Shown here piece by piece: positions 1-64,000 of a stretch of DNA of 64,000 nt. The stretch spans positions 248,001 through 312,000 of the forward strand of contig JARVLF010000005.1 of the NCBI GenBank assembly GCA_030849465.1, written 5' to 3'. The position numbers were made by a program, and so were the translations under genes. Position 1 is the stretch's first letter. Each line of letters opens with the position of its first letter. The stretch comes from Moesziomyces globuligerus (taxonomy: Eukaryota > Basidiomycota > Ustilaginomycetes > Ustilaginales > Ustilaginaceae). The notes beneath the pieces were generated by a model. It was not told the origin of the DNA and ran no database searches. It was given only the letters and a program-made list of their open reading frames with translations.

Positions 1-2
1 CC

Positions 3-1067
3 GACTACCGCGAAGACCGCCGCGCTGCCAGCGCGCACCACGACTCGGCACCCAACACCGACGACGAGCTGGGCTCGGACCTGGCCTCGGACCACGACGA
101 CGAGCGCGATCTGTACGACCGCGATGACGACGACCACGACCACCCGACACGCGCAGGCGCGTCGAGTCGCGACGGCGATGCGGCCATCAAAGGTCTGCAG
201 AACTCGCGCACGGCCAATCGCGGCGAAGAAGGAGCCACCAACACGGGACCCAAGGGTGTGCTGCGCGACCGACAGCTGCGTGCGGCACAGGAGAGTGCGG
301 CTCGCTCCGCCTCGGTGCATGCGACCAACCAAAAGATGGAGAAGCTGGCGCTCTCCTCCGAGACCTACACCCAACAGGTGGACCGCGAGCGTCGCGAGCT
401 CGCGCAGCGTCTGCAGCGCGAGATTGCCGAGAGCGACGACGACGGCGTGAGCCAGGAGGCGATTGCGGATCTGCAGGCCAAGGAGCGTCGTCGCGAGATG
501 CGCATCGCCGAACTAAAGTCCTTCCATGCCTCTCGTCACGATGCGCTCGTCTCGGGCCAACCAGCTGCCGCCGCTACCGCCTCCTCGGTAGGGTCCAAGG
601 AGCGATGGTTCGGACATCTGCGCGAGGTCGACGAACGCGGCTACGTCGCCGCGATCGACAACGAAGACTCGGCCGTCCCCATCGTCATCCACATCTACTC
701 CAAGGCCGTGGCGCAGTGCAACGTGCTCACCGCCGCACTCGCTTCGCTCGCAAGACAGTATCCGCGCACCAAGTTCCTCCAGGTCCAGGCGGCAGCCATC
801 GGATTCGGACAGACGCACGACGACGACGAGGAGTTTGACGAACTCAATCCGCACACACTCGACGTCCTCCCCACGCTCCTCGTCTACCGCGCCGCCACCC
901 TCGCCGCCAACCTCGTCCGCGTCGACCTCGATCCACTCTGGAACAGAGGCTCCGAACAGGACGTACGCAACCTCCTCCAGGCCTACAACGCCATTCCTAC
1001 CCAGCCTGACCATCCGGCGGCAGCATCACATGTATCCACCGCTCACTCTGACGATGACGACGACTGA
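3..1067 (+). CDS. Phosducin-like protein (5' truncated by window edge)
   Basis: The reading frame is open from the first complete codon (base 3) to the TGA at 1065-1067, so the true start lies left of the window. The visible N-terminal part is rich in Asp and Arg and contains the NTGPKGVL motif typical of phosducin and phosducin-like protein 1. A coiled-coil-like charged stretch follows (about 115-180 of the visible residues), then a thioredoxin-fold phosducin domain with VPIVIHIYSK, KFLQVQA and a conserved PTLLVYRA strand. It ends in an acidic tail of five Asp. Phosducin-like proteins bind G-protein beta-gamma dimers and assist CCT-dependent G-beta folding in the cytosol. The TGPKGV motif favours the PhLP1 (fungal BDM-1/PhnA) class over PhLP2/PLP2; that class assignment is inferred. 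Confidence 0.85.
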   Translation, partial: DYREDRRAASAHHDSAPNTDDELGSDLASDHDDERDLYDRDDDDHDHPTRAGASSRDGDAAIKGLQNSRTANRGEEGATNTGPKGVLRDRQLRAAQESAARSASVHATNQKMEKLALSSETYTQQVDRERRELAQRLQREIAESDDDGVSQEAIADLQAKERRREMRIAELKSFHASRHDALVSGQPAAAATASSVGSKERWFGHLREVDERGYVAAIDNEDSAVPIVIHIYSKAVAQCNVLTAALASLARQYPRTKFLQVQAAAIGFGQTHDDDEEFDELNPHTLDVLPTLLVYRAATLAANLVRVDLDPLWNRGSEQDVRNLLQAYNAIPTQPDHPAAASHVSTAHSDDDDD

Positions 1068-1192
1068 ATTCCACACCACCCTGTTCGCTTGCCTGCACTT
1101 TGTACGAGAAACATCGTCTGACTTGTTCATCTTTGGAGCTGTGCAGAGTCTACCTTTTCTTTTTCCATAATTGGACTGGGGGATGGGGGGGT

Positions 1193-4100
1193 TTAGTGAG
1201 AGTCGACCCACTTGCGGGCGTTTTCGAACATTCGGAACCAGGGACCCTTTCCGTTCCAGCCGTTGTCGCCGCGCGCATGCGCGTGGGTGGGGGCCCAGCT
1301 CATGCTCGAGAGAGCGACGCCACGTTCCGGGTGGGGCATCAAGGCGAGCACCCTACCCGCATTGGCCGTGACGGCGGTGATGCCCTCGGGGCTACCGTTG
1401 GGGTTGATCGGGTAGCGTTGATCGACGTACTGCATCGCCACCTGTGCGTTTGCCTTGCACTGTTCGAGATCACCGGCCTTGCGGAAGGAGGCACGACCCT
1501 CACCGTGCGCGATGATCGCCGGCAAAACCGAACCAGCCATATCGCGCAGGAAGATCGACTGAGCCCCTGCCTCGGTGATGCGCACAGTCGAGAGACGTCC
1601 TTCGAATCGACCCGACTCGTTGGCCTTGAACAAAGGCCAAGCCTCGGCCTCGGGAATAAGCCCCGCAGCACCAAGCTGCGACAACAGCTGACACCCATTG
1701 CATACACCGAGCGCAAAGGTATCGGTGCGCGTGCGGAAGAAACGCTCAAACTGCGCGCGCACGCCCGGATTGAGCAGAATCGACTTTGCCCATCCACTAC
1801 CCGCCCCCAACACATCACCAAACGAAAACCCACCGCACGCCGCAAGACCCACAAACGAATCGAGCACAATACGCCCCTCGACCAGATCCGACATGTGCAC
1901 ATCCACCGCACAGAAGCCCGCACGTGCAAACGCCCACGCCATCTCGATCTGGCCGTTGACACCCTGCTCGCGGAGGATGGCCACCTTGGGCCGCGCGGCG
2001 AGCTCGGCGCCGACGACGTGAGCTCCGAGCACGTCGTCGCGCGGGTTGTAGGTCAGCTCGTAGCGCAGCGCCGCAGCGCCCGAGTCGTCGGCGATGAGCG
2101 CATGCTCCTCCGCCGCCTTGTCCGGGTTGTCGCGCAGGCTCTGCATGCGGAACGAGGTCTCGGCCCATGCGCGCTGCAGCTCGGCGCGCGTCGAGGCGAG
2201 CACGACCTGCCCGCCCGCAGCGATCTTGATCTCCTGCGCCTCGGTCACGCGGCCGACAATGTGCAGCTGGTGCGAAGGCACGCCGGCCGCGGTCAGCACC
2301 GCCGAGACCGCCTTGACGTCGCCGGCGCGCACCTGCATCACCGCACCGAGCTCCTCGTTGAAGAGCGCCGCCACCGCATCGCCCGTCGCGCCGGCCACGA
2401 CGTCGGCAAACACCTCGGCACCGCAGCGTCCGGCGAAGCACATCTCGAGGATCGCCGTCACCAGGCCGCCGTCCGAGCGGTCGTGGTAGGCGAGCACCAG
2501 GCTCCCCTCATCGCGCTTCTGCACGCGCAGCTGCTTGAGCGTGTGGCACGCCTCGAAGAACGCCTTGAGCACCGCGGCGTCCTCGACATCCGGCGCCTCG
2601 TGGCCGAGCTGTCGGAAGACCTGCGCCACGCACGAGCCGCCGAGACGCTGCTTGCCCGCGGCGAGATCGACAAAGAGCAGCACGGTATCGGCCACATCGG
2701 TGCGCAGCTGCGGCGTCCACGTGCTGCGAATGTCGTCGACCGGCCCAAACGCAGTGACGGTGAGCGAGAGCGGCGCAGTCACCTCGCGCTTCGCGCCGTC
2801 CTCGGCGTCCCACGCCATCTTCATCGACATTGAGTCCTTGCCGACGGGGATGGCCAGGCCGAGCTTGGGGCACAGGTCGAGGCCGACCGCCTGGACGGCC
2901 TCGTAGAGGCGCGCGCCTTCGTCCGAGTGGCCCGCCGCACACATCCAGTTGGCCGAGAGCTTGATGCGCTCGAGGCTCTCGATGCTGGCGGCGGCGAGGT
3001 TGGTCAGCGACTCGGCGACGGCCATGCGCGCGGCGGCGGCGGCGCTGATGAGCGCGAGCGGCGTGCGCTCGCCCGAGGCGACCGCCTCACCCGTGACGCT
3101 CTCGTCAAAGCCGTACGAGGTGCGCGTGACGGCCACGTCGGCGACGGGCACCTGGTGCGGGCCGACCATCTGGTCGCGCACGACGAGGCCCGTGATGCTG
3201 CGGTCGCCGATGGTGATGAGGAAGTTCTTGGACGCCACGGTGGGCAGGTGGAGGACGCGGTCGACGGCCTCGGCGAAGAGCTTGGCGGGCTCGGCCTTGA
3301 GGTGCGGCAGGTACGAGGCGAGCGACGAGTCAAAGGGGATGCGCAGCGGCTGCTTGCTGTTGGCCTGACGAGCGATCTTGGGCGGCTTGCCAAAGAGGAT
3401 GGGCATGGGGAGGTGGATGGGTGTGCCGCCGAGCAGACGGTCGGTGACGATGAGCTCCTGCTCGACGGTCGCACGGCCGACGACCGAGTAGGGACAGCGC
3501 TCGCGCTTGGCGATCGCCTCGAAGCGGGGCAGATCGGCGGCGCTGACTGCGAGCACGTAGCGCTCCTGCGACTCGTTGCACCAGATCTCCATGGGGCTCA
3601 TCGACGGGTCGTCGACCAGCACGTCGCGGATCTCGAAGCGCGCGCCGAGGCCGGCGTCGTGAACGAGCTCGGGGAGCGCGTTGCTGAGGCCACCAGCGCC
3701 GACGTCGTGGATGCTCTGGATGGGGTTGCCCTGGCCGACCTGGCCCTCGATGACGCCGGGTCCATCGCTGAGGGCGGTGCAGGCGTCGATGACCTGCTGG
3801 CAGCGACGCTGCATCTCGGGGTTTTCACGCTGCACCGAGGCAAAGTCGAGCGCGGCGCGCGACGAGCTGCCGCTCGCCATGGACGAGGCAGCGCCGCCTC
3901 CGAGACCGATGAGCATACCGGGACCGCCGAGCACGATGATGGCGGCGTCCGGGGTGATCCTGGACTTGAGCGCGTTCTTGGGACGCACGTTGCCGAGACC
4001 GCCCGCAAGCATGATGGGCTTGTGGTAGCCGCGCACCTCGGAGTGGCCGTCGTCGATGGGGACGCGCTCGGACCAGGTGCGCCAGAAGCCGCTGAGGCCC

Positions 4101-4598
4101 GGACGGCCAAACTCGTTGTTGAAGGCGGAGCTGCCGAGGGGGCCGTCGATCATAATGTCGTAGGCGCTCGAGATGTGCGAGGGCTTGCCAAAGTCCTCCT
4201 CCCAGGGCTGGCGGCCGTCGCCTTCGAGGAGCAGGTTGCTGGTCATGAAGCCGACCAGGCCGGCCTTGGGCTTGGAGCCGCGGCCGACGGCGCCCTCGTC
4301 GCGGATCTCACCGCCGGAGCCGGTGGCGGCACCCGGGTAGGGCGAGACGGCGGTGGGGTGGTTGTGGGTCTCGACCTTGGCGAGGAAGGGCATGGGCTCT
4401 GTGACGCCCTGGTAGACGGCGAGGCCGTCTGCGGTCGGAGAAGGAGCGAAGCGGGTGGCCTCGTAGCCCTCGATGACGGCGGCGTTGTCCGAGTAGGCGC
4501 TGATGGTGTGCTGCGGGTGGAGCTTGTGGGTGTTGCGGATCATGCCAAAGAGAGTGTTGGGCATGTCTTTGCCGTCGATGGTCCAGTCTGCGTTGAAG

Positions 4599-4630
<32 letters not shown>

Positions 4631-5386
4631 GGCGAACATGAAGAGCTCGACGTCGGTGGGGTTGCGGCGGAGGGCGGTGGAGGCGTCGCCCTTGCCGGCG
4701 ATGAAGGCGTCGACGAGGTAGTCGATCTCGTCGTTGGCGAGGGCGAGGCCGAGCTTTTCGTTTGCGTCGACGAGGCGCTGCTTGGCCACCTGGCGGTCGG
4801 AGGTGCCGTCGGCGCCGAGCAGGTCGACGTGGGTGAGCGGAGCGGGCTTCGCCTTGTGGAAGAGGGCGTCGGCGGTGGGAGGAACAGCCGAGATGAACTG
4901 GGTCATGCGGTCGTGGAGGAGATCGTTGAGCATGGCCAGCTCGTCGGGCTTGAGCGCAGCCTCTCCAGCGGTAGGCTCGAGGACGTAGGCGACGCCGCGC
5001 TCGATGCGGGCGACGTGATCGTTGAGCGTGCACATGCGGGCGATGTCGGTAGCCTTGCTGGACCAGGGCGAGATGCTGCCGGGGCGGGGCAGCACGAAGA
5101 GGACGCACTGATCCGCCTTGGCAGCGAGGGCGGCCTGGATAGCCGCACGCGTGTTTGGCAGATCGACATTGTCGCCGTAGACGAGGAGGCTGTCGAGCAC
5201 GCTGCGCTGCGGGCTGGCGGGGTCGGCGAGAACGGTGTGCGCAGCCTCGGATGCTGGGTTGACAAAGTGGAGGTAGAGCGCATCGATCGAAGCGAGCCTG
5301 GCCGCACCGAGCTTGGCATTGGCCCTCTCCAGGAGCTGAGCGCGCTTGGAAGGGTGGAGGACGGAAGATCCAACGAGCGAGAGCAT
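1193..5386 (-). CDS. ADE6: Phosphoribosylformylglycinamidine synthase (FGAM synthase)
   Basis: This is a 1397-aa protein encoded without introns, the usual size for the large single-chain eukaryotic enzyme. It catalyses the ATP- and glutamine-dependent conversion of FGAR to FGAM in de novo purine synthesis, in the cytosol. An N-terminal PurS-like part is followed by two AIRS-type ATP-binding halves; a glycine-rich [17 protein letters not shown] segment is visible at about residues 355-372. The C-terminal class I glutamine amidotransferase domain (about 1120-1397) has nucleophile Cys1229 in GVCNGCQLL and the His1352/Glu1354 pair in MPHPERG, so the triad is complete. The start at MLSLVGSS is the first Met of a conserved-looking N-terminus. 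The gene converges on the phosducin-like gene (125 bp apart) and diverges from CWC24. Identification is firm. Confidence 0.97.
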
Positions 5387-6160
5387 GTTGGCGAGAGCTG
5401 ACCGCTAGGGGGCGCTGCTAATGTTGACTGGAGCAACAAAGAGGAGGTAACTCAGGTCAGATGCTTTCGAGCCAAGACCCAGCGCAAAGGGGGGCGTGGC
5501 CGTGCGGATGCTCACGGTGCAGCTCGACTCGGTTGGCGAGCAAAGTGGGATCTCCAGGCAAGAGCACGGTGGCTCGAGGTTGCAGAAGCAAGAGGAGAAG
5601 TGGATTGCACGCAAGGGCTGCGTGACGAACGAGTCCGGAGGTGCAGAGCGAGTGAATGACTGCCCTCCTATCAGTCAAGAGGGAAGAAGCATTGCTTTGC
5701 CGCTCAGCATCTTTTCATCCAAAAGGTGGCCCGAGTGTGGGCAGCAAAAAAGAAAAGAAAAAAAACCAAAATTCCCCTTGGCTCAGGCACTCATGCTCAC
5801 GATTTGATTTCGGGGCCCCCGCTCGGATAGGCAGAGAGCAGCAGCAAATCAGAAAGAGCGCAGCCACAAGCAGCCGCCTCTGCACCGAAGCCGCCTCAAA
5901 TGGCTTCCCGAACGAGTCAGCCCAGCCGAAAAAAAATCCAATTTTCGTTGGCTGTTTTCCGCTCGTTCAGGGTCTCACCCTGCTTCTCGCACGACAGACG
6001 CCACTCCACATCCGCAACGCACCAAACCTCAACTAAACTCCGAGAGCCGAACATTTTTCAAACCCTGATTCAGTAGGCCCTCAACCTCAGCCCGTACCTT
6101 GCGGCTGCGCCACCAACTGTCTACACTCCTGTCAGCAGCATACAGCACTGGCATAGCGAT
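5387..6160. promoter_or_regulatory. Shared 5' region of ADE6 and CWC24
   Basis: This 774-bp stretch lies between the divergent starts of ADE6 and CWC24 and should hold both promoters. It contains A-rich tracts (around 5746-5768 and 5928-5945) but no TATA box or known binding site that I could support. Short reading frames here have no recognisable content. Confidence 0.5.
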
Positions 6161-7258
6161 ATGGACGCGACATCAGGCTCCGAGCCGAGTCAGCCTACCG
6201 TGCTCTTCAAGCGGAAGCGTGGTCCACCGTCTCGCGCAGCATCCACAGCCGCCGCCACCAGCTCTTCCACCACGGCCTCGGCTTCTGCCCCCAGCGGACC
6301 TTCACGTGCGTCCCGCGGTGTCGCAAGTACCAGTGCCTCCTCCGACTCGGATAGCGATGATGATTCCGAGCATGGCGCTCGACGATCGCGCTCGGCAGTG
6401 GTGACCAAGAGGAAGCGCGCCAGCCACAACCCTCTCGTGCAGTCCACGGGCGCCGTGCTGCGCAAGCCCGACCGCACGACAGCCACACCGCACGACGACG
6501 ACGACGTCGACGAGTACATCGCCTCTGCCAACGCTAGCGGACGAACCTCAACCGGGGATGCGGCGAGCTCGAGTCTGCAGAAGATTCGGGAGGATGCGGT
6601 GCGGCACAGCAACTGGGATCTCGAAGGTGCCGAGTCGGCTTCTGCGTCTGCGGCCGCGGCGAGCAATGCGGATGGGCTGTATCGCGGTGCCAAGGGCTAT
6701 GCATCGTACGTTGCTGCACGCGATGACGGAGCGTCGTCCAAGATGCGTTCGCGCGGTCCGATTCGACAGACGACGACGGTGCGTACGACGTCGTTGATGG
6801 ACTACCAGCCCGATGTCTGCAAGGACTACAAGGAGACGGGTTACTGCGGTTTCGGCGACACGTGCAAGTTCCTCCACGACCGCTCCGACTATCTGGCTGG
6901 ATGGCAGCTTGATGTGTTGCCGAACTCGGGCGCGCGCGCTCGTGAGGATGTCCTCCTCTCCGACCCTGAAGACGAGGACGACGAGATCCCGTTTGCTTGT
7001 CTCATCTGCAGGAAGCCTTTCACCGATCCTGTCGTGACAAAGTGCGGTCATTACTTCTGCGAGGCTTGCGCGCTCGCGAGGTTCGCGAGGAACTCCAAAT
7101 GCTTCGCCTGCGGTACACAGACCGGCGGCTTGTTCAATGCCGCCAAAAAGGTCCTCGACAAGATGCACAGGGCCAGGCAGGGTAAACTTGACCAAAGGGC
7201 GCTTAGGAATAGCTGGAAAGCTCCAGACGACGTCCAGTCAGACTCGGACGAGGATTAG
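6161..7258 (+). CDS. CWC24: Pre-mRNA splicing factor CWC24 (CCCH zinc finger plus RING)
   Basis: The intronless reading frame encodes 365 aa. The first half is Ser/Ala/Asp-rich and likely disordered. A CCCH zinc finger follows at about residues 223-249, starting DVCKDYKETGYCGFGDTCKF and closing with H, and then the conserved DYLAGWQLD stretch. A C3HC4-type RING finger follows at about 284-325, starting CLICRKPFTDPVVTKCGHYF. This CCCH-then-RING order is diagnostic of CWC24/RNF113, a nuclear spliceosome factor that acts around the first catalytic step; in metazoans RNF113A also acts as an E3 ligase. The protein is longer than yeast Cwc24 because of the N-terminal extension. It is transcribed away from ADE6 and towards sid1, 387 bp from the end of sid1. 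Confidence 0.95.
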   Translation: MDATSGSEPSQPTVLFKRKRGPPSRAASTAAATSSSTTASASAPSGPSRASRGVASTSASSDSDSDDDSEHGARRSRSAVVTKRKRASHNPLVQSTGAVLRKPDRTTATPHDDDDVDEYIASANASGRTSTGDAASSSLQKIREDAVRHSNWDLEGAESASASAAAASNADGLYRGAKGYASYVAARDDGASSKMRSRGPIRQTTTVRTTSLMDYQPDVCKDYKETGYCGFGDTCKFLHDRSDYLAGWQLDVLPNSGARAREDVLLSDPEDEDDEIPFACLICRKPFTDPVVTKCGHYFCEACALARFARNSKCFACGTQTGGLFNAAKKVLDKMHRARQGKLDQRALRNSWKAPDDVQSDSDED

Positions 7259-7645
7259 CCTCCGCTCCAACACACCCTTGCAATTCCTATACCCTTTCCT
7301 GTCTCGTTGAAGCATCGGCGAGATGCCTTGTTGTGCGCTCAAGTCGAACCGAGGCTGCGGTTTGTTTCAGGACGATGGTGGTATCCATACAAGCTCGACG
7401 ACGTCACGGTCTTGGACTCTTGCGATTCTCGACGCTCGTTGATCTCGAGAGCACGCACAACTCAACGCACTGCTATCTTGCTGTGCGTGGAGCATGATCG
7501 TCTCGCGATCTCCCGCCCTCGTACCATGCTTTGCCTTGTTGGCTGCTCTCATCACACGTGTACGATGTATACATGAGTCGTAGATTGCTGATGCTAAGGA
7601 ATGAAATGGTGATGCGTATCTATCTTGCTTCCATTGCGCACGTGT
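7259..7645. other. Convergent 3' region of CWC24 and sid1
   Basis: This 387-bp stretch separates two converging genes and presumably holds both 3' UTRs and polyadenylation signals. I see no gene, repeat or clear signal in it. Confidence 0.5.
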
Positions 7646-9575
7646 CTAGGATTGGTTGAGGGCCAACTGGTGGAAAGCTGCGAGCTTGTCACCCACTCCA
7701 GCCTCTGTCTTAGTCTTTTGCCCGGTCGTCTTTATCTGGGCCTGAGTGTCTGTCGGTGTGGGGGCAGTTGCAGCTCTAGAGCGCTGGAGTCTACCTAGGA
7801 GCGAAGCGGTAAGCTCGCCGGCGCGATGAGCGACGATGGAGAGCAGACTGTCCGAGAGACCGTGAGTGAGCTCGTTACCTCCGAGCACGTACAGCGAGGG
7901 TTCGGGGAGGTTAGAGGCGGTCTCGATGCTTTGGCTGGCGAGCGTTTGCTGGGACGAGGTGGAGCTCGCATCGCTGGCCGCTGCAGGCGAGGTCTTTCCG
8001 CTTCGTAGCCAAGAGCGCATCGACGAGCTGGGCACGAGACGGTAGTCGCGCGTGATGCCACGGAGGTTTTCGCGCCTGCGTTCTACGACCTCGTCGTCCT
8101 CGACGTCGACGAGTGCGGCGAGCTCGTGTTCCTCGTGGACCGTCTCGCGTGCAGCCCAGTCGGCATCCAATGCCGGGTAAAACGCACGGAGCGGTTCGAG
8201 GAACTGCATCCGACTCGGCGAGCGCACGAAGCCCGTACCGACAAACACGGCATCGAAACCCACCGTCTCCTTTCGTCCATTACGGAGCTTATCGCTCAGC
8301 ACCAATTCGACGCCCTCGTCGACCACCTGCACACCATCCACCTCGGTGCAACGTCGCAGTTCCATCCGTCCCGCCTCGCTCTCGGAAGCATCCTGCAGCT
8401 CGGCGGGGAGTTGGACTTGGAACTTGTCGTACATGCTGTCGTGCAGCTCGTTGAGCAGGTCCGTACGCACCACCGAGTAGTTGGTCCGCTTAAACTCCTG
8501 CAGCCACGCGCGGCGCTGCGAGACCGAGGCCTGCCAGAACTCGTCGGTCCGCTCCGGATCGAACGCCGCCGAGTTGACAAAGCCCGTATCGTCCGACGGC
8601 ACCAGCGCCGAGGCGCGGAAGATCATGGTCACCACCGCCGTCGGGAAGCGCGAGTGCAGGTTCATCAGCATCTCGGTCGACGACTGCCCCGCACCGATCA
8701 CGGCGATGCGCAGCCGATGCGCATCCTCCAACCCCGCGCCCGCCTTTTGCTGACGCAGCGCGCCGAGCTCGCGCAGCTTGGGCTCGAGCAGCTGCAGCGA
8801 GGGAAGATAGGTGCCCGAGTGCACGATCCGCGGCACCTCCTCCGCTACCTGCTGAGCATACGCTGCCTCGAACGCGGGCGGAAGCTTGGGAACGCCTCCG
8901 ACGGCGACCGAGAGGTTGCGCGTGTAGCGCGTGACGATCTCCCCGGACGGCTCGCGCGTGCGGACGCGGTAGAGACACAGCGCCTCGTCCGCCTCGGCCG
9001 GACGCACCGCCACGGACTGCGACTTTGCATCCGCGCCCGTCGCCGTGGCGAGCGTGAGCGGCTCGATGGCGACGACGTTTTGGGCGTACGAGACGGCGTC
9101 GTTCATGCGACGCGCCGCCCAGGCGAGGTACGAGGTCCACTCGCGGCGGCTGGGGACGCCCTGCTCCTTGTTGATGTAGCGCGCCAGCCGGCCGTGCGAG
9201 TGGAGGTAGTTGTAGAAGCTGTAGGTCGACGTCGGATCGCGCAGCGTGACGAGGTCCTTGAGCGGCGAGACCTGCAGCTGCGAGCCGGGCAGCAGCAGCG
9301 CCGGATGCCACGCAAAGTGGCCGCGCTGCTCGAGAAAGTGCGCCTTGAACGACGCCTCGGCCGCCTCGGCCGACTCGCGCAGCGCGATCGAGAGCGCAAG
9401 ATGCGCAGGCCCGTAGCCTATACCGAGCAGATCAAAGATCTCGTCCTTGGCCACAACGGTATGCGACGACGAAATCTGTACAGCCACCAACCAGCGTCCG
9501 AGCCAGAACCAGGTCAGCATTCGCTCCTCCGTCAAAAGGCTGCAGGGTGGCAGCATCACAACTTACTCCGTTCAT
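7646..9575 (-). CDS. sid1: L-ornithine N5-monooxygenase (siderophore biosynthesis, Sid1)
   Basis: This flavoprotein hydroxylates L-ornithine at N5, the first committed step of hydroxamate siderophore synthesis. Two exons are inferred: 9567-9575 (only MNG) and 7646-9475, split by a 91-nt intron (donor GTAAGT at 9566-9561, branch CTGAC at 9517-9513, acceptor CAG ending at 9476). Splicing gives 612 aa starting MNGISSSHTVVAKDEIFDLL. A continuous reading from 9559 would instead place an unlikely 28-residue leader made of intron sequence before that point. The protein has the FAD-binding GIGYGPAHLAL, the NADPH-binding VIGAGQSSTEM, the late GTGFVRSP motif and a C-terminal LGGNELTHGLSDSLLS typical of the SidA/PvdA family. 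It is divergent from sid2, as in Ustilago maydis, where both genes are iron-repressed through the GATA factor Urbs1. Confidence 0.95.
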
Positions 9576-9804
9576 CTTGTTGAGCGAAGAGGTGGAGGCG
9601 GCCAGAGGCTCCTGTTGGCGTAGCGGACGTGAGCACGCGGTGCAAGGCGGATGCGAAGGTTGCGGTGAGAAACAAAGGTTCGAGAGCGAGATGGACGAGT
9701 GAGCAAGGGCAGTCGAGGTGACGAGACGGGTGTCGGTGCAGTTGCAGTCTCAGCTATCGCAAGCGTGTGCAGCCGCGAGGTCGGAAGCCGAGGCCGAGGG
9801 TGCG

Positions 9805-9810
9805 TATATA
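9805..9810 (-). promoter_or_regulatory. Possible TATA box of sid1
   Basis: A TATATA run, read on the minus strand within TTGATATATACGCA, lies about 230 bp upstream of the inferred sid1 ATG. It is an isolated AT-rich patch in GC-rich surroundings. The transcription start is unknown, so this is a weak call. Confidence 0.4.
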
Positions 9811-10276
9811 TCAAGCCGGAAAGTCGACGAGCGAGGTGATGGAAGGGAGTGTGGCGCCAAGCTGGAGAAAGCCAGAATCAAGAGAGGGGTAACGGAAGCA
9901 AGGCTACTGAGGGATTTTTTTTTTGGGCGGACAGGAAGCATGATGTGGACGCTGAACCCCTTCCTTCCATTTGGCTAAGCAGAGATCCAGGAGGAGGACG
10001 AGGCGCCAGGCGACTGGAGGGGGGCGATGACACTCATGAAAGACACGGACACCCAGGTTTCGCGGATCGGCGGCTTGAACGACTGGCACGGCTCGAGGGC
10101 AGGACCCTGACGTCGCGCGAAGCACCCGCCGCTCCGCCGCCCTCGTCGCCGCTCCGAAGCGGCCTGGACACCATCGGCGCTTAGCCTCGAGGCCACGGCA
10201 GTGCGGTCGGGCCGAGCTTGCCAAGGACGTGCAAAGCAGCACGGTCAGCTAGCTAGGAGCAAAGATCGTTATGGCA

Positions 10277-10282
10277 CTATCA
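10277..10282 (-). promoter_or_regulatory. Single WGATAR site (TGATAG)
   Basis: TGATAG on the minus strand fits the general GATA-factor consensus but lacks the ATC flank of the iron-type site. It lies about 0.7 kb upstream of sid1. A six-base match alone is weak. Confidence 0.3.
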
Positions 10283-10354
10283 CGGTGTAGCGCCACGTCC
10301 AGATCTGCCGAGGGAGCCAGCTGGACTATGGCATGTCCGGCAGTGGTCAGGCGC

Positions 10355-10364
10355 TCGACCAATC
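10355..10364 (+). promoter_or_regulatory. CCAAT box in repeated 10-mer TCGACCAATC (copy 1)
   Basis: TCGACCAATC occurs here and, inverted, at 10941-10950 and 13930-13939. With its flank this copy (CGACCAATCAGA) forms an exact 12-bp inverted repeat with 10938-10949. CCAAT boxes bind the Hap2/3/5 complex, which works with HapX in fungal iron regulation; involvement here is inferred. Confidence 0.5.
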
Positions 10365-10940
10365 AGAGCGCGGCTATTTCAAATGCGCACGGCGGGAGCT
10401 TGACGGACGACGAGCGACGGAGCGGATGTAACGGCGAAGGGGCATCGCTCTCCCGAGAGGGGGAGAGGGGCCACGATCGACTCGACGCCAGAGGGGCGGA
10501 GTGCGAATACCCAGGTTGGCCCACCGAAGCCACGGACGGGAAGAGCGAGACAGCAGGTGTGTTGCTACGGCCCGCGACGCAACGTGACAGACAGCGCCAC
10601 GTCCAAGCGACGAGCCATGACGTTCGGAAAGGCGCTGCAGGAGCGCGGGCTGACAAACCAACCGCCGTCTTAGCATCGACGGATGCATGTGGAGGAGCAT
10701 CTTGACCGACGCGTCGCCGGTGCTCTCGACCATTGTGTGAGCGCTGCATCGGGCGGCCGCCTGCACCGACGACAGCGCCCGAACGACGGCGACGATCGAG
10801 AGACGAGACGAGCCGCAGTCATGAACGAGCACAACGAGCGAGCCTGGCGGGCTGTTGAGTAGCATGCTGGTCGGGCCGAAACTGGCTTAGCGTGACGGCG
10901 GCTCTGCTAGGGCAGAGCTGCTTGGAAATAGCTCGATTCT

Positions 10941-10950
10941 GATTGGTCGA
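10941..10950 (-). promoter_or_regulatory. CCAAT box in repeated 10-mer TCGACCAATC (copy 2)
   Basis: Inverted copy of the 10-mer at 10355-10364, read on the minus strand, with the same AGA flank extending the match to 12 bp. Confidence 0.5.
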
Positions 10951-11491
10951 CGCGCGCTGCGGTCCAGCTTCTGCGCAGCAGCGTGCCGACGAAGCCGTGA
11001 TGATCACACACCTCCGCTGCAGGCGTGCCCACCGAGACGATGACCAGCTGACAGCTTGCGGGTCCAGATCTGGGTGTCTGCATTCCCGATGCTCGTCGTG
11101 CTTGCAGGCCGCTCGGAGCGCAGCGCACGTTCTAGCAAAAAGCGCGCTAGGCTCGGCGCGCCCCAGGCCCAGCTGTACGAGACCATGAGCTAAGATCCCA
11201 TCTGTTGGCGATGGGCATCACAGGTGGGGGTCGAAGCCCGGGATGAAGCTAGATCCGGGGAAGATGAAGCCCGAAATGTGCCCGTGAAGGACGATCCGCT
11301 GCATCTGCACCCAGCCTTGGCTTCACGCCCGGTCCTCGGGTGGAGGCTTGCCAGTGGACCCTGGCATGTCGGGCTTGGATGCTGGCGAGTGCTGACGCCA
11401 TTGACCGGAGACCGACTGCCCGTACGAAACGCATGAAAAGCGGAGACGGATACTTACCACATCTGAAGCAGCCGCGGGAGGGCTCATGGCT

Positions 11492-11496
11492 ATTGG
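11492..11496 (-). promoter_or_regulatory. CCAAT pentamer
   Basis: ATTGG on the plus strand. Only the core pentamer matches; it is listed because it sits among better-supported copies. Confidence 0.25.
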
Positions 11497-11840
11497 CACA
11501 GGTCGGTCGCTTGGCGAGGGGTGGGGCGACGATCGGGCGCGATGAATTCTCCGGACAGCAGAGGAATGCTCGACGCAGAGCCGTAGGTTGGAGACGGCGA
11601 TACCAGAGTCGGGGAGGTCGTTTGGTCTGTCACGACATGACGCCGAAGCGGCCGGAGAATTTTGGCAAGCAAGCGAGGTGCGGGGGGCAGTTTGGACGTC
11701 AGTCATGGCCGTTCGCTTGCACCACCTTTAGCTGGCCGTGTCATGGCGCCTGGACAGTCGTCGCGATTACGCCATCGTCCACACCACATGCCTGCGGCCT
11801 CGCGTCGAGCCGGAATCATCGGCGATTCGCACTCGCTCCG

Positions 11841-11846
11841 AGATAG
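11841..11846 (+). promoter_or_regulatory. Single WGATAR site (AGATAG)
   Basis: AGATAG fits the general GATA consensus but not the extended ATCWGATAA iron site. It lies about 2.3 kb upstream of sid1 and 3 kb upstream of sid2. Weak on its own. Confidence 0.3.
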
Positions 11847-12463
11847 AACCCGTTTTTTCTTGACATCTACCGCCGCCGACCGAAGCGGCATTCCTGAACC
11901 CGCACTTCGATCGAGCTGCAGGAGTCGCCTTGGGTGCTCGCCTATGGCCGAGAGCATCCTCGATTCCATGCAGCCGCAGCTGTCAACGAAGGTGTCGAAA
12001 TGAAAAGCCGACGTCGAGTTGCATCGATCGAGCTTGCGGCGGCAGCATCGGGGATTCGCTCTCGATCGGGGATGAAATCGGTCTCATGGACCCCGACCGT
12101 CCATACAGGCAGACAAGACAGCCGAAGTGAAGTCGCAGCCATGGTACGTACCTTTGCCGGTGGACGACTGGGAGAAGTGTCGAGTCTGACGGTGATGTAG
12201 GTTGAGGAAAGTGGTGGTGTCAACGAGAGAGGCTGGGACGAGCTTGTTTTGTAGTTCGAGAAGAAAGCGGCTCATCGGGGGGAGTAAAAAGGCGAGCAAA
12301 GGAATGGACCTGTTGGGGCATAACTTAACTTGCAGGTCATCCAACCTGGCTCGGCTGCGGTTGAGCCGAGGCAGATGGGAGCTAGCGATCAGAAGCTTGA
12401 CTCTCAGCCGCATCGTCAGGGAGCGCGGGCGCAAAGTGCGCAGCCGGCTGAGCGAGATGGCTA

Positions 12464-12472
12464 ATCTGATAA
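12464..12472 (+). promoter_or_regulatory. Iron-type GATA site ATCTGATAA (site A)
   Basis: Exact match to ATCWGATAA, the extended consensus of fungal iron-responsive GATA repressors (Urbs1/SreA/Sre1 family). It is 2.3 kb upstream of the sid2 ATG and 2.9 kb upstream of the sid1 ATG. Confidence 0.8.
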
Positions 12473-12550
12473 AATTTTTCGGCTTCGCATCAGGAGCCAC
12501 TCGGCCAGAGAATCACAGAACGACTTTCTGTGCATTCTTTCTCATCCCTC

Positions 12551-12560
12551 GAGCCAATCG
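12551..12560 (+). promoter_or_regulatory. CCAAT box in repeated 10-mer GAGCCAATCG (copy 1)
   Basis: GAGCCAATCG is repeated exactly, in the same orientation, at 13671-13680. It lies 79 bp downstream of GATA site A. Confidence 0.45.
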
Positions 12561-13024
12561 GGTCGGACCCAGCCGCACAAGGATGGCGGTGGCGGAGCGA
12601 GGTGCAGAGAACAAGGTATTCCCGTCACGACCGAAGGGAGGGATGGATCCAGAAGGACGGAGCCGGGTCCCGCACGCACATTGCTTCTCGGTGCATAAAC
12701 CAAACTCTTGGTTCTGTATTGTAGTGTGTCGATGGCGCCGAATCACGTTGTCAGGTTGGTCGTCTGTAGTGGCAGCGGCGGTGTGTGGTTGGGCGGCTCG
12801 CAGTGTGCGGTAGAGTACGAACAGGCTCGGAGGGGATGCGCATTCTTGGCAAGGTTTGAAGGCGCGGTTCCGAGTTTGCACTAGTGCAAGGTGTTGCAGA
12901 CGATGCAGCTCTAGATGAGCCAAGACTTTTCTTTGCGGGCGCACCACCGTTCTGCGGGAGCCGCTGTAGAGGGAGGGCATGGCGTACGAATCGGATAAGA
13001 TCGCGCCAGCACATGCGATGAGCC

Positions 13025-13033
13025 ATCTGATAA
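13025..13033 (+). promoter_or_regulatory. Iron-type GATA site ATCTGATAA (site B)
   Basis: Exact ATCTGATAA; with two flanking bases it shares CCATCTGATAA with site C. A nearby GGATAA at 12993-12998 lacks the consensus base before GATA. Confidence 0.8.
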
Positions 13034-13394
13034 AAAAACTTGCTGCATTTCACGCGCCGCCCATCTTGTGTCGGCTCGATAGGTCGCAAGGTGATCGACG
13101 AGCAGCCAAAGCGCACGAGCCGAGCGAACAACAGACCAACGGTTTTCGGAGCTCGGCGTGGGCTCGCGAGCACGCGGTCGACTCGGCAAGCATCCAAAGG
13201 ATGGATGCATGTGCGCATGCATGCACTCTGACTCAACTCGGCGCATGGTATGACGGAAGTGACCAAAAACACTGGCGCTGCCCTTCCGAGTTCAGCCAGC
13301 TCCCCACGCGAGTTGTTGCCAAGAAGTTGCAAACGGAGGAAGCACGCTCCGCCGCTCCGTCATCTGGGCTGCAGACAAAAATTTTCATTTCACC

Positions 13395-13403
13395 ATCTGA
13401 TAA
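13395..13403 (+). promoter_or_regulatory. Iron-type GATA site ATCTGATAA (site C)
   Basis: Exact ATCTGATAA in the same orientation as sites A, B and D. It is 1.4 kb upstream of the sid2 start codon. Confidence 0.8.
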
Positions 13404-13573
13404 GATCACCTCCTTTGCGCACGGGCCGAACCGCTCAACCGTGCCACCACGCTCATCCACAATTTGGCCGCGCCGATTCTTCCCGAAGCGCCAGCGGGTG
13501 AGAGGCCTCTATGCGCGTTGCAGTCTTGGCGCTGTCCTGCTGCGGCAACGTCGATGCGAGGGTGGAAGCGATG

Positions 13574-13590
13574 ATTGGATTATCTGATAA
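13574..13590. promoter_or_regulatory. Composite CCAAT / inverted GATAA element (site D)
   Basis: Site D (ATCTGATAA at 13582-13590) is part of TTATCTGATAA (13580-13590), two inverted GATAA cores with one base between them. An ATTGG (CCAAT on the minus strand) sits at 13574-13578, one base away. This is the only place here where the two motif types adjoin. Iron-control elements that combine CCAAT, HapX and GATA sites are known in Aspergillus; that this one works likewise is inferred. Confidence 0.75.
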
Positions 13591-13670
13591 CCCCGCTGCC
13601 CTCCCCTCTCCGGCCCGCTCGAGCGCCTGCTTGGTCGCAATGCGAGACTCGGAGCCGGCCTTGACCTCCC

Positions 13671-13680
13671 GAGCCAATCG
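13671..13680 (+). promoter_or_regulatory. CCAAT box in repeated 10-mer GAGCCAATCG (copy 2)
   Basis: Exact direct copy of 12551-12560, 80 bp downstream of the composite GATA element. Copy 1 lies about the same distance (79 bp) downstream of GATA site A. Confidence 0.45.
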
Positions 13681-13929
13681 AAGCTCGAGCTGAACCAGAT
13701 CCGATTCTTGGCTGGCGTCGAAGCCCACCGACGCAGTGCAAGCATGGGGTCCATGACTCGATCCGCTCTACTTGAAGCCGCCAAGGCCGACAAGAGCTGC
13801 TTCTGTGAGCAGCCCTCGCGCAGACAGCTGGCTGGCTCCGTCTCCGGACCGAGCTCGAGACTCAAAAAGCTGGCCCGTAGCATGATGCTCGATGCCGAGG
13901 GCAGGAAGCAAGCGGTCGGGGCGAGGTAG

Positions 13930-13939
13930 GATTGGTCGA
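13930..13939 (-). promoter_or_regulatory. CCAAT box in repeated 10-mer TCGACCAATC (copy 3)
   Basis: Minus-strand copy of the same 10-mer found at 10355-10364 and 10941-10950. It is the CCAAT box nearest to sid2, about 0.9 kb upstream of its start codon. Confidence 0.45.
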
Positions 13940-14660
13940 TTCACCGGGGATCGGGCCGAAGTTCGATCCACCTGTGACGCAAGGTCGACCGGAGCGAGTC
14001 TCCAGACGGCGGTCGGCTTGAGCCGGCATTCATTTTGGAGCCAGTCTAGCTAGCGCAGAAACGGCTTGCAAAAGCAAACAAAGGCGACCCTCCCGAATTT
14101 CCTGGATGTACAGCACATGCAGAGAGATGAATCCTGGGTGTGGTTCCGTCACCTCCACCTCTCCGCTGGCTTGCAGATCGACGCCAGCCAAACGCCCCGA
14201 AGCTCTGGCCCTCAAAACCAAAAAAAAAGAAAGGGTCCAGCCAAAGGCCAGCCTCGCGCACCGCGTCAGGCGTTGGCCGTTGACGGTGGGTGCTGCGATT
14301 TTAGAAGATCCTCACCGGCGAGCGCTGGACAAGTCGAGATGGCATGAGCAGACGAGGGATGGCGAAAGACGGATGCTGCCGACCAAAGACCAAACGGTCC
14401 CAGAAGCCAAATCCGCACCGAGACGGTAGCGCCCGCTCAGTCGTTTGCGAGAGAAGCTCGCCCTTGCTTCTTCCTTTGCGGATCACCCGAACGAGCTTGC
14501 CGCTCGCTTGCTGCCTTATAGACGCTGCTCCCATCGGTACATCCGCTTCAGCCACTGCCTTTGCATCCATATCGGCATCCACGCATCCACCATCCCGCAA
14601 GCACGCGCACCAGAGCGTCACTTTCTTCCTGACCTCACCGCAGCGCAACCAAGACAGTCG

Positions 14661-14752
14661 GTAAGTAGACACCACCTTCCGCGTCCACAATCGTCGAGCA
14701 CGATAGAGCTCATGCTAACCTCATTGCTCGTGCCTTGACTCCTCCGAACCAG
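14661..14752 (+). other. Probable intron in the sid2 5' UTR
   Basis: A 92-nt interval with donor GTAAGT (14661-14666), branch TGCTAACC (CTAAC at 14715-14719) and acceptor CAG ending at 14752. It matches the other introns of the window in length and signals. It lies 58 nt before the sid2 ATG and contains no coding sequence. A TTATAG at 14516-14521 may be the TATA element upstream of it. Confidence 0.6.
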
Positions 14753-14810
14753 TGCGGATCCTCAGCAAAGCTATCGAAACCAGCAGCAAGACGCTTCCTC
14801 CCCATTCACC

Positions 14811-17800
14811 ATGTCGCACGCTCCCTTCCCGGACGTCACCGGTCTGCGCACCTCGGGACCCGACTTCTCTCGCGTCGGCCCGCACTGCACGCTCTCGCGC
14901 GTGCAACATTCGCTTCCATTGCCTCCCCAAACAGCGCTCCAATTCGCAAACCACGACCTCAGCCTTGCCCTCCTTTCCGTTTGGTCCGCCGTCCTCTTCC
15001 ACTACGGCTCCCACGAGGCATCCAACATCGAAGTCCTCCATACCTCCCGCCACGGCGACGAGTGCATTCTTCCACTCGACTTCGAGAAACAACGCGAGCT
15101 CACCTACTTCACCCCTGCTCAGCTCGCAAGCATCGTCGATGCAGCAAGGCAAAACTGCTCTCCTGCCATTCAACTCGACCACGGTTACGCCGCCTTCTAC
15201 GAGCCAGACGCCTCCAACCAGCCTCCAAGCTACTTTGAAGCACTCACACTCAAGACAAGGCCCGAAGTCTCGCTAGCTCTCTCCTACCATCTTCCGGCTG
15301 CCGATCAGCTGCTCCTCGAGCTCAAGGCGGCTCCCGCCGTGCACTCGGACCAGTCCGCCCTCCTCCAGTTGCGCCAGGTCGCAGCGCTCCTCCAGTCCTA
15401 CCTCCAAGATGCAGAGCAGCACGCCTTGTCCGTCGAACGCTTCGACTGGAGCCTCCGCGCTGCCGACAACCCAAACTACGTCCATCTACCCGACCCCAAC
15501 TACCTCCACGACCGACATGCAGACAGGCTCGAGACCGAATTCGAGTACTTTGCCCACACCACTCCAGACGCGCTGGCTCTCGACTTCCGCTTCGATCTCA
15601 ACGACCACCAATCAACCAAGTGGACCTATGCACAGATGAACGAGCGCGCAGACAAGCTCAAGCAACTCCTCTGGAGCCATGGCATCGGTTCGGCAAGCGC
15701 CGACCCGCAGCAAGATCACATCGTGGCGCTTTACCTCGAAAAGAGCCCCGAGACTTACCTCTCCTTCATCGGCGTCCTCAAGGCCGGCGCAGCCTGGTGT
15801 CCCATCGACACCGACTGGCCCGCTTCCAGAAGGCAGGCACTCCTCGCAAAGTCAAACGCCAAGGTCGTCCTCACCCACGACGACAACATCTCCAAGCAGC
15901 TCCAGCACGATCTCCAGAGCCAAGAGGTCACCAACAAGGGTGGCATGAAGGCCATCCGCCTCGATCAGCTCGACGACGAGCTGCACAATGTCCAACAGCA
16001 ACCAGCCTCCTCCGAGTCTCGATCCATACGTCAGCTCGCCTACATGATCTGGACTTCAGGCACCACCGGTCTGCCCAAGGGCGTCGGCATCCAGCACGAG
16101 GCCATCATCCAAGCCATGCGCGCCTTGCGCCTCTACATCCCCTACGGAAAGGACAAGATCGGCACAGACCAGATCAGATACCTCCAGTATTCCGCCTACA
16201 ACTTTGATCTCTCCATCATGGACTGCTTCTACACCTGGGGCTTCGGTGGAACCATCTGCTCCTGTCCGCGTGGCGTCCTCCTCCAAGATCTCGTCGAGGT
16301 CGGCAACAGCATCCAACCCACCCACACGCTTCTTACGCCCGCCGTCATGGCCATGACCGAGCGTCATCGCGTCCCAAGCCTCAAGGTCGTCATCTCTGGC
16401 GGCGAGAAGCTCAGCCAGGTCGTTGCCGACGAGTGGAGCAACGACTGCTGCCTCCTCAACCTCTACGGCCCTGCAGAGGCCACCCTCATCGCCATGAACC
16501 GTCGCGTGCCCTTCCGAGACCGCGTCAAGGCTCCCAACATCGGCGTCGCTCTTCCCACCGTCTCGTGCCACGCTCTCGACAGGCACGATCGCGTCGTCAT
16601 CAAGGGCGCCGTCGGCGAACTCGTGCTTGGCGGTCCACAGCTCGCGCGCGGCTACGTCGGCGATCCCGTCAAGACCGCCGACAAATTCTTCCCGCATCCG
16701 CAGCTCGGCCGCGTCTACCGCACCGGCGACCTCGTCCGCCAGCTCGACAACCAGGAGTTCGAGTACCTCGGACGCATCGACGACCAGGTCAAGATCAACG
16801 GCATCCGCATCGAGCTCCTCGAGATCAACGCCGCCATCAAAAACAGCCATGACCGCATCAAAGATTCCGAAACCATGGCCTTCCCCAAGCGAGACAACGA
16901 GAGCGAGCAGCAGATCATCAACTTTTCCGCCCTTCCTGGCGGAACTCCTGGCGAGCTGCTGCGCACCGACCAAGAGGCCGTCGGAGTCGCACGCCAGCTC
17001 CAGATCAATGCAAAGCAGAACCTGCCCTCGTACATGGTGCCCAACCTCTTTGTCATCCTCTCCCACTTCCCGCGCACCTCGAGCGCCAAGATCGACCGCG
17101 TGGCCCTCAAGAACGTCCTCGCCACCTTCGACCAGCTCGACTGGGAGAACAAGATCGCCAACGACGGCGACCTCGATCACGACGATGCACCGGCATCCGA
17201 GGCCGAAGCGTGCCTCCGCAAGTGGCTCGCCAAGCTCTGCAACGTCGACGCCGCCAAGATTGGGCGCAAGACGCCTTTTACCAGCGTCGGCCTCGACTCG
17301 ATCCGTGCCATGTCCTTCTCCCAGCGCGTCTCGCAGGAAGGCTTCTCGGTCTCCGTTCTCGATGTCGCTCGCTTCCCCACCCTCAAGGCCCTGGGAGAGC
17401 ACCTGGCGAGCTCGGAATCTTCCACCAGCGAGCGCACTCTGCGAGCGAACGAGTTCCTTGCGCGATGGGACGGTGCTTTCCGACAGCCCGTTGTCGAGTG
17501 GTTGCGTCAGAAGGGCAAGACCGAGCACACCGAGGCAGACATCCAATCGGTCCTTCCTTGTACCCCGTTGCAGGAAGGTATGCTGGCCGAGTCCCAACGT
17601 GATGCGTTGAGCTACCGCATCCAACGACAGTATCAGCTTCCGTCGGACTGCGACTTGGAGCGTCTCCGTCGCGCTCTCACTCGCACCGTCGAGCACTTCG
17701 ACAGCTTGCGGACGTCGTTCGCCGACGTAGGCTCCCTCGATATCGACCCGAGCAGCCACGCATGGCCCTTCCAGCCGCACTTCTTGCAGGTCGTCTGGAA

Positions 17801-20800
17801 GCAGTGCACGCCCCGGATCGAGCACTTGGAGGCTAATGACAGCGACGACATCCAAGAGGCTATCCTTGCGAGGGCAAAGTCGCTGCGCCTGGATCCCTTC
17901 GAACCCGCGCCGCCAGTTGCCTTCTTGCTCGTCACGCAAGGATCACTCTCCTCCCTGGTCTTCGTGGCTCATCACAGCACTTATGATGCGCGCTCGCTGG
18001 GCATCTTTGAGGACTACGTCGAAGCGCTCTACAAGGAGAGTACGCCGCCTCCCTCACAGCAGTTCTCGGTAGCACTCTCGCACATTCTCCCAATCGACGA
18101 AGACGAGGCGCGCCGACATTCCGATGTCTGGGCCAAGGCCTTGGCCGCTTATCCCAAGGGCGAAGTGGTCCAGTTTCCGACCCTGTCCCTTGTCAATCCC
18201 ATCGAGGGTGACAAAGGCGAAGCCAATCTGCACGAATCGCACTACAGGCAGGCCAGCCCGCAGTGGTCGGACGTCGAGGCTGTCTGTCGACGTCTCGGCG
18301 TGTCCGCCCGTCCTCTGATCCAGACGGCTTGGGCCGTGGTTCTCTCGGCCTACATCGAGTCGCAGCACCTCGTGCTTGGGGACTCGGTCTCCGGCCGAAC
18401 CTCGTCCGCCGATCTCGACCAGGTGTACGGTCCGGTGCTGTCCACGGTGCCTGTCCCGTTTGTTCTGCGCCCCGAGCAGACGCTCGCCAAGCTGGTCAAG
18501 GAGGTCCACGCCTTCCACGCCTCGGTGATGGAGGCTCAGCACACCGATCTCGGCGCCATCCGCAAGATGCTCCAGGTCCCGCCGCGAGAGCCGCTCTTCC
18601 ACTCGGTCTTCGTCCTGGAACCAGCTCCCTCGCACGACGATGCGGCAACCGACGCCGACTTCCGCCTGATCAAGCTCGCCGATCTCGGTGTGGCGACCGA
18701 GCACGTGCTGGGTGTCGAGGTGCTTCCCGGCTCGGACGGCTCAATCAAGCTCGGCCTGAGCTGGCAGAAGAGCCTCATCAGCCAGGCGTTCGGCAAGGTC
18801 CTTCTGGACCAGTTCGACCGCAGCCTGTCCGCGCTTTGCAAGTCCAGCGACGTCAGCGTCGAGTCCGTCCTGCGTGATGACTCGAGCGCCAAGCAAAGCC
18901 CACACCTCTACTCAGTGACAGGAGCTGGTGCTTCACAGCAGCAGCACGCGGCCTTTACGAGCGTGGCAGACTCGCTCAATCGAGCAGCAATCTCCAGCAA
19001 TGCACGCGCCGTCGAGATCTACCACGAGCTTCCCGACTCGGCGTCGCTTCGTCGCGCCGCATCGACCATCTCCTACACGGAGCTGGAAAGGGCCAGTCAG
19101 GGGGTGGCAAGCTTGCTGAGACATTTGCCACGCAACTCGGTCGTCGGAGTCTGTCTCGAGCGCAGCCTCGAGAGCTACATCGTCCCACTGGCGATTCTCA
19201 AGGCTGGCCACGCCTACTTGCCGCTTGATGCGACTCTGCCGACGGAGAGGAAGAAGGAGCTGCTGGAAGACAGTGGTGCGGCTCTCGTGATCACTGCGGG
19301 CGACGAGCTAGTGCCGGATGCGTCTGCTGGCGTGCAGCGCATGGATGTCCAGTCGCCGAGCTTCCAAGACGCAGTTCGCGGATCGAAGGCTGCTGACGAA
19401 GCGCATTCGGTCCAGGTCTCGCCCAACGACGTCGCTTTCATCATTTACACCTCTGGCTCGACCGGTAAGCCCAAGGGATGTCTGCTGACGCAGGCCAACC
19501 TGGCCGCGACGATCGACGGATTCCATACCTCGTACGAGGCAGCAGCACCGGGCTCCTTTGAGCCTGGCGTCCGATTCCTGGCGCGTTCTGCCGAGGCGTT
19601 CGACGTGCACCTGCTCGAGATCTTCCTCTCGCTGCGAGTGGGCGCGACGATCGTCACGGGGCCGCGAGCTCTGGTGCACGACGACATTGCCAAAACGCTG
19701 ACCACGCTCGAGATCACGCACGCGTGCGTCGTGCCCTCGCTCTTCTTCACTAAGGGCGTGCGCGTGCGGCCAGAAGATGTCACCTCGCTGCGAGTGCTCA
19801 TCATCGGAGGCGAGGCGCTCACGCAGGACCTCTGCCAGCTGTGGGGAAGCGAGGGAGCCGAGAGACCGGTGTTGCTGAATGCCTACGGCCCCAGTGAGGC
19901 GTGCATCGGCAACTCGGTCGCGCGCATCGGCAAACGCTCTCGTCCAAGCAACATCGGCAAGCCCTTCCCGGGCACCCGGTATCTCGTCCTCAAAGAGGTG
20001 GCGGGACGCCTCGTCCCGACGCTCCGCGGCGAGCCTGGTGAGCTCTGTATCGGTGGCGACCAGGTGGCAAGGGGCTACCTGAACCGCCCTGACGCTGCCT
20101 CTTTTGTTGAGTACGATGGACAGCGCGTATATCGGACGGGCGATATGGTGCGCCTGCATCCGAGCGACGAGGCCGAGTACCTCGGTCGCATGGACGGGTC
20201 CCAGGTCAAGGTCCGTGGCGCTCGCCTCGAGCTCGGCGAGGTAGACAGCGCACTTTCAACGTGTCTGAACAAGGAGCTGGGCCAGGGCGGCTCGGCCGTC
20301 ACGATCCACGCTGATCATCCCAAGATCGACGGACCCGCGCGTCTGGTGTCGTTCTTCGCACACGAGACGGCGAGGTTCAAGCAAGACGACGTCAGAGACA
20401 AGTCGTCGCTGCTGCTCCAGGCGCGCGAGGCTGCCCAGCGTGCAGCCGAGCTCAGGCGACGCGTGCGCGCAAGGCTGCCGCAGTACATGGTTCCGAGCCT
20501 TGTGCTCCCGCTCGCGTTCCTTCCGATCGCGTCGCTGTCGGGCAAAGCAGACCGCCGCTTCCTTAAGGAGCTCTACCACTCCATCGACCCCAGTTTCACC
20601 TCGGCCCCGAGCGACCAGCAGCAGAGGGAGCTCAACAGCACCGAGCAGGCCGTGGCGGAGATCGTGCAGGCCTCGGTCCGGCTCGCCGCCGACGTCAAGC
20701 TCACCCCCGAGCTCGATCTCATCATGGCAGGGCTGGACAGCCTTAGCGTCGTGACGCTGTCGAGCCGACTGCGCAGCAAGGGCTTCAACGTCTCGGTGGC

Positions 20801-23800
20801 TGCCATTATGAATGAGCCCACGCTCGAAGCCATCGCTCGCCACGCCTCCAAGAGTGAGGCACCAGCGACGCGTCAGAGTCAAGACAAGTGGCACAGCCAG
20901 GTTGCAGACCTGACTGCCAAGGTGAAGGCGCTGCCGCAGTACAAGCGGACCGACATCGAGAGGGCGCTGCCCTGCGTTCCCATGCAGGTGGCCTTGGTAT
21001 CACAGGCCCAGTCGGACGAGCGGGACACTCCGCGTTACATCACCACCATCACCATCGATGTGGCGAGTAGGGACTACTCGGCTGAGCAGATCCGAGACGC
21101 CTGGCTGTCGACGCTCGGCCGACACGAGATCTACCGCACCGTCTTCGCCGAAGTCGAGCAAAGCTTGACTCAGGTTGTGCTTTGCCCCGGTTCCGTGGAG
21201 TCTAGCTGGACTTTCGAAGAGCGCGCCATTCCTACTAATTCGGAGCTGGCGCAGTTCCACGCCAGGACGGCGCGAGACATCGTCGGTAGCATCGATGCGC
21301 GTCCTGCGCTCCGCCTCAAGCTGTGGAAGGCCCCGAACGCGGCCCCTTCTATCTCGCTTACCTGTTCTCATGCCATCTACGACGGAGACTCGATCCGGAT
21401 GCTGCTACAGGAGGCGTCGAACCGTCTGGCTGGAAAGACAGACGACGCACCGGCAACGCCCTTCGCCTCTGCGACCCGGTTCATCGTCGGCGATGACGAG
21501 GACGCCGCGAAGAAGTTCTGGACGGAGACGCTGGCCGGCTTCTCGCTGACGCAGGTGCCCAATCTGACTGGCGTGCGGCCCGAGACGCAGGTCAGCCGCG
21601 GCGAGGAGCTCACGATCGCTTCGGTGGTGCCCTTCTCACGCCTCGAATCAGCTGCCCGGGCGATCAAGGTGACGGTGCAGTCGCTGCTGGTCGCCGCCTA
21701 CTCGAGCCTCCTCGGTCTCTATGTCGGCGACGATGATGTGACTCTTGGCCTGGTGCTGTCGGGCCGAAGCATCCCTGTGGACGGCATCGAGGCGATCCAC
21801 GGTCCCTGCGTCACAACGGTCCCGCTCCGACTGACCAACGCCCGGTCCACGAAGCTCGAGGAGCTGTGCACACGCGCCCACCAGACGATCAACGCGGTCC
21901 TTCCGTATCAGCACGTGTCGCTCGCGCAACTCATGCGATGGCTCGACGTATCGCGCTCGCCCTTCGAGGCGCTCTTTTCGTATCTGGGACAGTCAGAGGC
22001 AGCGGCGAAGCCGCAGCTGTTCGTAGAGTCGAGCACCCAGATGGAGCGGGACTACCCACTGGCCATCGAAGTCAGCGCGACGGGCGAGGCGGTCAGCCTT
22101 CACCTCGCCTTCGACGCCAGGTCGATCCCGGCAGAACAGGCCAGGATCATGCTCGCGCAGTACGATCAGCTGCTACACTTGCTGGTCGGCTCCGAGCCCC
22201 AGGCGGAGCATCTCTCGGTCCTCAACAAGGACTGCTACGTGCCGAAGGACACGAGCGAGACCATCGTCTCGCGATTCGCCGAGCATGCACGTAGCACCCC
22301 GGACGCCCCGGCTGTCGTTTTCGCTGCGGACATGCGCACAGCTCCTCAAGTTACTTCGTATGCCGAGCTGGATGCGACGAGTTCGGCGATCGCACGCGGC
22401 CTCGTCGACAAGCCAGGCAAGTTCATCGGCGTCCATCTGCACAAGGAGGGCCCGGAGCTGTATGCTGCGATCCTCGCGGTCTGGAAGGCCGGCAAGGCGT
22501 ATCTGCCGCTCGACCCGACACTGCCAAGCGAGCGACTCGCGTACATGATCGAGTCCGTAGGCGACTGTCCCGTCATCGCCAGTCGCACCACGGCCCAGGG
22601 CTTGGCAGGCTTCAGCTGCGAGGTTCTCGACCTCGCCGACCTGATCGCAGTGCGTTCGGAGCAGCCGCCGCTGCCGGTACCGAGCCTCGAGGATCCGTGC
22701 TACTTGCTCTTCACCTCGGGATCGACGGGCAAGCCCAAGGCGGTGCAGATCAGTCAGCGTGCGATGGCAGGCGTTCTGCACTCGTGGGAACGCATCCTGC
22801 CGCACACGAAGCAGTCGCGCTTCTTGCAGCTCGCCTCGATCGGCTTCGACGTGTCGCTGATCGAGATCTGCATGCCGCTCTCGCTCGGCTTTTCGATCGG
22901 CAGCGCGCCCAAGCAGGAGCTGCTCGACGACCTCACGCAGGCGATCCGCCACCTCGGCATCACGATCGCCGATCTGCCAGCGGCACTCGCAGGCACGGTG
23001 CATCCCGACGACGTCCAGCTCGAGTGGCTCATGAGCGGCGGCGATGTCATCGACTCGCGCGTCGTCGACGAGTGGAGCCAAGCCGGCCGCCTGCTGATCA
23101 ACGCCTGGGGCCCCACCGAGGCGACGATCGGAAACACGCTCGGGCCGGTCCGACCGGGCTCGACCCGCAACGCCGTCGGTCATGTCTATCCCGCCTCGTC
23201 CATGTATGTGCTCCAGGAGGATTCGACACGCATCGTTCCCTCGGGCGCCGTGGGTGAACTCGTGGTCGGCGGACCCCAGGTGGCCGACTGCTACTACGGC
23301 AGAGAGGAGCTGACGGCGGAAAAGTTCATCCGGCTCGAGGACGGCAGCCGCGTCTACCGCACCGGCGATCTCGGCCGCTTCCTGCACGACGGCACGGTCG
23401 AGTGCCTCGGTCGCATCGGCTCCGACCGCCAGGTCAAGGTCAACGGCCAGCGCATGGAGCTCGACGAAGTGTGCGCTGTCCTCGCGAGCCAAAGCGGCGT
23501 GCACGATGCAGACGTGCAGTACCTCAAGCACCCTTCGCTGGGCACCAAGCAGCTCGTTGCATTCGTCGCTCCCTCGGCCGGCTCGGGCAGTGGCGGCATG
23601 CGTGTCCGGGAGGACGAGGCTGCAGTCGAGCTGTGTGTGCGGCTGGAGCACGAGGCGTCCAAGCGGCTGGCGGCGTACATGGTGCCGACGCACTGGATCG
23701 TCACCAGCACCGCGCTGCCGCTGACGCACAACAACAAGACGGACCACCGCGCGCTCGCGGCGTTCTACGCTACGATCGATGCGGCGCTCCTGCGCGCGCT

Positions 23801-26800
23801 CGGCGCACGACGCGAGGGTGCGTCGAGCAGCACCGCCTGGACCGAGACGGAGCTCAAGCTGCGCACGCCGATCGCTGAGTACTGCAAAGTGGCCGAGCAA
23901 GAGGTGGCGAGGACCACGTCGTTCCACCGCCTCGGCATCGACTCGATCTCGGCGATCCGGCTCGTCAAGCAGCTGCGTACGCTCGGCTACGCCGTCACGG
24001 TCGCCGACGTGCTCAGCACGCCCAACATCGCTGCGCTCGCCGAAAAGCAGGCGCAAGCCTCGGCGGCGTCGGTTAACGGCGAGCGTGGGCAGGCGCAGCT
24101 CGAGGCTTGGACGCAGCGCATGCTGGCGACGGCGGCAGCAGAGGGGTGGGCGCTCGTCGAGGGCGATACGGTCGAGTCGGTCCTGCCGTGCACGCCGCTG
24201 CAGACGGGTATGATCGCTCAGTCGCTCGCCTCGGGAGGCAGCCTGTACTTCCACCACCATGCGTTCCGGCTACGCGGCGCTACGCTCGAACAGGCGACCG
24301 CAGCCTGGAGCCGGCTGGTGGAGCGTCTGGACATCCTGCGCACCTCGTTCCACGCCGTTGAGGGCGAGCACGCGTGGGCGCAGGCGGTGCACACGCACGT
24401 CGCGCCGCGCATCGTACGCCACGCGGGCGTGCTACCGACGCGCGAGCTGCATCAGCTCGAGGGCCAGCTGTCGTTCGAGGACGACGAGGCCTTCCGACGC
24501 CCCGCGCACGTGCTGCACGTCTGGCCCGACTCGGTGCGCTCCGGCGCGCTCGACGTGATGCTGAGCCTGCACCACGCGCTGTACGACGGCACCTCGCTGC
24601 CGCAGCTGCTCGACGACTTTGAGCGCCTGCTCACCGGCGAGCAGCGCCTTGCGCAGCGTCTGCCCTTCCGCAAGCTCGTCCCCGCGCTCCTCTCGCGAGA
24701 AGACGACGTGCGACACTGGACAGAGACGCTCACGGGGCTGCAGCCGAGCTTACTCGCGTCCGGCACCAAGGCTGGCCGTGCGGTCACGGTCGAAAAGCAG
24801 CTCGGCTTGAGCGCGGCCGAGCTCGAGACGCACAGCCGCACGTTGGGCGTGTCGCCACAGGTGCTGTGTAACCTCGCGTTTGCCAAGCTGCTGGCGCTCG
24901 AGAGCGGCACGCGCGACGTATGCTTCGGCCAGCTCTTTGGTCTGCTCGACCTCGTCCCCGATGCGGATACCGCCGTCGGGCCCGCGTTCAACACGGTCGC
25001 TACGCGCGTCCGCTTCGCGGCGCTTGAGAGACCCGCGAGCGAGGTCGCGGCCGAGATGCAGAGGGCCAACGATGCCGGGCGTGCGCATCGCCGCGCGGCG
25101 CTGCGCGACGTCCAGGCGCAGGTGCAGCAGCGCCAGCTCTTCGATGCGCTCTTCGACTACCAGCGCAGCTACGACGCCGACACCTCGAGCAGGCTCGAGC
25201 GCGTCGAGCTCCAGGACGCCGAGGGCGAGGCGGCGCACTACACGCTCAACGTCGCGTTTGTGCAAGGTCCGAGCCGGATGGCCATCGTCGCGCGCGCCGA
25301 TAGCGACCGCTTCGACCGGCCGGCGCTCGAGACGGCGGTGGACCGCCTCGAGGCGTTGCTCGAGCACGTGGCGACGCGGTCCGACCAGCCCGTCTCTGCG
25401 CTCCCGGACGCATGTGCCGGCCTCGCGTTCCCGCAGCATCTGCCGTCAGCGGGTGCCGCCAAGACGACGCCTGCCAAGGCCGACGGCAGACGCGGCGGCG
25501 AGCTCAGCGAGGCGGCGAGGCGGCTGGCGGCGATCATCGCCGAGGTCGCCGGCGTCGAGCTCGACGAGCTGGACGGCGGGACGCGGCTGGCGTCGCTGGG
25601 GCTCGATTCGGTCTCGGCGATCCGCATCGCCTCGCAGGCGCGCCGCGCCGGCCTCGCGCTCGGTATGGCCGAGATCGTGGCGGCAGAGACCATCGATGCG
25701 CTGCTCGAGCGCGCCGGCTCGCGCGCACGCAATGGCGTCAACGGCGCCACGGCCTCGTCGGTCGAGCCGGTGCCGCGCGCACTGGCCGAGCGCGTGGCGG
25801 CGCAGCTCGGCGTGCAGGTGCAGCACGTCGAGAGCGTGCTGCCCGTGCTCGCGGGGCAGCAGCTCTGGCTCGCCGCCTGGGCGCAGCATGGCACGGGTGG
25901 GTATAGCTTCGCCTACCGGCTGTCGGGTCTGACGTCGGCGCACGCACGAGCGACCTGGAAGCGCCTGCGTGCGCTGCGTGCGATCCTGCGCACCGCACTG
26001 ATCCCCGGCGACGACGCGAGCGCGGCGCAGGTCGTCCTGGCTCCCGCTGCACTCGACGAGGGCTTCAGCGAGATCGAGCCCGACGACGGCCGCGAAGACG
26101 AGGCGGTGCGAAGCGTCGTGGCAGCTCGCGCGGCCGAGGGCTGGGCGAGAATGAGCACGCCGCCGGTGCATCTGACCGTGGTGGGCGAGGTGGTGGTCAT
26201 CTCGCTGCACCACGTGCTGTACGATGCTGTCTCGCTCGAGTCGCTCGTGCGTGACTTTGAGCTGCTCTACCACGGACACGAGCTGGAGGCCGATGCGTGG
26301 GTGCAGACGGTGCAGCAGCTGGCTCGGGAGCAGGAGCAGCTCAAGGTGCAAGCGGCGCCGTTCTGGGCCAGTGCGCTGAGCGATGCGTCTGCTGGCCTGC
26401 TCGAAGCGCGCGCGGGTGCGCGAGGCGAGTCGTTCGAGCAGCTGCACGAGGCTGTGCGGCTAGGAAATCTAGAGCCACGTCTGCGCCAAGCGCGCGTGAG
26501 CTTGGCTGCCGTCGTAGTAGCGGCGTGGTCGGTCGAGCTGTCCGAACGTACCCAACGGACCCAACGTACAGGCGGGGAGGCGGCACTGTTTGGACTGTAT
26601 CAGCTCGGACGTAGCGGTAGCGGGGTGCAGAGCGTGGTGCAGGGACCGTTGCTCAATGTCCTCCCGATGCGCGTCCGCGGTACGACGCTGCTGGACAAAG
26701 CCCAGGACGCGGCTCAACAGCTCAAGCTGCGCGCTCAGTTCGAACAGACTCCGCTGCTAGATGCTCATACATATGCTGGCCTCGGTACGGCAAGGCCGGC

Positions 26801-27092
26801 CTATAACTCGGCCCTCAACATCCTCATCCCCACCACTGCTGATGTCGAGTCAAACATGCACCAAGTTGATCTGGGCCCACCCACCGACTACGCAAACAAC
26901 GAGGCAGAGGCGACAGAGGCGCATGGCATCGCAAACGTCTGGCAGCCCAAAGTCAACCTCGATGCCGTCCTCGAACCTCGACACATCCATCTCGCCATCA
27001 AGGCCAACCACGATGCGGTGCCTCCATCCATGCTCGCCGAGATCCTGGCTTCCCTCGCACGTCGCATCAAGCATGCACTCGATCAGCTCTAA
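14811..27092 (+). CDS. sid2: Ferrichrome-type siderophore nonribosomal peptide synthetase (Sid2)
   Basis: A single 12.3-kb coding exon gives 4093 aa. Domain order read from motifs is A1-T1-C1-A2-T2-C2-A3-T3-C3-T4-C4. A-domain core motifs start near residues 411 (WTSGTTGLPKG), 1541 (YTSGSTGKPKG) and 2630 (FTSGSTGKPKA). Phosphopantetheine serines are S830, S1977, S3045 and S3600. Condensation active sites are HHSTYDA (1054-1060), SHAIYDG (2186-2192), HHALYDG (3254-3260) and HHVLYDA (3800-3806); C2 has lost the first His but keeps the catalytic second. There is no thioesterase, so a terminal condensation domain would release or cyclise the product, as in other ferrichrome synthetases. In U. maydis Sid2 joins acylated hydroxyornithine and glycine into ferrichrome, in the cytoplasm. 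The divergent sid1 supplies the hydroxyornithine. Substrate specificity of each A domain is not derived here. Confidence 0.95.
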   Translation: MSHAPFPDVTGLRTSGPDFSRVGPHCTLSRVQHSLPLPPQTALQFANHDLSLALLSVWSAVLFHYGSHEASNIEVLHTSRHGDECILPLDFEKQRELTYFTPAQLASIVDAARQNCSPAIQLDHGYAAFYEPDASNQPPSYFEALTLKTRPEVSLALSYHLPAADQLLLELKAAPAVHSDQSALLQLRQVAALLQSYLQDAEQHALSVERFDWSLRAADNPNYVHLPDPNYLHDRHADRLETEFEYFAHTTPDALALDFRFDLNDHQSTKWTYAQMNERADKLKQLLWSHGIGSASADPQQDHIVALYLEKSPETYLSFIGVLKAGAAWCPIDTDWPASRRQALLAKSNAKVVLTHDDNISKQLQHDLQSQEVTNKGGMKAIRLDQLDDELHNVQQQPASSESRSIRQLAYMIWTSGTTGLPKGVGIQHEAIIQAMRALRLYIPYGKDKIGTDQIRYLQYSAYNFDLSIMDCFYTWGFGGTICSCPRGVLLQDLVEVGNSIQPTHTLLTPAVMAMTERHRVPSLKVVISGGEKLSQVVADEWSNDCCLLNLYGPAEATLIAMNRRVPFRDRVKAPNIGVALPTVSCHALDRHDRVVIKGAVGELVLGGPQLARGYVGDPVKTADKFFPHPQLGRVYRTGDLVRQLDNQEFEYLGRIDDQVKINGIRIELLEINAAIKNSHDRIKDSETMAFPKRDNESEQQIINFSALPGGTPGELLRTDQEAVGVARQLQINAKQNLPSYMVPNLFVILSHFPRTSSAKIDRVALKNVLATFDQLDWENKIANDGDLDHDDAPASEAEACLRKWLAKLCNVDAAKIGRKTPFTSVGLDSIRAMSFSQRVSQEGFSVSVLDVARFPTLKALGEHLASSESSTSERTLRANEFLARWDGAFRQPVVEWLRQKGKTEHTEADIQSVLPCTPLQEGMLAESQRDALSYRIQRQYQLPSDCDLERLRRALTRTVEHFDSLRTSFADVGSLDIDPSSHAWPFQPHFLQVVWKQCTPRIEHLEANDSDDIQEAILARAKSLRLDPFEPAPPVAFLLVTQGSLSSLVFVAHHSTYDARSLGIFEDYVEALYKESTPPPSQQFSVALSHILPIDEDEARRHSDVWAKALAAYPKGEVVQFPTLSLVNPIEGDKGEANLHESHYRQASPQWSDVEAVCRRLGVSARPLIQTAWAVVLSAYIESQHLVLGDSVSGRTSSADLDQVYGPVLSTVPVPFVLRPEQTLAKLVKEVHAFHASVMEAQHTDLGAIRKMLQVPPREPLFHSVFVLEPAPSHDDAATDADFRLIKLADLGVATEHVLGVEVLPGSDGSIKLGLSWQKSLISQAFGKVLLDQFDRSLSALCKSSDVSVESVLRDDSSAKQSPHLYSVTGAGASQQQHAAFTSVADSLNRAAISSNARAVEIYHELPDSASLRRAASTISYTELERASQGVASLLRHLPRNSVVGVCLERSLESYIVPLAILKAGHAYLPLDATLPTERKKELLEDSGAALVITAGDELVPDASAGVQRMDVQSPSFQDAVRGSKAADEAHSVQVSPNDVAFIIYTSGSTGKPKGCLLTQANLAATIDGFHTSYEAAAPGSFEPGVRFLARSAEAFDVHLLEIFLSLRVGATIVTGPRALVHDDIAKTLTTLEITHACVVPSLFFTKGVRVRPEDVTSLRVLIIGGEALTQDLCQLWGSEGAERPVLLNAYGPSEACIGNSVARIGKRSRPSNIGKPFPGTRYLVLKEVAGRLVPTLRGEPGELCIGGDQVARGYLNRPDAASFVEYDGQRVYRTGDMVRLHPSDEAEYLGRMDGSQVKVRGARLELGEVDSALSTCLNKELGQGGSAVTIHADHPKIDGPARLVSFFAHETARFKQDDVRDKSSLLLQAREAAQRAAELRRRVRARLPQYMVPSLVLPLAFLPIASLSGKADRRFLKELYHSIDPSFTSAPSDQQQRELNSTEQAVAEIVQASVRLAADVKLTPELDLIMAGLDSLSVVTLSSRLRSKGFNVSVAAIMNEPTLEAIARHASKSEAPATRQSQDKWHSQVADLTAKVKALPQYKRTDIERALPCVPMQVALVSQAQSDERDTPRYITTITIDVASRDYSAEQIRDAWLSTLGRHEIYRTVFAEVEQSLTQVVLCPGSVESSWTFEERAIPTNSELAQFHARTARDIVGSIDARPALRLKLWKAPNAAPSISLTCSHAIYDGDSIRMLLQEASNRLAGKTDDAPATPFASATRFIVGDDEDAAKKFWTETLAGFSLTQVPNLTGVRPETQVSRGEELTIASVVPFSRLESAARAIKVTVQSLLVAAYSSLLGLYVGDDDVTLGLVLSGRSIPVDGIEAIHGPCVTTVPLRLTNARSTKLEELCTRAHQTINAVLPYQHVSLAQLMRWLDVSRSPFEALFSYLGQSEAAAKPQLFVESSTQMERDYPLAIEVSATGEAVSLHLAFDARSIPAEQARIMLAQYDQLLHLLVGSEPQAEHLSVLNKDCYVPKDTSETIVSRFAEHARSTPDAPAVVFAADMRTAPQVTSYAELDATSSAIARGLVDKPGKFIGVHLHKEGPELYAAILAVWKAGKAYLPLDPTLPSERLAYMIESVGDCPVIASRTTAQGLAGFSCEVLDLADLIAVRSEQPPLPVPSLEDPCYLLFTSGSTGKPKAVQISQRAMAGVLHSWERILPHTKQSRFLQLASIGFDVSLIEICMPLSLGFSIGSAPKQELLDDLTQAIRHLGITIADLPAALAGTVHPDDVQLEWLMSGGDVIDSRVVDEWSQAGRLLINAWGPTEATIGNTLGPVRPGSTRNAVGHVYPASSMYVLQEDSTRIVPSGAVGELVVGGPQVADCYYGREELTAEKFIRLEDGSRVYRTGDLGRFLHDGTVECLGRIGSDRQVKVNGQRMELDEVCAVLASQSGVHDADVQYLKHPSLGTKQLVAFVAPSAGSGSGGMRVREDEAAVELCVRLEHEASKRLAAYMVPTHWIVTSTALPLTHNNKTDHRALAAFYATIDAALLRALGARREGASSSTAWTETELKLRTPIAEYCKVAEQEVARTTSFHRLGIDSISAIRLVKQLRTLGYAVTVADVLSTPNIAALAEKQAQASAASVNGERGQAQLEAWTQRMLATAAAEGWALVEGDTVESVLPCTPLQTGMIAQSLASGGSLYFHHHAFRLRGATLEQATAAWSRLVERLDILRTSFHAVEGEHAWAQAVHTHVAPRIVRHAGVLPTRELHQLEGQLSFEDDEAFRRPAHVLHVWPDSVRSGALDVMLSLHHALYDGTSLPQLLDDFERLLTGEQRLAQRLPFRKLVPALLSREDDVRHWTETLTGLQPSLLASGTKAGRAVTVEKQLGLSAAELETHSRTLGVSPQVLCNLAFAKLLALESGTRDVCFGQLFGLLDLVPDADTAVGPAFNTVATRVRFAALERPASEVAAEMQRANDAGRAHRRAALRDVQAQVQQRQLFDALFDYQRSYDADTSSRLERVELQDAEGEAAHYTLNVAFVQGPSRMAIVARADSDRFDRPALETAVDRLEALLEHVATRSDQPVSALPDACAGLAFPQHLPSAGAAKTTPAKADGRRGGELSEAARRLAAIIAEVAGVELDELDGGTRLASLGLDSVSAIRIASQARRAGLALGMAEIVAAETIDALLERAGSRARNGVNGATASSVEPVPRALAERVAAQLGVQVQHVESVLPVLAGQQLWLAAWAQHGTGGYSFAYRLSGLTSAHARATWKRLRALRAILRTALIPGDDASAAQVVLAPAALDEGFSEIEPDDGREDEAVRSVVAARAAEGWARMSTPPVHLTVVGEVVVISLHHVLYDAVSLESLVRDFELLYHGHELEADAWVQTVQQLAREQEQLKVQAAPFWASALSDASAGLLEARAGARGESFEQLHEAVRLGNLEPRLRQARVSLAAVVVAAWSVELSERTQRTQRTGGEAALFGLYQLGRSGSGVQSVVQGPLLNVLPMRVRGTTLLDKAQDAAQQLKLRAQFEQTPLLDAHTYAGLGTARPAYNSALNILIPTTADVESNMHQVDLGPPTDYANNEAEATEAHGIANVWQPKVNLDAVLEPRHIHLAIKANHDAVPPSMLAEILASLARRIKHALDQL

Positions 27093-27344
27093 TCTTCCCC
27101 CCCCCCCTTTCCCCGCTCTCTTTTTTACCGCGCACCAACTTTCACCCCGGGTAGAAAAGTCCCCCTTGAAGAATGATGATTCGCTTTGACTGCAAAGAAG
27201 GCTCATGCAGACGGACCGAGAGGACAGTCACCGCCACGAGAATCCGCCTGAGTGCACACATGAGACACAGTCGCAATCACGCACATCAAGGTCAGGTGGG
27301 AATGGATGGAAAATGCAATGGCGAGAGGAGAGTGCGCATTGGCA

Positions 27345-29921
27345 TCAGAACTGAAGCAGGTTGGGTTGGCCCTCGTTGGCGAGCGCCTTGCCAAAGTCGG
27401 ACGAGGGCTGGAAGGGTTTGACGCCGGAAGCGAATCCGGTTGGCTGAGGCGCAAGCCCCTGCTGCTGTTGCTGAGAGCTCAAGCTCGAGTTGAACCCCGT
27501 CTGCTGGGGTGCCACACCCTGCTGGGCTTGAGCACCAAAGGCCGAATTGAACGCTGCGAGTGCCGGAGTCTGACCACCCCCTCCCAACCCTGCAAATCCT
27601 CCCGACCCTACGTTCGCTCCGTTTGCTCCGGGTGTCGGCGTGGCGGGGTCCGCTGTGCCGAACGGCGATTGCGCACCAAAGCCGGCCGACGGGCTGGCGA
27701 CGCGCGCAAACGGGTTGCCTGTACTCTGCATCTGCACGGGCGGAGACGCCAAGCTGGCGCCAAACGCCGACTCGGGCTTGAACGGTCGCACCGCACTCGC
27801 ACCCAACCCGGTCGGCTGAGCCTGCACCCGCGCGAACGACATGGCTCCAAACTGACCTGCCAAATCCGTCCCTCCCGTCCCTCCCGTCCCTCCCGTCACC
27901 CCCGCACCTCCCGTACCTCCCGTACCTCCGATGCCGTTCGCATTCGCCTGTCCATTCCCCTGCCCAGCGCTCGGCGCAGCATCAGTCTGGGGCCTTGCGA
28001 ATTCGGACGCGACGCTGCCGAGCAATCCTGTCTTCTGAGGCACCAACCCCGCCTGCTGCTGCGGCGCTTGCTGCTGCGACTTGCCCGTGGGGTCGGTGCC
28101 ATCCCAGGCATGTGCGCCGAGACCGTAGTGCCCGCCGTTGGGCGCGGCAAACGCACCCATGGCCAGCTGATTGAGCGAGGGCCCGCGCGCCGCCGGCGGC
28201 GACGCGGGTGGCGGCGTCGATCCAGGTGGCGGCGCAAACGGATTGCGCGAGCCCGTCTTCTGCGCCAACAACGGCTTGGCAGCCGCGCCGCTGCCGGAGC
28301 TCGAGGACGAGGGCCCGAATGCAGAGTTGAACGACGAGAGCGCCGAAGGCGTCGCCGTAGCCTGCGCGTGCAAACTCTGCGGTTGCTGCTGCGGTTGCTG
28401 CTGCTGCTGCTGCTGCTGTTGTTGTTGTGGTGGTGGTGGTTGCTGCTGTTGCTGTGCTTGTTGCTGCTGCTGTTGTTGGGGCGGCTGCTGTGTCTGCTGC
28501 TGCATGAAGCTCGGCTGGGCGTCAAAGGCGCCAAAGGGGCCTCCGAAGCCTGTCGGCTGGGGCATGAGCGACTGGCGGAACGGATTGAAGCCGGTAGCCT
28601 GAGGCTGCAAGAAGCCGGACATCTGCTGGGGCATGCCCATCTGCTGTCCCATGCCCATCTGCTGGGGCATGCCAGTGTGCTGCTGGGCCATGAAGGGATT
28701 GTAGCCGGTCATCTGGGGCTGCAATCCGGCCATGCCCATGCCCATGCCCGTGTTCATGCCCATGCCGCCGAATGCGCCATTCATGCCCATCATGCCCGTC
28801 GGCTGCGCCTGGAGGAAGAAGCTCTGCTCGGCGGGCACGTTGCTAAAGATGTTGTGGCCGCCGTCGTTGTCGATGCTCGCAAAGAAGTCCTGCAGATCCT
28901 GGTTGGCGGTGGGCGGCTTGAGCTTGCGCTCGGGCTTGTCGGGTTCCTGGATGGTGATGTTCTTCTTGGACTCGGTCTTGGGGACGCTGCTCGAGGTGGT
29001 GGAGATGGGACGTGCGGTCGAGGCGGCCGGGGTGCCGTCTGCGATGCGTTTGTTCTCCTTGTACTCCTTTCTGTTCTGCTCAAAGTTGGGATCGCGCAGA
29101 TACTCTTCGAGCGCGCCGGCGAGCGAGACGGGCGCATGCTTGAGCGAGGGGATGGCGAGGTTGAGCGAGTGCGAGGCCTTCTTGGCGCTGTTGAGGAAGG
29201 CGACGACGTTTTCGGTCTGGCGGCAGAAGCGACGGTAGAGTTCGAGCGCGCGCTCTGCGTCCGATTTGGCCATCTCAAAGTAGTGTTCGAGGATGTTGAT
29301 GACGCCCTCGTTGATGGCGGTGTAGATGGCGAGGAGGTCCTTGAGCGTCATGCGGAACGCCGACATGACGAGGTCGTCGTTGAGATCGTCGAGGAAGAAG
29401 GAGCACTGCATGAGCACGCTGGCGACTTTCTGGGTGGTCGAGACTTCGCGGAGCAGGCCCTTTTCGACCGAGAGCTTGCGGAGGCGATTGCTGTTGCTGG
29501 CGCCGTTGGCGTGGGCGCGGGAGCGGTCGGAGGAGCGGATGACGTCGTGCTTGAGTTCGCGGTAGGCACGCACGCGTTCGTCGAGATACTGCGCATAGAC
29601 CGAGAGCGTCTGGGGCGCCGAGGCGCCGGACCAGCTGTTGGAGGCGACGTTGCGCAGACGCAGGTTGCCCGCGTCCGAGGCGAGGTGCGAGAGGACGTTG
29701 TCCACCTCGCCGTTGCGGATCATGGTGTGGAGGATGACGAGCGACTTGAGCACCACGGTGGCGCTCGAGTCGCGCAGCCGGTTGCCGAGCGCGCGACACA
29801 CGTCCTGCAGCGAGCCATCGGTGGCAAAGGTGGTGGCGATGATGGGATCGATGTACTTGGGCTTGATGCCGCCGCTCTTGGGCTTGGTGGCGCCCTTGAC
29901 CACCTTGTCGTAGTTCGACAT
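27345..29921 (-). CDS. AP180/CALM-type clathrin adaptor (ANTH domain)
   Basis: The intronless reading frame encodes 858 aa, resembling yeast YAP1801/YAP1802. The N-terminal ANTH domain (about 1-280) begins MSNYDKVVKGATKPKSGGIK, with the basic K...KPKY pattern that binds PI(4,5)P2. Hydrophobic helices follow, including VVLKSLVILHTMIRNGEVD. The remaining 570 residues are Gln/Gly/Pro/Met-rich and disordered. They hold four NPF motifs (EH-domain ligands such as Pan1/Ede1), a polyglutamine region (nt 28378-28505) and a Gly-Gly-Thr repeat (nt 27867-27929). They also contain ten copies of [L/V]xxQxTG, the consensus of Ark1/Prk1 kinases that switch endocytic coats off. The expected role is cargo and membrane binding in clathrin endocytosis at the plasma membrane. 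It converges on sid2, 252 bp away, with no sign of a shared function. Confidence 0.92.
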   Translation of the reverse strand: MSNYDKVVKGATKPKSGGIKPKYIDPIIATTFATDGSLQDVCRALGNRLRDSSATVVLKSLVILHTMIRNGEVDNVLSHLASDAGNLRLRNVASNSWSGASAPQTLSVYAQYLDERVRAYRELKHDVIRSSDRSRAHANGASNSNRLRKLSVEKGLLREVSTTQKVASVLMQCSFFLDDLNDDLVMSAFRMTLKDLLAIYTAINEGVINILEHYFEMAKSDAERALELYRRFCRQTENVVAFLNSAKKASHSLNLAIPSLKHAPVSLAGALEEYLRDPNFEQNRKEYKENKRIADGTPAASTARPISTTSSSVPKTESKKNITIQEPDKPERKLKPPTANQDLQDFFASIDNDGGHNIFSNVPAEQSFFLQAQPTGMMGMNGAFGGMGMNTGMGMGMAGLQPQMTGYNPFMAQQHTGMPQQMGMGQQMGMPQQMSGFLQPQATGFNPFRQSLMPQPTGFGGPFGAFDAQPSFMQQQTQQPPQQQQQQQAQQQQQPPPPQQQQQQQQQQQPQQQPQSLHAQATATPSALSSFNSAFGPSSSSSGSGAAAKPLLAQKTGSRNPFAPPPGSTPPPASPPAARGPSLNQLAMGAFAAPNGGHYGLGAHAWDGTDPTGKSQQQAPQQQAGLVPQKTGLLGSVASEFARPQTDAAPSAGQGNGQANANGIGGTGGTGGAGVTGGTGGTGGTDLAGQFGAMSFARVQAQPTGLGASAVRPFKPESAFGASLASPPVQMQSTGNPFARVASPSAGFGAQSPFGTADPATPTPGANGANVGSGGFAGLGGGGQTPALAAFNSAFGAQAQQGVAPQQTGFNSSLSSQQQQQGLAPQPTGFASGVKPFQPSSDFGKALANEGQPNLLQF
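27867..27929. repeat. 9-bp minisatellite inside the AP180 gene
   Basis: Tandem, slightly diverged units of about 9 bp (CGTCCCTCC and variants on the plus strand) encode a Gly-Gly-Thr run in the minus-strand protein. The period is a multiple of three, so unit changes keep the frame. Confidence 0.75.
28378..28505. repeat. CTG/TTG triplet-rich tract encoding polyglutamine
   Basis: Interrupted CTG and TTG triplets (CAG/CAA on the coding strand) encode Gln-rich runs broken by Pro, Ala and Thr in the AP180 tail. Mixed CAG and CAA codons suggest selection on the amino acids as well as slippage. Confidence 0.8.
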
Positions 29922-30398
29922 GGCCGTGGGGGGGAAACAGCAGACGGCGCGAGGATCGACCGTGCGCGAACGAGCGGATGTAAAGCCGTGGGTTGGGTGT
30001 ACGGCCGCGTGGATGTGCTCGTAGGAGGTAGGGCGATGTGGATGAGGAGTGTGAGCAAGGTCGAGTTGGGCTGATTACCCTCGGTGGGCTGATTGGGATG
30101 GCGGGCGCGGCGGCTGAGCAGTCAGCCGACGCTCAGTGTCGCCCTCGCCGGCTTGCGGGGTGTGAGATTGCGAATCCGAGGCTGCAGCCCAGCCTCGGCG
30201 ACCATGCTCAGGAACCGTGCGCACTCGCAGCATTTCGTCATTTCAGAATTCTAGCAAACGCCAGTCTGAGTCGGGACGCCATCTCCCGATCCCTAATCCT
30301 CCTCGTCCTCCTAGCGCAGCAGTTGGATGTAAGTTTCGGTGACATTGCGGGCCCGCAAACAGGTCAGACGATACAAATACAGCACAGCGCCCTCGAGC
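29922..30398. promoter_or_regulatory. AP180 promoter and GCN5 3' region
   Basis: A 477-bp gap between two genes on the minus strand. It should hold the AP180 promoter and the GCN5 3' UTR. I see no TATA box, gene or repeat that I can support. Confidence 0.45.
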
Positions 30399-32688
30399 TC
30401 ACAAAGAGCTCTGCACCTTGGGCAGCAGCGTCTCCTTGAGGAACTTTTCGAGCTTGGTCGCGCTCTTGGCGTACGGCGACGAGGCCGGGTTGTACGCGCG
30501 GCAATTGTCAAAGACTGTCGCAGACGATGCAACAAGTGGTCAGCACAGGCACGCGCTCCTCGCGTTGACGGCAGTACTTACTGAGCTGGGCGTCGGCGAC
30601 GAGTTCGTCCACATTGGCGTACTGGTTGTTTTCCAGCTTGGCCTCCATGGTGGAGAGGTCCATGGGGCTCTTGATCACGTCGTAGTAGTCGGTCACCTCT
30701 TCGCCGTTGACCGGGTTGACAAACGGCCACGCGCTGCCGTGTCCGTTGAGCTCGACCAGGATATGGCGCATGACGGCAAAGTGCGGTCCGCGCTTCGGCC
30801 GACGGCTCAGCTCGTCCATCTCGGGCGTCCAGCCGCTCTCCTTGAGGCCGGGCACCTCGGACGGATCGACGAGGAACGTGGCCGTCGGGTCCTCGTCGCC
30901 GTTCTGCTGGTCGCGCTTGGCCGCGCGTTCGGGCTTGGCCACCGTGCCGTCCGGATTCTCGATCAGGCCCTTGAGCTGGATGAGCCGCTGGCGGTCGCGC
31001 ATCGCCTCGAGCCCGCGGTGCACCACGTGCGAGCGGCTGATGCTGCGGATCTTGGCGAGCACCATCTCCTTCTGCGCCGCCAGCATCTCCTGCACCTCGA
31101 GGTACTTGACGCGCGGCACCATGCTGCACTGCATCAGCGTACCGCCCTCGTAGTCCTTGATGTACCCGACCCACATCGAACGGTCCAGGCTGATCTCCTT
31201 GGTGAACCCCTGCTTCTTGAAGTAGCCGATCGCATAGTTGTCCGCATACGTCAGGAAGTGCATCACGGGCGACGACGCCTTGACGTGGTCCTTGACGTGG
31301 TTCATCAGATGCGATCCGTACCCCTTGACCTGCTCCGTGCTCGTGATCGCGCAGAAGACGATCTCGGCAAACTTGCGCTGCTTGAACGGCCGGTAGGTGA
31401 TGCCGCCCACCACCTGCAGACCGCGCTTGACGATGGCCACGCTCTGGTGGTTGCGGTCAAACACGAGCCGCGAGATGTACTCGCGCGGCATCTTGGGCAG
31501 CTGCCGCTGGAAGATGTTCTTGAGGCCCGTCAGCAGGATCATCGACTCGTGATCGTCGTCGTTGCTCACCACGCGGAACTGGATCAGCCCCGTGCGCTCC
31601 TCGATCACCGCCGGCCGCTCCTTTCGCGGCGCCACGCCCTCTTCGGCCGCCGACGCCGCACTCTTGGGCGCAGGCTGCATCTCCTCTTCCAGATCGATCG
31701 CCTCTTCCTCCTTGACCTCTGCTTTCTTCTCTTCGTGCGTCTCGGCGCCAGCCTCTGCCGCTTCCTTCTGCTCATCGTCGTTCTTGTGCGAAGCAGCATC
31801 TTCCGCATCAGCGCCCAGGGCACTTGCTTCTGCACCAATAGCGTCCACCGACTCGTCGCTGAGGTCCGTCGACACGTTGGCGTCAGCCGTCGACTCGTTG
31901 ACCAGATCCGAAGACGCTAGCTTCCTCCTCTTGGCGTCGTATCGTCCGTTGGATGCCGCGGGCGATGCGTGGCGCGACGCTGGATTCGAGTGCACCACGG
32001 TCATCTCTGGGCTCGATAGTCGGCTCGACGTGGCGATCGACGCCTCACGGTCGCGGGACCTGGAGCGCGAGCGCGAGCTGTCGCGCACTTTACGTTTGCG
32101 GTTGAGGCTCTGGAGCAAGGGCGTCGAAGAGTGGGGCGCCGACACGTTGGGTAGCGCCTGCGAAGCCGGGTGAGGACTCGGTGTTGCGTCGGGCACCGTG
32201 CTGAGCTGCGAGCCGGGGCTGGAAGCCTCGATGAGGCCGTCGGCGCCGACGGGCCGCATCTGCTTGCGCAGCGACTCGATGTCGGCGTCCACATAGTCAA
32301 AGTCGAGCAGCTTGCCCTTGTCTTCCAGCAGCTCGTCGAGGCGCACGGCGACCTTGCCTCTGCGCGTCGCTTCTTCGTCGTCGGCATCGCCCAGCGCCGC
32401 ATGCTCCTCGATGCTGCGTCCACACGTATCACACGACACTGCGCTCCACTCGGATTTCAGCTTGCCATCGTCGACGCTGCGCGTCTCGTGTCGGGAGCTG
32501 CGCGAGACCGGATCCTCGACCACCTCCTCGTACTCGGACGGCTTGAATCCCGAGCAGCTGCGCGGGTCCGAGCTGCCCTCCGCCGATATGGACGACGACG
32601 ATGGCGTGTGTCTGGCGATCTTGAGCAGACGCTGGAACGGCGTCAGCCTGTGCAGCGACCGGGCGCGCGAGGGGTATAGAAGAGGCAT
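30399..32688 (-). CDS. GCN5: Histone acetyltransferase GCN5 (GNAT plus bromodomain)
   Basis: Two exons: 30582-32688 and 30399-30514, with a 67-nt intron (donor GTAAGT, branch GTGCTGACC, acceptor GACAG). They encode 740 aa. Splicing completes the bromodomain as [19 protein letters not shown]; reading on without splicing would end it early. The GNAT domain (about 385-560) has the catalytic Glu in FAEIVFCAI and the acetyl-CoA loop [12 protein letters not shown]. The bromodomain covers about 635-735. The first 125 residues contain CSGFK (C45) and a C86-x2-C89-x6-H96 pattern like the metazoan GCN5/PCAF N-terminal domain, which yeast Gcn5 lacks. A long acidic, Ser-rich linker follows. An in-frame TGA 12 nt upstream of the ATG fixes the start. 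It is the nuclear catalytic subunit of SAGA-type complexes, acetylating histone H3. Confidence 0.96.
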
Positions 32689-33121
32689 GTCGCGTGGTCA
32701 CGCCGGCGGTAGCGTGAGCACGGGCTTTAGTCGGAGTGCATGTGGCAACGACCGTATATGGGCGATCTGTCGGCCAGCGAAGGCTGTCCGTGCGGTTCGT
32801 ACGAGTGAGGGTTGATGCAGGATGCTGTTGTGGGATGCGATGGGGTGTTGTGATGCAGGCGATAGAAGCGGGTCGGATGGTGGTGTGGAGTAGCGAAAGC
32901 GAGGCCGTGTTGGACTTTGCGATTTCCGAAGCTGCGCGGCGCGTTGAGTCAACGCATTCCACGTCCCGATCGCATATTCGATCCTGTCTCAATCGGCGAG
33001 ATCGGTGCACTGTACGCGGCCGAGGCGCTGCCTCGAAGCTCATCCGAGGCTTTTACCTCGTTGGCTTTGATCCACCAACACGGCTCGCGCTTTTGCTACG
33101 GTCGACGAGTGCGCGCCCACG
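32689..33121. promoter_or_regulatory. Shared 5' region of GCN5 and the duplicated-motif protein gene
   Basis: 433 bp between two divergent start codons, expected to act as a bidirectional promoter. I see no clear TATA box or other recognised site. Confidence 0.4.
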
Positions 33122-33802
33122 ATGTACTGCCTTCGGTGGTGGATCCCGCTGTTCCTGCTGCCGTTTCCGCACGCCTCGCCCTTCTTCCTGGTGCTCTTCC
33201 TCGTCTCGTTTGCGCTGCACTCGCAGCCGTGCATTTACTGCGCGCTCATCCTCACCGGCCTCTTCACCACCTCGGCCAACTGGTACGGTCCGAGCTCCAC
33301 CATCGCCGCTCCGACCAACATCACCGTCGCCGCGACGCAGACGCCCGCGAGCTACGGCTGGCTCGACCTGGCTCCGGCCGACGGATTCTTCAGCCCGCTC
33401 ACGCGACCCGGGCCCGCAGCCACAGCAGCTTTGGCGGACAAGGCAGCGCCGGGCAAGGAGGAGGAGGCGGATGTGTATCGGCTCGCGATACCCTGGTCCG
33501 AGATCCAATGGAGGCTGCCCAAGAGCTTCCACTTCGGACTCGGCAATCGTAAAGGCAACGGCGTCAGCAGCACGCTTCCACGGACTAGGCCCGCAGCCTC
33601 ATCCTCAGGTGCGAACAACGGGCGGCGGGAAAGGGACGAGGTGGAGGTGTATCGGATCACGATCCCCTGGTCAAAGATCGCGTGGGACGTGCCCAAGCGC
33701 TTCCATCTCGGGCTCGGCAAGCACCACGGCCTCGGGTTCTGGATCGACCTGGGCTCGGATACTCCCCTGCCCAGCAGCATAGCCAGCAGCGCCAATGCGT
33801 AG
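33122..33802 (+). CDS. Unrecognised small membrane protein with a duplicated motif
   Basis: A 226-aa protein that I do not recognise. Residues 1-52 are very hydrophobic (about 7-32 and 38-50) and rich in aromatic residues and Cys, fitting a signal anchor or two membrane spans. A Pro/Ala/Thr-rich linker follows. The rest contains two copies of about 30 residues, VYRLAIPWSEIQWRLPKSFH (from 118) and VYRITIPWSKIAWDVPKRFH (from 176), each continuing as FGLG or LGLG. The copies share over half their residues and keep a common frame, which argues for real coding sequence. The intervening linker is Arg/Ser/Gly-rich. The gene diverges from GCN5 and converges on the FUN30 gene, 191 bp away. Function and location are unknown; a lineage-specific membrane protein is the simplest reading. 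Confidence 0.65.
   Translation: MYCLRWWIPLFLLPFPHASPFFLVLFLVSFALHSQPCIYCALILTGLFTTSANWYGPSSTIAAPTNITVAATQTPASYGWLDLAPADGFFSPLTRPGPAATAALADKAAPGKEEEADVYRLAIPWSEIQWRLPKSFHFGLGNRKGNGVSSTLPRTRPAASSSGANNGRRERDEVEVYRITIPWSKIAWDVPKRFHLGLGKHHGLGFWIDLGSDTPLPSSIASSANA
33473..33736 (+). repeat. Internal duplication within the small membrane protein gene
   Basis: Two diverged 90-bp units, 33473-33562 and 33647-33736, encode the paired VYR(L/I)xIPWS motifs. Similarity is clear at both DNA and protein level. The distance between equivalent positions is 174 bp, a multiple of three. Confidence 0.75.
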
Positions 33803-33993
33803 CGCCCACGATGCACCTGCTCACAAGAGAACTTGACCCCGTCCGACCAGCCGGCATCCATCCGCAATATACCCCTGGCCTTCAGGCCCATGCCACGCGC
33901 GCAGACCGTTTCCGAAGCGACGATGCTGGAGTGAGATTACTGCGATCAAATGAAGGATGGTGTGCGGAAGTCGCACACGGTGAGCAAGGCGCT

Positions 33994-36900
33994 TTAGTCT
34001 GCGTGGTCGCTATCGTCGGAGATCTCTGTGATTTCGGGCGAGGCGGCCTGGCGGAGACGCGCGAGGAGGGACTGAGCGACTTTCTTCTGTTCGGCCTCGT
34101 CGGACTCTGTGTCGTCTTCGCCCGAGACGCGATCTGCGAGTTGGAGCTTCCTCTCTCCGAGGGCGTGGATGTCCTCGTCGATGGTGCCTCGGCTGAGCAG
34201 CTTGACCACCGTGACAGGCTTTGTTTGACCCATGCGGTAGGACCTATCTGCGGCCTGTTTGTCGTTGTGCGGGTTGAAGTCCTGATCGAACAGAATGACC
34301 CAGTTGGCGGCGATGAGGTTGATGCCCAAGCCCCCCGCCTTTGTCGAGAGGAGGAAGACGGTGATGGAAGCGTCGTTTGTGAATTGGTCGACGAGCACCT
34401 GACGGTCTTCGACCTGGGTGGAGCCTGTGAAGCCGACGTACTTGACGCCCATGTGTTCGAGGCAGACGCAGAGGATGTCGAGCACCATGGTGAACTGGCT
34501 GAAGATGAGGATGCGATCTCCCTGCGCCTGGATCTCGGGGATGAGGCGTTGGAGAGCTTGGATCTTGCCCGAGTTCATCCACTCGGGTGCGGGGAGGACG
34601 TGCTTGCGCGTTGCCGGGTAGGTCTGCGCCGAAAACGAGAGCTGCGCATCCGTATTGATGCGCAGATCCTCCTTGACATGCTCGTAGTTGTAGTCCGCAT
34701 AGTCGGGTTCCTTCATCAGATCGCGCGCCATCGCATCGATCTTGGCCTCGTCGAACAGGCGGCGCGTCAGCAGCGGATGATTCGCCGCCTTACGCAGCTC
34801 CATCAACACATGTCCGCTCTCCCTGCTCCCCGCCGCCTTGGCCGTCGCCGCTTTCGACCGCGTCTTGGTCGCAGCTTCCGCTTCGGCCTCGACCACGCGC
34901 TTCGTACGCGCCACCGCCTGCAGGTACACCTTGCGCTGCGACGGCGTCATCTCGCAGTACTCGACGCGAACCGTCTTGGTGGTGAGGTCCGTCAGCACCC
35001 GATCCTTGAGACGCCGCAGCACAAACGGATGCATCATCTTCTTGGCCCGATCGACGCGCTGCTTGCTCAGCTCGTTCTGCTGCCCACCCGCCTTGACCTT
35101 GAAGATGGCCGCGAGCGCCTCCTCGGCATCGGCAAAGTAGGCGGGCATGATAAAGTTGAGCAGCGAGACGAGTTCCTGCAGGTTGTTCTGCAGCGGCGTG
35201 CCCGTGAGCAGCAGCCGCCAGTTGGTCTTGAGCTTGAGCAGCTTGTCGTACTTTTGCGATTTGCGGTTCTTGAGCATGTGGCCCTCGTCGAACACGCACA
35301 CCTCGAACCCGCCCGCACGGCAGTCGTCCTCGTCGCAGCCGGGCTTGCACTCGGCCCGACCGCATCCGCGGCGACCGAAGCGACGCAGCCAGCCGTGGTC
35401 CTGCGGCCCACCTGCGGCCATGTCGTACGTGGTGAGGATGACCTCGAGCTCGGCGTCCTCGGCGAGCTCCTCGCGCAGCTCGACGCGGTCCTTCATCGAG
35501 CCGTAGTACTTGCGCACGTGGATGCTCGGCGCAAAGAAGCGAAACTCGCGATCCCAGTTCTCCAGCACCGAGCTCGGCGCCACGACCAGATGCGGACCTC
35601 GAATGCCCATGTGCTTGAGCTGAGCAAAGAAGGCGATCACCTGCGCGGTCTTGCCGAGACCCATCTCGTCGGCGAGGATGCAACTGGTCTTCTTGCGGTA
35701 GAGCAGATTCAGCCAGTTGACACCGACGAGCTGGTAGTCCTTGAGCGTGACGCCCGGCGCGAGCAAGCGCGGCTGCTCCTCGAGGTAGAACTTGTCGGTG
35801 AGCGCACCGCCCTTGCGGATGCTGGCGAGGTTGAGCGTGCTGGCCGGAGTGCCCTCGCGGGAGCCGGCGGCGGAAGCGGCGACCGAGGCGGTGATGGCGG
35901 GCGAGGCGAGACGCGAGGCCGATGCGGTTGCCGGCTGGCTCGCGTCTGGCATCCAGGCGGCCATGGCGTCGGTGAGCTCGCGGCCGATCTTTTCGCACTT
36001 TGCGAGGACCTCGTCGACCTCGTAGTAGCCGGCCATGAGGTCCTTGCACTGGTGGAAGAGGCGCGGCGTGACGCCCTTGGCGGCCTTGCTGCCGAGCTTG
36101 TGCTCGATGTCGTCGGCGTCGGTGAAAGGACGGAGGGCGATGATGGTGTCGGCCTGCGGCGCGGAGCAGTTGGTGGTGTCCATGAGCGCGCTGGCGTCGG
36201 CCGTGTTGAACCACTTGACCGCCGCACGCTCCTCCTTTTCGGCGCGATCCTCGCCCTCGGAGTTGTCCTCGTCCGAGCTGAGCGCGATGACCTCGTCGAT
36301 GCGCTTCTTAGGCTTGGCGGGCTGAGCTGGTTCCGCAGCAGGGGCAGCGGAAGCAGCGGAAGCGGCAGGGCGGGACTGCGCAGGCGTGGAGGAGCGCGAG
36401 TTGGACGCGGCGAGGCTCGACTGTCTGGACCTGTCTGCTGCACCGTTCTGGGCCGGACGAGGGGCTGCGGTGCTGGAGTGTGGTGAACGTTGCGGAGCGT
36501 CGCGGGACTGCTTGAGGGTGACGGTCTTGGTGGTCACGACGCTAGGTCTGGAGGAGAGGAGCTGGAGCGTCTTGTCGATGTTGCCTCTGGTCTGTCGGAG
36601 CGCTGCGATGACGCGTTTGGGTTCGAGCAGTGGTTGGAGGTGGATGATGCGTCTAGCCTTGTCCTTGAGCTCCTGCTCGGAGAGTGGTGGGGGCTGCTGG
36701 TGTGCTGCGGCGACTGGCTTTGTAGGTGATGGCGTGGGCTTGACTGTGGTGCTGATGGAACGCTGTGATGGGGGCGCGATCTCTTGCACGTCGTCGTCGC
36801 TGCTGTCGTGTCCATATTGCGTGCTGCCGTTGTCGTGTTTGACGCTGCTGCTCATGCGGCTGGTGTCGGCCGTCGAGGCTGGGGAGCGGCTACGAGACTC

Positions 36901-37311
36901 TTCGGACGGCTGGCGGGAGCGGGATCGCGCGTTGCCGCCGCGCACCAGACGTCGCTTCTTGGGTTTGGGCTCGTCGTCGGACGATTCGGGCTCGGAGAGA
37001 TCGGAGCTCTCGTCCGAGGCTACGGTGTTGCGCTTCGCATCGCTGCCGTTGTACTTGAACTGCTGTAAGCTGGAGCGGAAGGAGCCGTTGGTCTTGTGCG
37101 TCGAAGAGAATGAAGTGCGGCTCATCGCCGGCGCGCTGCCGGTGTTCATAGCCGAGCGAAACGAGTTGGCGGACATGGCGGCGGCGTTGGGCGAGGCGAG
37201 GATGGGGCTCGAGTCGAGGCAGAGGATGCGAGGTTGCGCGGCAGGATTGGCATGGGCCCGGGGCGGTGTAGCGGGTTCTATGGAGTCTTCGCTGTAGCGA
37301 TGCTGGTGCAT
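33994..37311 (-). CDS. FUN30: FUN30/SMARCAD1-type SNF2 chromatin remodeller
   Basis: The chosen start at 37311 (MHQHRYSEDSIEPATPP) gives 1105 aa. The frame stays open to an ATG at 37581, but that would add 90 His/Thr-rich residues and lie upstream of a TATA-like TATACA at 37453-37458. Residues 1-400 are Ser-rich and disordered, with a CUE-like helical segment near 208-245 (LLEPKRVIAALRQTRGNIDK). The SNF2 ATPase has Walker A DEMGLGKT (Lys554), the DEGH box in VFDEGHMLKNRK, and the helicase C-lobe motifs STKAGGLGINL and DKQAADRSYRMGQ. DEGH rather than DEAH, and the domain order, fit the FUN30 family (yeast Fun30, fission yeast Fft). These nuclear ATPases act in heterochromatin silencing and DNA-end resection. 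A four-cysteine insert precedes the DEGH box. Confidence 0.92.
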   Translation of the reverse strand: MHQHRYSEDSIEPATPPRAHANPAAQPRILCLDSSPILASPNAAAMSANSFRSAMNTGSAPAMSRTSFSSTHKTNGSFRSSLQQFKYNGSDAKRNTVASDESSDLSEPESSDDEPKPKKRRLVRGGNARSRSRQPSEESRSRSPASTADTSRMSSSVKHDNGSTQYGHDSSDDDVQEIAPPSQRSISTTVKPTPSPTKPVAAAHQQPPPLSEQELKDKARRIIHLQPLLEPKRVIAALRQTRGNIDKTLQLLSSRPSVVTTKTVTLKQSRDAPQRSPHSSTAAPRPAQNGAADRSRQSSLAASNSRSSTPAQSRPAASAASAAPAAEPAQPAKPKKRIDEVIALSSDEDNSEGEDRAEKEERAAVKWFNTADASALMDTTNCSAPQADTIIALRPFTDADDIEHKLGSKAAKGVTPRLFHQCKDLMAGYYEVDEVLAKCEKIGRELTDAMAAWMPDASQPATASASRLASPAITASVAASAAGSREGTPASTLNLASIRKGGALTDKFYLEEQPRLLAPGVTLKDYQLVGVNWLNLLYRKKTSCILADEMGLGKTAQVIAFFAQLKHMGIRGPHLVVAPSSVLENWDREFRFFAPSIHVRKYYGSMKDRVELREELAEDAELEVILTTYDMAAGGPQDHGWLRRFGRRGCGRAECKPGCDEDDCRAGGFEVCVFDEGHMLKNRKSQKYDKLLKLKTNWRLLLTGTPLQNNLQELVSLLNFIMPAYFADAEEALAAIFKVKAGGQQNELSKQRVDRAKKMMHPFVLRRLKDRVLTDLTTKTVRVEYCEMTPSQRKVYLQAVARTKRVVEAEAEAATKTRSKAATAKAAGSRESGHVLMELRKAANHPLLTRRLFDEAKIDAMARDLMKEPDYADYNYEHVKEDLRINTDAQLSFSAQTYPATRKHVLPAPEWMNSGKIQALQRLIPEIQAQGDRILIFSQFTMVLDILCVCLEHMGVKYVGFTGSTQVEDRQVLVDQFTNDASITVFLLSTKAGGLGINLIAANWVILFDQDFNPHNDKQAADRSYRMGQTKPVTVVKLLSRGTIDEDIHALGERKLQLADRVSGEDDTESDEAEQKKVAQSLLARLRQAASPEITEISDDSDHAD

Positions 37312-38080
37312 GTGTGGGATGTGCGGGATTGTGCTTTGCGTGTACGAGGAGGCCGAGGAGGCACGTGTGGTGGATGTTGGAACGGCGCGGGTGCAAGTCG
37401 ATTCTATCGGGGTATCTATGTGCGCGAAGAGACAGACATGCTGAGCAGAGCGTGTATAGAAGGAGAGATGGAGCGGTGGAGCGGTAGAAGAAGCTGTCAG
37501 CTGCGCTAACCGTGGTTGGTTTGTACGATGTGTGTGAGTGTGATAGCGCGGCGGCCAGGCCATGGCAGCTTTCGACGTCACCCGAGCTCACCTCGAATGC
37601 CCAAATTCGCAATTGAAATTTTACGCAACGCGGTTACAGTACGCATCGCTGCTTTTGGGGCCAAGACCGACACTCTGCAGACGCCGAGCCAAACTCTTGT
37701 CCGAACCGGCTTGCCTCGCGCTCCGCCGCCCGACGTGTCTGCCCGCCTGTCGCGTACAGTCACGGCGCCGCGCCGCGCGTCCGAACGCCAGGTCGAGTGG
37801 AATGCACGCCAACTTCATACGAGCGCATAGCATTCATGTCATGGAGTCGGTAGCGCCCAACAGCCTGCACCTTTGCATTGCACCCGTGCACGTGGATAAC
37901 GTCTCGTCGTGAGTCATTCTCCATTGTCCTGTCCAAAAGCGGAGCACATGCGCGAGGTTTCATGCTACAAAGGGGCCCAAGCCACATCGAAACCATCGCG
38001 CGAAGACGACATCAAGACTGGAAATGATTGCATTCGATAGGGCACAATTTAAGAATTCAAGTACACACTGGGGCTAGCGC
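37312..38080. promoter_or_regulatory. FUN30 promoter and formate dehydrogenase 3' region
   Basis: 769 bp between two minus-strand genes. A TATACA (minus strand, 37453-37458) lies about 145 bp upstream of the chosen FUN30 ATG. Nothing else is recognisable; reading frames inside are short and not protein-like. Confidence 0.45.
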
Positions 38081-39281
38081 TCACTTGCGCTGACCGTAGG
38101 CCTTGGTGGCGTACGAGCCGCCCTCGACAATGATGTTGGCCGGCGTCTGGGCCTTTCCGCTAAAGTAGTTGGTGAGGATCTCCTTGACACCAGCAGCGTA
38201 CCTGGCCTGGGCGTCGATCGAGGTGCCCGAGATGTGTGGCGTCATGGCGTTGCCGCCGACGCCGTGTTCGTACTTGACGTTGCTCTTCATGTGGTAGAAG
38301 TCGTGCGAGGGCTCGGGCGGTTGCCTGTCGGTGACATCGCCACCGTAGCCTGCGATGTGTCCGCTCTCGAGAGCGGCGCGGATGTCCTTGGCGTTGACAA
38401 TCGCGCCACGCGCCGTGTTGACGATCCAAGCGCCCTTCTTCATCCACGAGAGCTTCTCGGCGTTGATGAGGCCCTTGGTGCCCTCGTAGAGCGGGCAGTT
38501 GATGGTGAGCACGTCGAGCTCCGAGAGGAACTGCTTGAGGTCCTCGACGCGCTCGGCGCCCGTGTCCTTCTCCAGCTGCTCGTTGCGCTGGTAGTCGTAG
38601 TAGGTGAGCTTGGCGCAGTCGAACGGCTTCAAGCGCTGCAGCACGCGCGATCCGATGCGGCCCGAGCCGAGCGTACCCACCACCTTGCCCTCGAGGTCGT
38701 ACGACTGACGCGCCACCTCGGCCACGTTCCAGCCACCCTCGAGGTACTGTCGGTTGGCAGGCACAAAGTTGCGCACGAGCACGAGGATGGTCATGAGCAC
38801 ATGCTCGGCCACCGAGACGACGTTGGAGCCCGTCACCTCGTACACAGAAATGTTCTTCTTGTTGGCCACGTCCAGGTCGACGTGGTCCGAACCCACACCG
38901 GCCGTGATGCAGCACTTGAGGTTCTTGGCCGACTCGAGCACCTCGGCAGTGAGGTAGGCAGGGTGGAAGGGCGTCGTGATCACAATCTCGGCATCCTTGA
39001 CATGCTTGCGGAACTCCGAGTCCGGCGAGTCCTTGTCGGCGGTGACGATGAACTCGTGACCCTGCTCCTTGAGCCAGTCGGCGATGCCGAGCTTGTTCTC
39101 GACGGTGCCGAGCAGACGAGGCTGCTCCTCGCCGTACTTGCCGGCGGTGTAAAGGACGGCGACAATCTAGGCAAAGCGACAAGTTGCGCAACGTAGGGCC
39201 AAAGAGGCAGTCAGTCTCTGTGACGCCGGCTGCATGGCGGACGGATCAGACGCAGGAGATGGATATACATACCTTAACCAT
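38081..39281 (-). CDS. FDH1: NAD-dependent formate dehydrogenase
   Basis: Two exons: 39273-39281 (MVK only) and 38081-39166, separated by a 106-nt intron (donor GTATGT, branch CTGAC, acceptor CCTAG). They encode 364 aa starting [15 protein letters not shown], the normal start of fungal formate dehydrogenases. It oxidises formate to CO2 with NAD+, in the cytosol. The D-2-hydroxyacid dehydrogenase fold shows the [16 protein letters not shown] dinucleotide loop, the [17 protein letters not shown] segment, the [15 protein letters not shown] strand and the catalytic His in [10 protein letters not shown]. Without splicing the frame appears to begin at an internal Met (38983), losing about 64 residues including the substrate-side N-terminus. 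A TATAA at 39375-39379 (minus strand) lies about 95 bp upstream of the ATG. Size matches the family. Confidence 0.95.
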
Positions 39282-39374
39282 GTTGGGCTTTGTAGTAGAG
39301 AATGATCGAATGGAAGGGGTGTAACGGGGGATGATGGGGCGGAGGAGGGAAGCGCGAGAGAGCATGTTGAAGGC

Positions 39375-39379
39375 TTATA
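39375..39379 (-). promoter_or_regulatory. TATA box of the formate dehydrogenase gene
   Basis: CATATAAG on the minus strand, about 95 bp upstream of the inferred ATG, in GC-rich surroundings. Confidence 0.55.
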
Positions 39380-39877
39380 TGTGACTGAAGGCGGACTGCA
39401 CCGGGCGAGCGGGATTCCAGTCCAAGACGGGCGGCGAAAGGGCCAAGATGAATCGAGAAGCAAGTGGCAGCTGGCGGTCAGCAAGCGGCGTTCTCCTAGG
39501 CTCAACGCATCCTAAAGCAAGAACATCTCTCCGTCTCTCTCCCGAGGCAATCACCGAGGCCGCCACGCCTTTTTGGCTCCTGATCTGACGAGGCTCGAGA
39601 GAGGCCGACGGCCGCGCGGCGCTGTCGAGCATGGCCAGTGCGGTAGGCCGAGGGGCAAGAGAGGCGGCTGGTGGCTCGCCTGGTGGCTCGCCCAAGAGCG
39701 GGCAGAATGGGACGGGGCAGAGAAGCGCACCGAGACATTTTTGGCTCGCGGTGCGGGGAAGCCGACAAGTGCGCCAGAAGTGACAGCTGCTGCGGCTGGG
39801 CCGAAGCGGGGGAAGATACGCTCAAGATCGAGTGAGGCTCCACGGCAGCTCCAGTAGCAAAGTGGAGGCAGAGCCGA

Positions 39878-39903
39878 GCCAAAAAAAATATTTAAAAAAA
39901 ATA
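39878..39903. repeat. AT-rich near-palindromic island
   Basis: Two A8 runs flank TATTT, giving a 26-bp A/T block, striking in GC-rich DNA. It could be a nucleosome-free element or part of a promoter. It does not match the yeast origin consensus. Confidence 0.4.
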
Positions 39904-40603
39904 GCAAGAACTGCCCGGTGCACGGACGGCGGCCGCGAGGCGGATCTGCGCTGCTCCAACATTTCGGAGCTTGCGGCCGACGCCCGAAGAGGCGAGGCGA
40001 GGGACATGACATCTTCGCAGTGCAGGGCCAACAAGTGACCGATTCGCCGGCCGAGGCGCCACGCCCGTCCCCAACCTTTCGAGTCGGTGCAGAGGTGATG
40101 CGGGGAGGCCATGCCGTACCGCACGAGGCAGTCGCGGGGAAATGACGGCCAACGCACCAACGAACCAACACTATTCTTGGAGCCTCCTGTGCGCGTCAGC
40201 TTTGGTGGTACCAGCTGCGGGCCTGCGCTCGCTCGCGTCCACACGAGATGCGCATCGGCATCACCGCACGAGCACGCAAAGCGAAGCCTCCAAACGATCG
40301 TCGTTGCGTCGCCAGCATCATGTACGAGCCCGGCGCACCCCGATGTCATCCATGTGCGGCGCACGGCCTCCACCTGCCAGTGCCAGCAAGGCTGGAAAGA
40401 ACCGTGGACAGAGGCAGCGAGACGGTGGGGTTGACCCGAACCGCAGGCAGGCTGCGAGCCAGGCAGCGGACGCCGGCCTCGGACACCACCTCTTAGGCTA
40501 GTCTTGGCCAGCAGCGTCTGGCATCTTTCGGTCCTTTTCGGACACGAGAGCCCCCCCGCTGCCAAGCGCTGCAGGGACTGCACAACTCGAGCCTAGCACC
40601 AAC

Positions 40604-40699
40604 ATGGATCTGCGCAGGAATCTTGAGCTACTCACGTTGGAGGAGTTGGAGTTGGAACTGTCGGATCGCGAGCGCTTTTTTTGGAGAGATCTACGGTAG
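40604..40699 (+). other. Possible short coding exon (31 codons), unproven
   Basis: An ATG opens a Leu/Glu-rich frame (MDLRRNLELLTLEELELELS, then DRERFFWRDLR) that ends at TAG. The stop overlaps a possible donor GTAGGC at 40696. Splicing to an acceptor at about 40780 would connect it to a frame open to 41261, but that downstream protein looks unlike coding sequence. The Leu/Glu pattern partly reflects an imperfect TTGGAG repeat. Confidence 0.15.
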
Positions 40700-41453
40700 G
40701 CTGAACGGTGGGAGATAGACGTCGTCGTGAGTGGAGCAAAAGTGAGCTAGCTATATACTCACATGGATCCCCAGGCTGGCTCTAGCTTTTTTCCCCTCGG
40801 ATGGGCATCGATGGGCATGGCATCGTGGACACGGCGTGGCTCGATGGTCTCGCGACGCACGGCATGCCAGAGGACGGCATACGGACGGCCGGAAGCACAA
40901 CGCCACGCGAGCTATGGCTTCTTCGGCTGCAAGCGCGCCCGCGCTCGAGATCGCAACCAGCATCAGCATCGACGCCGACGCCGAGTCGCTCATCGCTCAA
41001 CGCTCTCGGGCTTCCCCGCTAGGCTGCATCGGTCGCGCGCGCTTGGACCGTGCCATTCGTGCATGGCGTAACTCCACATGCAGCTCTGGTGCGAGGGGGC
41101 GTGACCAAAAGGTTGCAGCGCTGCTCACTCATCTGTGCCGTACTCACCCTGCAGCTGCAGCCGCATCGCTGCACCGCCGTCTATCGCCGATGCTGCATTT
41201 TTGGCCCCGAAAGCCTGGGAACGCCAGCTTAACATCTTTGGATCGGGTTTTAGATCCTTAATCGTTACAAATCGGCGATTCGGTGATGCGCAGTGTCTTC
41301 ATCGTGCAGCTCCGAATTCGGACCCTCTCCGAAAGCTGTGATGTCCCCCACGCGGTCCCGCCGACCATCATCACCTTTCTCTCATACCACCAGAACTTCA
41401 CCTCCACGCCGTCTGAATCGACAGATAGCTGAAGCATACGGGATATAGCCACG

Positions 41454-41830
41454 ATGACGACCGTCAACAAGCCGGTTCCGTCGGTGATCCGACCAGGAAA
41501 GGCCCCCGAGGGGCCCCCGGGCTGGGAGGAACGTCGGATCGAAAAGCAGATCCAGGATCAGCAGAGCGTCGAGAAGCAGAACCATCGACGCGAGAACTCG
41601 ACCGGCCTCGCTGGCATCAAGGAGAAGGTGCACAAGATCGGCGAAAAGATGCATCTCGTAGAACCCAAGGACCCCACCCAAAGAACCGCCGCCCAGCTCC
41701 AGGTAGGTTGCTCACTCACAAGGACCAGATCCACTCAAAGCCCTCTGCTGACCTTCGCCCTCTTTTTCTTTGCCTTTGGCCACAATAGGACGCTTCCACC
41801 ATGCCAGAAAAAGCGCCCATCCACCAGTAG
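41454..41830 (+). CDS. Unrecognised 96-residue hydrophilic protein
   Basis: Two exons: 41454-41702 and 41789-41830, joined across an 86-nt intron (donor GTAGGT, branch CTGCTGACC, acceptor AATAG), phase 0. They encode 96 aa from MTTVNKPVPSVIRPGKAPEG to EKAPIHQ. Without splicing the frame would run 78 further codons through the intron and past the next gene's end, so the spliced form is preferred. The protein is Lys/Glu/Gln-rich with a likely helix (GWEERRIEKQIQDQQSVEKQ) and a second Lys-rich amphipathic segment (GIKEKVHKIGEKMHLVEPK). It has no signal peptide, membrane span or Cys pair. I do not recognise the family. It converges on FOL1, with 96 bp between the stops. Confidence 0.7.
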
Positions 41831-41926
41831 CTCGCTGCTACCTCGAACTCACTCCCACGGACACTTGTGCCTAAATCCGACTGTATTTCTACCATCTGCT
41901 TGGTTGCTGTGTCGTCTGTGCGAGGC

Positions 41927-44656
41927 TCAGGAACGGTAGATGGCGTCCGAGGTGACGGCGACGTCACGGATCTGTTCGACGTCGTGGACTCTCAGCACGT
42001 CGGCGCCGGAAGCGATGGCAGCTGTGCAGGCGGCCGCGGTCGCATACACGCGCTGCTTGGGATCCTGCTTGCCCGTGATGTGGCCGAGGAACTTCTTGCG
42101 CGAGACGCCGATGAGCAGGGGAAACGAGACGAGCGAGCAGCACGGCCTGTGGATGGTATCGACCGAGCCGTCTGCATCGCGCGCGGGCGTGGCCGCGCCC
42201 GAATACGCATTGCCCCTGCCCTTGTTCGACTGAGCTACGGCCTCGGGCTGCGTCAGACGCGCCAGGCCGCGCAGCAGCGAGAGGTTGCCGGTGCTGTCCT
42301 TTGCAAAACCAATACCGGGGTCGAGGACGATGTTCCATCGACGAACGCCCGCACGCAAGGCACGCTCCAGACGCATCTCGAGCTCGGCTCGCACCCCGGC
42401 TACGACATCGCCTCCCTCGTAGGCCGTGAGACCGTTCATGGTTTTGCTGTCGCCGCGCATGTGCATGAGGATGTAGGGACACCTCCATCGCCTGGCTACG
42501 TCGAGAATCGCCGCATCCCGCTCCCCGCCCGAGACGTCGTTGATCATATCCGCTCCTGCGGCCAGCGCTCCCTCGGCCACCGAAGCACGGAACGTGTCGA
42601 CCGAGATCGGAACCGTCAAGCCAGCCGAGCGAACCGCCTGGATCACCGACACGACGCGCCTCGTCTCCTCGACCGCATCCACCTCAACGGCATCGGGTGC
42701 AGTGCTCATGCCGCCCACATCCACCACATCCACGCCTTGCTCGACCATCTTTTGCACCGAGCGAACCGCGTTGTCGGCGACGAGGTTGTCTCCGCCGTCG
42801 GAGAACGAGTCGGGGGTGGCGTTGATGATGCCCATGACAAACGTCTTGGAGGCCCATGTCCAGGTCTTTGTGTCTGCGGACGACGAGGATGAGCGCGTGC
42901 TGGGCGACGGGATGGGCAGCACCTTGCGGATGCCGCTCGGCACGTAGTCGGGTGATTTCTGCAGCATGACGAGCAGCTGCGAGATTGTGCGCGAGTGCGT
43001 GGGATGCTCAAAGTCCGGAAGGATGTCCTTGAGCGGCTCGAGGACGAACTCGCGCTCCTTGATGGCCGGATGCGGCACGACGAGGCGCGGCGCATCGTCG
43101 ATCTCGAGATGGTCGTACAGGAGGATGTCGAGATCGACGGAGCGTGGTCCCTTGTCTGGCACGCCGGTCTTGTCGCGACCGAGCCGGAGCTCGATGGACT
43201 GTGTGAGGGCGAGAAGGTCGTGCGGACTGAGCTTTGTGGCGATGCGGCAGGCGGCGTTGAGGAAGTTGGGCTGGTCGAGCACGTACATGGGCGCGGTCTC
43301 GTAGAGGAAGCTGGTGTCGACGAGCGTGCAGTCGTCGGCCTCGCTGAGCGCCTGGACGGCCGCCTCGATATTGGCGGCGCGGTCGCCGACGTTGGAGCCG
43401 AGCGCGATGGCAGCGACGTGCCAGCCAGATTGCGCATCCAGCGCGGAAGCGGAAGCGGAAGAGGCGCGGACGGGTGCGCTGGCGTCCAGAGCCGTCGCCA
43501 GCTGCGTGCGCACTGGGGCTGCAGCAGCGTCGGGATGGGCCTGAGCACGGAGGCGCTGTTGCTCGAGCGCAGCTTCGTGCTCGAAGAAGGCGCGCGTACG
43601 CTCGACCTCGACGCCGGCGCTGGCAGCATACATGATGGCGCTGGGTTTGTCGACACTGACGCGGATCCTCTCGACCTTGTTCTGAAGCGCGGCTACGCGG
43701 GCAATGGAGGTGGCGAGGCTCTCGACCGTCTTGTAGGAGCTGGCTTCGACGTAAGCAGAGATGCTGCGGACGAGGGTGCGGTAGTTGTGCTGGCGGTTGA
43801 CGACGTCGACGGCGCCGAGGTTGGAGTCGGCCGAGGCGGTGGCACGCGAGAGGCCCGAGTAGACGACGAGGTTGAGTTTGACGTTCTGCTTGTCCTCCCT
43901 CTCCCACGGATTGACGCCGATGATGGTGTTGATGATAAGGTCACGCACGATGACCTTGTCGTCGAGCGCGAGCTCCGAGTTGGGCACCAGACGAAGCGCG
44001 TCGAGCTGGTCGAGGGTGTCAAAGTCGGCGGGGAGAGGGGTGGCGTCGGGGAGCATGTAGTCTTTACGTGTGCGTGCGATCTGGACGCCGGCGGAAGCAG
44101 CGTGGAGGAGCGAGCGAGGCTTCTCGACGTTGAGCGTGACCTTGGGTGCATGAAGCACAAAGATGCAGACCTTGGCGAGGCCTTCGGCAAGCGCCTCGAG
44201 GCTGCGGTAGCGGTGGGACGCGCAGTGGGCTTCGAGCTGCTTGACGAGGATGCCGTAATGGATGCTGTGGGGGAGGTGGTCCGACTTGCCGGCCATCGAG
44301 ACGTCGGTGTGCACGCGCGCGTCGATGGTGACCGGCTGGGCCTGGACGCGCTCCCAGTTGTCGACGCCGACGATCATGCGCACGGTCAACTTCTTGACGA
44401 CGATGATGTCTGGCAGCGCCATAGTGGCAGCGGCAGCGGCGGCGGCAGATGATGCCATGTTAGTAGAGCAGCGATGGCGGCGGCCGGGTGTGTGCTGCCA
44501 AGATTCAGTTGTGTCGGGAGTGCCGAAGGGTGGGGCCAGGTGGTGGCGCTGGCTGAGCAGCAAAGCGCTCGAGGAGGTGGCGCGAGCAAAGGATCTTCCG
44601 ACGGCAGCAGAGACGGAGGTTTTGGATCTGAAGAGAGCTCGGGTTAGGATCTGCAT
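41927..44656 (-). CDS. FOL1: Trifunctional folate synthesis protein (DHNA-HPPK-DHPS)
   Basis: The chosen start at 44656 gives 909 aa and an N-terminus (MQILTRALFRSKTSVSAAVG) rich in Arg, Ser and Ala without acids, as in a mitochondrial presequence; yeast Fol1 is mitochondrial. Alternatives are Met at 44458 and an open extension to 44869. Two dihydroneopterin aldolase domains follow (about 79-195 and 230-345). HPPK spans about 410-560, with ALGSNVGD and the signature GPRSVDLDILLYD. Dihydropteroate synthase (about 600-909) has MGIINATPDSFSDGG, DVGGMST, PISVDT, LDPGIGFAKD and GVSRKKFLG. The protein carries out three consecutive steps from dihydroneopterin to dihydropteroate, and DHPS is the sulfonamide target. 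A Ser/Gly-rich insert of about 40 residues sits inside DHPS. Confidence 0.95.
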   Translation of the reverse strand: MQILTRALFRSKTSVSAAVGRSFARATSSSALLLSQRHHLAPPFGTPDTTESWQHTPGRRHRCSTNMASSAAAAAAATMALPDIIVVKKLTVRMIVGVDNWERVQAQPVTIDARVHTDVSMAGKSDHLPHSIHYGILVKQLEAHCASHRYRSLEALAEGLAKVCIFVLHAPKVTLNVEKPRSLLHAASAGVQIARTRKDYMLPDATPLPADFDTLDQLDALRLVPNSELALDDKVIVRDLIINTIIGVNPWEREDKQNVKLNLVVYSGLSRATASADSNLGAVDVVNRQHNYRTLVRSISAYVEASSYKTVESLATSIARVAALQNKVERIRVSVDKPSAIMYAASAGVEVERTRAFFEHEAALEQQRLRAQAHPDAAAAPVRTQLATALDASAPVRASSASASALDAQSGWHVAAIALGSNVGDRAANIEAAVQALSEADDCTLVDTSFLYETAPMYVLDQPNFLNAACRIATKLSPHDLLALTQSIELRLGRDKTGVPDKGPRSVDLDILLYDHLEIDDAPRLVVPHPAIKEREFVLEPLKDILPDFEHPTHSRTISQLLVMLQKSPDYVPSGIRKVLPIPSPSTRSSSSSADTKTWTWASKTFVMGIINATPDSFSDGGDNLVADNAVRSVQKMVEQGVDVVDVGGMSTAPDAVEVDAVEETRRVVSVIQAVRSAGLTVPISVDTFRASVAEGALAAGADMINDVSGGERDAAILDVARRWRCPYILMHMRGDSKTMNGLTAYEGGDVVAGVRAELEMRLERALRAGVRRWNIVLDPGIGFAKDSTGNLSLLRGLARLTQPEAVAQSNKGRGNAYSGAATPARDADGSVDTIHRPCCSLVSFPLLIGVSRKKFLGHITGKQDPKQRVYATAAACTAAIASGADVLRVHDVEQIRDVAVTSDAIYRS

Positions 44657-45485
44657 GCCATCACTGCAATCACAGATACCATTCTTCTCGAGGTCGGTGG
44701 AGATTCGACGTCGATGAGAGCAACGTTCGGCTACCTCCGAGTCGACTTTGTTGGCTCTGACTCGGCTCGCGAGCTTGAATAAGCTCTCCCTTCGGACCTT
44801 GCGAGCCAGGGCTGGAAGCGCATCCATCCTCATCTTGATTTCTGGCCTGAGCTCAATTTTGCTCTCCACGCCTCTTTTTGCTCCACAGCATCCTCACCCC
44901 CACACACAGCGCACATAAGAGGAAAAGGAAAAGGAAAAGTGAGCCCAAAAGTGGACCGAAATTCTTAAAGCCGGGTCGCGACCTTGAGTCGAGTCTGTGA
45001 GTTGTGGTTTTTGGCTTTTGGCGCAGCAGCGACTCACAACCTCCGCTTGCCCGTCTCGGCCATTTTCCAGGCGACTGAGCGTTTTTACAGAATCAGCGCC
45101 GCTGCCACCAGCTCCATCCAGCTAGCTGAAGCTAGCTGTTATTTAGCCCCCTTCGCCATTCGCCCAGCAGCAGCAGCAGCAGCAGCAACACGCAAGCTCG
45201 ACGACCGCCATCCTCCCGCAGAGCTCATCAGTCGCTGCCCACGCTCCGGTCACCGCCTCGACCCTTTCACGAATCTCCCAATCGTGCGGCGGCTGCCCTC
45301 GTTGCGCGCACCTCTACCTTCTTCAAGCGCTTCCGGTAGCGCGACTCGGCGACATGTTCCATACGGCAGTCTCCATCCCTCTCGAATCCTATTGCGCTTC
45401 GCCCCGCTAACCGCACCGCTCGTATCACTCTGACGCAGCCACTTGCTTCGTCGCCGGTGCGCTCGCCACCTCCCTGTGGCCCAGC
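44657..45485. promoter_or_regulatory. Shared 5' region of FOL1 and the EST1/SMG6-like gene
   Basis: 829 bp between divergent genes. It holds a GGAAAA repeat near 44920-44939, short AGCTAGCT repeats at 45119-45137 and seven CAG units at 45165-45185, probably in the 5' UTR of the plus-strand gene. I see no clear TATA box. The FOL1 frame stays open to 44869 but that extension is not convincing. Confidence 0.45.
45165..45185. repeat. CAG microsatellite (7 units)
   Basis: Seven perfect CAG triplets about 300 bp upstream of the EST1/SMG6-like start codon, outside coding sequence, followed by CAA. Confidence 0.8.
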
Positions 45486-48400
45486 ATGCCGTTCCAGAGA
45501 TCAGACAGCGCCGCCTCCACCCAGCTCCTCTTCACGCCCGGCCCCGCATTGGGTGCCTCGGAGTTTGCGTCATCATCCGCTGCCATGATGCCCAGCAAGT
45601 CGGCGCTCGCAGAGTCGTCTTCCAAGCCACGCGATGCGTCCCTCGCTCAGCACGCTCCTCCCGCTCGCAAACAGCACCACGTCTCGTTTCAAGACGATCC
45701 CGAACCACCACCCAAGCCCAACAGGAGGCGAGAGCGAAGTCATCGCTCCTCCCAATCAAGCTCGCGCGCCGAGGCCTCAGACCACAAAGATAGGAGCTCC
45801 GAGCACGGCAGCGCCAAACACTCCACCTCTCGCGCCTCCTCTCGCCAAGGTCGCAACGACCCCAGCGAACCAGAGTCGTCCAAGTCGGCCGGCGCAGACA
45901 GCGCACCCGCCTCCTCCTCCTCCCGCAACCGCAGATCCGCGCGCAATCGCAAGGACAAGCGCTCCGAGCGCAACGCCCAACGTGCCAGCTCCGAGCCTGC
46001 CGCAAGCGCCACAGACGCTCTCCCGCACTCCCGGCCCCACTCCCGCGCGGCTACCTCCACCAAGTCCGAAGCATCTACTTCGGCATCCAAACGCGATCCC
46101 AGATCTCGTGAGCCCAGCGCTTCGGGCAGGAGCAGCAGGAATCACTCGAATCAAGGCATCCTTCCGGACCTCCGCAGCGCCAATGACGCTTCTCGCTCCG
46201 AGTCCGCCGCCCGCTCCCAACACTCGTCCTCCAGCCGGCGCGATCGCTTCGCCCGCTCTAATGACACCAGAAGTACACCCGGCGACGCCCCCGCCGCTCG
46301 CGATGGCCGCCAGCTATTCGATCCAAGGCGCGACGACCCGGTCAAGTTCGCCTCCCAGCACAGATTGCAGGTCGATGAGCGCGCCCGCACCGGTTCCAGC
46401 GTCTCGTCTCCCCGCCTAGCTTCTTCTTCTTCTCTACAGCCCCAGATCCTCATGCGAGCAGATGCCTCCGAGTGTTTGAACCCAAGCGCACACGCACGCA
46501 GCCCCATCATCAAGCCCGCCATCTCCGACGTCGCCTTCACTCCGGCCATAGATCCCGCCGATCCGCGCGCCCTACAGGCTCACGTGGCCGAGATCAAGAA
46601 AGTCTACCAGTCCATCTCGGCCATGGAAAAGTCATTGCAAGACACGCATCTGGCCGAGGCCGAACGAGCACGCATCGACATGGCCGACTACATCCCTCCC
46701 GACGTGCGCGACCCCTCCCACTGGATCACCATGATCGGCAGGCACCGTAGCCTCGCCGACCTCCATTCATCCTTCTTCGAGATGACCTGCCGACCCGAGC
46801 TGCCCCGCTCCGTCCAGGAGCTCGCCGAGACGTACAACCTGCCCTCGCGCCTGTGGCAGAATGCTTTCCACCTCATGCTCGAGAGCCTGCGCACCAACTT
46901 GGCCTCCCAGCCGTCCGCTCACGCCTCCAACCGAAAGGCCGAGCTGCTCGACTACCTCACCGAGTTCATCTACTTTGCCTACTCGTTCTATTCCGCACTC
47001 CACGAGTCCGAGACGTACAAGAACTTCCGCAGGGCGTGGATCGAGAGCCTCGGCGATCTCTCCCGCTACCGCATGGCCGTCGCAGGTCTGGCGGCTAGCA
47101 TGGCCATCGACGGTGGTGGCGACGAGATCAGGAACAAGCGCCACGAAGACAGCCGCCGTGCCCTCGCCGTGGATGCGCGCATCGACGATCCCCACGACGA
47201 CACGGACGACGATGCCGACGACGACGACTCGCTCGAGGACATCAATTTCCGTGCAGGTGCAGATCGCGCCGATGCTCGCCGGCGCAGGTCCGGTCGAGGG
47301 CGCCGCGGCGCCGCATCTCGCGGCGACAACGTCGACAAGGCCAGCATCGGGAGCGCAGCTCTCGGAGACTGGGAGTGGACCGAGAAGGAGACCTGGCGTC
47401 AGACCGCCAAGGACTGGTATGCCATGGGCATCACAGAGGCCCCCAACGCCGGTCGGCTCCACCATCATCTGGGTGTGCTCAGCCGCGGTGACAACGACTT
47501 GCGGGCTCTACACCACCTCGCCAAGAGCCTCGTCACCACCAAGCCCTTCCCTTCGGCGAGGGACAGTCTGCTGACGCTCTTTGACCAGGAGCGGCAGTCG
47601 CGCCGACTCGGTCGCGACAGCTCCATCGAGGAGCTCTTCCTGTATCTGCACGGCCTCCTCATCACGCGGATCCAGCTCGACGACTTTGAGCCCGTGTTCG
47701 ACCGCCTGCTGGCGCAACTCTCCTCGCTCATCGAGGAGCACGGTCCGGCGGCGCTGCCGCAGTCCACGTGGACCATGATGGCGACGGTCAACATCGCCGG
47801 CCTGTTCGAGTACGGCTCGGACGACGCCGTGCTCGGTGATCTGCTGCTGCAGCCCAAGTCGGGCCGACGCGCGCCGCACACCGAGAGGTCCAAGGCGAGC
47901 GTGCCCACGGCGATCCTCGTCAGCGCGAGCACGGCCAAGACGGACGACAACCTGCTGAGCGAGCTGCCGCGCGACGCCGAGTGGGACGATCCGAGCGAGG
48001 ACGAGGACGAGGCGGGCGACGAGTTGCAGCTCATCGCGCTCGAGCCCAAGGCGGGCGCCGACGAGGGCGAGGCGGCCGGCGAGGTGCTGCCGGACGCGTT
48101 GGAGCGCGCCGCGCGGCTGTGCTTTGCGATGCAGGCGCTGACGTTTGATCTGACGAGCGCCGACGCCAGCCTGCGCTCCAACCCGTACAACACCACCGTG
48201 GCGACCTTTCTGCTCTCGCTCTGCCAGTCCAAGAAGGCGTTCCGCATGCTGGAGCGCTTCGTCCCCTGGGAGGCGTGGCTGCAGCGCCTCGACGCCTCGC
48301 TCGGCCTCGTCGAGCGCAGCTGGCCCAAGGTGCTGGCGAGCTCGTACATCACGCCGCCGCTGCTGCTGCCCGAGGACTACTGCCTGCGCGGCGTGGTCGG

Positions 48401-49733
48401 CCTCTCGCGCCAGCTGTACGACCGGCAGCTCTGGCGACCCGCAGCCCACGACGCCGTCGGCTCGGGCGTGCACGCCTTTGCCAACGAGGTCGAGGTGCTC
48501 GATGCCGAGGACGGTGAGCTCTACACGCGCGCCGAGTCGGCGTGGCGGGCGGGCGCCGCGCGCCGAGGAGAACGCGAAGAGGCCGCCGCGACGCTGGATG
48601 CGGTGAGGCTGTATCGCATGGCGTTTGTCGCGCGCAAACTCGCGCGCGCCGGGCGCGGCTTTGAGCTCGACGGCAAGACGACCAGGCTGGGCATCTCGAG
48701 GATGCTGGTCACGCGCCAGCTGCGGAGGCGGATGCAGGAGGAGCAGCGCGAGCTCGAGGCGCGCATTCGTACGCTGCGGCTGCAGTCATCGGTGGGCGGC
48801 GAGCGCGCGCCCGACGAGCAGTCCGAGGCCACAGCGGAGGATGAACAGGAGGGTCAGGCGGACGAGGATGACGACTTTGACAGCGACTGGGAAGTGGACG
48901 ATGCACCGGCGGTACGCGAGACTGTGCCTAGTCTGGACGCGGTGCTGTCGGTGGCGGAGGGTGGGGATGCGAGCGACGAGATGCAGGCGCTGCATGCGCG
49001 GAGCTGCTATCTGCGCGAGGTGCTGAGCAGCGTGCAGCAGTCGATCTCGGGGCGGCTGCCGGGGCGTGCGGTGGCGCCAGAGCGGTTGGCGAGGCACCGG
49101 CCCACCGAGGCGGCGTGCGAGGGCATCGTGGCAGGGTATACGGTGCTTGTGGTGGACACCAACGTGATCGTCACGCCGGGCGAGGTGGTGGTGCGCCTCA
49201 TCGAGTCGCAGCGCTGGACGCTCATCATCCCGCTCGCCGTCGTCACCGAGTTGGACGGACTGCGACGCAACGATACCGAGCTGGGTCGGGAGGCGGAGCG
49301 TGCGATCCGCATGCTCGAGGCGCGCATCCGCTCGCACCCAAAGTGCGTCAAGGTCCAGACAAGCCGTGGCAACTACCTCAGCGATCTCGCGTGTCGCTCC
49401 GAGCACATTGATTTCGCCTGGCAGGGCTCCGCCGTCGACGAGACGCAGGGCGAGGCCGAGCGCGCAGACGCAAAGTCGGCCGCTGCAAGGAACGTCGACG
49501 AGGTCATACTCCGCATTCTGGCTTGGCAGAACGAAAACTTTGTCGACCGTCGAAATCTTCTCCGCGCCGGCATGCGGGTCAAAGAGGAGCGCAGCGACGT
49601 CGACACAGCCGCCGCACACAGGTGCGTCCTCCTCACCCTCGACCGCAACCTCCGTCTCAAGGCAAAGAGTCGCGGACTCGCCAGTCTCGACGCCAAAGCT
49701 GCCGCTCAGCTCCTAGACCTCCCCTCGTGGTGA
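45486..49733 (+). CDS. EST1/SMG6-like protein with C-terminal PIN nuclease domain
   Basis: A single exon encodes 1415 aa. Residues 1-340 are Ser/Arg-rich and disordered. An EST1-type 14-3-3-like and helical-repeat region follows (about 370-900), with typical WRQTAKDWYAMGITEAPNAG and RLHHHLGVLSRGDNDLRALH segments; the first is preceded by an acidic Asp/Arg-rich loop. The C-terminal PIN domain (about 1215-1415) begins VLVVDTNVIV and keeps acidic residues D1224, E1255 and D1386 (LLTLDRNLRLKAKS), so it may be an active endonuclease. In animals SMG6 cleaves mRNA in nonsense-mediated decay and also associates with telomerase. Which role applies here is inferred. No intron is needed. It converges on the J-protein gene, 136 bp away. 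Confidence 0.88.
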   Translation: MPFQRSDSAASTQLLFTPGPALGASEFASSSAAMMPSKSALAESSSKPRDASLAQHAPPARKQHHVSFQDDPEPPPKPNRRRERSHRSSQSSSRAEASDHKDRSSEHGSAKHSTSRASSRQGRNDPSEPESSKSAGADSAPASSSSRNRRSARNRKDKRSERNAQRASSEPAASATDALPHSRPHSRAATSTKSEASTSASKRDPRSREPSASGRSSRNHSNQGILPDLRSANDASRSESAARSQHSSSSRRDRFARSNDTRSTPGDAPAARDGRQLFDPRRDDPVKFASQHRLQVDERARTGSSVSSPRLASSSSLQPQILMRADASECLNPSAHARSPIIKPAISDVAFTPAIDPADPRALQAHVAEIKKVYQSISAMEKSLQDTHLAEAERARIDMADYIPPDVRDPSHWITMIGRHRSLADLHSSFFEMTCRPELPRSVQELAETYNLPSRLWQNAFHLMLESLRTNLASQPSAHASNRKAELLDYLTEFIYFAYSFYSALHESETYKNFRRAWIESLGDLSRYRMAVAGLAASMAIDGGGDEIRNKRHEDSRRALAVDARIDDPHDDTDDDADDDDSLEDINFRAGADRADARRRRSGRGRRGAASRGDNVDKASIGSAALGDWEWTEKETWRQTAKDWYAMGITEAPNAGRLHHHLGVLSRGDNDLRALHHLAKSLVTTKPFPSARDSLLTLFDQERQSRRLGRDSSIEELFLYLHGLLITRIQLDDFEPVFDRLLAQLSSLIEEHGPAALPQSTWTMMATVNIAGLFEYGSDDAVLGDLLLQPKSGRRAPHTERSKASVPTAILVSASTAKTDDNLLSELPRDAEWDDPSEDEDEAGDELQLIALEPKAGADEGEAAGEVLPDALERAARLCFAMQALTFDLTSADASLRSNPYNTTVATFLLSLCQSKKAFRMLERFVPWEAWLQRLDASLGLVERSWPKVLASSYITPPLLLPEDYCLRGVVGLSRQLYDRQLWRPAAHDAVGSGVHAFANEVEVLDAEDGELYTRAESAWRAGAARRGEREEAAATLDAVRLYRMAFVARKLARAGRGFELDGKTTRLGISRMLVTRQLRRRMQEEQRELEARIRTLRLQSSVGGERAPDEQSEATAEDEQEGQADEDDDFDSDWEVDDAPAVRETVPSLDAVLSVAEGGDASDEMQALHARSCYLREVLSSVQQSISGRLPGRAVAPERLARHRPTEAACEGIVAGYTVLVVDTNVIVTPGEVVVRLIESQRWTLIIPLAVVTELDGLRRNDTELGREAERAIRMLEARIRSHPKCVKVQTSRGNYLSDLACRSEHIDFAWQGSAVDETQGEAERADAKSAAARNVDEVILRILAWQNENFVDRRNLLRAGMRVKEERSDVDTAAAHRCVLLTLDRNLRLKAKSRGLASLDAKAAAQLLDLPSW

Positions 49734-49869
49734 CGAGCAGTCTAGCTGAAAATGATACCAATTCTTGCTCGCTCGAACCGAAGAACCGAAAAAGAGCGCA
49801 TGTGTGGAGAAAAAAACGTGGATGCATTGCAAGAGCAAGAGAAAACATGCGTCGGGTGATGGTGGGCGT

Positions 49870-51636
49870 TCAGCCCATCTTGAAGTGGAACTGCTGGCCG
49901 CCTGCGAAGCCGCCCTGTTGGAAGCCTCCGAAGCTTCCGCCGGGGAAGCCTCCTCCGCCGCCTTGTTGGAAGAACATGTCGAAGGGATGACCGCCTTGGG
50001 CAAAGGGGTTTCCGTAGCCGCCCTGCTGACCGCCCATGGGGTCGTTGGGATCGTCGCCGGCGTCGTAGCGCTTGCGGAGCTCTTCGTCGCCAAGCACGCC
50101 CCAGGCCTCGTTGATAGCAGCCATCTTCTGCTGGTCGCCACCCTTGTCCGGGTGGTTTTCGCGCGCGAGCTTACGGTACTGCTTCTTGATCGTCGCGAGG
50201 CCATCGGTGCGCTTGACGCCAAGCACCTTGTAGTAGTCCTTGCTCTGGCTGAGCTTGAGTCGCTTCTGCGCAGTCTGCAGCTTCTGATGGATCGAACGAT
50301 CCGTCCGACCCGTCGCTTCAAACGCCTTGGTCAGATCGCGCACCGCGTCTTCGTACTTTTCCTGCGAGAGCGCCAACTCGGCGCGCGCAAGCACCGCAGC
50401 CGTGTTGTCCGGATCGCGCGCGAGCACCAGATCGCAGTACGGCATCGCCTTGTCCAGATCGTTGAGCTCAGTGTGCGCCTTGCAGTACATCGTGTAGAGC
50501 TCGTGCAGCAACGCCGACTCGGCCACCGCATCGCCCTTGTAGGTGGACGGGATCAGCGGTTCATCGTCGCCGGCCGAGAGTTGGCCGGCCGAGGTGATGG
50601 CCTCTTTGATCTCGTCGACGACGGTAGGGCCGCCCACTTTGCCGCCCTTGAGCGCCGAGAGGACGGCACGGTAGCTCTGCGAGTTGTAGAAGTTGCGTGC
50701 CTTCTTGAGCGACTTTTCCAACGCCTTGACCTTGCGGTGCAGCCGGGCGCACGCCTTGTTGTCCGGATCCGAGTGCAGACACGCCTTGAGGTGCTGGAGG
50801 CCTGCATCGCGGCTCTGCGAGCCTGGCTCGCTGACAACAAAGTAGGAAAGCACCGCCAGCCTGCGCAGGAGGAAGGGCGACGGCGAGAGGTGCACCGCGC
50901 GCGTCCAGTCGGCCATTGCGTCTTCGAGATTGCCCTTGATGGTCTGGCAGCGCGCACGCACGAGCCTCGTCTCGAGATGCGAGGGCGAGACCTTGAGCAC
51001 CTCGCCGGCCATGTGGATGCAGTGATCGACCTTGGTGAGGTCGATTTCTTTGCCCTTGCCCTTGGCCGATTGCGCGTGTTGTTTGTCGAGCTCCTTGGCC
51101 AGCTGCTGCAACGACTTGAGCGACGTCTGCACGAGCGTCAGCTTGTTTCGTACGCTGCTGGCCTCGGTGGAGCCAGCGGCTGCGGCGCCGTTGTCGGCAC
51201 GCACTTTGTCGTACGTGTCGAGCGCCTTCTTGGCCTTGTCGTGGTCACCCTCTTTGAGGTAGACCTTGGCCTGCTGGAGATAGGCCTTGTCGAACTTGGG
51301 GTTGAGCTCCAGCAGGCTGTTGAAGTCGTGGAGCGCGGCCGAGGTGCGGCCGAGCGAGAGCTGGGCGGTGGCCCTGCGGTAGTAGGTGAGCCATGAGGAT
51401 GGATCGGCCTGCAGCGCGAGGTCGAACGACGAGAGTGCCTCCTGGTAGCGGCCGGACTGGAGCGCCGCGTTGGCGTGTGTGAGGTGCTGGTTGGCGAGCG
51501 CCGGATCGCTGGCGGGCGCTGTGTGAGGATTGGCGATGCCTTCGGCATGGACGAGCAGCCCGGAGGTGGAGAGGCTGAGCGCGATGCACAGCGTCCAGGA
51601 GAAGGCGAGCAGCGACGGAAGCAGGCTGCTCCTCAT
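49870..51636 (-). CDS. dnj1: ER-lumen TPR/J-domain co-chaperone (Dnj1/P58IPK/DNAJC3 type)
   Basis: The intronless frame encodes 588 aa. A signal peptide covers about residues 1-31 (hydrophobic core LLAFSWTLCIALSLSTSGLL, then HAEG). TPR repeats run from about 48 to 460, for example the stretch beginning ALQSGRYQEALSSFDLALQ. A J domain follows at about 469-537 with HPD at 495-497. The tail is Gly/Phe/Gln-rich. This layout is that of DNAJC3/P58IPK, which hands substrates to the Hsp70 BiP in the ER lumen. U. maydis has such a protein, Dnj1, reported to be needed for ER-stress tolerance and virulence; the symbol is given by analogy. There is no C-terminal HDEL-type signal. A TGACGTG, a core of unfolded-protein-response elements, lies about 130 bp upstream of the ATG. 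Confidence 0.92.
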   Translation of the reverse strand: MRSSLLPSLLAFSWTLCIALSLSTSGLLVHAEGIANPHTAPASDPALANQHLTHANAALQSGRYQEALSSFDLALQADPSSWLTYYRRATAQLSLGRTSAALHDFNSLLELNPKFDKAYLQQAKVYLKEGDHDKAKKALDTYDKVRADNGAAAAGSTEASSVRNKLTLVQTSLKSLQQLAKELDKQHAQSAKGKGKEIDLTKVDHCIHMAGEVLKVSPSHLETRLVRARCQTIKGNLEDAMADWTRAVHLSPSPFLLRRLAVLSYFVVSEPGSQSRDAGLQHLKACLHSDPDNKACARLHRKVKALEKSLKKARNFYNSQSYRAVLSALKGGKVGGPTVVDEIKEAITSAGQLSAGDDEPLIPSTYKGDAVAESALLHELYTMYCKAHTELNDLDKAMPYCDLVLARDPDNTAAVLARAELALSQEKYEDAVRDLTKAFEATGRTDRSIHQKLQTAQKRLKLSQSKDYYKVLGVKRTDGLATIKKQYRKLARENHPDKGGDQQKMAAINEAWGVLGDEELRKRYDAGDDPNDPMGGQQGGYGNPFAQGGHPFDMFFQQGGGGGFPGGSFGGFQQGGFAGGQQFHFKMG

Positions 51637-52153
51637 CGCGGCGATCTAGCTGCAGCTGGCAGGTGCGGCAAAGGTGGGGTTGATGGTGGGGCTCGAGGGG
51701 AGAAGGTGACGCAGAGGAGAAGCGAGCCGTCGCTGCGCTGGCCACACGAACGACCGACCAAGATGACGTGCGTGGATGGTGGAGGTGGTGCGGATGCTAG
51801 CGAGGTTCGGCCGCCTGATAAAGAGTGAGGAGAGGGTGGAGCATCGAAGCTTCCAGCTCATGCATCCTCGGCCGCCACGCCTTGAGCTCTTTCGCCACGC
51901 CGCGGCGTGAAATCCGAGAAATTGGGTGTCTCAGCCCGCCCAAGTTGCCGCAAACGGCGCTCTGCCAACGTGGAAGCCAACCGCCTGCATGCGGGGTCGC
52001 GCCTCGTCTCGCACGAAATCGAAATCATTTCACGCGCTGCAGCATTCAACGACGTAACAAACCGAACTTCTCAAAAACCGGGCATTCACTTCAACCAGCG
52101 AGGAGCAGCCATTGCACATTGAGAACAGGGGATAGGATACATGCAGAAAACAG
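51637..52153. promoter_or_regulatory. dnj1 promoter and 3' region of the next gene
   Basis: 517 bp between two minus-strand genes. Besides TGACGTG at 51764-51770 there is a TGATAA at about 51819 without the ATC flank of the iron-type site. No gene is apparent. Confidence 0.45.
51764..51770. promoter_or_regulatory. Possible unfolded-protein-response element (TGACGTG)
   Basis: TGACGTG matches the core bound by XBP1/Hac1-type bZIP factors. It lies about 130 bp upstream of dnj1. A 7-bp motif can occur by chance; the gene's role in ER folding makes it plausible. Confidence 0.4.
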
Positions 52154-54068
52154 CTAGATGAGCAAGCCCCAGCGAGCCAAGGCAGCCACCATGATGGCGA
52201 GCCCAAAGAGGAGCGATCCGTATGTGGTGGTGGCAAAGCCCAGCAAGGGGAGCGAGGTGGCCCAGAGCGAAGAGACGATGGTGTGCAGCACGAAGAGCAC
52301 GCCAAATGTGAGTCCAAAGCCGTTGAACGACGGCAGCAGCTGGAACTGCGGCGAGAGGTCGAAGCGGTCGTGCGAGAGGTGGCCCAGTGCACCCTGTGCA
52401 TGCGTGAACGACGACGAGAGGAGCAGCTGTCGTGACAGAACGCAAGTAAACAAAGATACGGTCAGCACCACGGCACGTCCATCTTTGGCAGTACGGCTTT
52501 CAACTTACGCTGCTGCCTATGCTCCACAGCATGGCGTCGATGCGCCACAGCGCACACAGCGCGACCGGGATCTCGGGCAAGGGTACGCCGAGCACGGCCT
52601 CGACCTCGGAGCGTTCCTTGGCGACGAGGAAGCGCTCCACCTCCTCCTCCAGTTCCTGGTCCAGCAGCGAGATGGTCTCGCTCGAGAAGCTCGAGCGGCT
52701 GGCTTGCGGGTCGGTCTCGTCGTCCGTGTCGACGGCCTCTTCCAGCGTGTCCATCGCTCCGTACGACGTCGGGGTCGAGCCCGACTGGATCGGGCTGCCC
52801 GCCTCACCCGCAGGCTGGACCAGACGCTGGCGTGCCTGTTCCAACGCTTTGGAAGCCGACATGCGCCTCGCCTTGCCGTTGCCACGCTCGGCCGCCTGCG
52901 TCGGCTCAGGATGCGCCTCCCGACCCATGCCGGAGAGCATGCTGAAGCCGGACTGGCCCACTGCAGCTCGATCGCGCTGCATGTCGGCTTCGGACCATGG
53001 CGTCTCGGGTGTCTCTGCGGTCGCGTCCATGTCGGCGGGCTTGTACAGCGCGACCTGGTGTAAGATCTGGAACGCGCCGAAGCTCGCCTCGGCCAGCGCC
53101 CAAGCGATCGACGACCACGCCGCCACAAAGAAGCGCGGATCCCGGAAGCTCAGACGCCAAGCCCAGTCGGGCCCGGTGAGCGACGCCGGATCCTGCAAGC
53201 CCGGCGTCGATGCGCGGTGAGCGTACCTCTCCTGGATCGGATACAGGTACAGAGCGGTGACGAGGATGCAGCACGCCCAGTAGAACGAGAGCACGCGCAG
53301 CGACTCGCCGATAAGCGCCTGCATCGCGATTGCCACCGTGACGATGAGACCCTCCCTTCCGCTCGCGTTCTCTGCGACCGGAAGCTGGAAGCGCGGCGAG
53401 CGAGAGAGCATCGAGAGTGACGGTGAAAAGATGCGGGGTATGATGCGGTCTGCGAATGCCAGGCACGCCTTGCGGCTGGTGTACGATGCTAGCCACCCTA
53501 CCACTCCGAGGGCGAGCGTCGAGAGGAGCAGCTGTGCATCCAGGATCCTGCGGCACTGGCCCTTTTCGAATCCGGAACGCAGTGACGCCGCGCTGTACGG
53601 CATCTCCGGAGGCGAGGCCTGCAGGTGGCAGAGCTCGCGCACCTGGATCGAGCCGACGAGCGCAGCGACCAGGATCGCAAATGTCGGCACGAGCGCAGCT
53701 ACATGCAGGAAGAAGAACCGGCGATACGAGGATTGCAGCAGCCGCAGGTTGGGCCGTGTGCGCTCGTAGCCGGTCGAAATCGAGGACGATGAGAGCTCCG
53801 AAGCGTCGCCCGATGGACGGGGTTGTTCCCCTTTGCGCACAGCCGCCGCCATGCCGGAAGAAGCTTGCGGCACTGCGGCCCAGGGTGAAGTCTGAAGGGA
53901 GATCGCGGGCTGCGGCTGCCGGCGTACGGGGGAGATGGTGCTACATGGACTGGAGGTGGTGACGAGGTCTGGGATGCATGCAGTCCATGCAGCCGAGGTG
54001 TTGGCGCTGATGGCGCGATATTTTCGATCGGGAGATAGCTTCGAGAGCCGCCGAATCGCATCGGGCAT
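52154..54068 (-). CDS. Unrecognised multi-pass membrane protein
   Basis: Two exons: 52509-54068 and 52154-52426, split by an 82-nt phase-0 intron (donor GTAAGT, branch GTGCTGACC, acceptor GACAG). They encode 610 aa from MPDAIRRLSKLSP. Hydrophobic segments suggest six or seven spans: FFFLHVAALVPTFAILVAAL near 125, LLLSTLALGVVGWLA near 180, two between about 245 and 290, one near 330 (WSSIAWALAEASFGAF), and two or three in the C-terminal exon-2 region. A large acidic, Ser-rich cytosolic-type loop covers about 350-480. I do not recognise the family; the loop has no catalytic motif. The start lies 123 bp from the divergent BMT5-like ATG, so the two genes probably share a promoter. Confidence 0.75.
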
Positions 54069-54191
54069 GGATGAGTTGTGTGGAGGCGAACGAGAAATTT
54101 GGCGCGAGGACCCTTTTTTGAGCTGCAGGGCTCCGGCGCTTTCTTTGTGCTGCCTCCTCATCAGAGCTTCTTCCGGAAGAAGCCCATCACC

Positions 54192-55622
54192 ATGCCTAAG
54201 AAGAAGGGCAACCTCAAAGCAGCGCTCAACGGCCACTTTGCTCAGCAGGAGCAAAAGGCTCGCGAGCGCGCCGCACAGGAAGCTGCGAGACGCAAAGCGC
54301 TCTCCTACACCAAGTCCGGCCAGCCCAACTCGAAGAACGCCAAGCGCAAGCAGACCGCCCCATCGCCGTCGACCCACCAGCCCGCTACCGACGTTGACGC
54401 AACGTCGTTGCCGCAAGTCGCCGAGGGTGGTCTCGGAAAGAAGCGCAAGAGGTTGCCGCAACCGTTTGCGCGCGACGACAGCATCCTGATCGTAGGGGAG
54501 GCCAACTTTTCGTTTGCGCTCTCGCTGCTGCTACCGCCGCGCTCGCATCCGCCGTCCCAGATCCTCGCCACCGCGTACGACTCGGAGCAGGAGTGCTACT
54601 CCAAGTACCCCGATGCGCGCGACATCGTAGCGCAGATTCGGCGTCTGGCCGGGCGCGACGATATCGTCGTCTTTGGCGTCGATGCCGGCCAGCTCGACAA
54701 GTGCAAGCACGTCACGGGCGCAGCAAAGAAGCCGCAGGTGGATCGGAATCTGATCGACAGCAGCGAGGGAGACTCATACGCAGCGTCGGCGAGCGCGGCC
54801 AAGTCGCAACGGAGATGGAGTAAGGTGTGGTTCGGATTTCCGCACGTCGGAGCAGGGCACAAGGACGAGACGCGAAACGTGCTCGCCAACCAACTCCTTC
54901 TGCTGCGCTTCTTCATCTCGGTCGCGCCGTATCTCACCTCGGGCACGGTACCCGAGTATGCTCCGGGAGGTGCGTCGTCGAAGCGTCGGGTCGGGTCGGA
55001 CGAGGAGGACGAGGGGGAAGAGGAGGATGTTGACGACGCGTTTGGCGACGAGATCGAGTTGGCTGGGGTGGAGTCGAGTGCGGCGGATCAGGCGGTGCTG
55101 GACGAGACCAAGGCGCGCATCTCTGCGCTGCAGCCTTTGCAGTCGCCATCTCGCCAGGGTTCGGTGCTGGTGACGCTGCGCAATGCTGCGCCGTACACGC
55201 TGTGGGATGTGGCGAATCTGGCCAAGCGGTTGCCGCAGATGCTGCCCGTGATCGCCGCCACGGCACCCGCGCTTCCCAAGGGCGTCAAGAAGCCCACGCT
55301 CAAAGACCTCGGTACCGCCGGGCTCTCGACACACAGTCCAAACAACTTGCATTCGCGCGCGGCCGGCGCCAAATCTCCCGCCGCCGACCGCGTACGCAGG
55401 TACCGAAGCTACCATCTGTGGCGCAGCTTCGAATTCGATCCCACCGAATGGCGCGGCTACCAACATCGTCGCACCATCGGCTGGATTCAGGGCGTCAGCA
55501 CAGGCGCAAACGACGACCTCCTCCGCTCCAGATCCGCTCACCGCGCCGAATCCGACGCCAGCGTCCGCGCCAGCAAGGCCGGCGGAGGCGAATGTCGCAC
55601 TTGGGAATTCGGTCTCTCGTAG
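54192..55622 (+). CDS. BMT5: 25S rRNA uridine-N3 methyltransferase, BMT5-like
   Basis: Start at 54192 (MPKKKGNLKAALNGHF) gives 476 aa; the frame is open upstream to 54078 but that Met would lie inside the short divergent promoter. After a Lys-rich nuclear/nucleolar-type N-terminus, the SAM-dependent methyltransferase domain (DUF2431 type) begins with DSILIVGEANFSFALSLL at about 96. It continues with ILATAYDSEQECYSKYP and KVWFGFPHVGAGHKDETRNV, all typical of yeast Bmt5, which methylates U2634 of 25S rRNA. An acidic insert (about 262-305) separates these from LVTLRNAAPYTLWDV. The C-terminal RSFEFDPTEWRGYQHRRTIG segment is also family-typical. No intron is needed. It converges on the TMS1 gene, 54 bp away. 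Confidence 0.88.
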   Translation: MPKKKGNLKAALNGHFAQQEQKARERAAQEAARRKALSYTKSGQPNSKNAKRKQTAPSPSTHQPATDVDATSLPQVAEGGLGKKRKRLPQPFARDDSILIVGEANFSFALSLLLPPRSHPPSQILATAYDSEQECYSKYPDARDIVAQIRRLAGRDDIVVFGVDAGQLDKCKHVTGAAKKPQVDRNLIDSSEGDSYAASASAAKSQRRWSKVWFGFPHVGAGHKDETRNVLANQLLLLRFFISVAPYLTSGTVPEYAPGGASSKRRVGSDEEDEGEEEDVDDAFGDEIELAGVESSAADQAVLDETKARISALQPLQSPSRQGSVLVTLRNAAPYTLWDVANLAKRLPQMLPVIAATAPALPKGVKKPTLKDLGTAGLSTHSPNNLHSRAAGAKSPAADRVRRYRSYHLWRSFEFDPTEWRGYQHRRTIGWIQGVSTGANDDLLRSRSAHRAESDASVRASKAGGGECRTWEFGLS

Positions 55623-55676
55623 CTTTCACTCCTTGCAATCAGCGGAAGATCTCCATTGCCTAAATCCCCACATCTT

Positions 55677-57316
55677 CTAGTCGAAGCCGAATCGATCCGG
55701 CACTGTCACGCGCAAACGAAAGAAGGGAGATTCACGTCAGTCAGCCAAAGTTGAGATGCAGTCCTGAGAATGAGAGGGGGAAGGGCAAACTTACGCAGTA
55801 CAGGGGCGACGAGGCTCCAGGTGTAGATGACGATGCAGAGCCAGCTGCTGACGACGCGCATCCACATGGCGGTGGTGCTGCGGCCGATGTAGGCGATGGG
55901 AGCGCCGTCCTCGCTCGGATCGGGCGAAGGGCCACCGAGGCGGACGAAGCGCCAGTCGGTCAGCAGCATGGCGGTGTAGCAGGCGGCGATGGCAAAGACA
56001 AAGTGGAAGAAGCTGTAGTTGTAGCGCGTGCCCTGTCGTTCGTCGTCGCTCTCGTCTCCCACGCCCAACTCGGACCTGGTCTCGATCTCGTCGTCGTCGT
56101 CCTCTTCTTCATCCAGAGCCGATGCCGGGATGGCACCTGCCTCGACCGCGGCCATCAACGCCTGGATCCTCAGCGAGTCCTTCTTGGTGGGTTGGTCGGT
56201 CACCACGCCTCCTCCGGCCGAGTAGTCGATCGAGTCGCGAGTCGCCAACGGTCCGTAGCCCGACGGAGGCCGGCTCTCATTAAGCGCCGCGCGGCGCTTG
56301 CCTACCAGCGTCTTGGACTGCGTAGCCGCGCGCGAGGTCGAGTAGGCGATCGCAAGGAAGGTGAACACGGCGCCGATGACGACCGTGGTGGTCTTGGCGC
56401 TGCCGCCGCGCCCGCGCGTGATCGGATTGCACTCGGCATTGTCGCGATTCATCACCGCCGATGCGATCAGATACGTGCAGTACGCCGCCACCATGCTGCT
56501 CTGCGCCAATCCGCTGCGTGGATTGGCCTCCTGCACCTTGGGACTGATCGAGAGCAGCGTCAGCACCACGATGAGTCCGAGGTTGAGGCTGATGAAGAAC
56601 TGGTTGAGCGAGCAGCCGCTGGATGCGAAGAAGCCGTACAGCACGCCCGTCAAGGCGATCGCCGCCGCATACATGCCGAGCGTACTGCCGATGAGGGTGA
56701 ACTTCCAAAAGTCCGACTCGGTCTGCTCCCAGCGATCGAGGCAGGTCTCGGACCAGGAGTGCGCAAAGTCGACGAGCAGCACCAGGCCGACGACGATAAA
56801 CACCGACGCAAGGATGAGCGAAAAGTAGTTGGCCCAAAAGACGAAGAAGCCGTTGGGCACGAAGAACATGAGCAGGGTCAGCAGCAGCCACAGGAGGACC
56901 TTAGGACCCCACCATCCGTTCTGAATGGCGGCGCGCTTGGTGCGCGTGTCCTTGACGCCGATGAGGAGCATGCCGAGGATAAAGTGGAAGAGCGAGAGCG
57001 CAAACGTGATGCGGTGCACGGCAAGCACGCCGTAGCATCGATCCTTGTCCTTGCAGTCCATCTTGATGTAGTTGTACGACCACTCTTCGATCTTGTGCAT
57101 CATGAAGCCCGTCAGACTGAGCCAGGCGAGCAGCGCATCGAGGCAGAAGATGATCGCAAAGCCCACGCGCGTGGCGATCGACGACTGGCAGTTGCACGAC
57201 TTGAAGAACGCCGAGGCGGCCGTGCTCGTGCAGAAGAAGGCGAGGCCGGCGACGCACGAGCTGGCGATCGACGCCAGACCGCCGCCGAGAAAGGGCAGCG
57301 AAAGCGCCACGCCCAT
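55677..57316 (-). CDS. TMS1: Serine incorporator / TMS1 membrane protein
   Basis: Two exons: 55795-57316 and 55677-55702 (only 26 nt), with a 92-nt intron (donor GTAAGT, branch CTGAC, acceptor GACAG). They encode 515 aa ending VAPVLLPDRFGFD, as expected of SERINC/TMS1; without splicing the last residues would be unrelated. The protein starts MGVALSLPFLGGGLASIASS, and has about ten to eleven membrane spans, the Cys pair region FKSCNCQSS, and FVPNGFFVFWANYFS. An acidic, Ser-rich loop lies at about 385-425 (EEEDDDDEIETRSELG). SERINC proteins are eukaryotic membrane proteins linked to serine-derived lipids and lipid scrambling. Location is probably endosome, vacuole or plasma membrane. Confidence 0.94.
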
Positions 57317-57736
57317 CGTGCTGGTGTTTCGCTCGGTGCTGCTCGAATGAGAGTAGGGGCTGAGATCTCTCTACGCTTTAAGAGGTTCGGAAGCTATCCG
57401 GACGCTCGATCGATGATGCTGATGAGAGACCAAGTGGTCGGATGGCTACACGACGTCGAGGTGGATGAGGGGCATGTGGAGTGAGGAAAGCGATGCACGG
57501 TGCTGCCGCCAGAGTCGACTTTGCGGCAACCCTGCGCCTCGCGTAACCGGGACCAAATTCAGTGGCCTAACAATTGCAGACGAAAAATGCGCAGCCCAGT
57601 CACACAGCACCCACAACTCTCTCACCCGGCCTAACCTCCTGCTATGCACCGCGCGATTCTGGGATCAATGAATGCTGTATGTGTGGGGCCGGATGCGCGA
57701 ACCGATAACGAGTGGTGGCTGTGTACACTCGCCCGT
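57317..57736. promoter_or_regulatory. TMS1 promoter and EMP70 3' region
   Basis: 420 bp between two minus-strand genes. I see no gene, repeat or clear promoter motif here. Confidence 0.4.
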
Positions 57737-59644
57737 CTAGTCTACGCGGATGGCCGAGTAGATCTTGCGGAGCGAGGCGTAGGTGGCGAGGAAGCCGATG
57801 GCGCCAAAGAGGGTGAAGAAGAGGAGCGAGAGAATAGAAAGATATCCGAGGAAGAGGACCTTGTTGGCGAGGCCGGGCAGTTCGAGGCGAGTGGCCCAGA
57901 AGAAGAGGCCATAGACAAAGAACCAGATGGCGCCCGAGCCGCCAGTGAGGAAGGCCCTCCAGTGCCAGCGGTAGTCTTCGCTGCAGAGGTGGAAGTAGGC
58001 AAAGAGGATGGTGACCGTGGCGGCGGTCGTGGCGGTGATGATGAATGCGAGGGCGAGGAAGCCAAAGGCGTAGTAGATCTTTGTGCCGAACATCGAGTTG
58101 AGGATGAAGAGGATCTCGAGGAAGGCGGAAGCAAAGATGAGGATGCCGGCGATGAGCGCCGAGGGTAGAGGACGGAGGTACCATGTGTGCTGGTAGGGGA
58201 TCTGACGCGGGATCGAGTTGGGCTTGACCGGATGGGTGAATCCGCCGGAGCGGATGCCGAGGAACGCGCCGAGCGCCGTAAGCGGCACGTTGATGAGGAA
58301 CCAGAGCGCGACGAGGGCGAGCAGCGTTCCGAAGGGTACGGCACCGGACGAGCCGCTGAAGATGAGGAAGAAGTTGAGCAGGAGGACGAGCGAGAAGACG
58401 AGGCTGGGGAAGAGCATGGCGGTGAGCACGATGTTCTGCTTCCAGTACTCGCCGCCCATGCTCGCGTACACCTTGCTCGACATGAATCCGGCGATGCTGC
58501 CGAAGAGCGTCCAGGTGACGATCATCACGGTAGCTAGCGAGCCTCGGTTCGAGGGGCTGAGGAAGCCGAGCAGCGCGAAGACGAGCGTGACCGCCGCCAT
58601 GGCGACGAGCTGGGATCCAGAGCCGACAAAGATGGAGAGGAGCATGGGCCGGGTGGGCGGGCGGAAGACTTCGCCGTGGACGAGCTTCCAGCCAAAGTCC
58701 TCCTGTACGTCTTCGGTCATGTCGATGGCGTTGTAGCGGTGGATGTCGCGGCTGATGGAGCGCGCGACGACGATGCCGACCATCATGCAGAGGAAGCTGA
58801 CGATGACGACCGAGTTGATGAGCGCGAGCCAGTGGATGCGCGGATCAAACACCTTGAGGTAGGCGTCCCAGCGCGTTGCCCAGGGCGTGGACGACTCCTT
58901 CCAGCGGATGCTGTACGTGTAGGCGACGCCGGTCGAAGTGGAGTTGCTGAGCTGGAGCGGATCGGCGGCCTTGCAGTCGGCGGGCTGGCCCGCAGCGACG
59001 CCCTTGAGCGAGTCTTTGGAGAGCGGATAGATGCGGGCGCCCACGACGCGGTACTCGTCCGGCCCGCGCTTGTGGTAGTGGATGTAGATGTCGTAGTGGT
59101 TGTGCAGCGCTGGCGGATCGTAGGCTCGGAAGTGCTCGTCCTCCAAGCTGCCCAGAGCGAAGCCGAGCGAGAGGAACTCCTCGTGGGTCTTGATCTCCCT
59201 GCGGGATTCGGCGACGGGGAGGCCATCGACCATCCAGTTTACGGCGTACTCCTCGCGTATCCTGTCGTTGATAAAGGCAGCGTTGTCGGGGCTGATGGTG
59301 GTTCTGCACATCTCCTTGCAGACCTCGTCCTTGAGCATGACGCCGTGGACGGGGCTGCTGTAGATGCGGTCGCCAAAGAGGACGCTGCCGAGGTTTTCGC
59401 TCTGCGACTGGGGCCCACCCTCGGGCGTGCAGAACTGGAAGTGCGGGTCGTAGTAGTCGTACTTGAGCACGCCCTTGATCTGCGATGTGAAGGCCTTGGC
59501 CTGGAGCGCGTTGACCGAGAAGGGGACCTGGTCGCCCTGCTTGTAGGAATGGGGTGCGCTTCCTGGGAGATACCACGCTGCCGCCTCGAGGGGCAGCAGG
59601 AGCGCTGCGGCAGCGAGCGCAGAAAGCGCTGTTGTGCTGCGCAT
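57737..59644 (-). CDS. EMP70: EMP70/TM9SF nonaspanin family endomembrane protein
   Basis: The start at 59644 gives 635 aa with a clear signal peptide (about 1-23, LAAAALLLPLEAAAWYLPG); the frame is open upstream to 60184 but that part would lie across the divergent BET5 start. A luminal domain of about 250 residues carries the typical VPFSVNALQAKAFTSQI-like start, and YYDPHFQFCTPEGG. Nine membrane spans follow from about 275, including the conserved HGEVFRPPTRPMLLSIFVGS and IPYQHTWYLRPLPSALIAG. TM9SF proteins reside in the Golgi and endosomes. The C-terminus ends IRVD, where the family usually has K-x-D/E, the Golgi-retention and COPI-binding signal; here Arg replaces Lys. Confidence 0.95.
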   Translation of the reverse strand: MRSTTALSALAAAALLLPLEAAAWYLPGSAPHSYKQGDQVPFSVNALQAKAFTSQIKGVLKYDYYDPHFQFCTPEGGPQSQSENLGSVLFGDRIYSSPVHGVMLKDEVCKEMCRTTISPDNAAFINDRIREEYAVNWMVDGLPVAESRREIKTHEEFLSLGFALGSLEDEHFRAYDPPALHNHYDIYIHYHKRGPDEYRVVGARIYPLSKDSLKGVAAGQPADCKAADPLQLSNSTSTGVAYTYSIRWKESSTPWATRWDAYLKVFDPRIHWLALINSVVIVSFLCMMVGIVVARSISRDIHRYNAIDMTEDVQEDFGWKLVHGEVFRPPTRPMLLSIFVGSGSQLVAMAAVTLVFALLGFLSPSNRGSLATVMIVTWTLFGSIAGFMSSKVYASMGGEYWKQNIVLTAMLFPSLVFSLVLLLNFFLIFSGSSGAVPFGTLLALVALWFLINVPLTALGAFLGIRSGGFTHPVKPNSIPRQIPYQHTWYLRPLPSALIAGILIFASAFLEILFILNSMFGTKIYYAFGFLALAFIITATTAATVTILFAYFHLCSEDYRWHWRAFLTGGSGAIWFFVYGLFFWATRLELPGLANKVLFLGYLSILSLLFFTLFGAIGFLATYASLRKIYSAIRVD

Positions 59645-59917
59645 CTTTGGCGTGAGGAGAAGGGACGCTGTGGCAGCAAGAGAAGGATGCCTGAGAAGAA
59701 AGCCAACCGAAAGCGCGCGCTTGCATCCAACACTTTGGCTCGGAGCTGCAATTTGAGCCTCGCTCGGCTCGCGTGCCAACAGAGCACACTGGCTGAACAC
59801 TTGGTGGAATTCGGATCGCCCGAACGCTCCACCTGGCGCGCTCGGACCCTTGCGACGTGGTTCCATCCCGCTCGCCATCCTCGGCAGTTCCGACAACGGC
59901 ACGTCCGACTCGTCATC
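59645..59917. promoter_or_regulatory. Short bidirectional promoter of EMP70 and BET5
   Basis: 273 bp separate the divergent start codons, so promoters must overlap. Both products act in Golgi-endosome traffic, but no shared regulatory motif is visible. Confidence 0.45.
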
Positions 59918-61024
59918 ATGGCCAAAGTGAGTAGTAAAGCTGCAATGCGTGCGTGTCTCGTGCATGCTGCTGACCCTTTGACGTCGGTGCTTTGCTCGTC
60001 TTGCATCAGGTCTACTCGTTTTGGGTGTTTGATCGGCACTGCAACGCCATCTACCACCAGGACTGGTCGCATCTGCATGCTGCAGCGTCGTCCAGGTCGG
60101 GTGGCCCGACCAGCCCGACACCCTCGCAGTCCTCGGGTTTTGCCTCGCTCGGTGCCTCGATCCAGCGCGCGACGACCAGCGCACCGAGCGCGAGCCTGAA
60201 CGACGTGCCCGCCGCCCCGCAGCGTCCAGGCGCGCCCTCGCTGCCCGGCGTCACACGACCAGCACCCTCCACCGACTCGACGGCGTCGACAAGCGCCGCA
60301 CTTGCCGCATCGACGCGTCGGTCTGGGCTGGAGCAGAGGAGCACGACGGGCGCAGCGAGTGCAGCGATCGATCCAACCGCGTCCGAGCTGCTGCCGTTCG
60401 ACGAACAGGCCAAGCTCGTCTACGGCGTGGTGTTTTCGCTGCGCAACATGGTGCGTAAGCTCGGCGGCGACGCCGAGAACTTCAACAGCTTCACCACCTC
60501 GACGTATACGCTCGCGCATCTGCATACGCCCACCATGTATACGTTTGTCATTCTCACCGATCCCGTCCCGCCACCCTCGTCGATACCCAGCCGCACCACC
60601 GAGGGCTATCTCATCGGCAGCGCCTCCGCCGCCATCTCGGGCCGTTCGTCCTTCGGTACCGGTGGCGGCATCCCTGGCACGGGCGGCATGAGCCTCAAGG
60701 GCGTCCTTCTCCAGATCTACCGCGGTCCCTGGGTCGAAGGCGTCGTCAAGAACCCACTCCTCCGCGCACTCGAGCGCGAAGAGAGGATCGTCCAACCCGA
60801 GCCGGATGCTCTCGACACGCACTCGCCCAATCTGATTCGCGATGCCAAAATCGAGCGATCTCAAGGCATCGACACAGACGCCTTCCGTGAGGGGCTCGAA
60901 AAAGGTTCGTCTTCTCCCTCCCCTCTTTCGGCGAGTCTAGGATCGCATGACTGACTTCGTGCTGTGCTTCTTTTTCCACATTGCAGTGCTGGTGCAAAAC
61001 AAACTCTCGGCACCCATCTCATGA
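59918..61024 (+). CDS. BET5: TRAPP complex subunit BET5/TRAPPC1
   Basis: Three exons: 59918-59926 (MAK), 60010-60904 and 60987-61024. Introns are 83 nt (GTGAGT, CTGAC, CAG) and 82 nt (unusual donor GTTCGT, branch CTGAC, acceptor GCAG). The spliced product is 313 aa, starting MAKVYSFWVFDRHCNAIYHQ and ending VLVQNKLSAPIS. The sybindin/longin-type fold is split: the first beta-hairpin is at 1-22 and the rest from about 128 (FDEQAKLVYGVVFSLRNMVR), with TYTLAHLHTPTMYTFVILTD and VVKNPLL. Between them is a Ser/Thr/Ala/Pro-rich insert of about 105 residues. Yeast Bet5 is about half this length. TRAPP is the Rab (Ypt1) exchange factor that tethers ER-derived and Golgi vesicles. The last intron rests on weaker donor evidence. 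Confidence 0.88.
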
Positions 61025-61143
61025 CACGGCCTGCACGCGAGACTGCTGCAAATCACAAGACTCTTGGTGCAAACATCTGAGCGTGTTACCTGTGTCGAGA
61101 GAGCTAAGCCACAAGGTGTCCGGTGCGCAGTGCGCGAGACGAC

Positions 61144-62516
61144 TTATGCGCGCTTGGCGCGCTGCAAACGCAGAGGCAGACCCTGTTCGGTGAGGAGCGA
61201 TTCGGCGCCCAAGCCGCGCTCGAGCACGCGCGGGCCATCGCCCACCTGGGTGTGAATGAGACGACGAACCGCGCCGGCCTCGTGGACGGGGATGACGTTG
61301 GCGTTGAACGAGGCGGGCAGAGTCTCGGGCAGACCGACGGCCTCCTGTGCGCCGCGGTGCGACGCATTGGCGCCCTTGCCGAGCAGGTCAAACGTGTCGT
61401 CAAAGTCGGCGTTGGGAAAGTAGTGTCGGACGGTCTGGAGGATGAGCTGGATGTTGGCCTTGGGAGCGTACAGCACGGCGTTCGGACCCGCATCGTACGT
61501 GTAGGCGGCGAGCTTGCCCTTGCCCTCGGCCTCGCTGGCACGGTTGAGTTCCTCGGTGAGCTGAACGATGGCGCGGCTGACGTCGTTCATGTAGAAGATG
61601 GGCGGCGCCGTGTCGAGGCAGCATGCGTGGAAGTTGTTCGAGTCGGCCATGGTGATGCTGGCGAACGAGTCAAAGTCGCGCTTCTGGATCGCCTCGGAGA
61701 TCTGCGCCATGCGCTGCGGCACGACGTCCCTGATGCGGTGCTGGAGCAGAGGCGAGGTCTGCACCGTGCGCTGCATGCCCGCCGTCGAGGGCGTGCCCTT
61801 CTTGGCATCGCTCACCACGCAAATGAGCGCCTGCAGATCGGGCCAGTGCGACTGCGGCGCCACCTCGACCGCCAGACTGTCCTCGCCCGACGCCTGCTCG
61901 CCGCCCTGCCACGCGACGTAGCCGCCAAAGAGCGATCGGCATGCCGAGCCACTCCCCTGACGCGCGATGCGCGAGAGCTCCGAAGTCGACACCTCGGGCT
62001 GCAGCTCGTACAGCGCAGCCAGCGAGGCGATGAGCGCGGCAAAGCCCGACGCAGACGAGGCAAGGCCCGCCGCCGTGGGGAAGTTGTTCTCGGAACACAC
62101 ATGCACCGCCCACTCGGAAAGCTGTCACGACCGGAGAATGGAGAACGTCAGCCTGGGTGCTTTCTATCTGCACTGGGCACTCGCACGTGCCGAAGCGAGG
62201 GGGAACGTACCTTGGGCAAGTTGGCGTCGTTGGCCTCCTTTGTCTGGCGGAGCTTCTTCATCTCGTCGATGCACCTGCGCATGCGGCCGTCGCTCTTGAT
62301 GGCCTCCTCCTCGCCGTTGAGCCAGAGGCGGTCGCCTGCGTCGAAGCTCGCATCTGCGCGGGCGGTGGTGACGGAGCGCAGGTGGTCCTGGTCGAGCGTG
62401 ACCGAGAGACTGTCGTTGGTGGGGAGGATGAGCGAGGTGTCGCGCTTGCCCCAGTACTTGATCACGGCGATGTTGACGGGTGCAGAGCACGTCGCCTGGT
62501 AGATGGTCGAGCTCAT
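61144..62516 (-). CDS. MVD1: Mevalonate diphosphate decarboxylase
   Basis: Two exons: 62211-62516 and 61144-62121, with an 89-nt phase-0 intron (donor GTACGT, branch GGCTGACG, acceptor GACAG). They encode 427 aa, close to the usual 400. The enzyme converts mevalonate diphosphate to isopentenyl diphosphate with ATP, feeding ergosterol and other isoprenoids, in the cytosol. The N-terminus has the family signature [15 protein letters not shown]. The GHMP-kinase ATP loop is [17 protein letters not shown], followed by [19 protein letters not shown]. The catalytic Asp lies in [13 protein letters not shown]. Splicing joins NLPK to [19 protein letters not shown]; without it the first exon would end in an unrelated tail. 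It converges on BET5, 119 bp away. Confidence 0.97.
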
Positions 62517-63256
62517 GGTGCGAGGGTGTGTGTTCGGTGCGGGATGGGCTGGTGGAGAGAGGAGGACAAGATGTGCGGATTGGCAGCGATCGGATCAAGC
62601 TGACCGTGCAGGTGCAGACCGTTCACGTTTCTGATCTCGTTCTCGTATGATCTGCAGCGGCTTCCGCGTGTGCGCGGTTCCCGAACTGGGCTCCGCGTGC
62701 TGAGCGTGCTGAGCTTCGGGTGGGGCTGCGTGTTGGACTTTTTCCTCGCATCGCTCCGTCCTGACTGGAATTGCCATTTGAGTTCTTCTCAAGCTCTCAG
62801 AACCCAACACACACGCGCGAACCCTCGCACTCGACTCACGGCTAACTGACTGACTGCCTTTTGGACCCCACTCGATTTTCCACCCATCTACGCGTTCACC
62901 ACTCCCAACTTGGAGCCAGCCTGTGGGGCAACCTTTTTGCTGCGCTGGTGCTCGGGCAGCGTACTTGCAGAAGCTTAAGGCTCAGTCGGTTGGCCTGCCT
63001 CACACGCACACACGAAGATGAGGGGTCCCCATATCAGACAGCCACAGGCCAGAACGGGCGAGCGAGGGAAGAGGACGATGCAGGTGAAGTGCCATCAGAC
63101 TGAAATGCAAAAGGAAAGGAAGGGCATGGGCATGATTGGTATCGGTACAAAGGCGGTGCTGCACAAGCGCACAGAGCTCCATGATACTTTCGATGAGATC
63201 GCATCGCACATGGCTGCGACTAGTGCAGGTCAGCGCCACGCAAACAGCAGAGGCGC
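62517..63256. promoter_or_regulatory. MVD1 promoter and BRX1 3' region
   Basis: 740 bp between two minus-strand genes. It should hold the MVD1 promoter (nearest 300 bp) and the BRX1 3' UTR. There is no sterol-response element or TATA box that I can support. A plus-strand frame at 63018-63614 lies mostly across BRX1 and is not protein-like. Confidence 0.45.
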
Positions 63257-64000
63257 TCAAGCAAAGACCTTGTTGCGGCTGAGCGAGTCCTCTTGCGGCT
63301 TGAGGCGGTCCTTCTTGGTGCGGAACGACTCCTGCTGGTTGACGCGGTCGGTGTATCTGTCGCCCTTCTGCTTGCGCACCATGTGGCGGATGGCGTTTGG
63401 CGAGATGTACTCGGGGTTTTCGAACACGGTGGCGCCGCCGAAGCTGCCCTCGAATACGCGGATGGGCGAGAGGACCATGCGCGGGCCGATCTCGACCAGC
63501 TTGGGCTGTCTCGCGGCGTCCTTGCCAGCCGCCTTCTTCTTGGACTCTCCGTTCTGCGCCTCGTCCACCTTGGCCATCGCGTTGGCGCCCGGATCGGACT
63601 CTACGATCTGGTAGTTGCGGAACCACACCTTGTTGTCCAGGATGGAGAAGGAGATGACGTGGTCGACGAACGGCTTGGACTTGCGCGCTCCTCGCGGCAC
63701 GCCGAACATCTGGGTGAACATCTCCTTGATCAGCGTCCAGTGCGGCTTCTCGTCAAACTCCTTGTCAAACGAGAGGATGGGGCGCGAACCCTTGAGGCAG
63801 TTGCCCGTCATCTTGAGCTCGTCCATCGTGTGGATGTTCTGCACCTGGAACTTGGCAGACGGTCCGTTGGGCGTCTTGGACGCCCACATGTACAGGTCCT
63901 CGCGTTTCCGCGCCTCAAAGTAGAGCGCGTTGTTGCAGTTGTTGAGCTCGGCCAGCTCGTTGAGCATGTGCAGCTGCGACTTGGAGTCGAACTTGCTGTC
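63257..64000 (-). CDS. BRX1: Ribosome biogenesis protein BRX1 (5' part beyond window)
   Basis: The minus-strand frame is open from the right edge (first visible codon 63998-64000) to a TAA-type stop at 63257, giving 247 visible residues; roughly the first 60 or more are missing. Brix-domain motifs are clear: NNALYFEARKREDLYMWASK, TGNCLKGSRPILSFDKEFD, FGVPRGARKSKPFVDHVISF and SILDNKVWFRNYQIV. The tail is basic with an Ala/Lys-rich segment (SKKKAAGKDAARQ). Brx1 is a nucleolar factor of early 60S ribosome assembly that acts with Ebp2. It should not be confused with RPF2, which shares the Brix fold; the FEARKREDLYMWASK-type stretch is BRX1-specific. No intron is needed in the visible part. Confidence 0.95.
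   Translation of the reverse strand, partial: DSKFDSKSQLHMLNELAELNNCNNALYFEARKREDLYMWASKTPNGPSAKFQVQNIHTMDELKMTGNCLKGSRPILSFDKEFDEKPHWTLIKEMFTQMFGVPRGARKSKPFVDHVISFSILDNKVWFRNYQIVESDPGANAMAKVDEAQNGESKKKAAGKDAARQPKLVEIGPRMVLSPIRVFEGSFGGATVFENPEYISPNAIRHMVRKQKGDRYTDRVNQQESFRTKKDRLKPQEDSLSRNKVFA

Follow-up and report, generated by a model that had tools for sequence, protein, structure and literature searches.

The window, by which is meant the whole 64-kb stretch of DNA that was analysed, contains a cluster of iron-type GATA sites (consensus ATCWGATAA) standing between the divergent genes for an ornithine monooxygenase (sid1) and a ferrichrome-type non-ribosomal peptide synthetase (NRPS; sid2), more than 1 kb from the start of either. 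The features of the locus, in map order, are:

7646..9576, minus strand: sid1, L-ornithine N5-monooxygenase (open reading frame 7646-9559; PF13434, 284 bits)
9577..14810: sid1-sid2 divergent intergenic region, 5,234 bp, 60.5% GC, in which no gene was found
12464..12472, plus strand: iron-type GATA site 1, ATCTGATAA
12990..12998, plus strand: near-match ATCGGATAA, which breaks the W of the consensus
13025..13033, plus strand: iron-type GATA site 2, ATCTGATAA
13395..13403, plus strand: iron-type GATA site 3, ATCTGATAA
13574..13578, minus strand: CCAAT box directly beside site 4, a possible, weakly indicated contact for the CCAAT-binding complex/HapX
13580..13590: iron-type GATA site 4, palindrome TTATCTGATAA, with ATCTGATAA on the plus strand at 13582-13590 and ATCAGATAA on the minus strand at 13580-13588
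14811..27092, plus strand: sid2, ferrichrome-type NRPS of 4,093 aa with AMP-binding, Condensation and PP-binding domains

Sid1 shares 71% identity with its Mycosarcoma (Ustilago) maydis counterpart, an L-ornithine N5-oxygenase, and 76% with that of Sporisorium reilianum. Its gene presumably begins with a short first exon, which we read from the sequence as an ATG at 9576 with a GTAAGT splice donor behind it. No hidden gene was detected in the interval: between 9454 and 14934 there is no open reading frame that passes the codon-usage score, neither the frame at 12202-12813 nor that at 12979-13587 matches a Pfam family, and in a search for structured RNA the window gave no Rfam match at the gathering threshold.

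The earlier note had placed four identical 9-mers at 12464, 13025, 13395 and 13582, and each is found at its place on the plus strand; the description of them as all on that strand holds for the ATCTGATAA spelling and fails for site 4, whose palindrome carries ATCAGATAA on the minus strand. These are the only four copies of ATCTGATAA in the window (shuffle mean 0.05, with 0 of 100 shuffles reaching four), and dinucleotide shuffles of the 5,234-bp interval yield a mean of 0.02 sites and a maximum of 1, none of 3,000 reaching four. A pattern scan of the interval found no ATCWGATAA beyond the four sites, the minus-strand half of the palindrome included. All six GATAA words there read ATCNGATAA, as against none of the 12 elsewhere in the window. 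Compared pairwise, the 40-bp flanking sequences agree at only 7-14 of 40 bases, and the cluster is therefore not a duplicated segment. The palindrome TTATCTGATAA occurs twice elsewhere in the genome, at C11:297665 and C19:622187.

ATCWGATAA is the motif reported for SreA, and the in vivo site of U. maydis sid1 fits it (Schrettl 2008; PMC2610380), which bears out the earlier attribution of the extended consensus to fungal iron-sensing GATA repressors. In U. maydis, Urbs1 is reported to repress both sid1 and sid2, with induction on iron restriction (PMC11380514). We regard the present cluster as very probably a distal element through which Urbs1 holds the divergent genes sid1 and sid2 under iron repression, and most likely as corresponding to the distal GATA element known from U. 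maydis sid1, given the four sites, the degree of Sid1 identity to the U. maydis protein, the presence in this genome of a two-finger gene of Urbs1/SreA type and the clusters of the motif at further iron genes. The two elements are alike in gene, factor type, extended motif and distal position; they differ in that the U. maydis element reportedly has two such sites in a 3.7-kb interval, whereas here four sites and a near-match, one of the sites palindromic, occupy 1.1 kb of a 5.2-kb interval. To go by its title, a paper by An et al. (1997, EMBO J) reports that the iron repression of U. maydis sid1 runs through distal GATA sequences, with which Urbs1 interacts. Since Urbs1 repression of the two genes and the consensus of the sid1 site are already in the literature, the element is an already known kind of iron switch, seen in another smut, and the idea of the earlier note is right and not new.

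In iron-replete cells, Urbs1 would sit on the ATCTGATAA sites and keep sid1 and sid2 both off; as iron falls it would be released, and both genes would be transcribed. The iron signal would probably be [2Fe-2S], handled by Grx4, and the palindrome could take both zinc fingers or two molecules.

The genome gave 12 GATA-finger matches, spread over ten genes. At C16:643292-643831 two GATA fingers stand around CPGDGLCNGTGGTASCSGC, spelling C-X5-C-X8-C-X2-C, a spacing that we take to be that of the linker of the Urbs1/SreA family. A cysteine-rich region between two fingers is described for URBS1 and its relatives (PMC2848559). To judge from its sequence, this gene is the candidate for encoding an Urbs1-type factor; a second two-finger gene (C20:192447-192800) has no such linker in its frame.

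It might be supposed that the cluster acts on sid2 only, or on sid1 only, and that the other gene is under elements elsewhere. Its position would suit this, as the cluster is indeed nearer to sid2 than to sid1, as had been claimed from the first inspection (it lies 1.22-2.34 kb from the sid2 ATG and 2.89-4.01 kb from the ATG at 9576 that is presumed for sid1). The interval holds no further ATCWGATAA that could serve the other gene, however, and the U. maydis element was, by the title of An et al., defined on sid1. Together with the repression of both genes that is reported for Urbs1 in U. maydis (PMC11380514), this makes action on one gene alone unlikely. A point against the reading as a shared, Urbs1-worked iron-repression element comes from U. 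maydis as well, in whose wild type, at 5 h, the difference between low and high iron left the transcripts of sid1 and sid2 for the most part unaltered (PMC10672361).

A scan of the genome (18.5 Mb, 24 contigs) gave 59 matches to ATCWGATAA, or 56 sites after three overlapping palindrome partners had been merged. Dinucleotide shuffles of the window contain 0.19 matches per 64 kb, which amounts to about 55 per genome, and in number the motif is not over-abundant genome-wide; what is unusual is therefore the clustering of the sites and their neighbours. Gaps of 1.2 kb or less between sites were seen 19 times versus 0.2 expected, and ten clusters take up 29 of the 56 sites. Among the near-miss words, ATCSGATAA (38 matches) forms no cluster, ATCWGATAG (about 83-85) pairs up at two places, beside an ATCTGATAA and within the presumed ferrichrome-A region, and BTCWGATAA (98) forms only two groups of four, at C17:39-2092 and C20:636155-638114. 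In these last groups seven of the eight words are GTCAGATAA, perhaps part of a repeat element, and the C17 group lies at the very start of its contig.

Fourteen promoter intervals contain 32 of the 56 ATCWGATAA sites versus 3 of 219 near-miss words, a comparison that is partly circular, because the intervals were chosen from ATCWGATAA sites, and that stands as a contrast between words and not as an unbiased enrichment. An enrichment calculated from the reversed-pattern control (9 versus 59) was rejected because dinucleotide shuffles already predict about 55; the low reversed count is attributable to the CTA and TAG within the reversed word, which are probably rare in this genome. A further reason is that the near-miss ATCWGATAG also greatly exceeds its own reversed control (85 versus 19); for the other two words the counts were 38 versus 24 (ATCSGATAA) and 98 versus 75 (BTCWGATAA). 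Matches to ATCWGATAA inside open reading frames (L018, L026) were treated as chance.

The ten clusters stand at the following genes:

sid1/sid2: iron
multicopper oxidase (ferroxidase) and FTR1 permease, the only FTR1 found in the genome: iron
ferric reductase, one of four found in the genome: iron
siderophore transporter, named mirC in relatives: iron
GNAT acyltransferase and ABC transporter near a second NRPS, presumed ferrichrome-A genes: iron
hapX, a bZIP protein with a Hap4-type binding motif: iron
heme oxygenase: iron
P-glycoprotein-like ABC transporter: no recognised iron role
FSP1-like reductase: no recognised iron role
asparaginase-family gene: no recognised iron role

The result that would have spoken against the earlier note, a comparable density of ATCWGATAA before genes unconnected with iron, is thus for the most part not seen: seven clusters stand at recognised iron genes and the other three do not. 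The region of the GNAT, ABC and second NRPS genes we take to be that of ferrichrome A, from a comparison with U. maydis that draws in part on PMC11380514. An HMG-CoA synthase belongs to the ferrichrome-A pathway of U. maydis (PMC11380514); only one gene for this enzyme was found here, and it lies 45.8 kb from the closest ATCWGATAA.

Several observations attach to individual clusters and their surroundings. The FSP1-like reductase (L022:3368-4636, minus strand) has its best solved-structure matches in ferroptosis suppressor protein 1 (FSP1/AIFM2; 83 bits), and the palindrome TTATCTGATAA and a second iron-type GATA site lie ~0.26-0.45 kb upstream of it (L022:4866-5060; C11:297665-297859). About 0.4 kb upstream of the asparaginase-family gene, a pair of oppositely oriented iron-type GATA sites is separated by 39 bp (L032:2464-2511; C21:496163-496210). 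Within the presumed ferrichrome-A gene region a pair of ATCTGATAG is found (C19:618436 and 618933), and from these words it may be that a G at the last position is tolerated in some targets. On contig C19 the palindrome lies 3' of an MFS gene (620-622 kb). One ATCTGATAA and two ATCTGATAG also lie within 0.4 kb of each other at C15:2388924, 2388968 and 2389295 (L043).

Besides the U. maydis transcripts, several findings speak against the main reading: the motif is not enriched in number over the genome, the Urbs1 candidate lies 300 kb from the closest ATCWGATAA, three of the four ferric-reductase genes and the HMG-CoA synthase gene are without a nearby site, and there are the three clusters at genes of no recognised iron role.

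Given that GATA factors share an HGATAR core and that ten genes of this genome have GATA fingers, the sites could conceivably serve some other member, for example a nitrogen regulator, the link to iron being incidental. Nitrogen-type GATA promoters, however, hold HGATAR sites that are mostly without the ATC extension, and this pattern is not seen here, since the extension stands on six of six GATAA words in the interval (a count of GATAA words only, the interval having six GATAG in addition). The position of seven of the ten clusters at iron genes, and the different clustering of words that differ by one base, argue in the same direction, and we consider it highly improbable that the sites, whose HGATAR core is discussed in the SreA work (PMC2610380), belong to such a factor. 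Still more remote is an origin by accident or local duplication, for which there speaks the closeness of the genome-wide count to the dinucleotide expectation and against which stand the interval shuffles, the unrelated flanks and 5,000 random placements of the 56 sites, none of which put four within 1,118 bp.

The surroundings of the sites were also compared for companion motifs. With overlapping sites counted twice, CCAAT was found within 60 bp of 12 of the 36 iron-locus sites and 2 of the 23 others (background 0.17), which is suggestive only. For AAAATTTT the counts were 4 of 36 and 0 of 23 (background 0.024), for AAATTT 7 of 36 and 0 of 23 (0.035), and for CGAAAA 5 of 36 and 3 of 23 (0.077); an A/T companion motif is not claimed from these figures, as the choice of words followed inspection of the sites, and the double count of overlapping sites applies here too.

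Outside the clusters there are 27 single sites, a number that background by itself would account for, and any case for them must come from the genes beside them; eight of these (L043-L050) were viewed with 0.5-2 kb only. Four single sites precede three core genes of cytosolic Fe-S assembly and grx4:

tah18: site 149 bp upstream of the likeliest ATG
grx4, a thioredoxin part joined to a CGFS glutaredoxin: site about 320 bp upstream
nar1: site about 340 bp upstream
dre2: site about 725 bp upstream

The tah18 gene was recognised from homologues named NADPH-dependent diflavin oxidoreductase 1 and from a match to the NDOR1 structure 4h2d. Of the seven core Fe-S assembly genes that were located (tah18, dre2, nar1, Nbp35, Cfd1, Cia2 and Mms19), the first three have an ATCWGATAA within 1 kb upstream, as does grx4; the genome-wide matches place none near the three PF10609 genes, Cia2 or Mms19. 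Two of the three PF10609 genes are taken as Nbp35 and Cfd1, which were not told apart. Were sites placed at random, the number expected in eight 1-kb promoters would be 0.024, with a probability of 1.4e-8 for at least four, and on an assumed fivefold promoter excess 0.12 (P 8e-6), while the 2-kb intervals before tah18, dre2, nar1 and grx4 contain none of 219 near-miss words versus 4 of 56 ATCWGATAA (P 0.0016), all of which flatter an extension to Fe-S assembly, because the category was named post hoc, after the hits had been seen.

Most of the remaining single sites adjoin genes without an evident iron role. A site near the gene for the ribonucleotide reductase large subunit (L011; C2:67044) was dropped as a candidate, lying ~0.5 kb 3' of the gene between convergent genes; that of the small subunit (L014; C4:246365) lies 1.54 kb upstream and nearer to a divergent hydrolase gene, and the sites around both subunit genes are possibly a coincidence. 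An ArsH-like NADPH:FMN reductase (L010:5273-6028, plus strand), which at 281 bits falls under the bacterial cut-off of 292, has a single ATCAGATAA at L010:4926, ~0.2 kb upstream of its likely ATG, and might from its sequence be a flavin-dependent iron reductase.

There is some reason to ask whether the Urbs1 regulon extends from iron uptake to the part of cytosolic Fe-S assembly that supplies electrons and transfers clusters, with Tah18, Dre2, Nar1 and the sensor partner Grx4 held down in high iron and induced in starvation; from the placing of the sites we hold this to be a real possibility that falls a little short of probable. The FSP1-like reductase, with its palindromic and second sites, may belong to the same set. 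In Aspergillus fumigatus the reported targets of SreA are sidA, ferroxidase/permease, siderophore transporters, a ferric reductase, hapX and grxD (PMC2610380, PMC6762210), and the likeness to that regulon lies in the same ATCWGATAA and in the motif-bearing counterparts that SreA targets have here. The difference is that sites also stand before tah18, dre2 and nar1. Control of hapX and grxD by SreA has been described in Aspergillus (PMC6762210; for hapX also PMC2610380), and the SreA work judged Fe-S biosynthetic genes to be indirect (PMC2610380).

The direction of the response is where other fungi disagree. In low iron, Cryptococcus neoformans shows higher HAPX (1.93) and GRX4 (1.72), lower NAR1 (0.15) and DRE2 (0.50), and near-flat TAH18 (0.81) (PMC6282196), so that within its Cir1/HapX/Grx4 network HAPX and GRX4 rise as a repressor site would predict, whereas the values of NAR1, DRE2 and TAH18 are not those that repressor sites before them would predict. 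The nbp35 gene of A. fumigatus is reported as a HapX target that is repressed in iron starvation (PMC6250123). Given that NAR1 and DRE2 in the one species and nbp35 in the other are lower in low iron, repressor sites in the smut would amount to the opposite wiring, and the disagreement can also be read against any functional meaning of the single sites. For U. maydis, the main text of the Grx4 paper makes no mention of Dre2, Nar1, hapX or heme oxygenase, and grx4 is reported there without a significant iron response in the wild type (PMC10672361), which argues mildly against grx4 being strongly repressed in that species.

The control of hapX and grxD by SreA being already known, the sites before tah18, dre2 and nar1 are possibly the new part: direct GATA control of these three genes was not met in those parts of the fungal iron-regulation literature that were covered, and it may already be in print. 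Used as a probe of the genome, ATCWGATAA provides a short list of predicted direct Urbs1 targets, and it opens the question of whether part of the cytosolic Fe-S assembly machinery is under direct control of a fungal iron repressor of this family (SreA/Urbs1), and in which direction. If the extension is true, Fe-S delivery and the feedback of Grx4 on Urbs1 would be protected as iron runs out.
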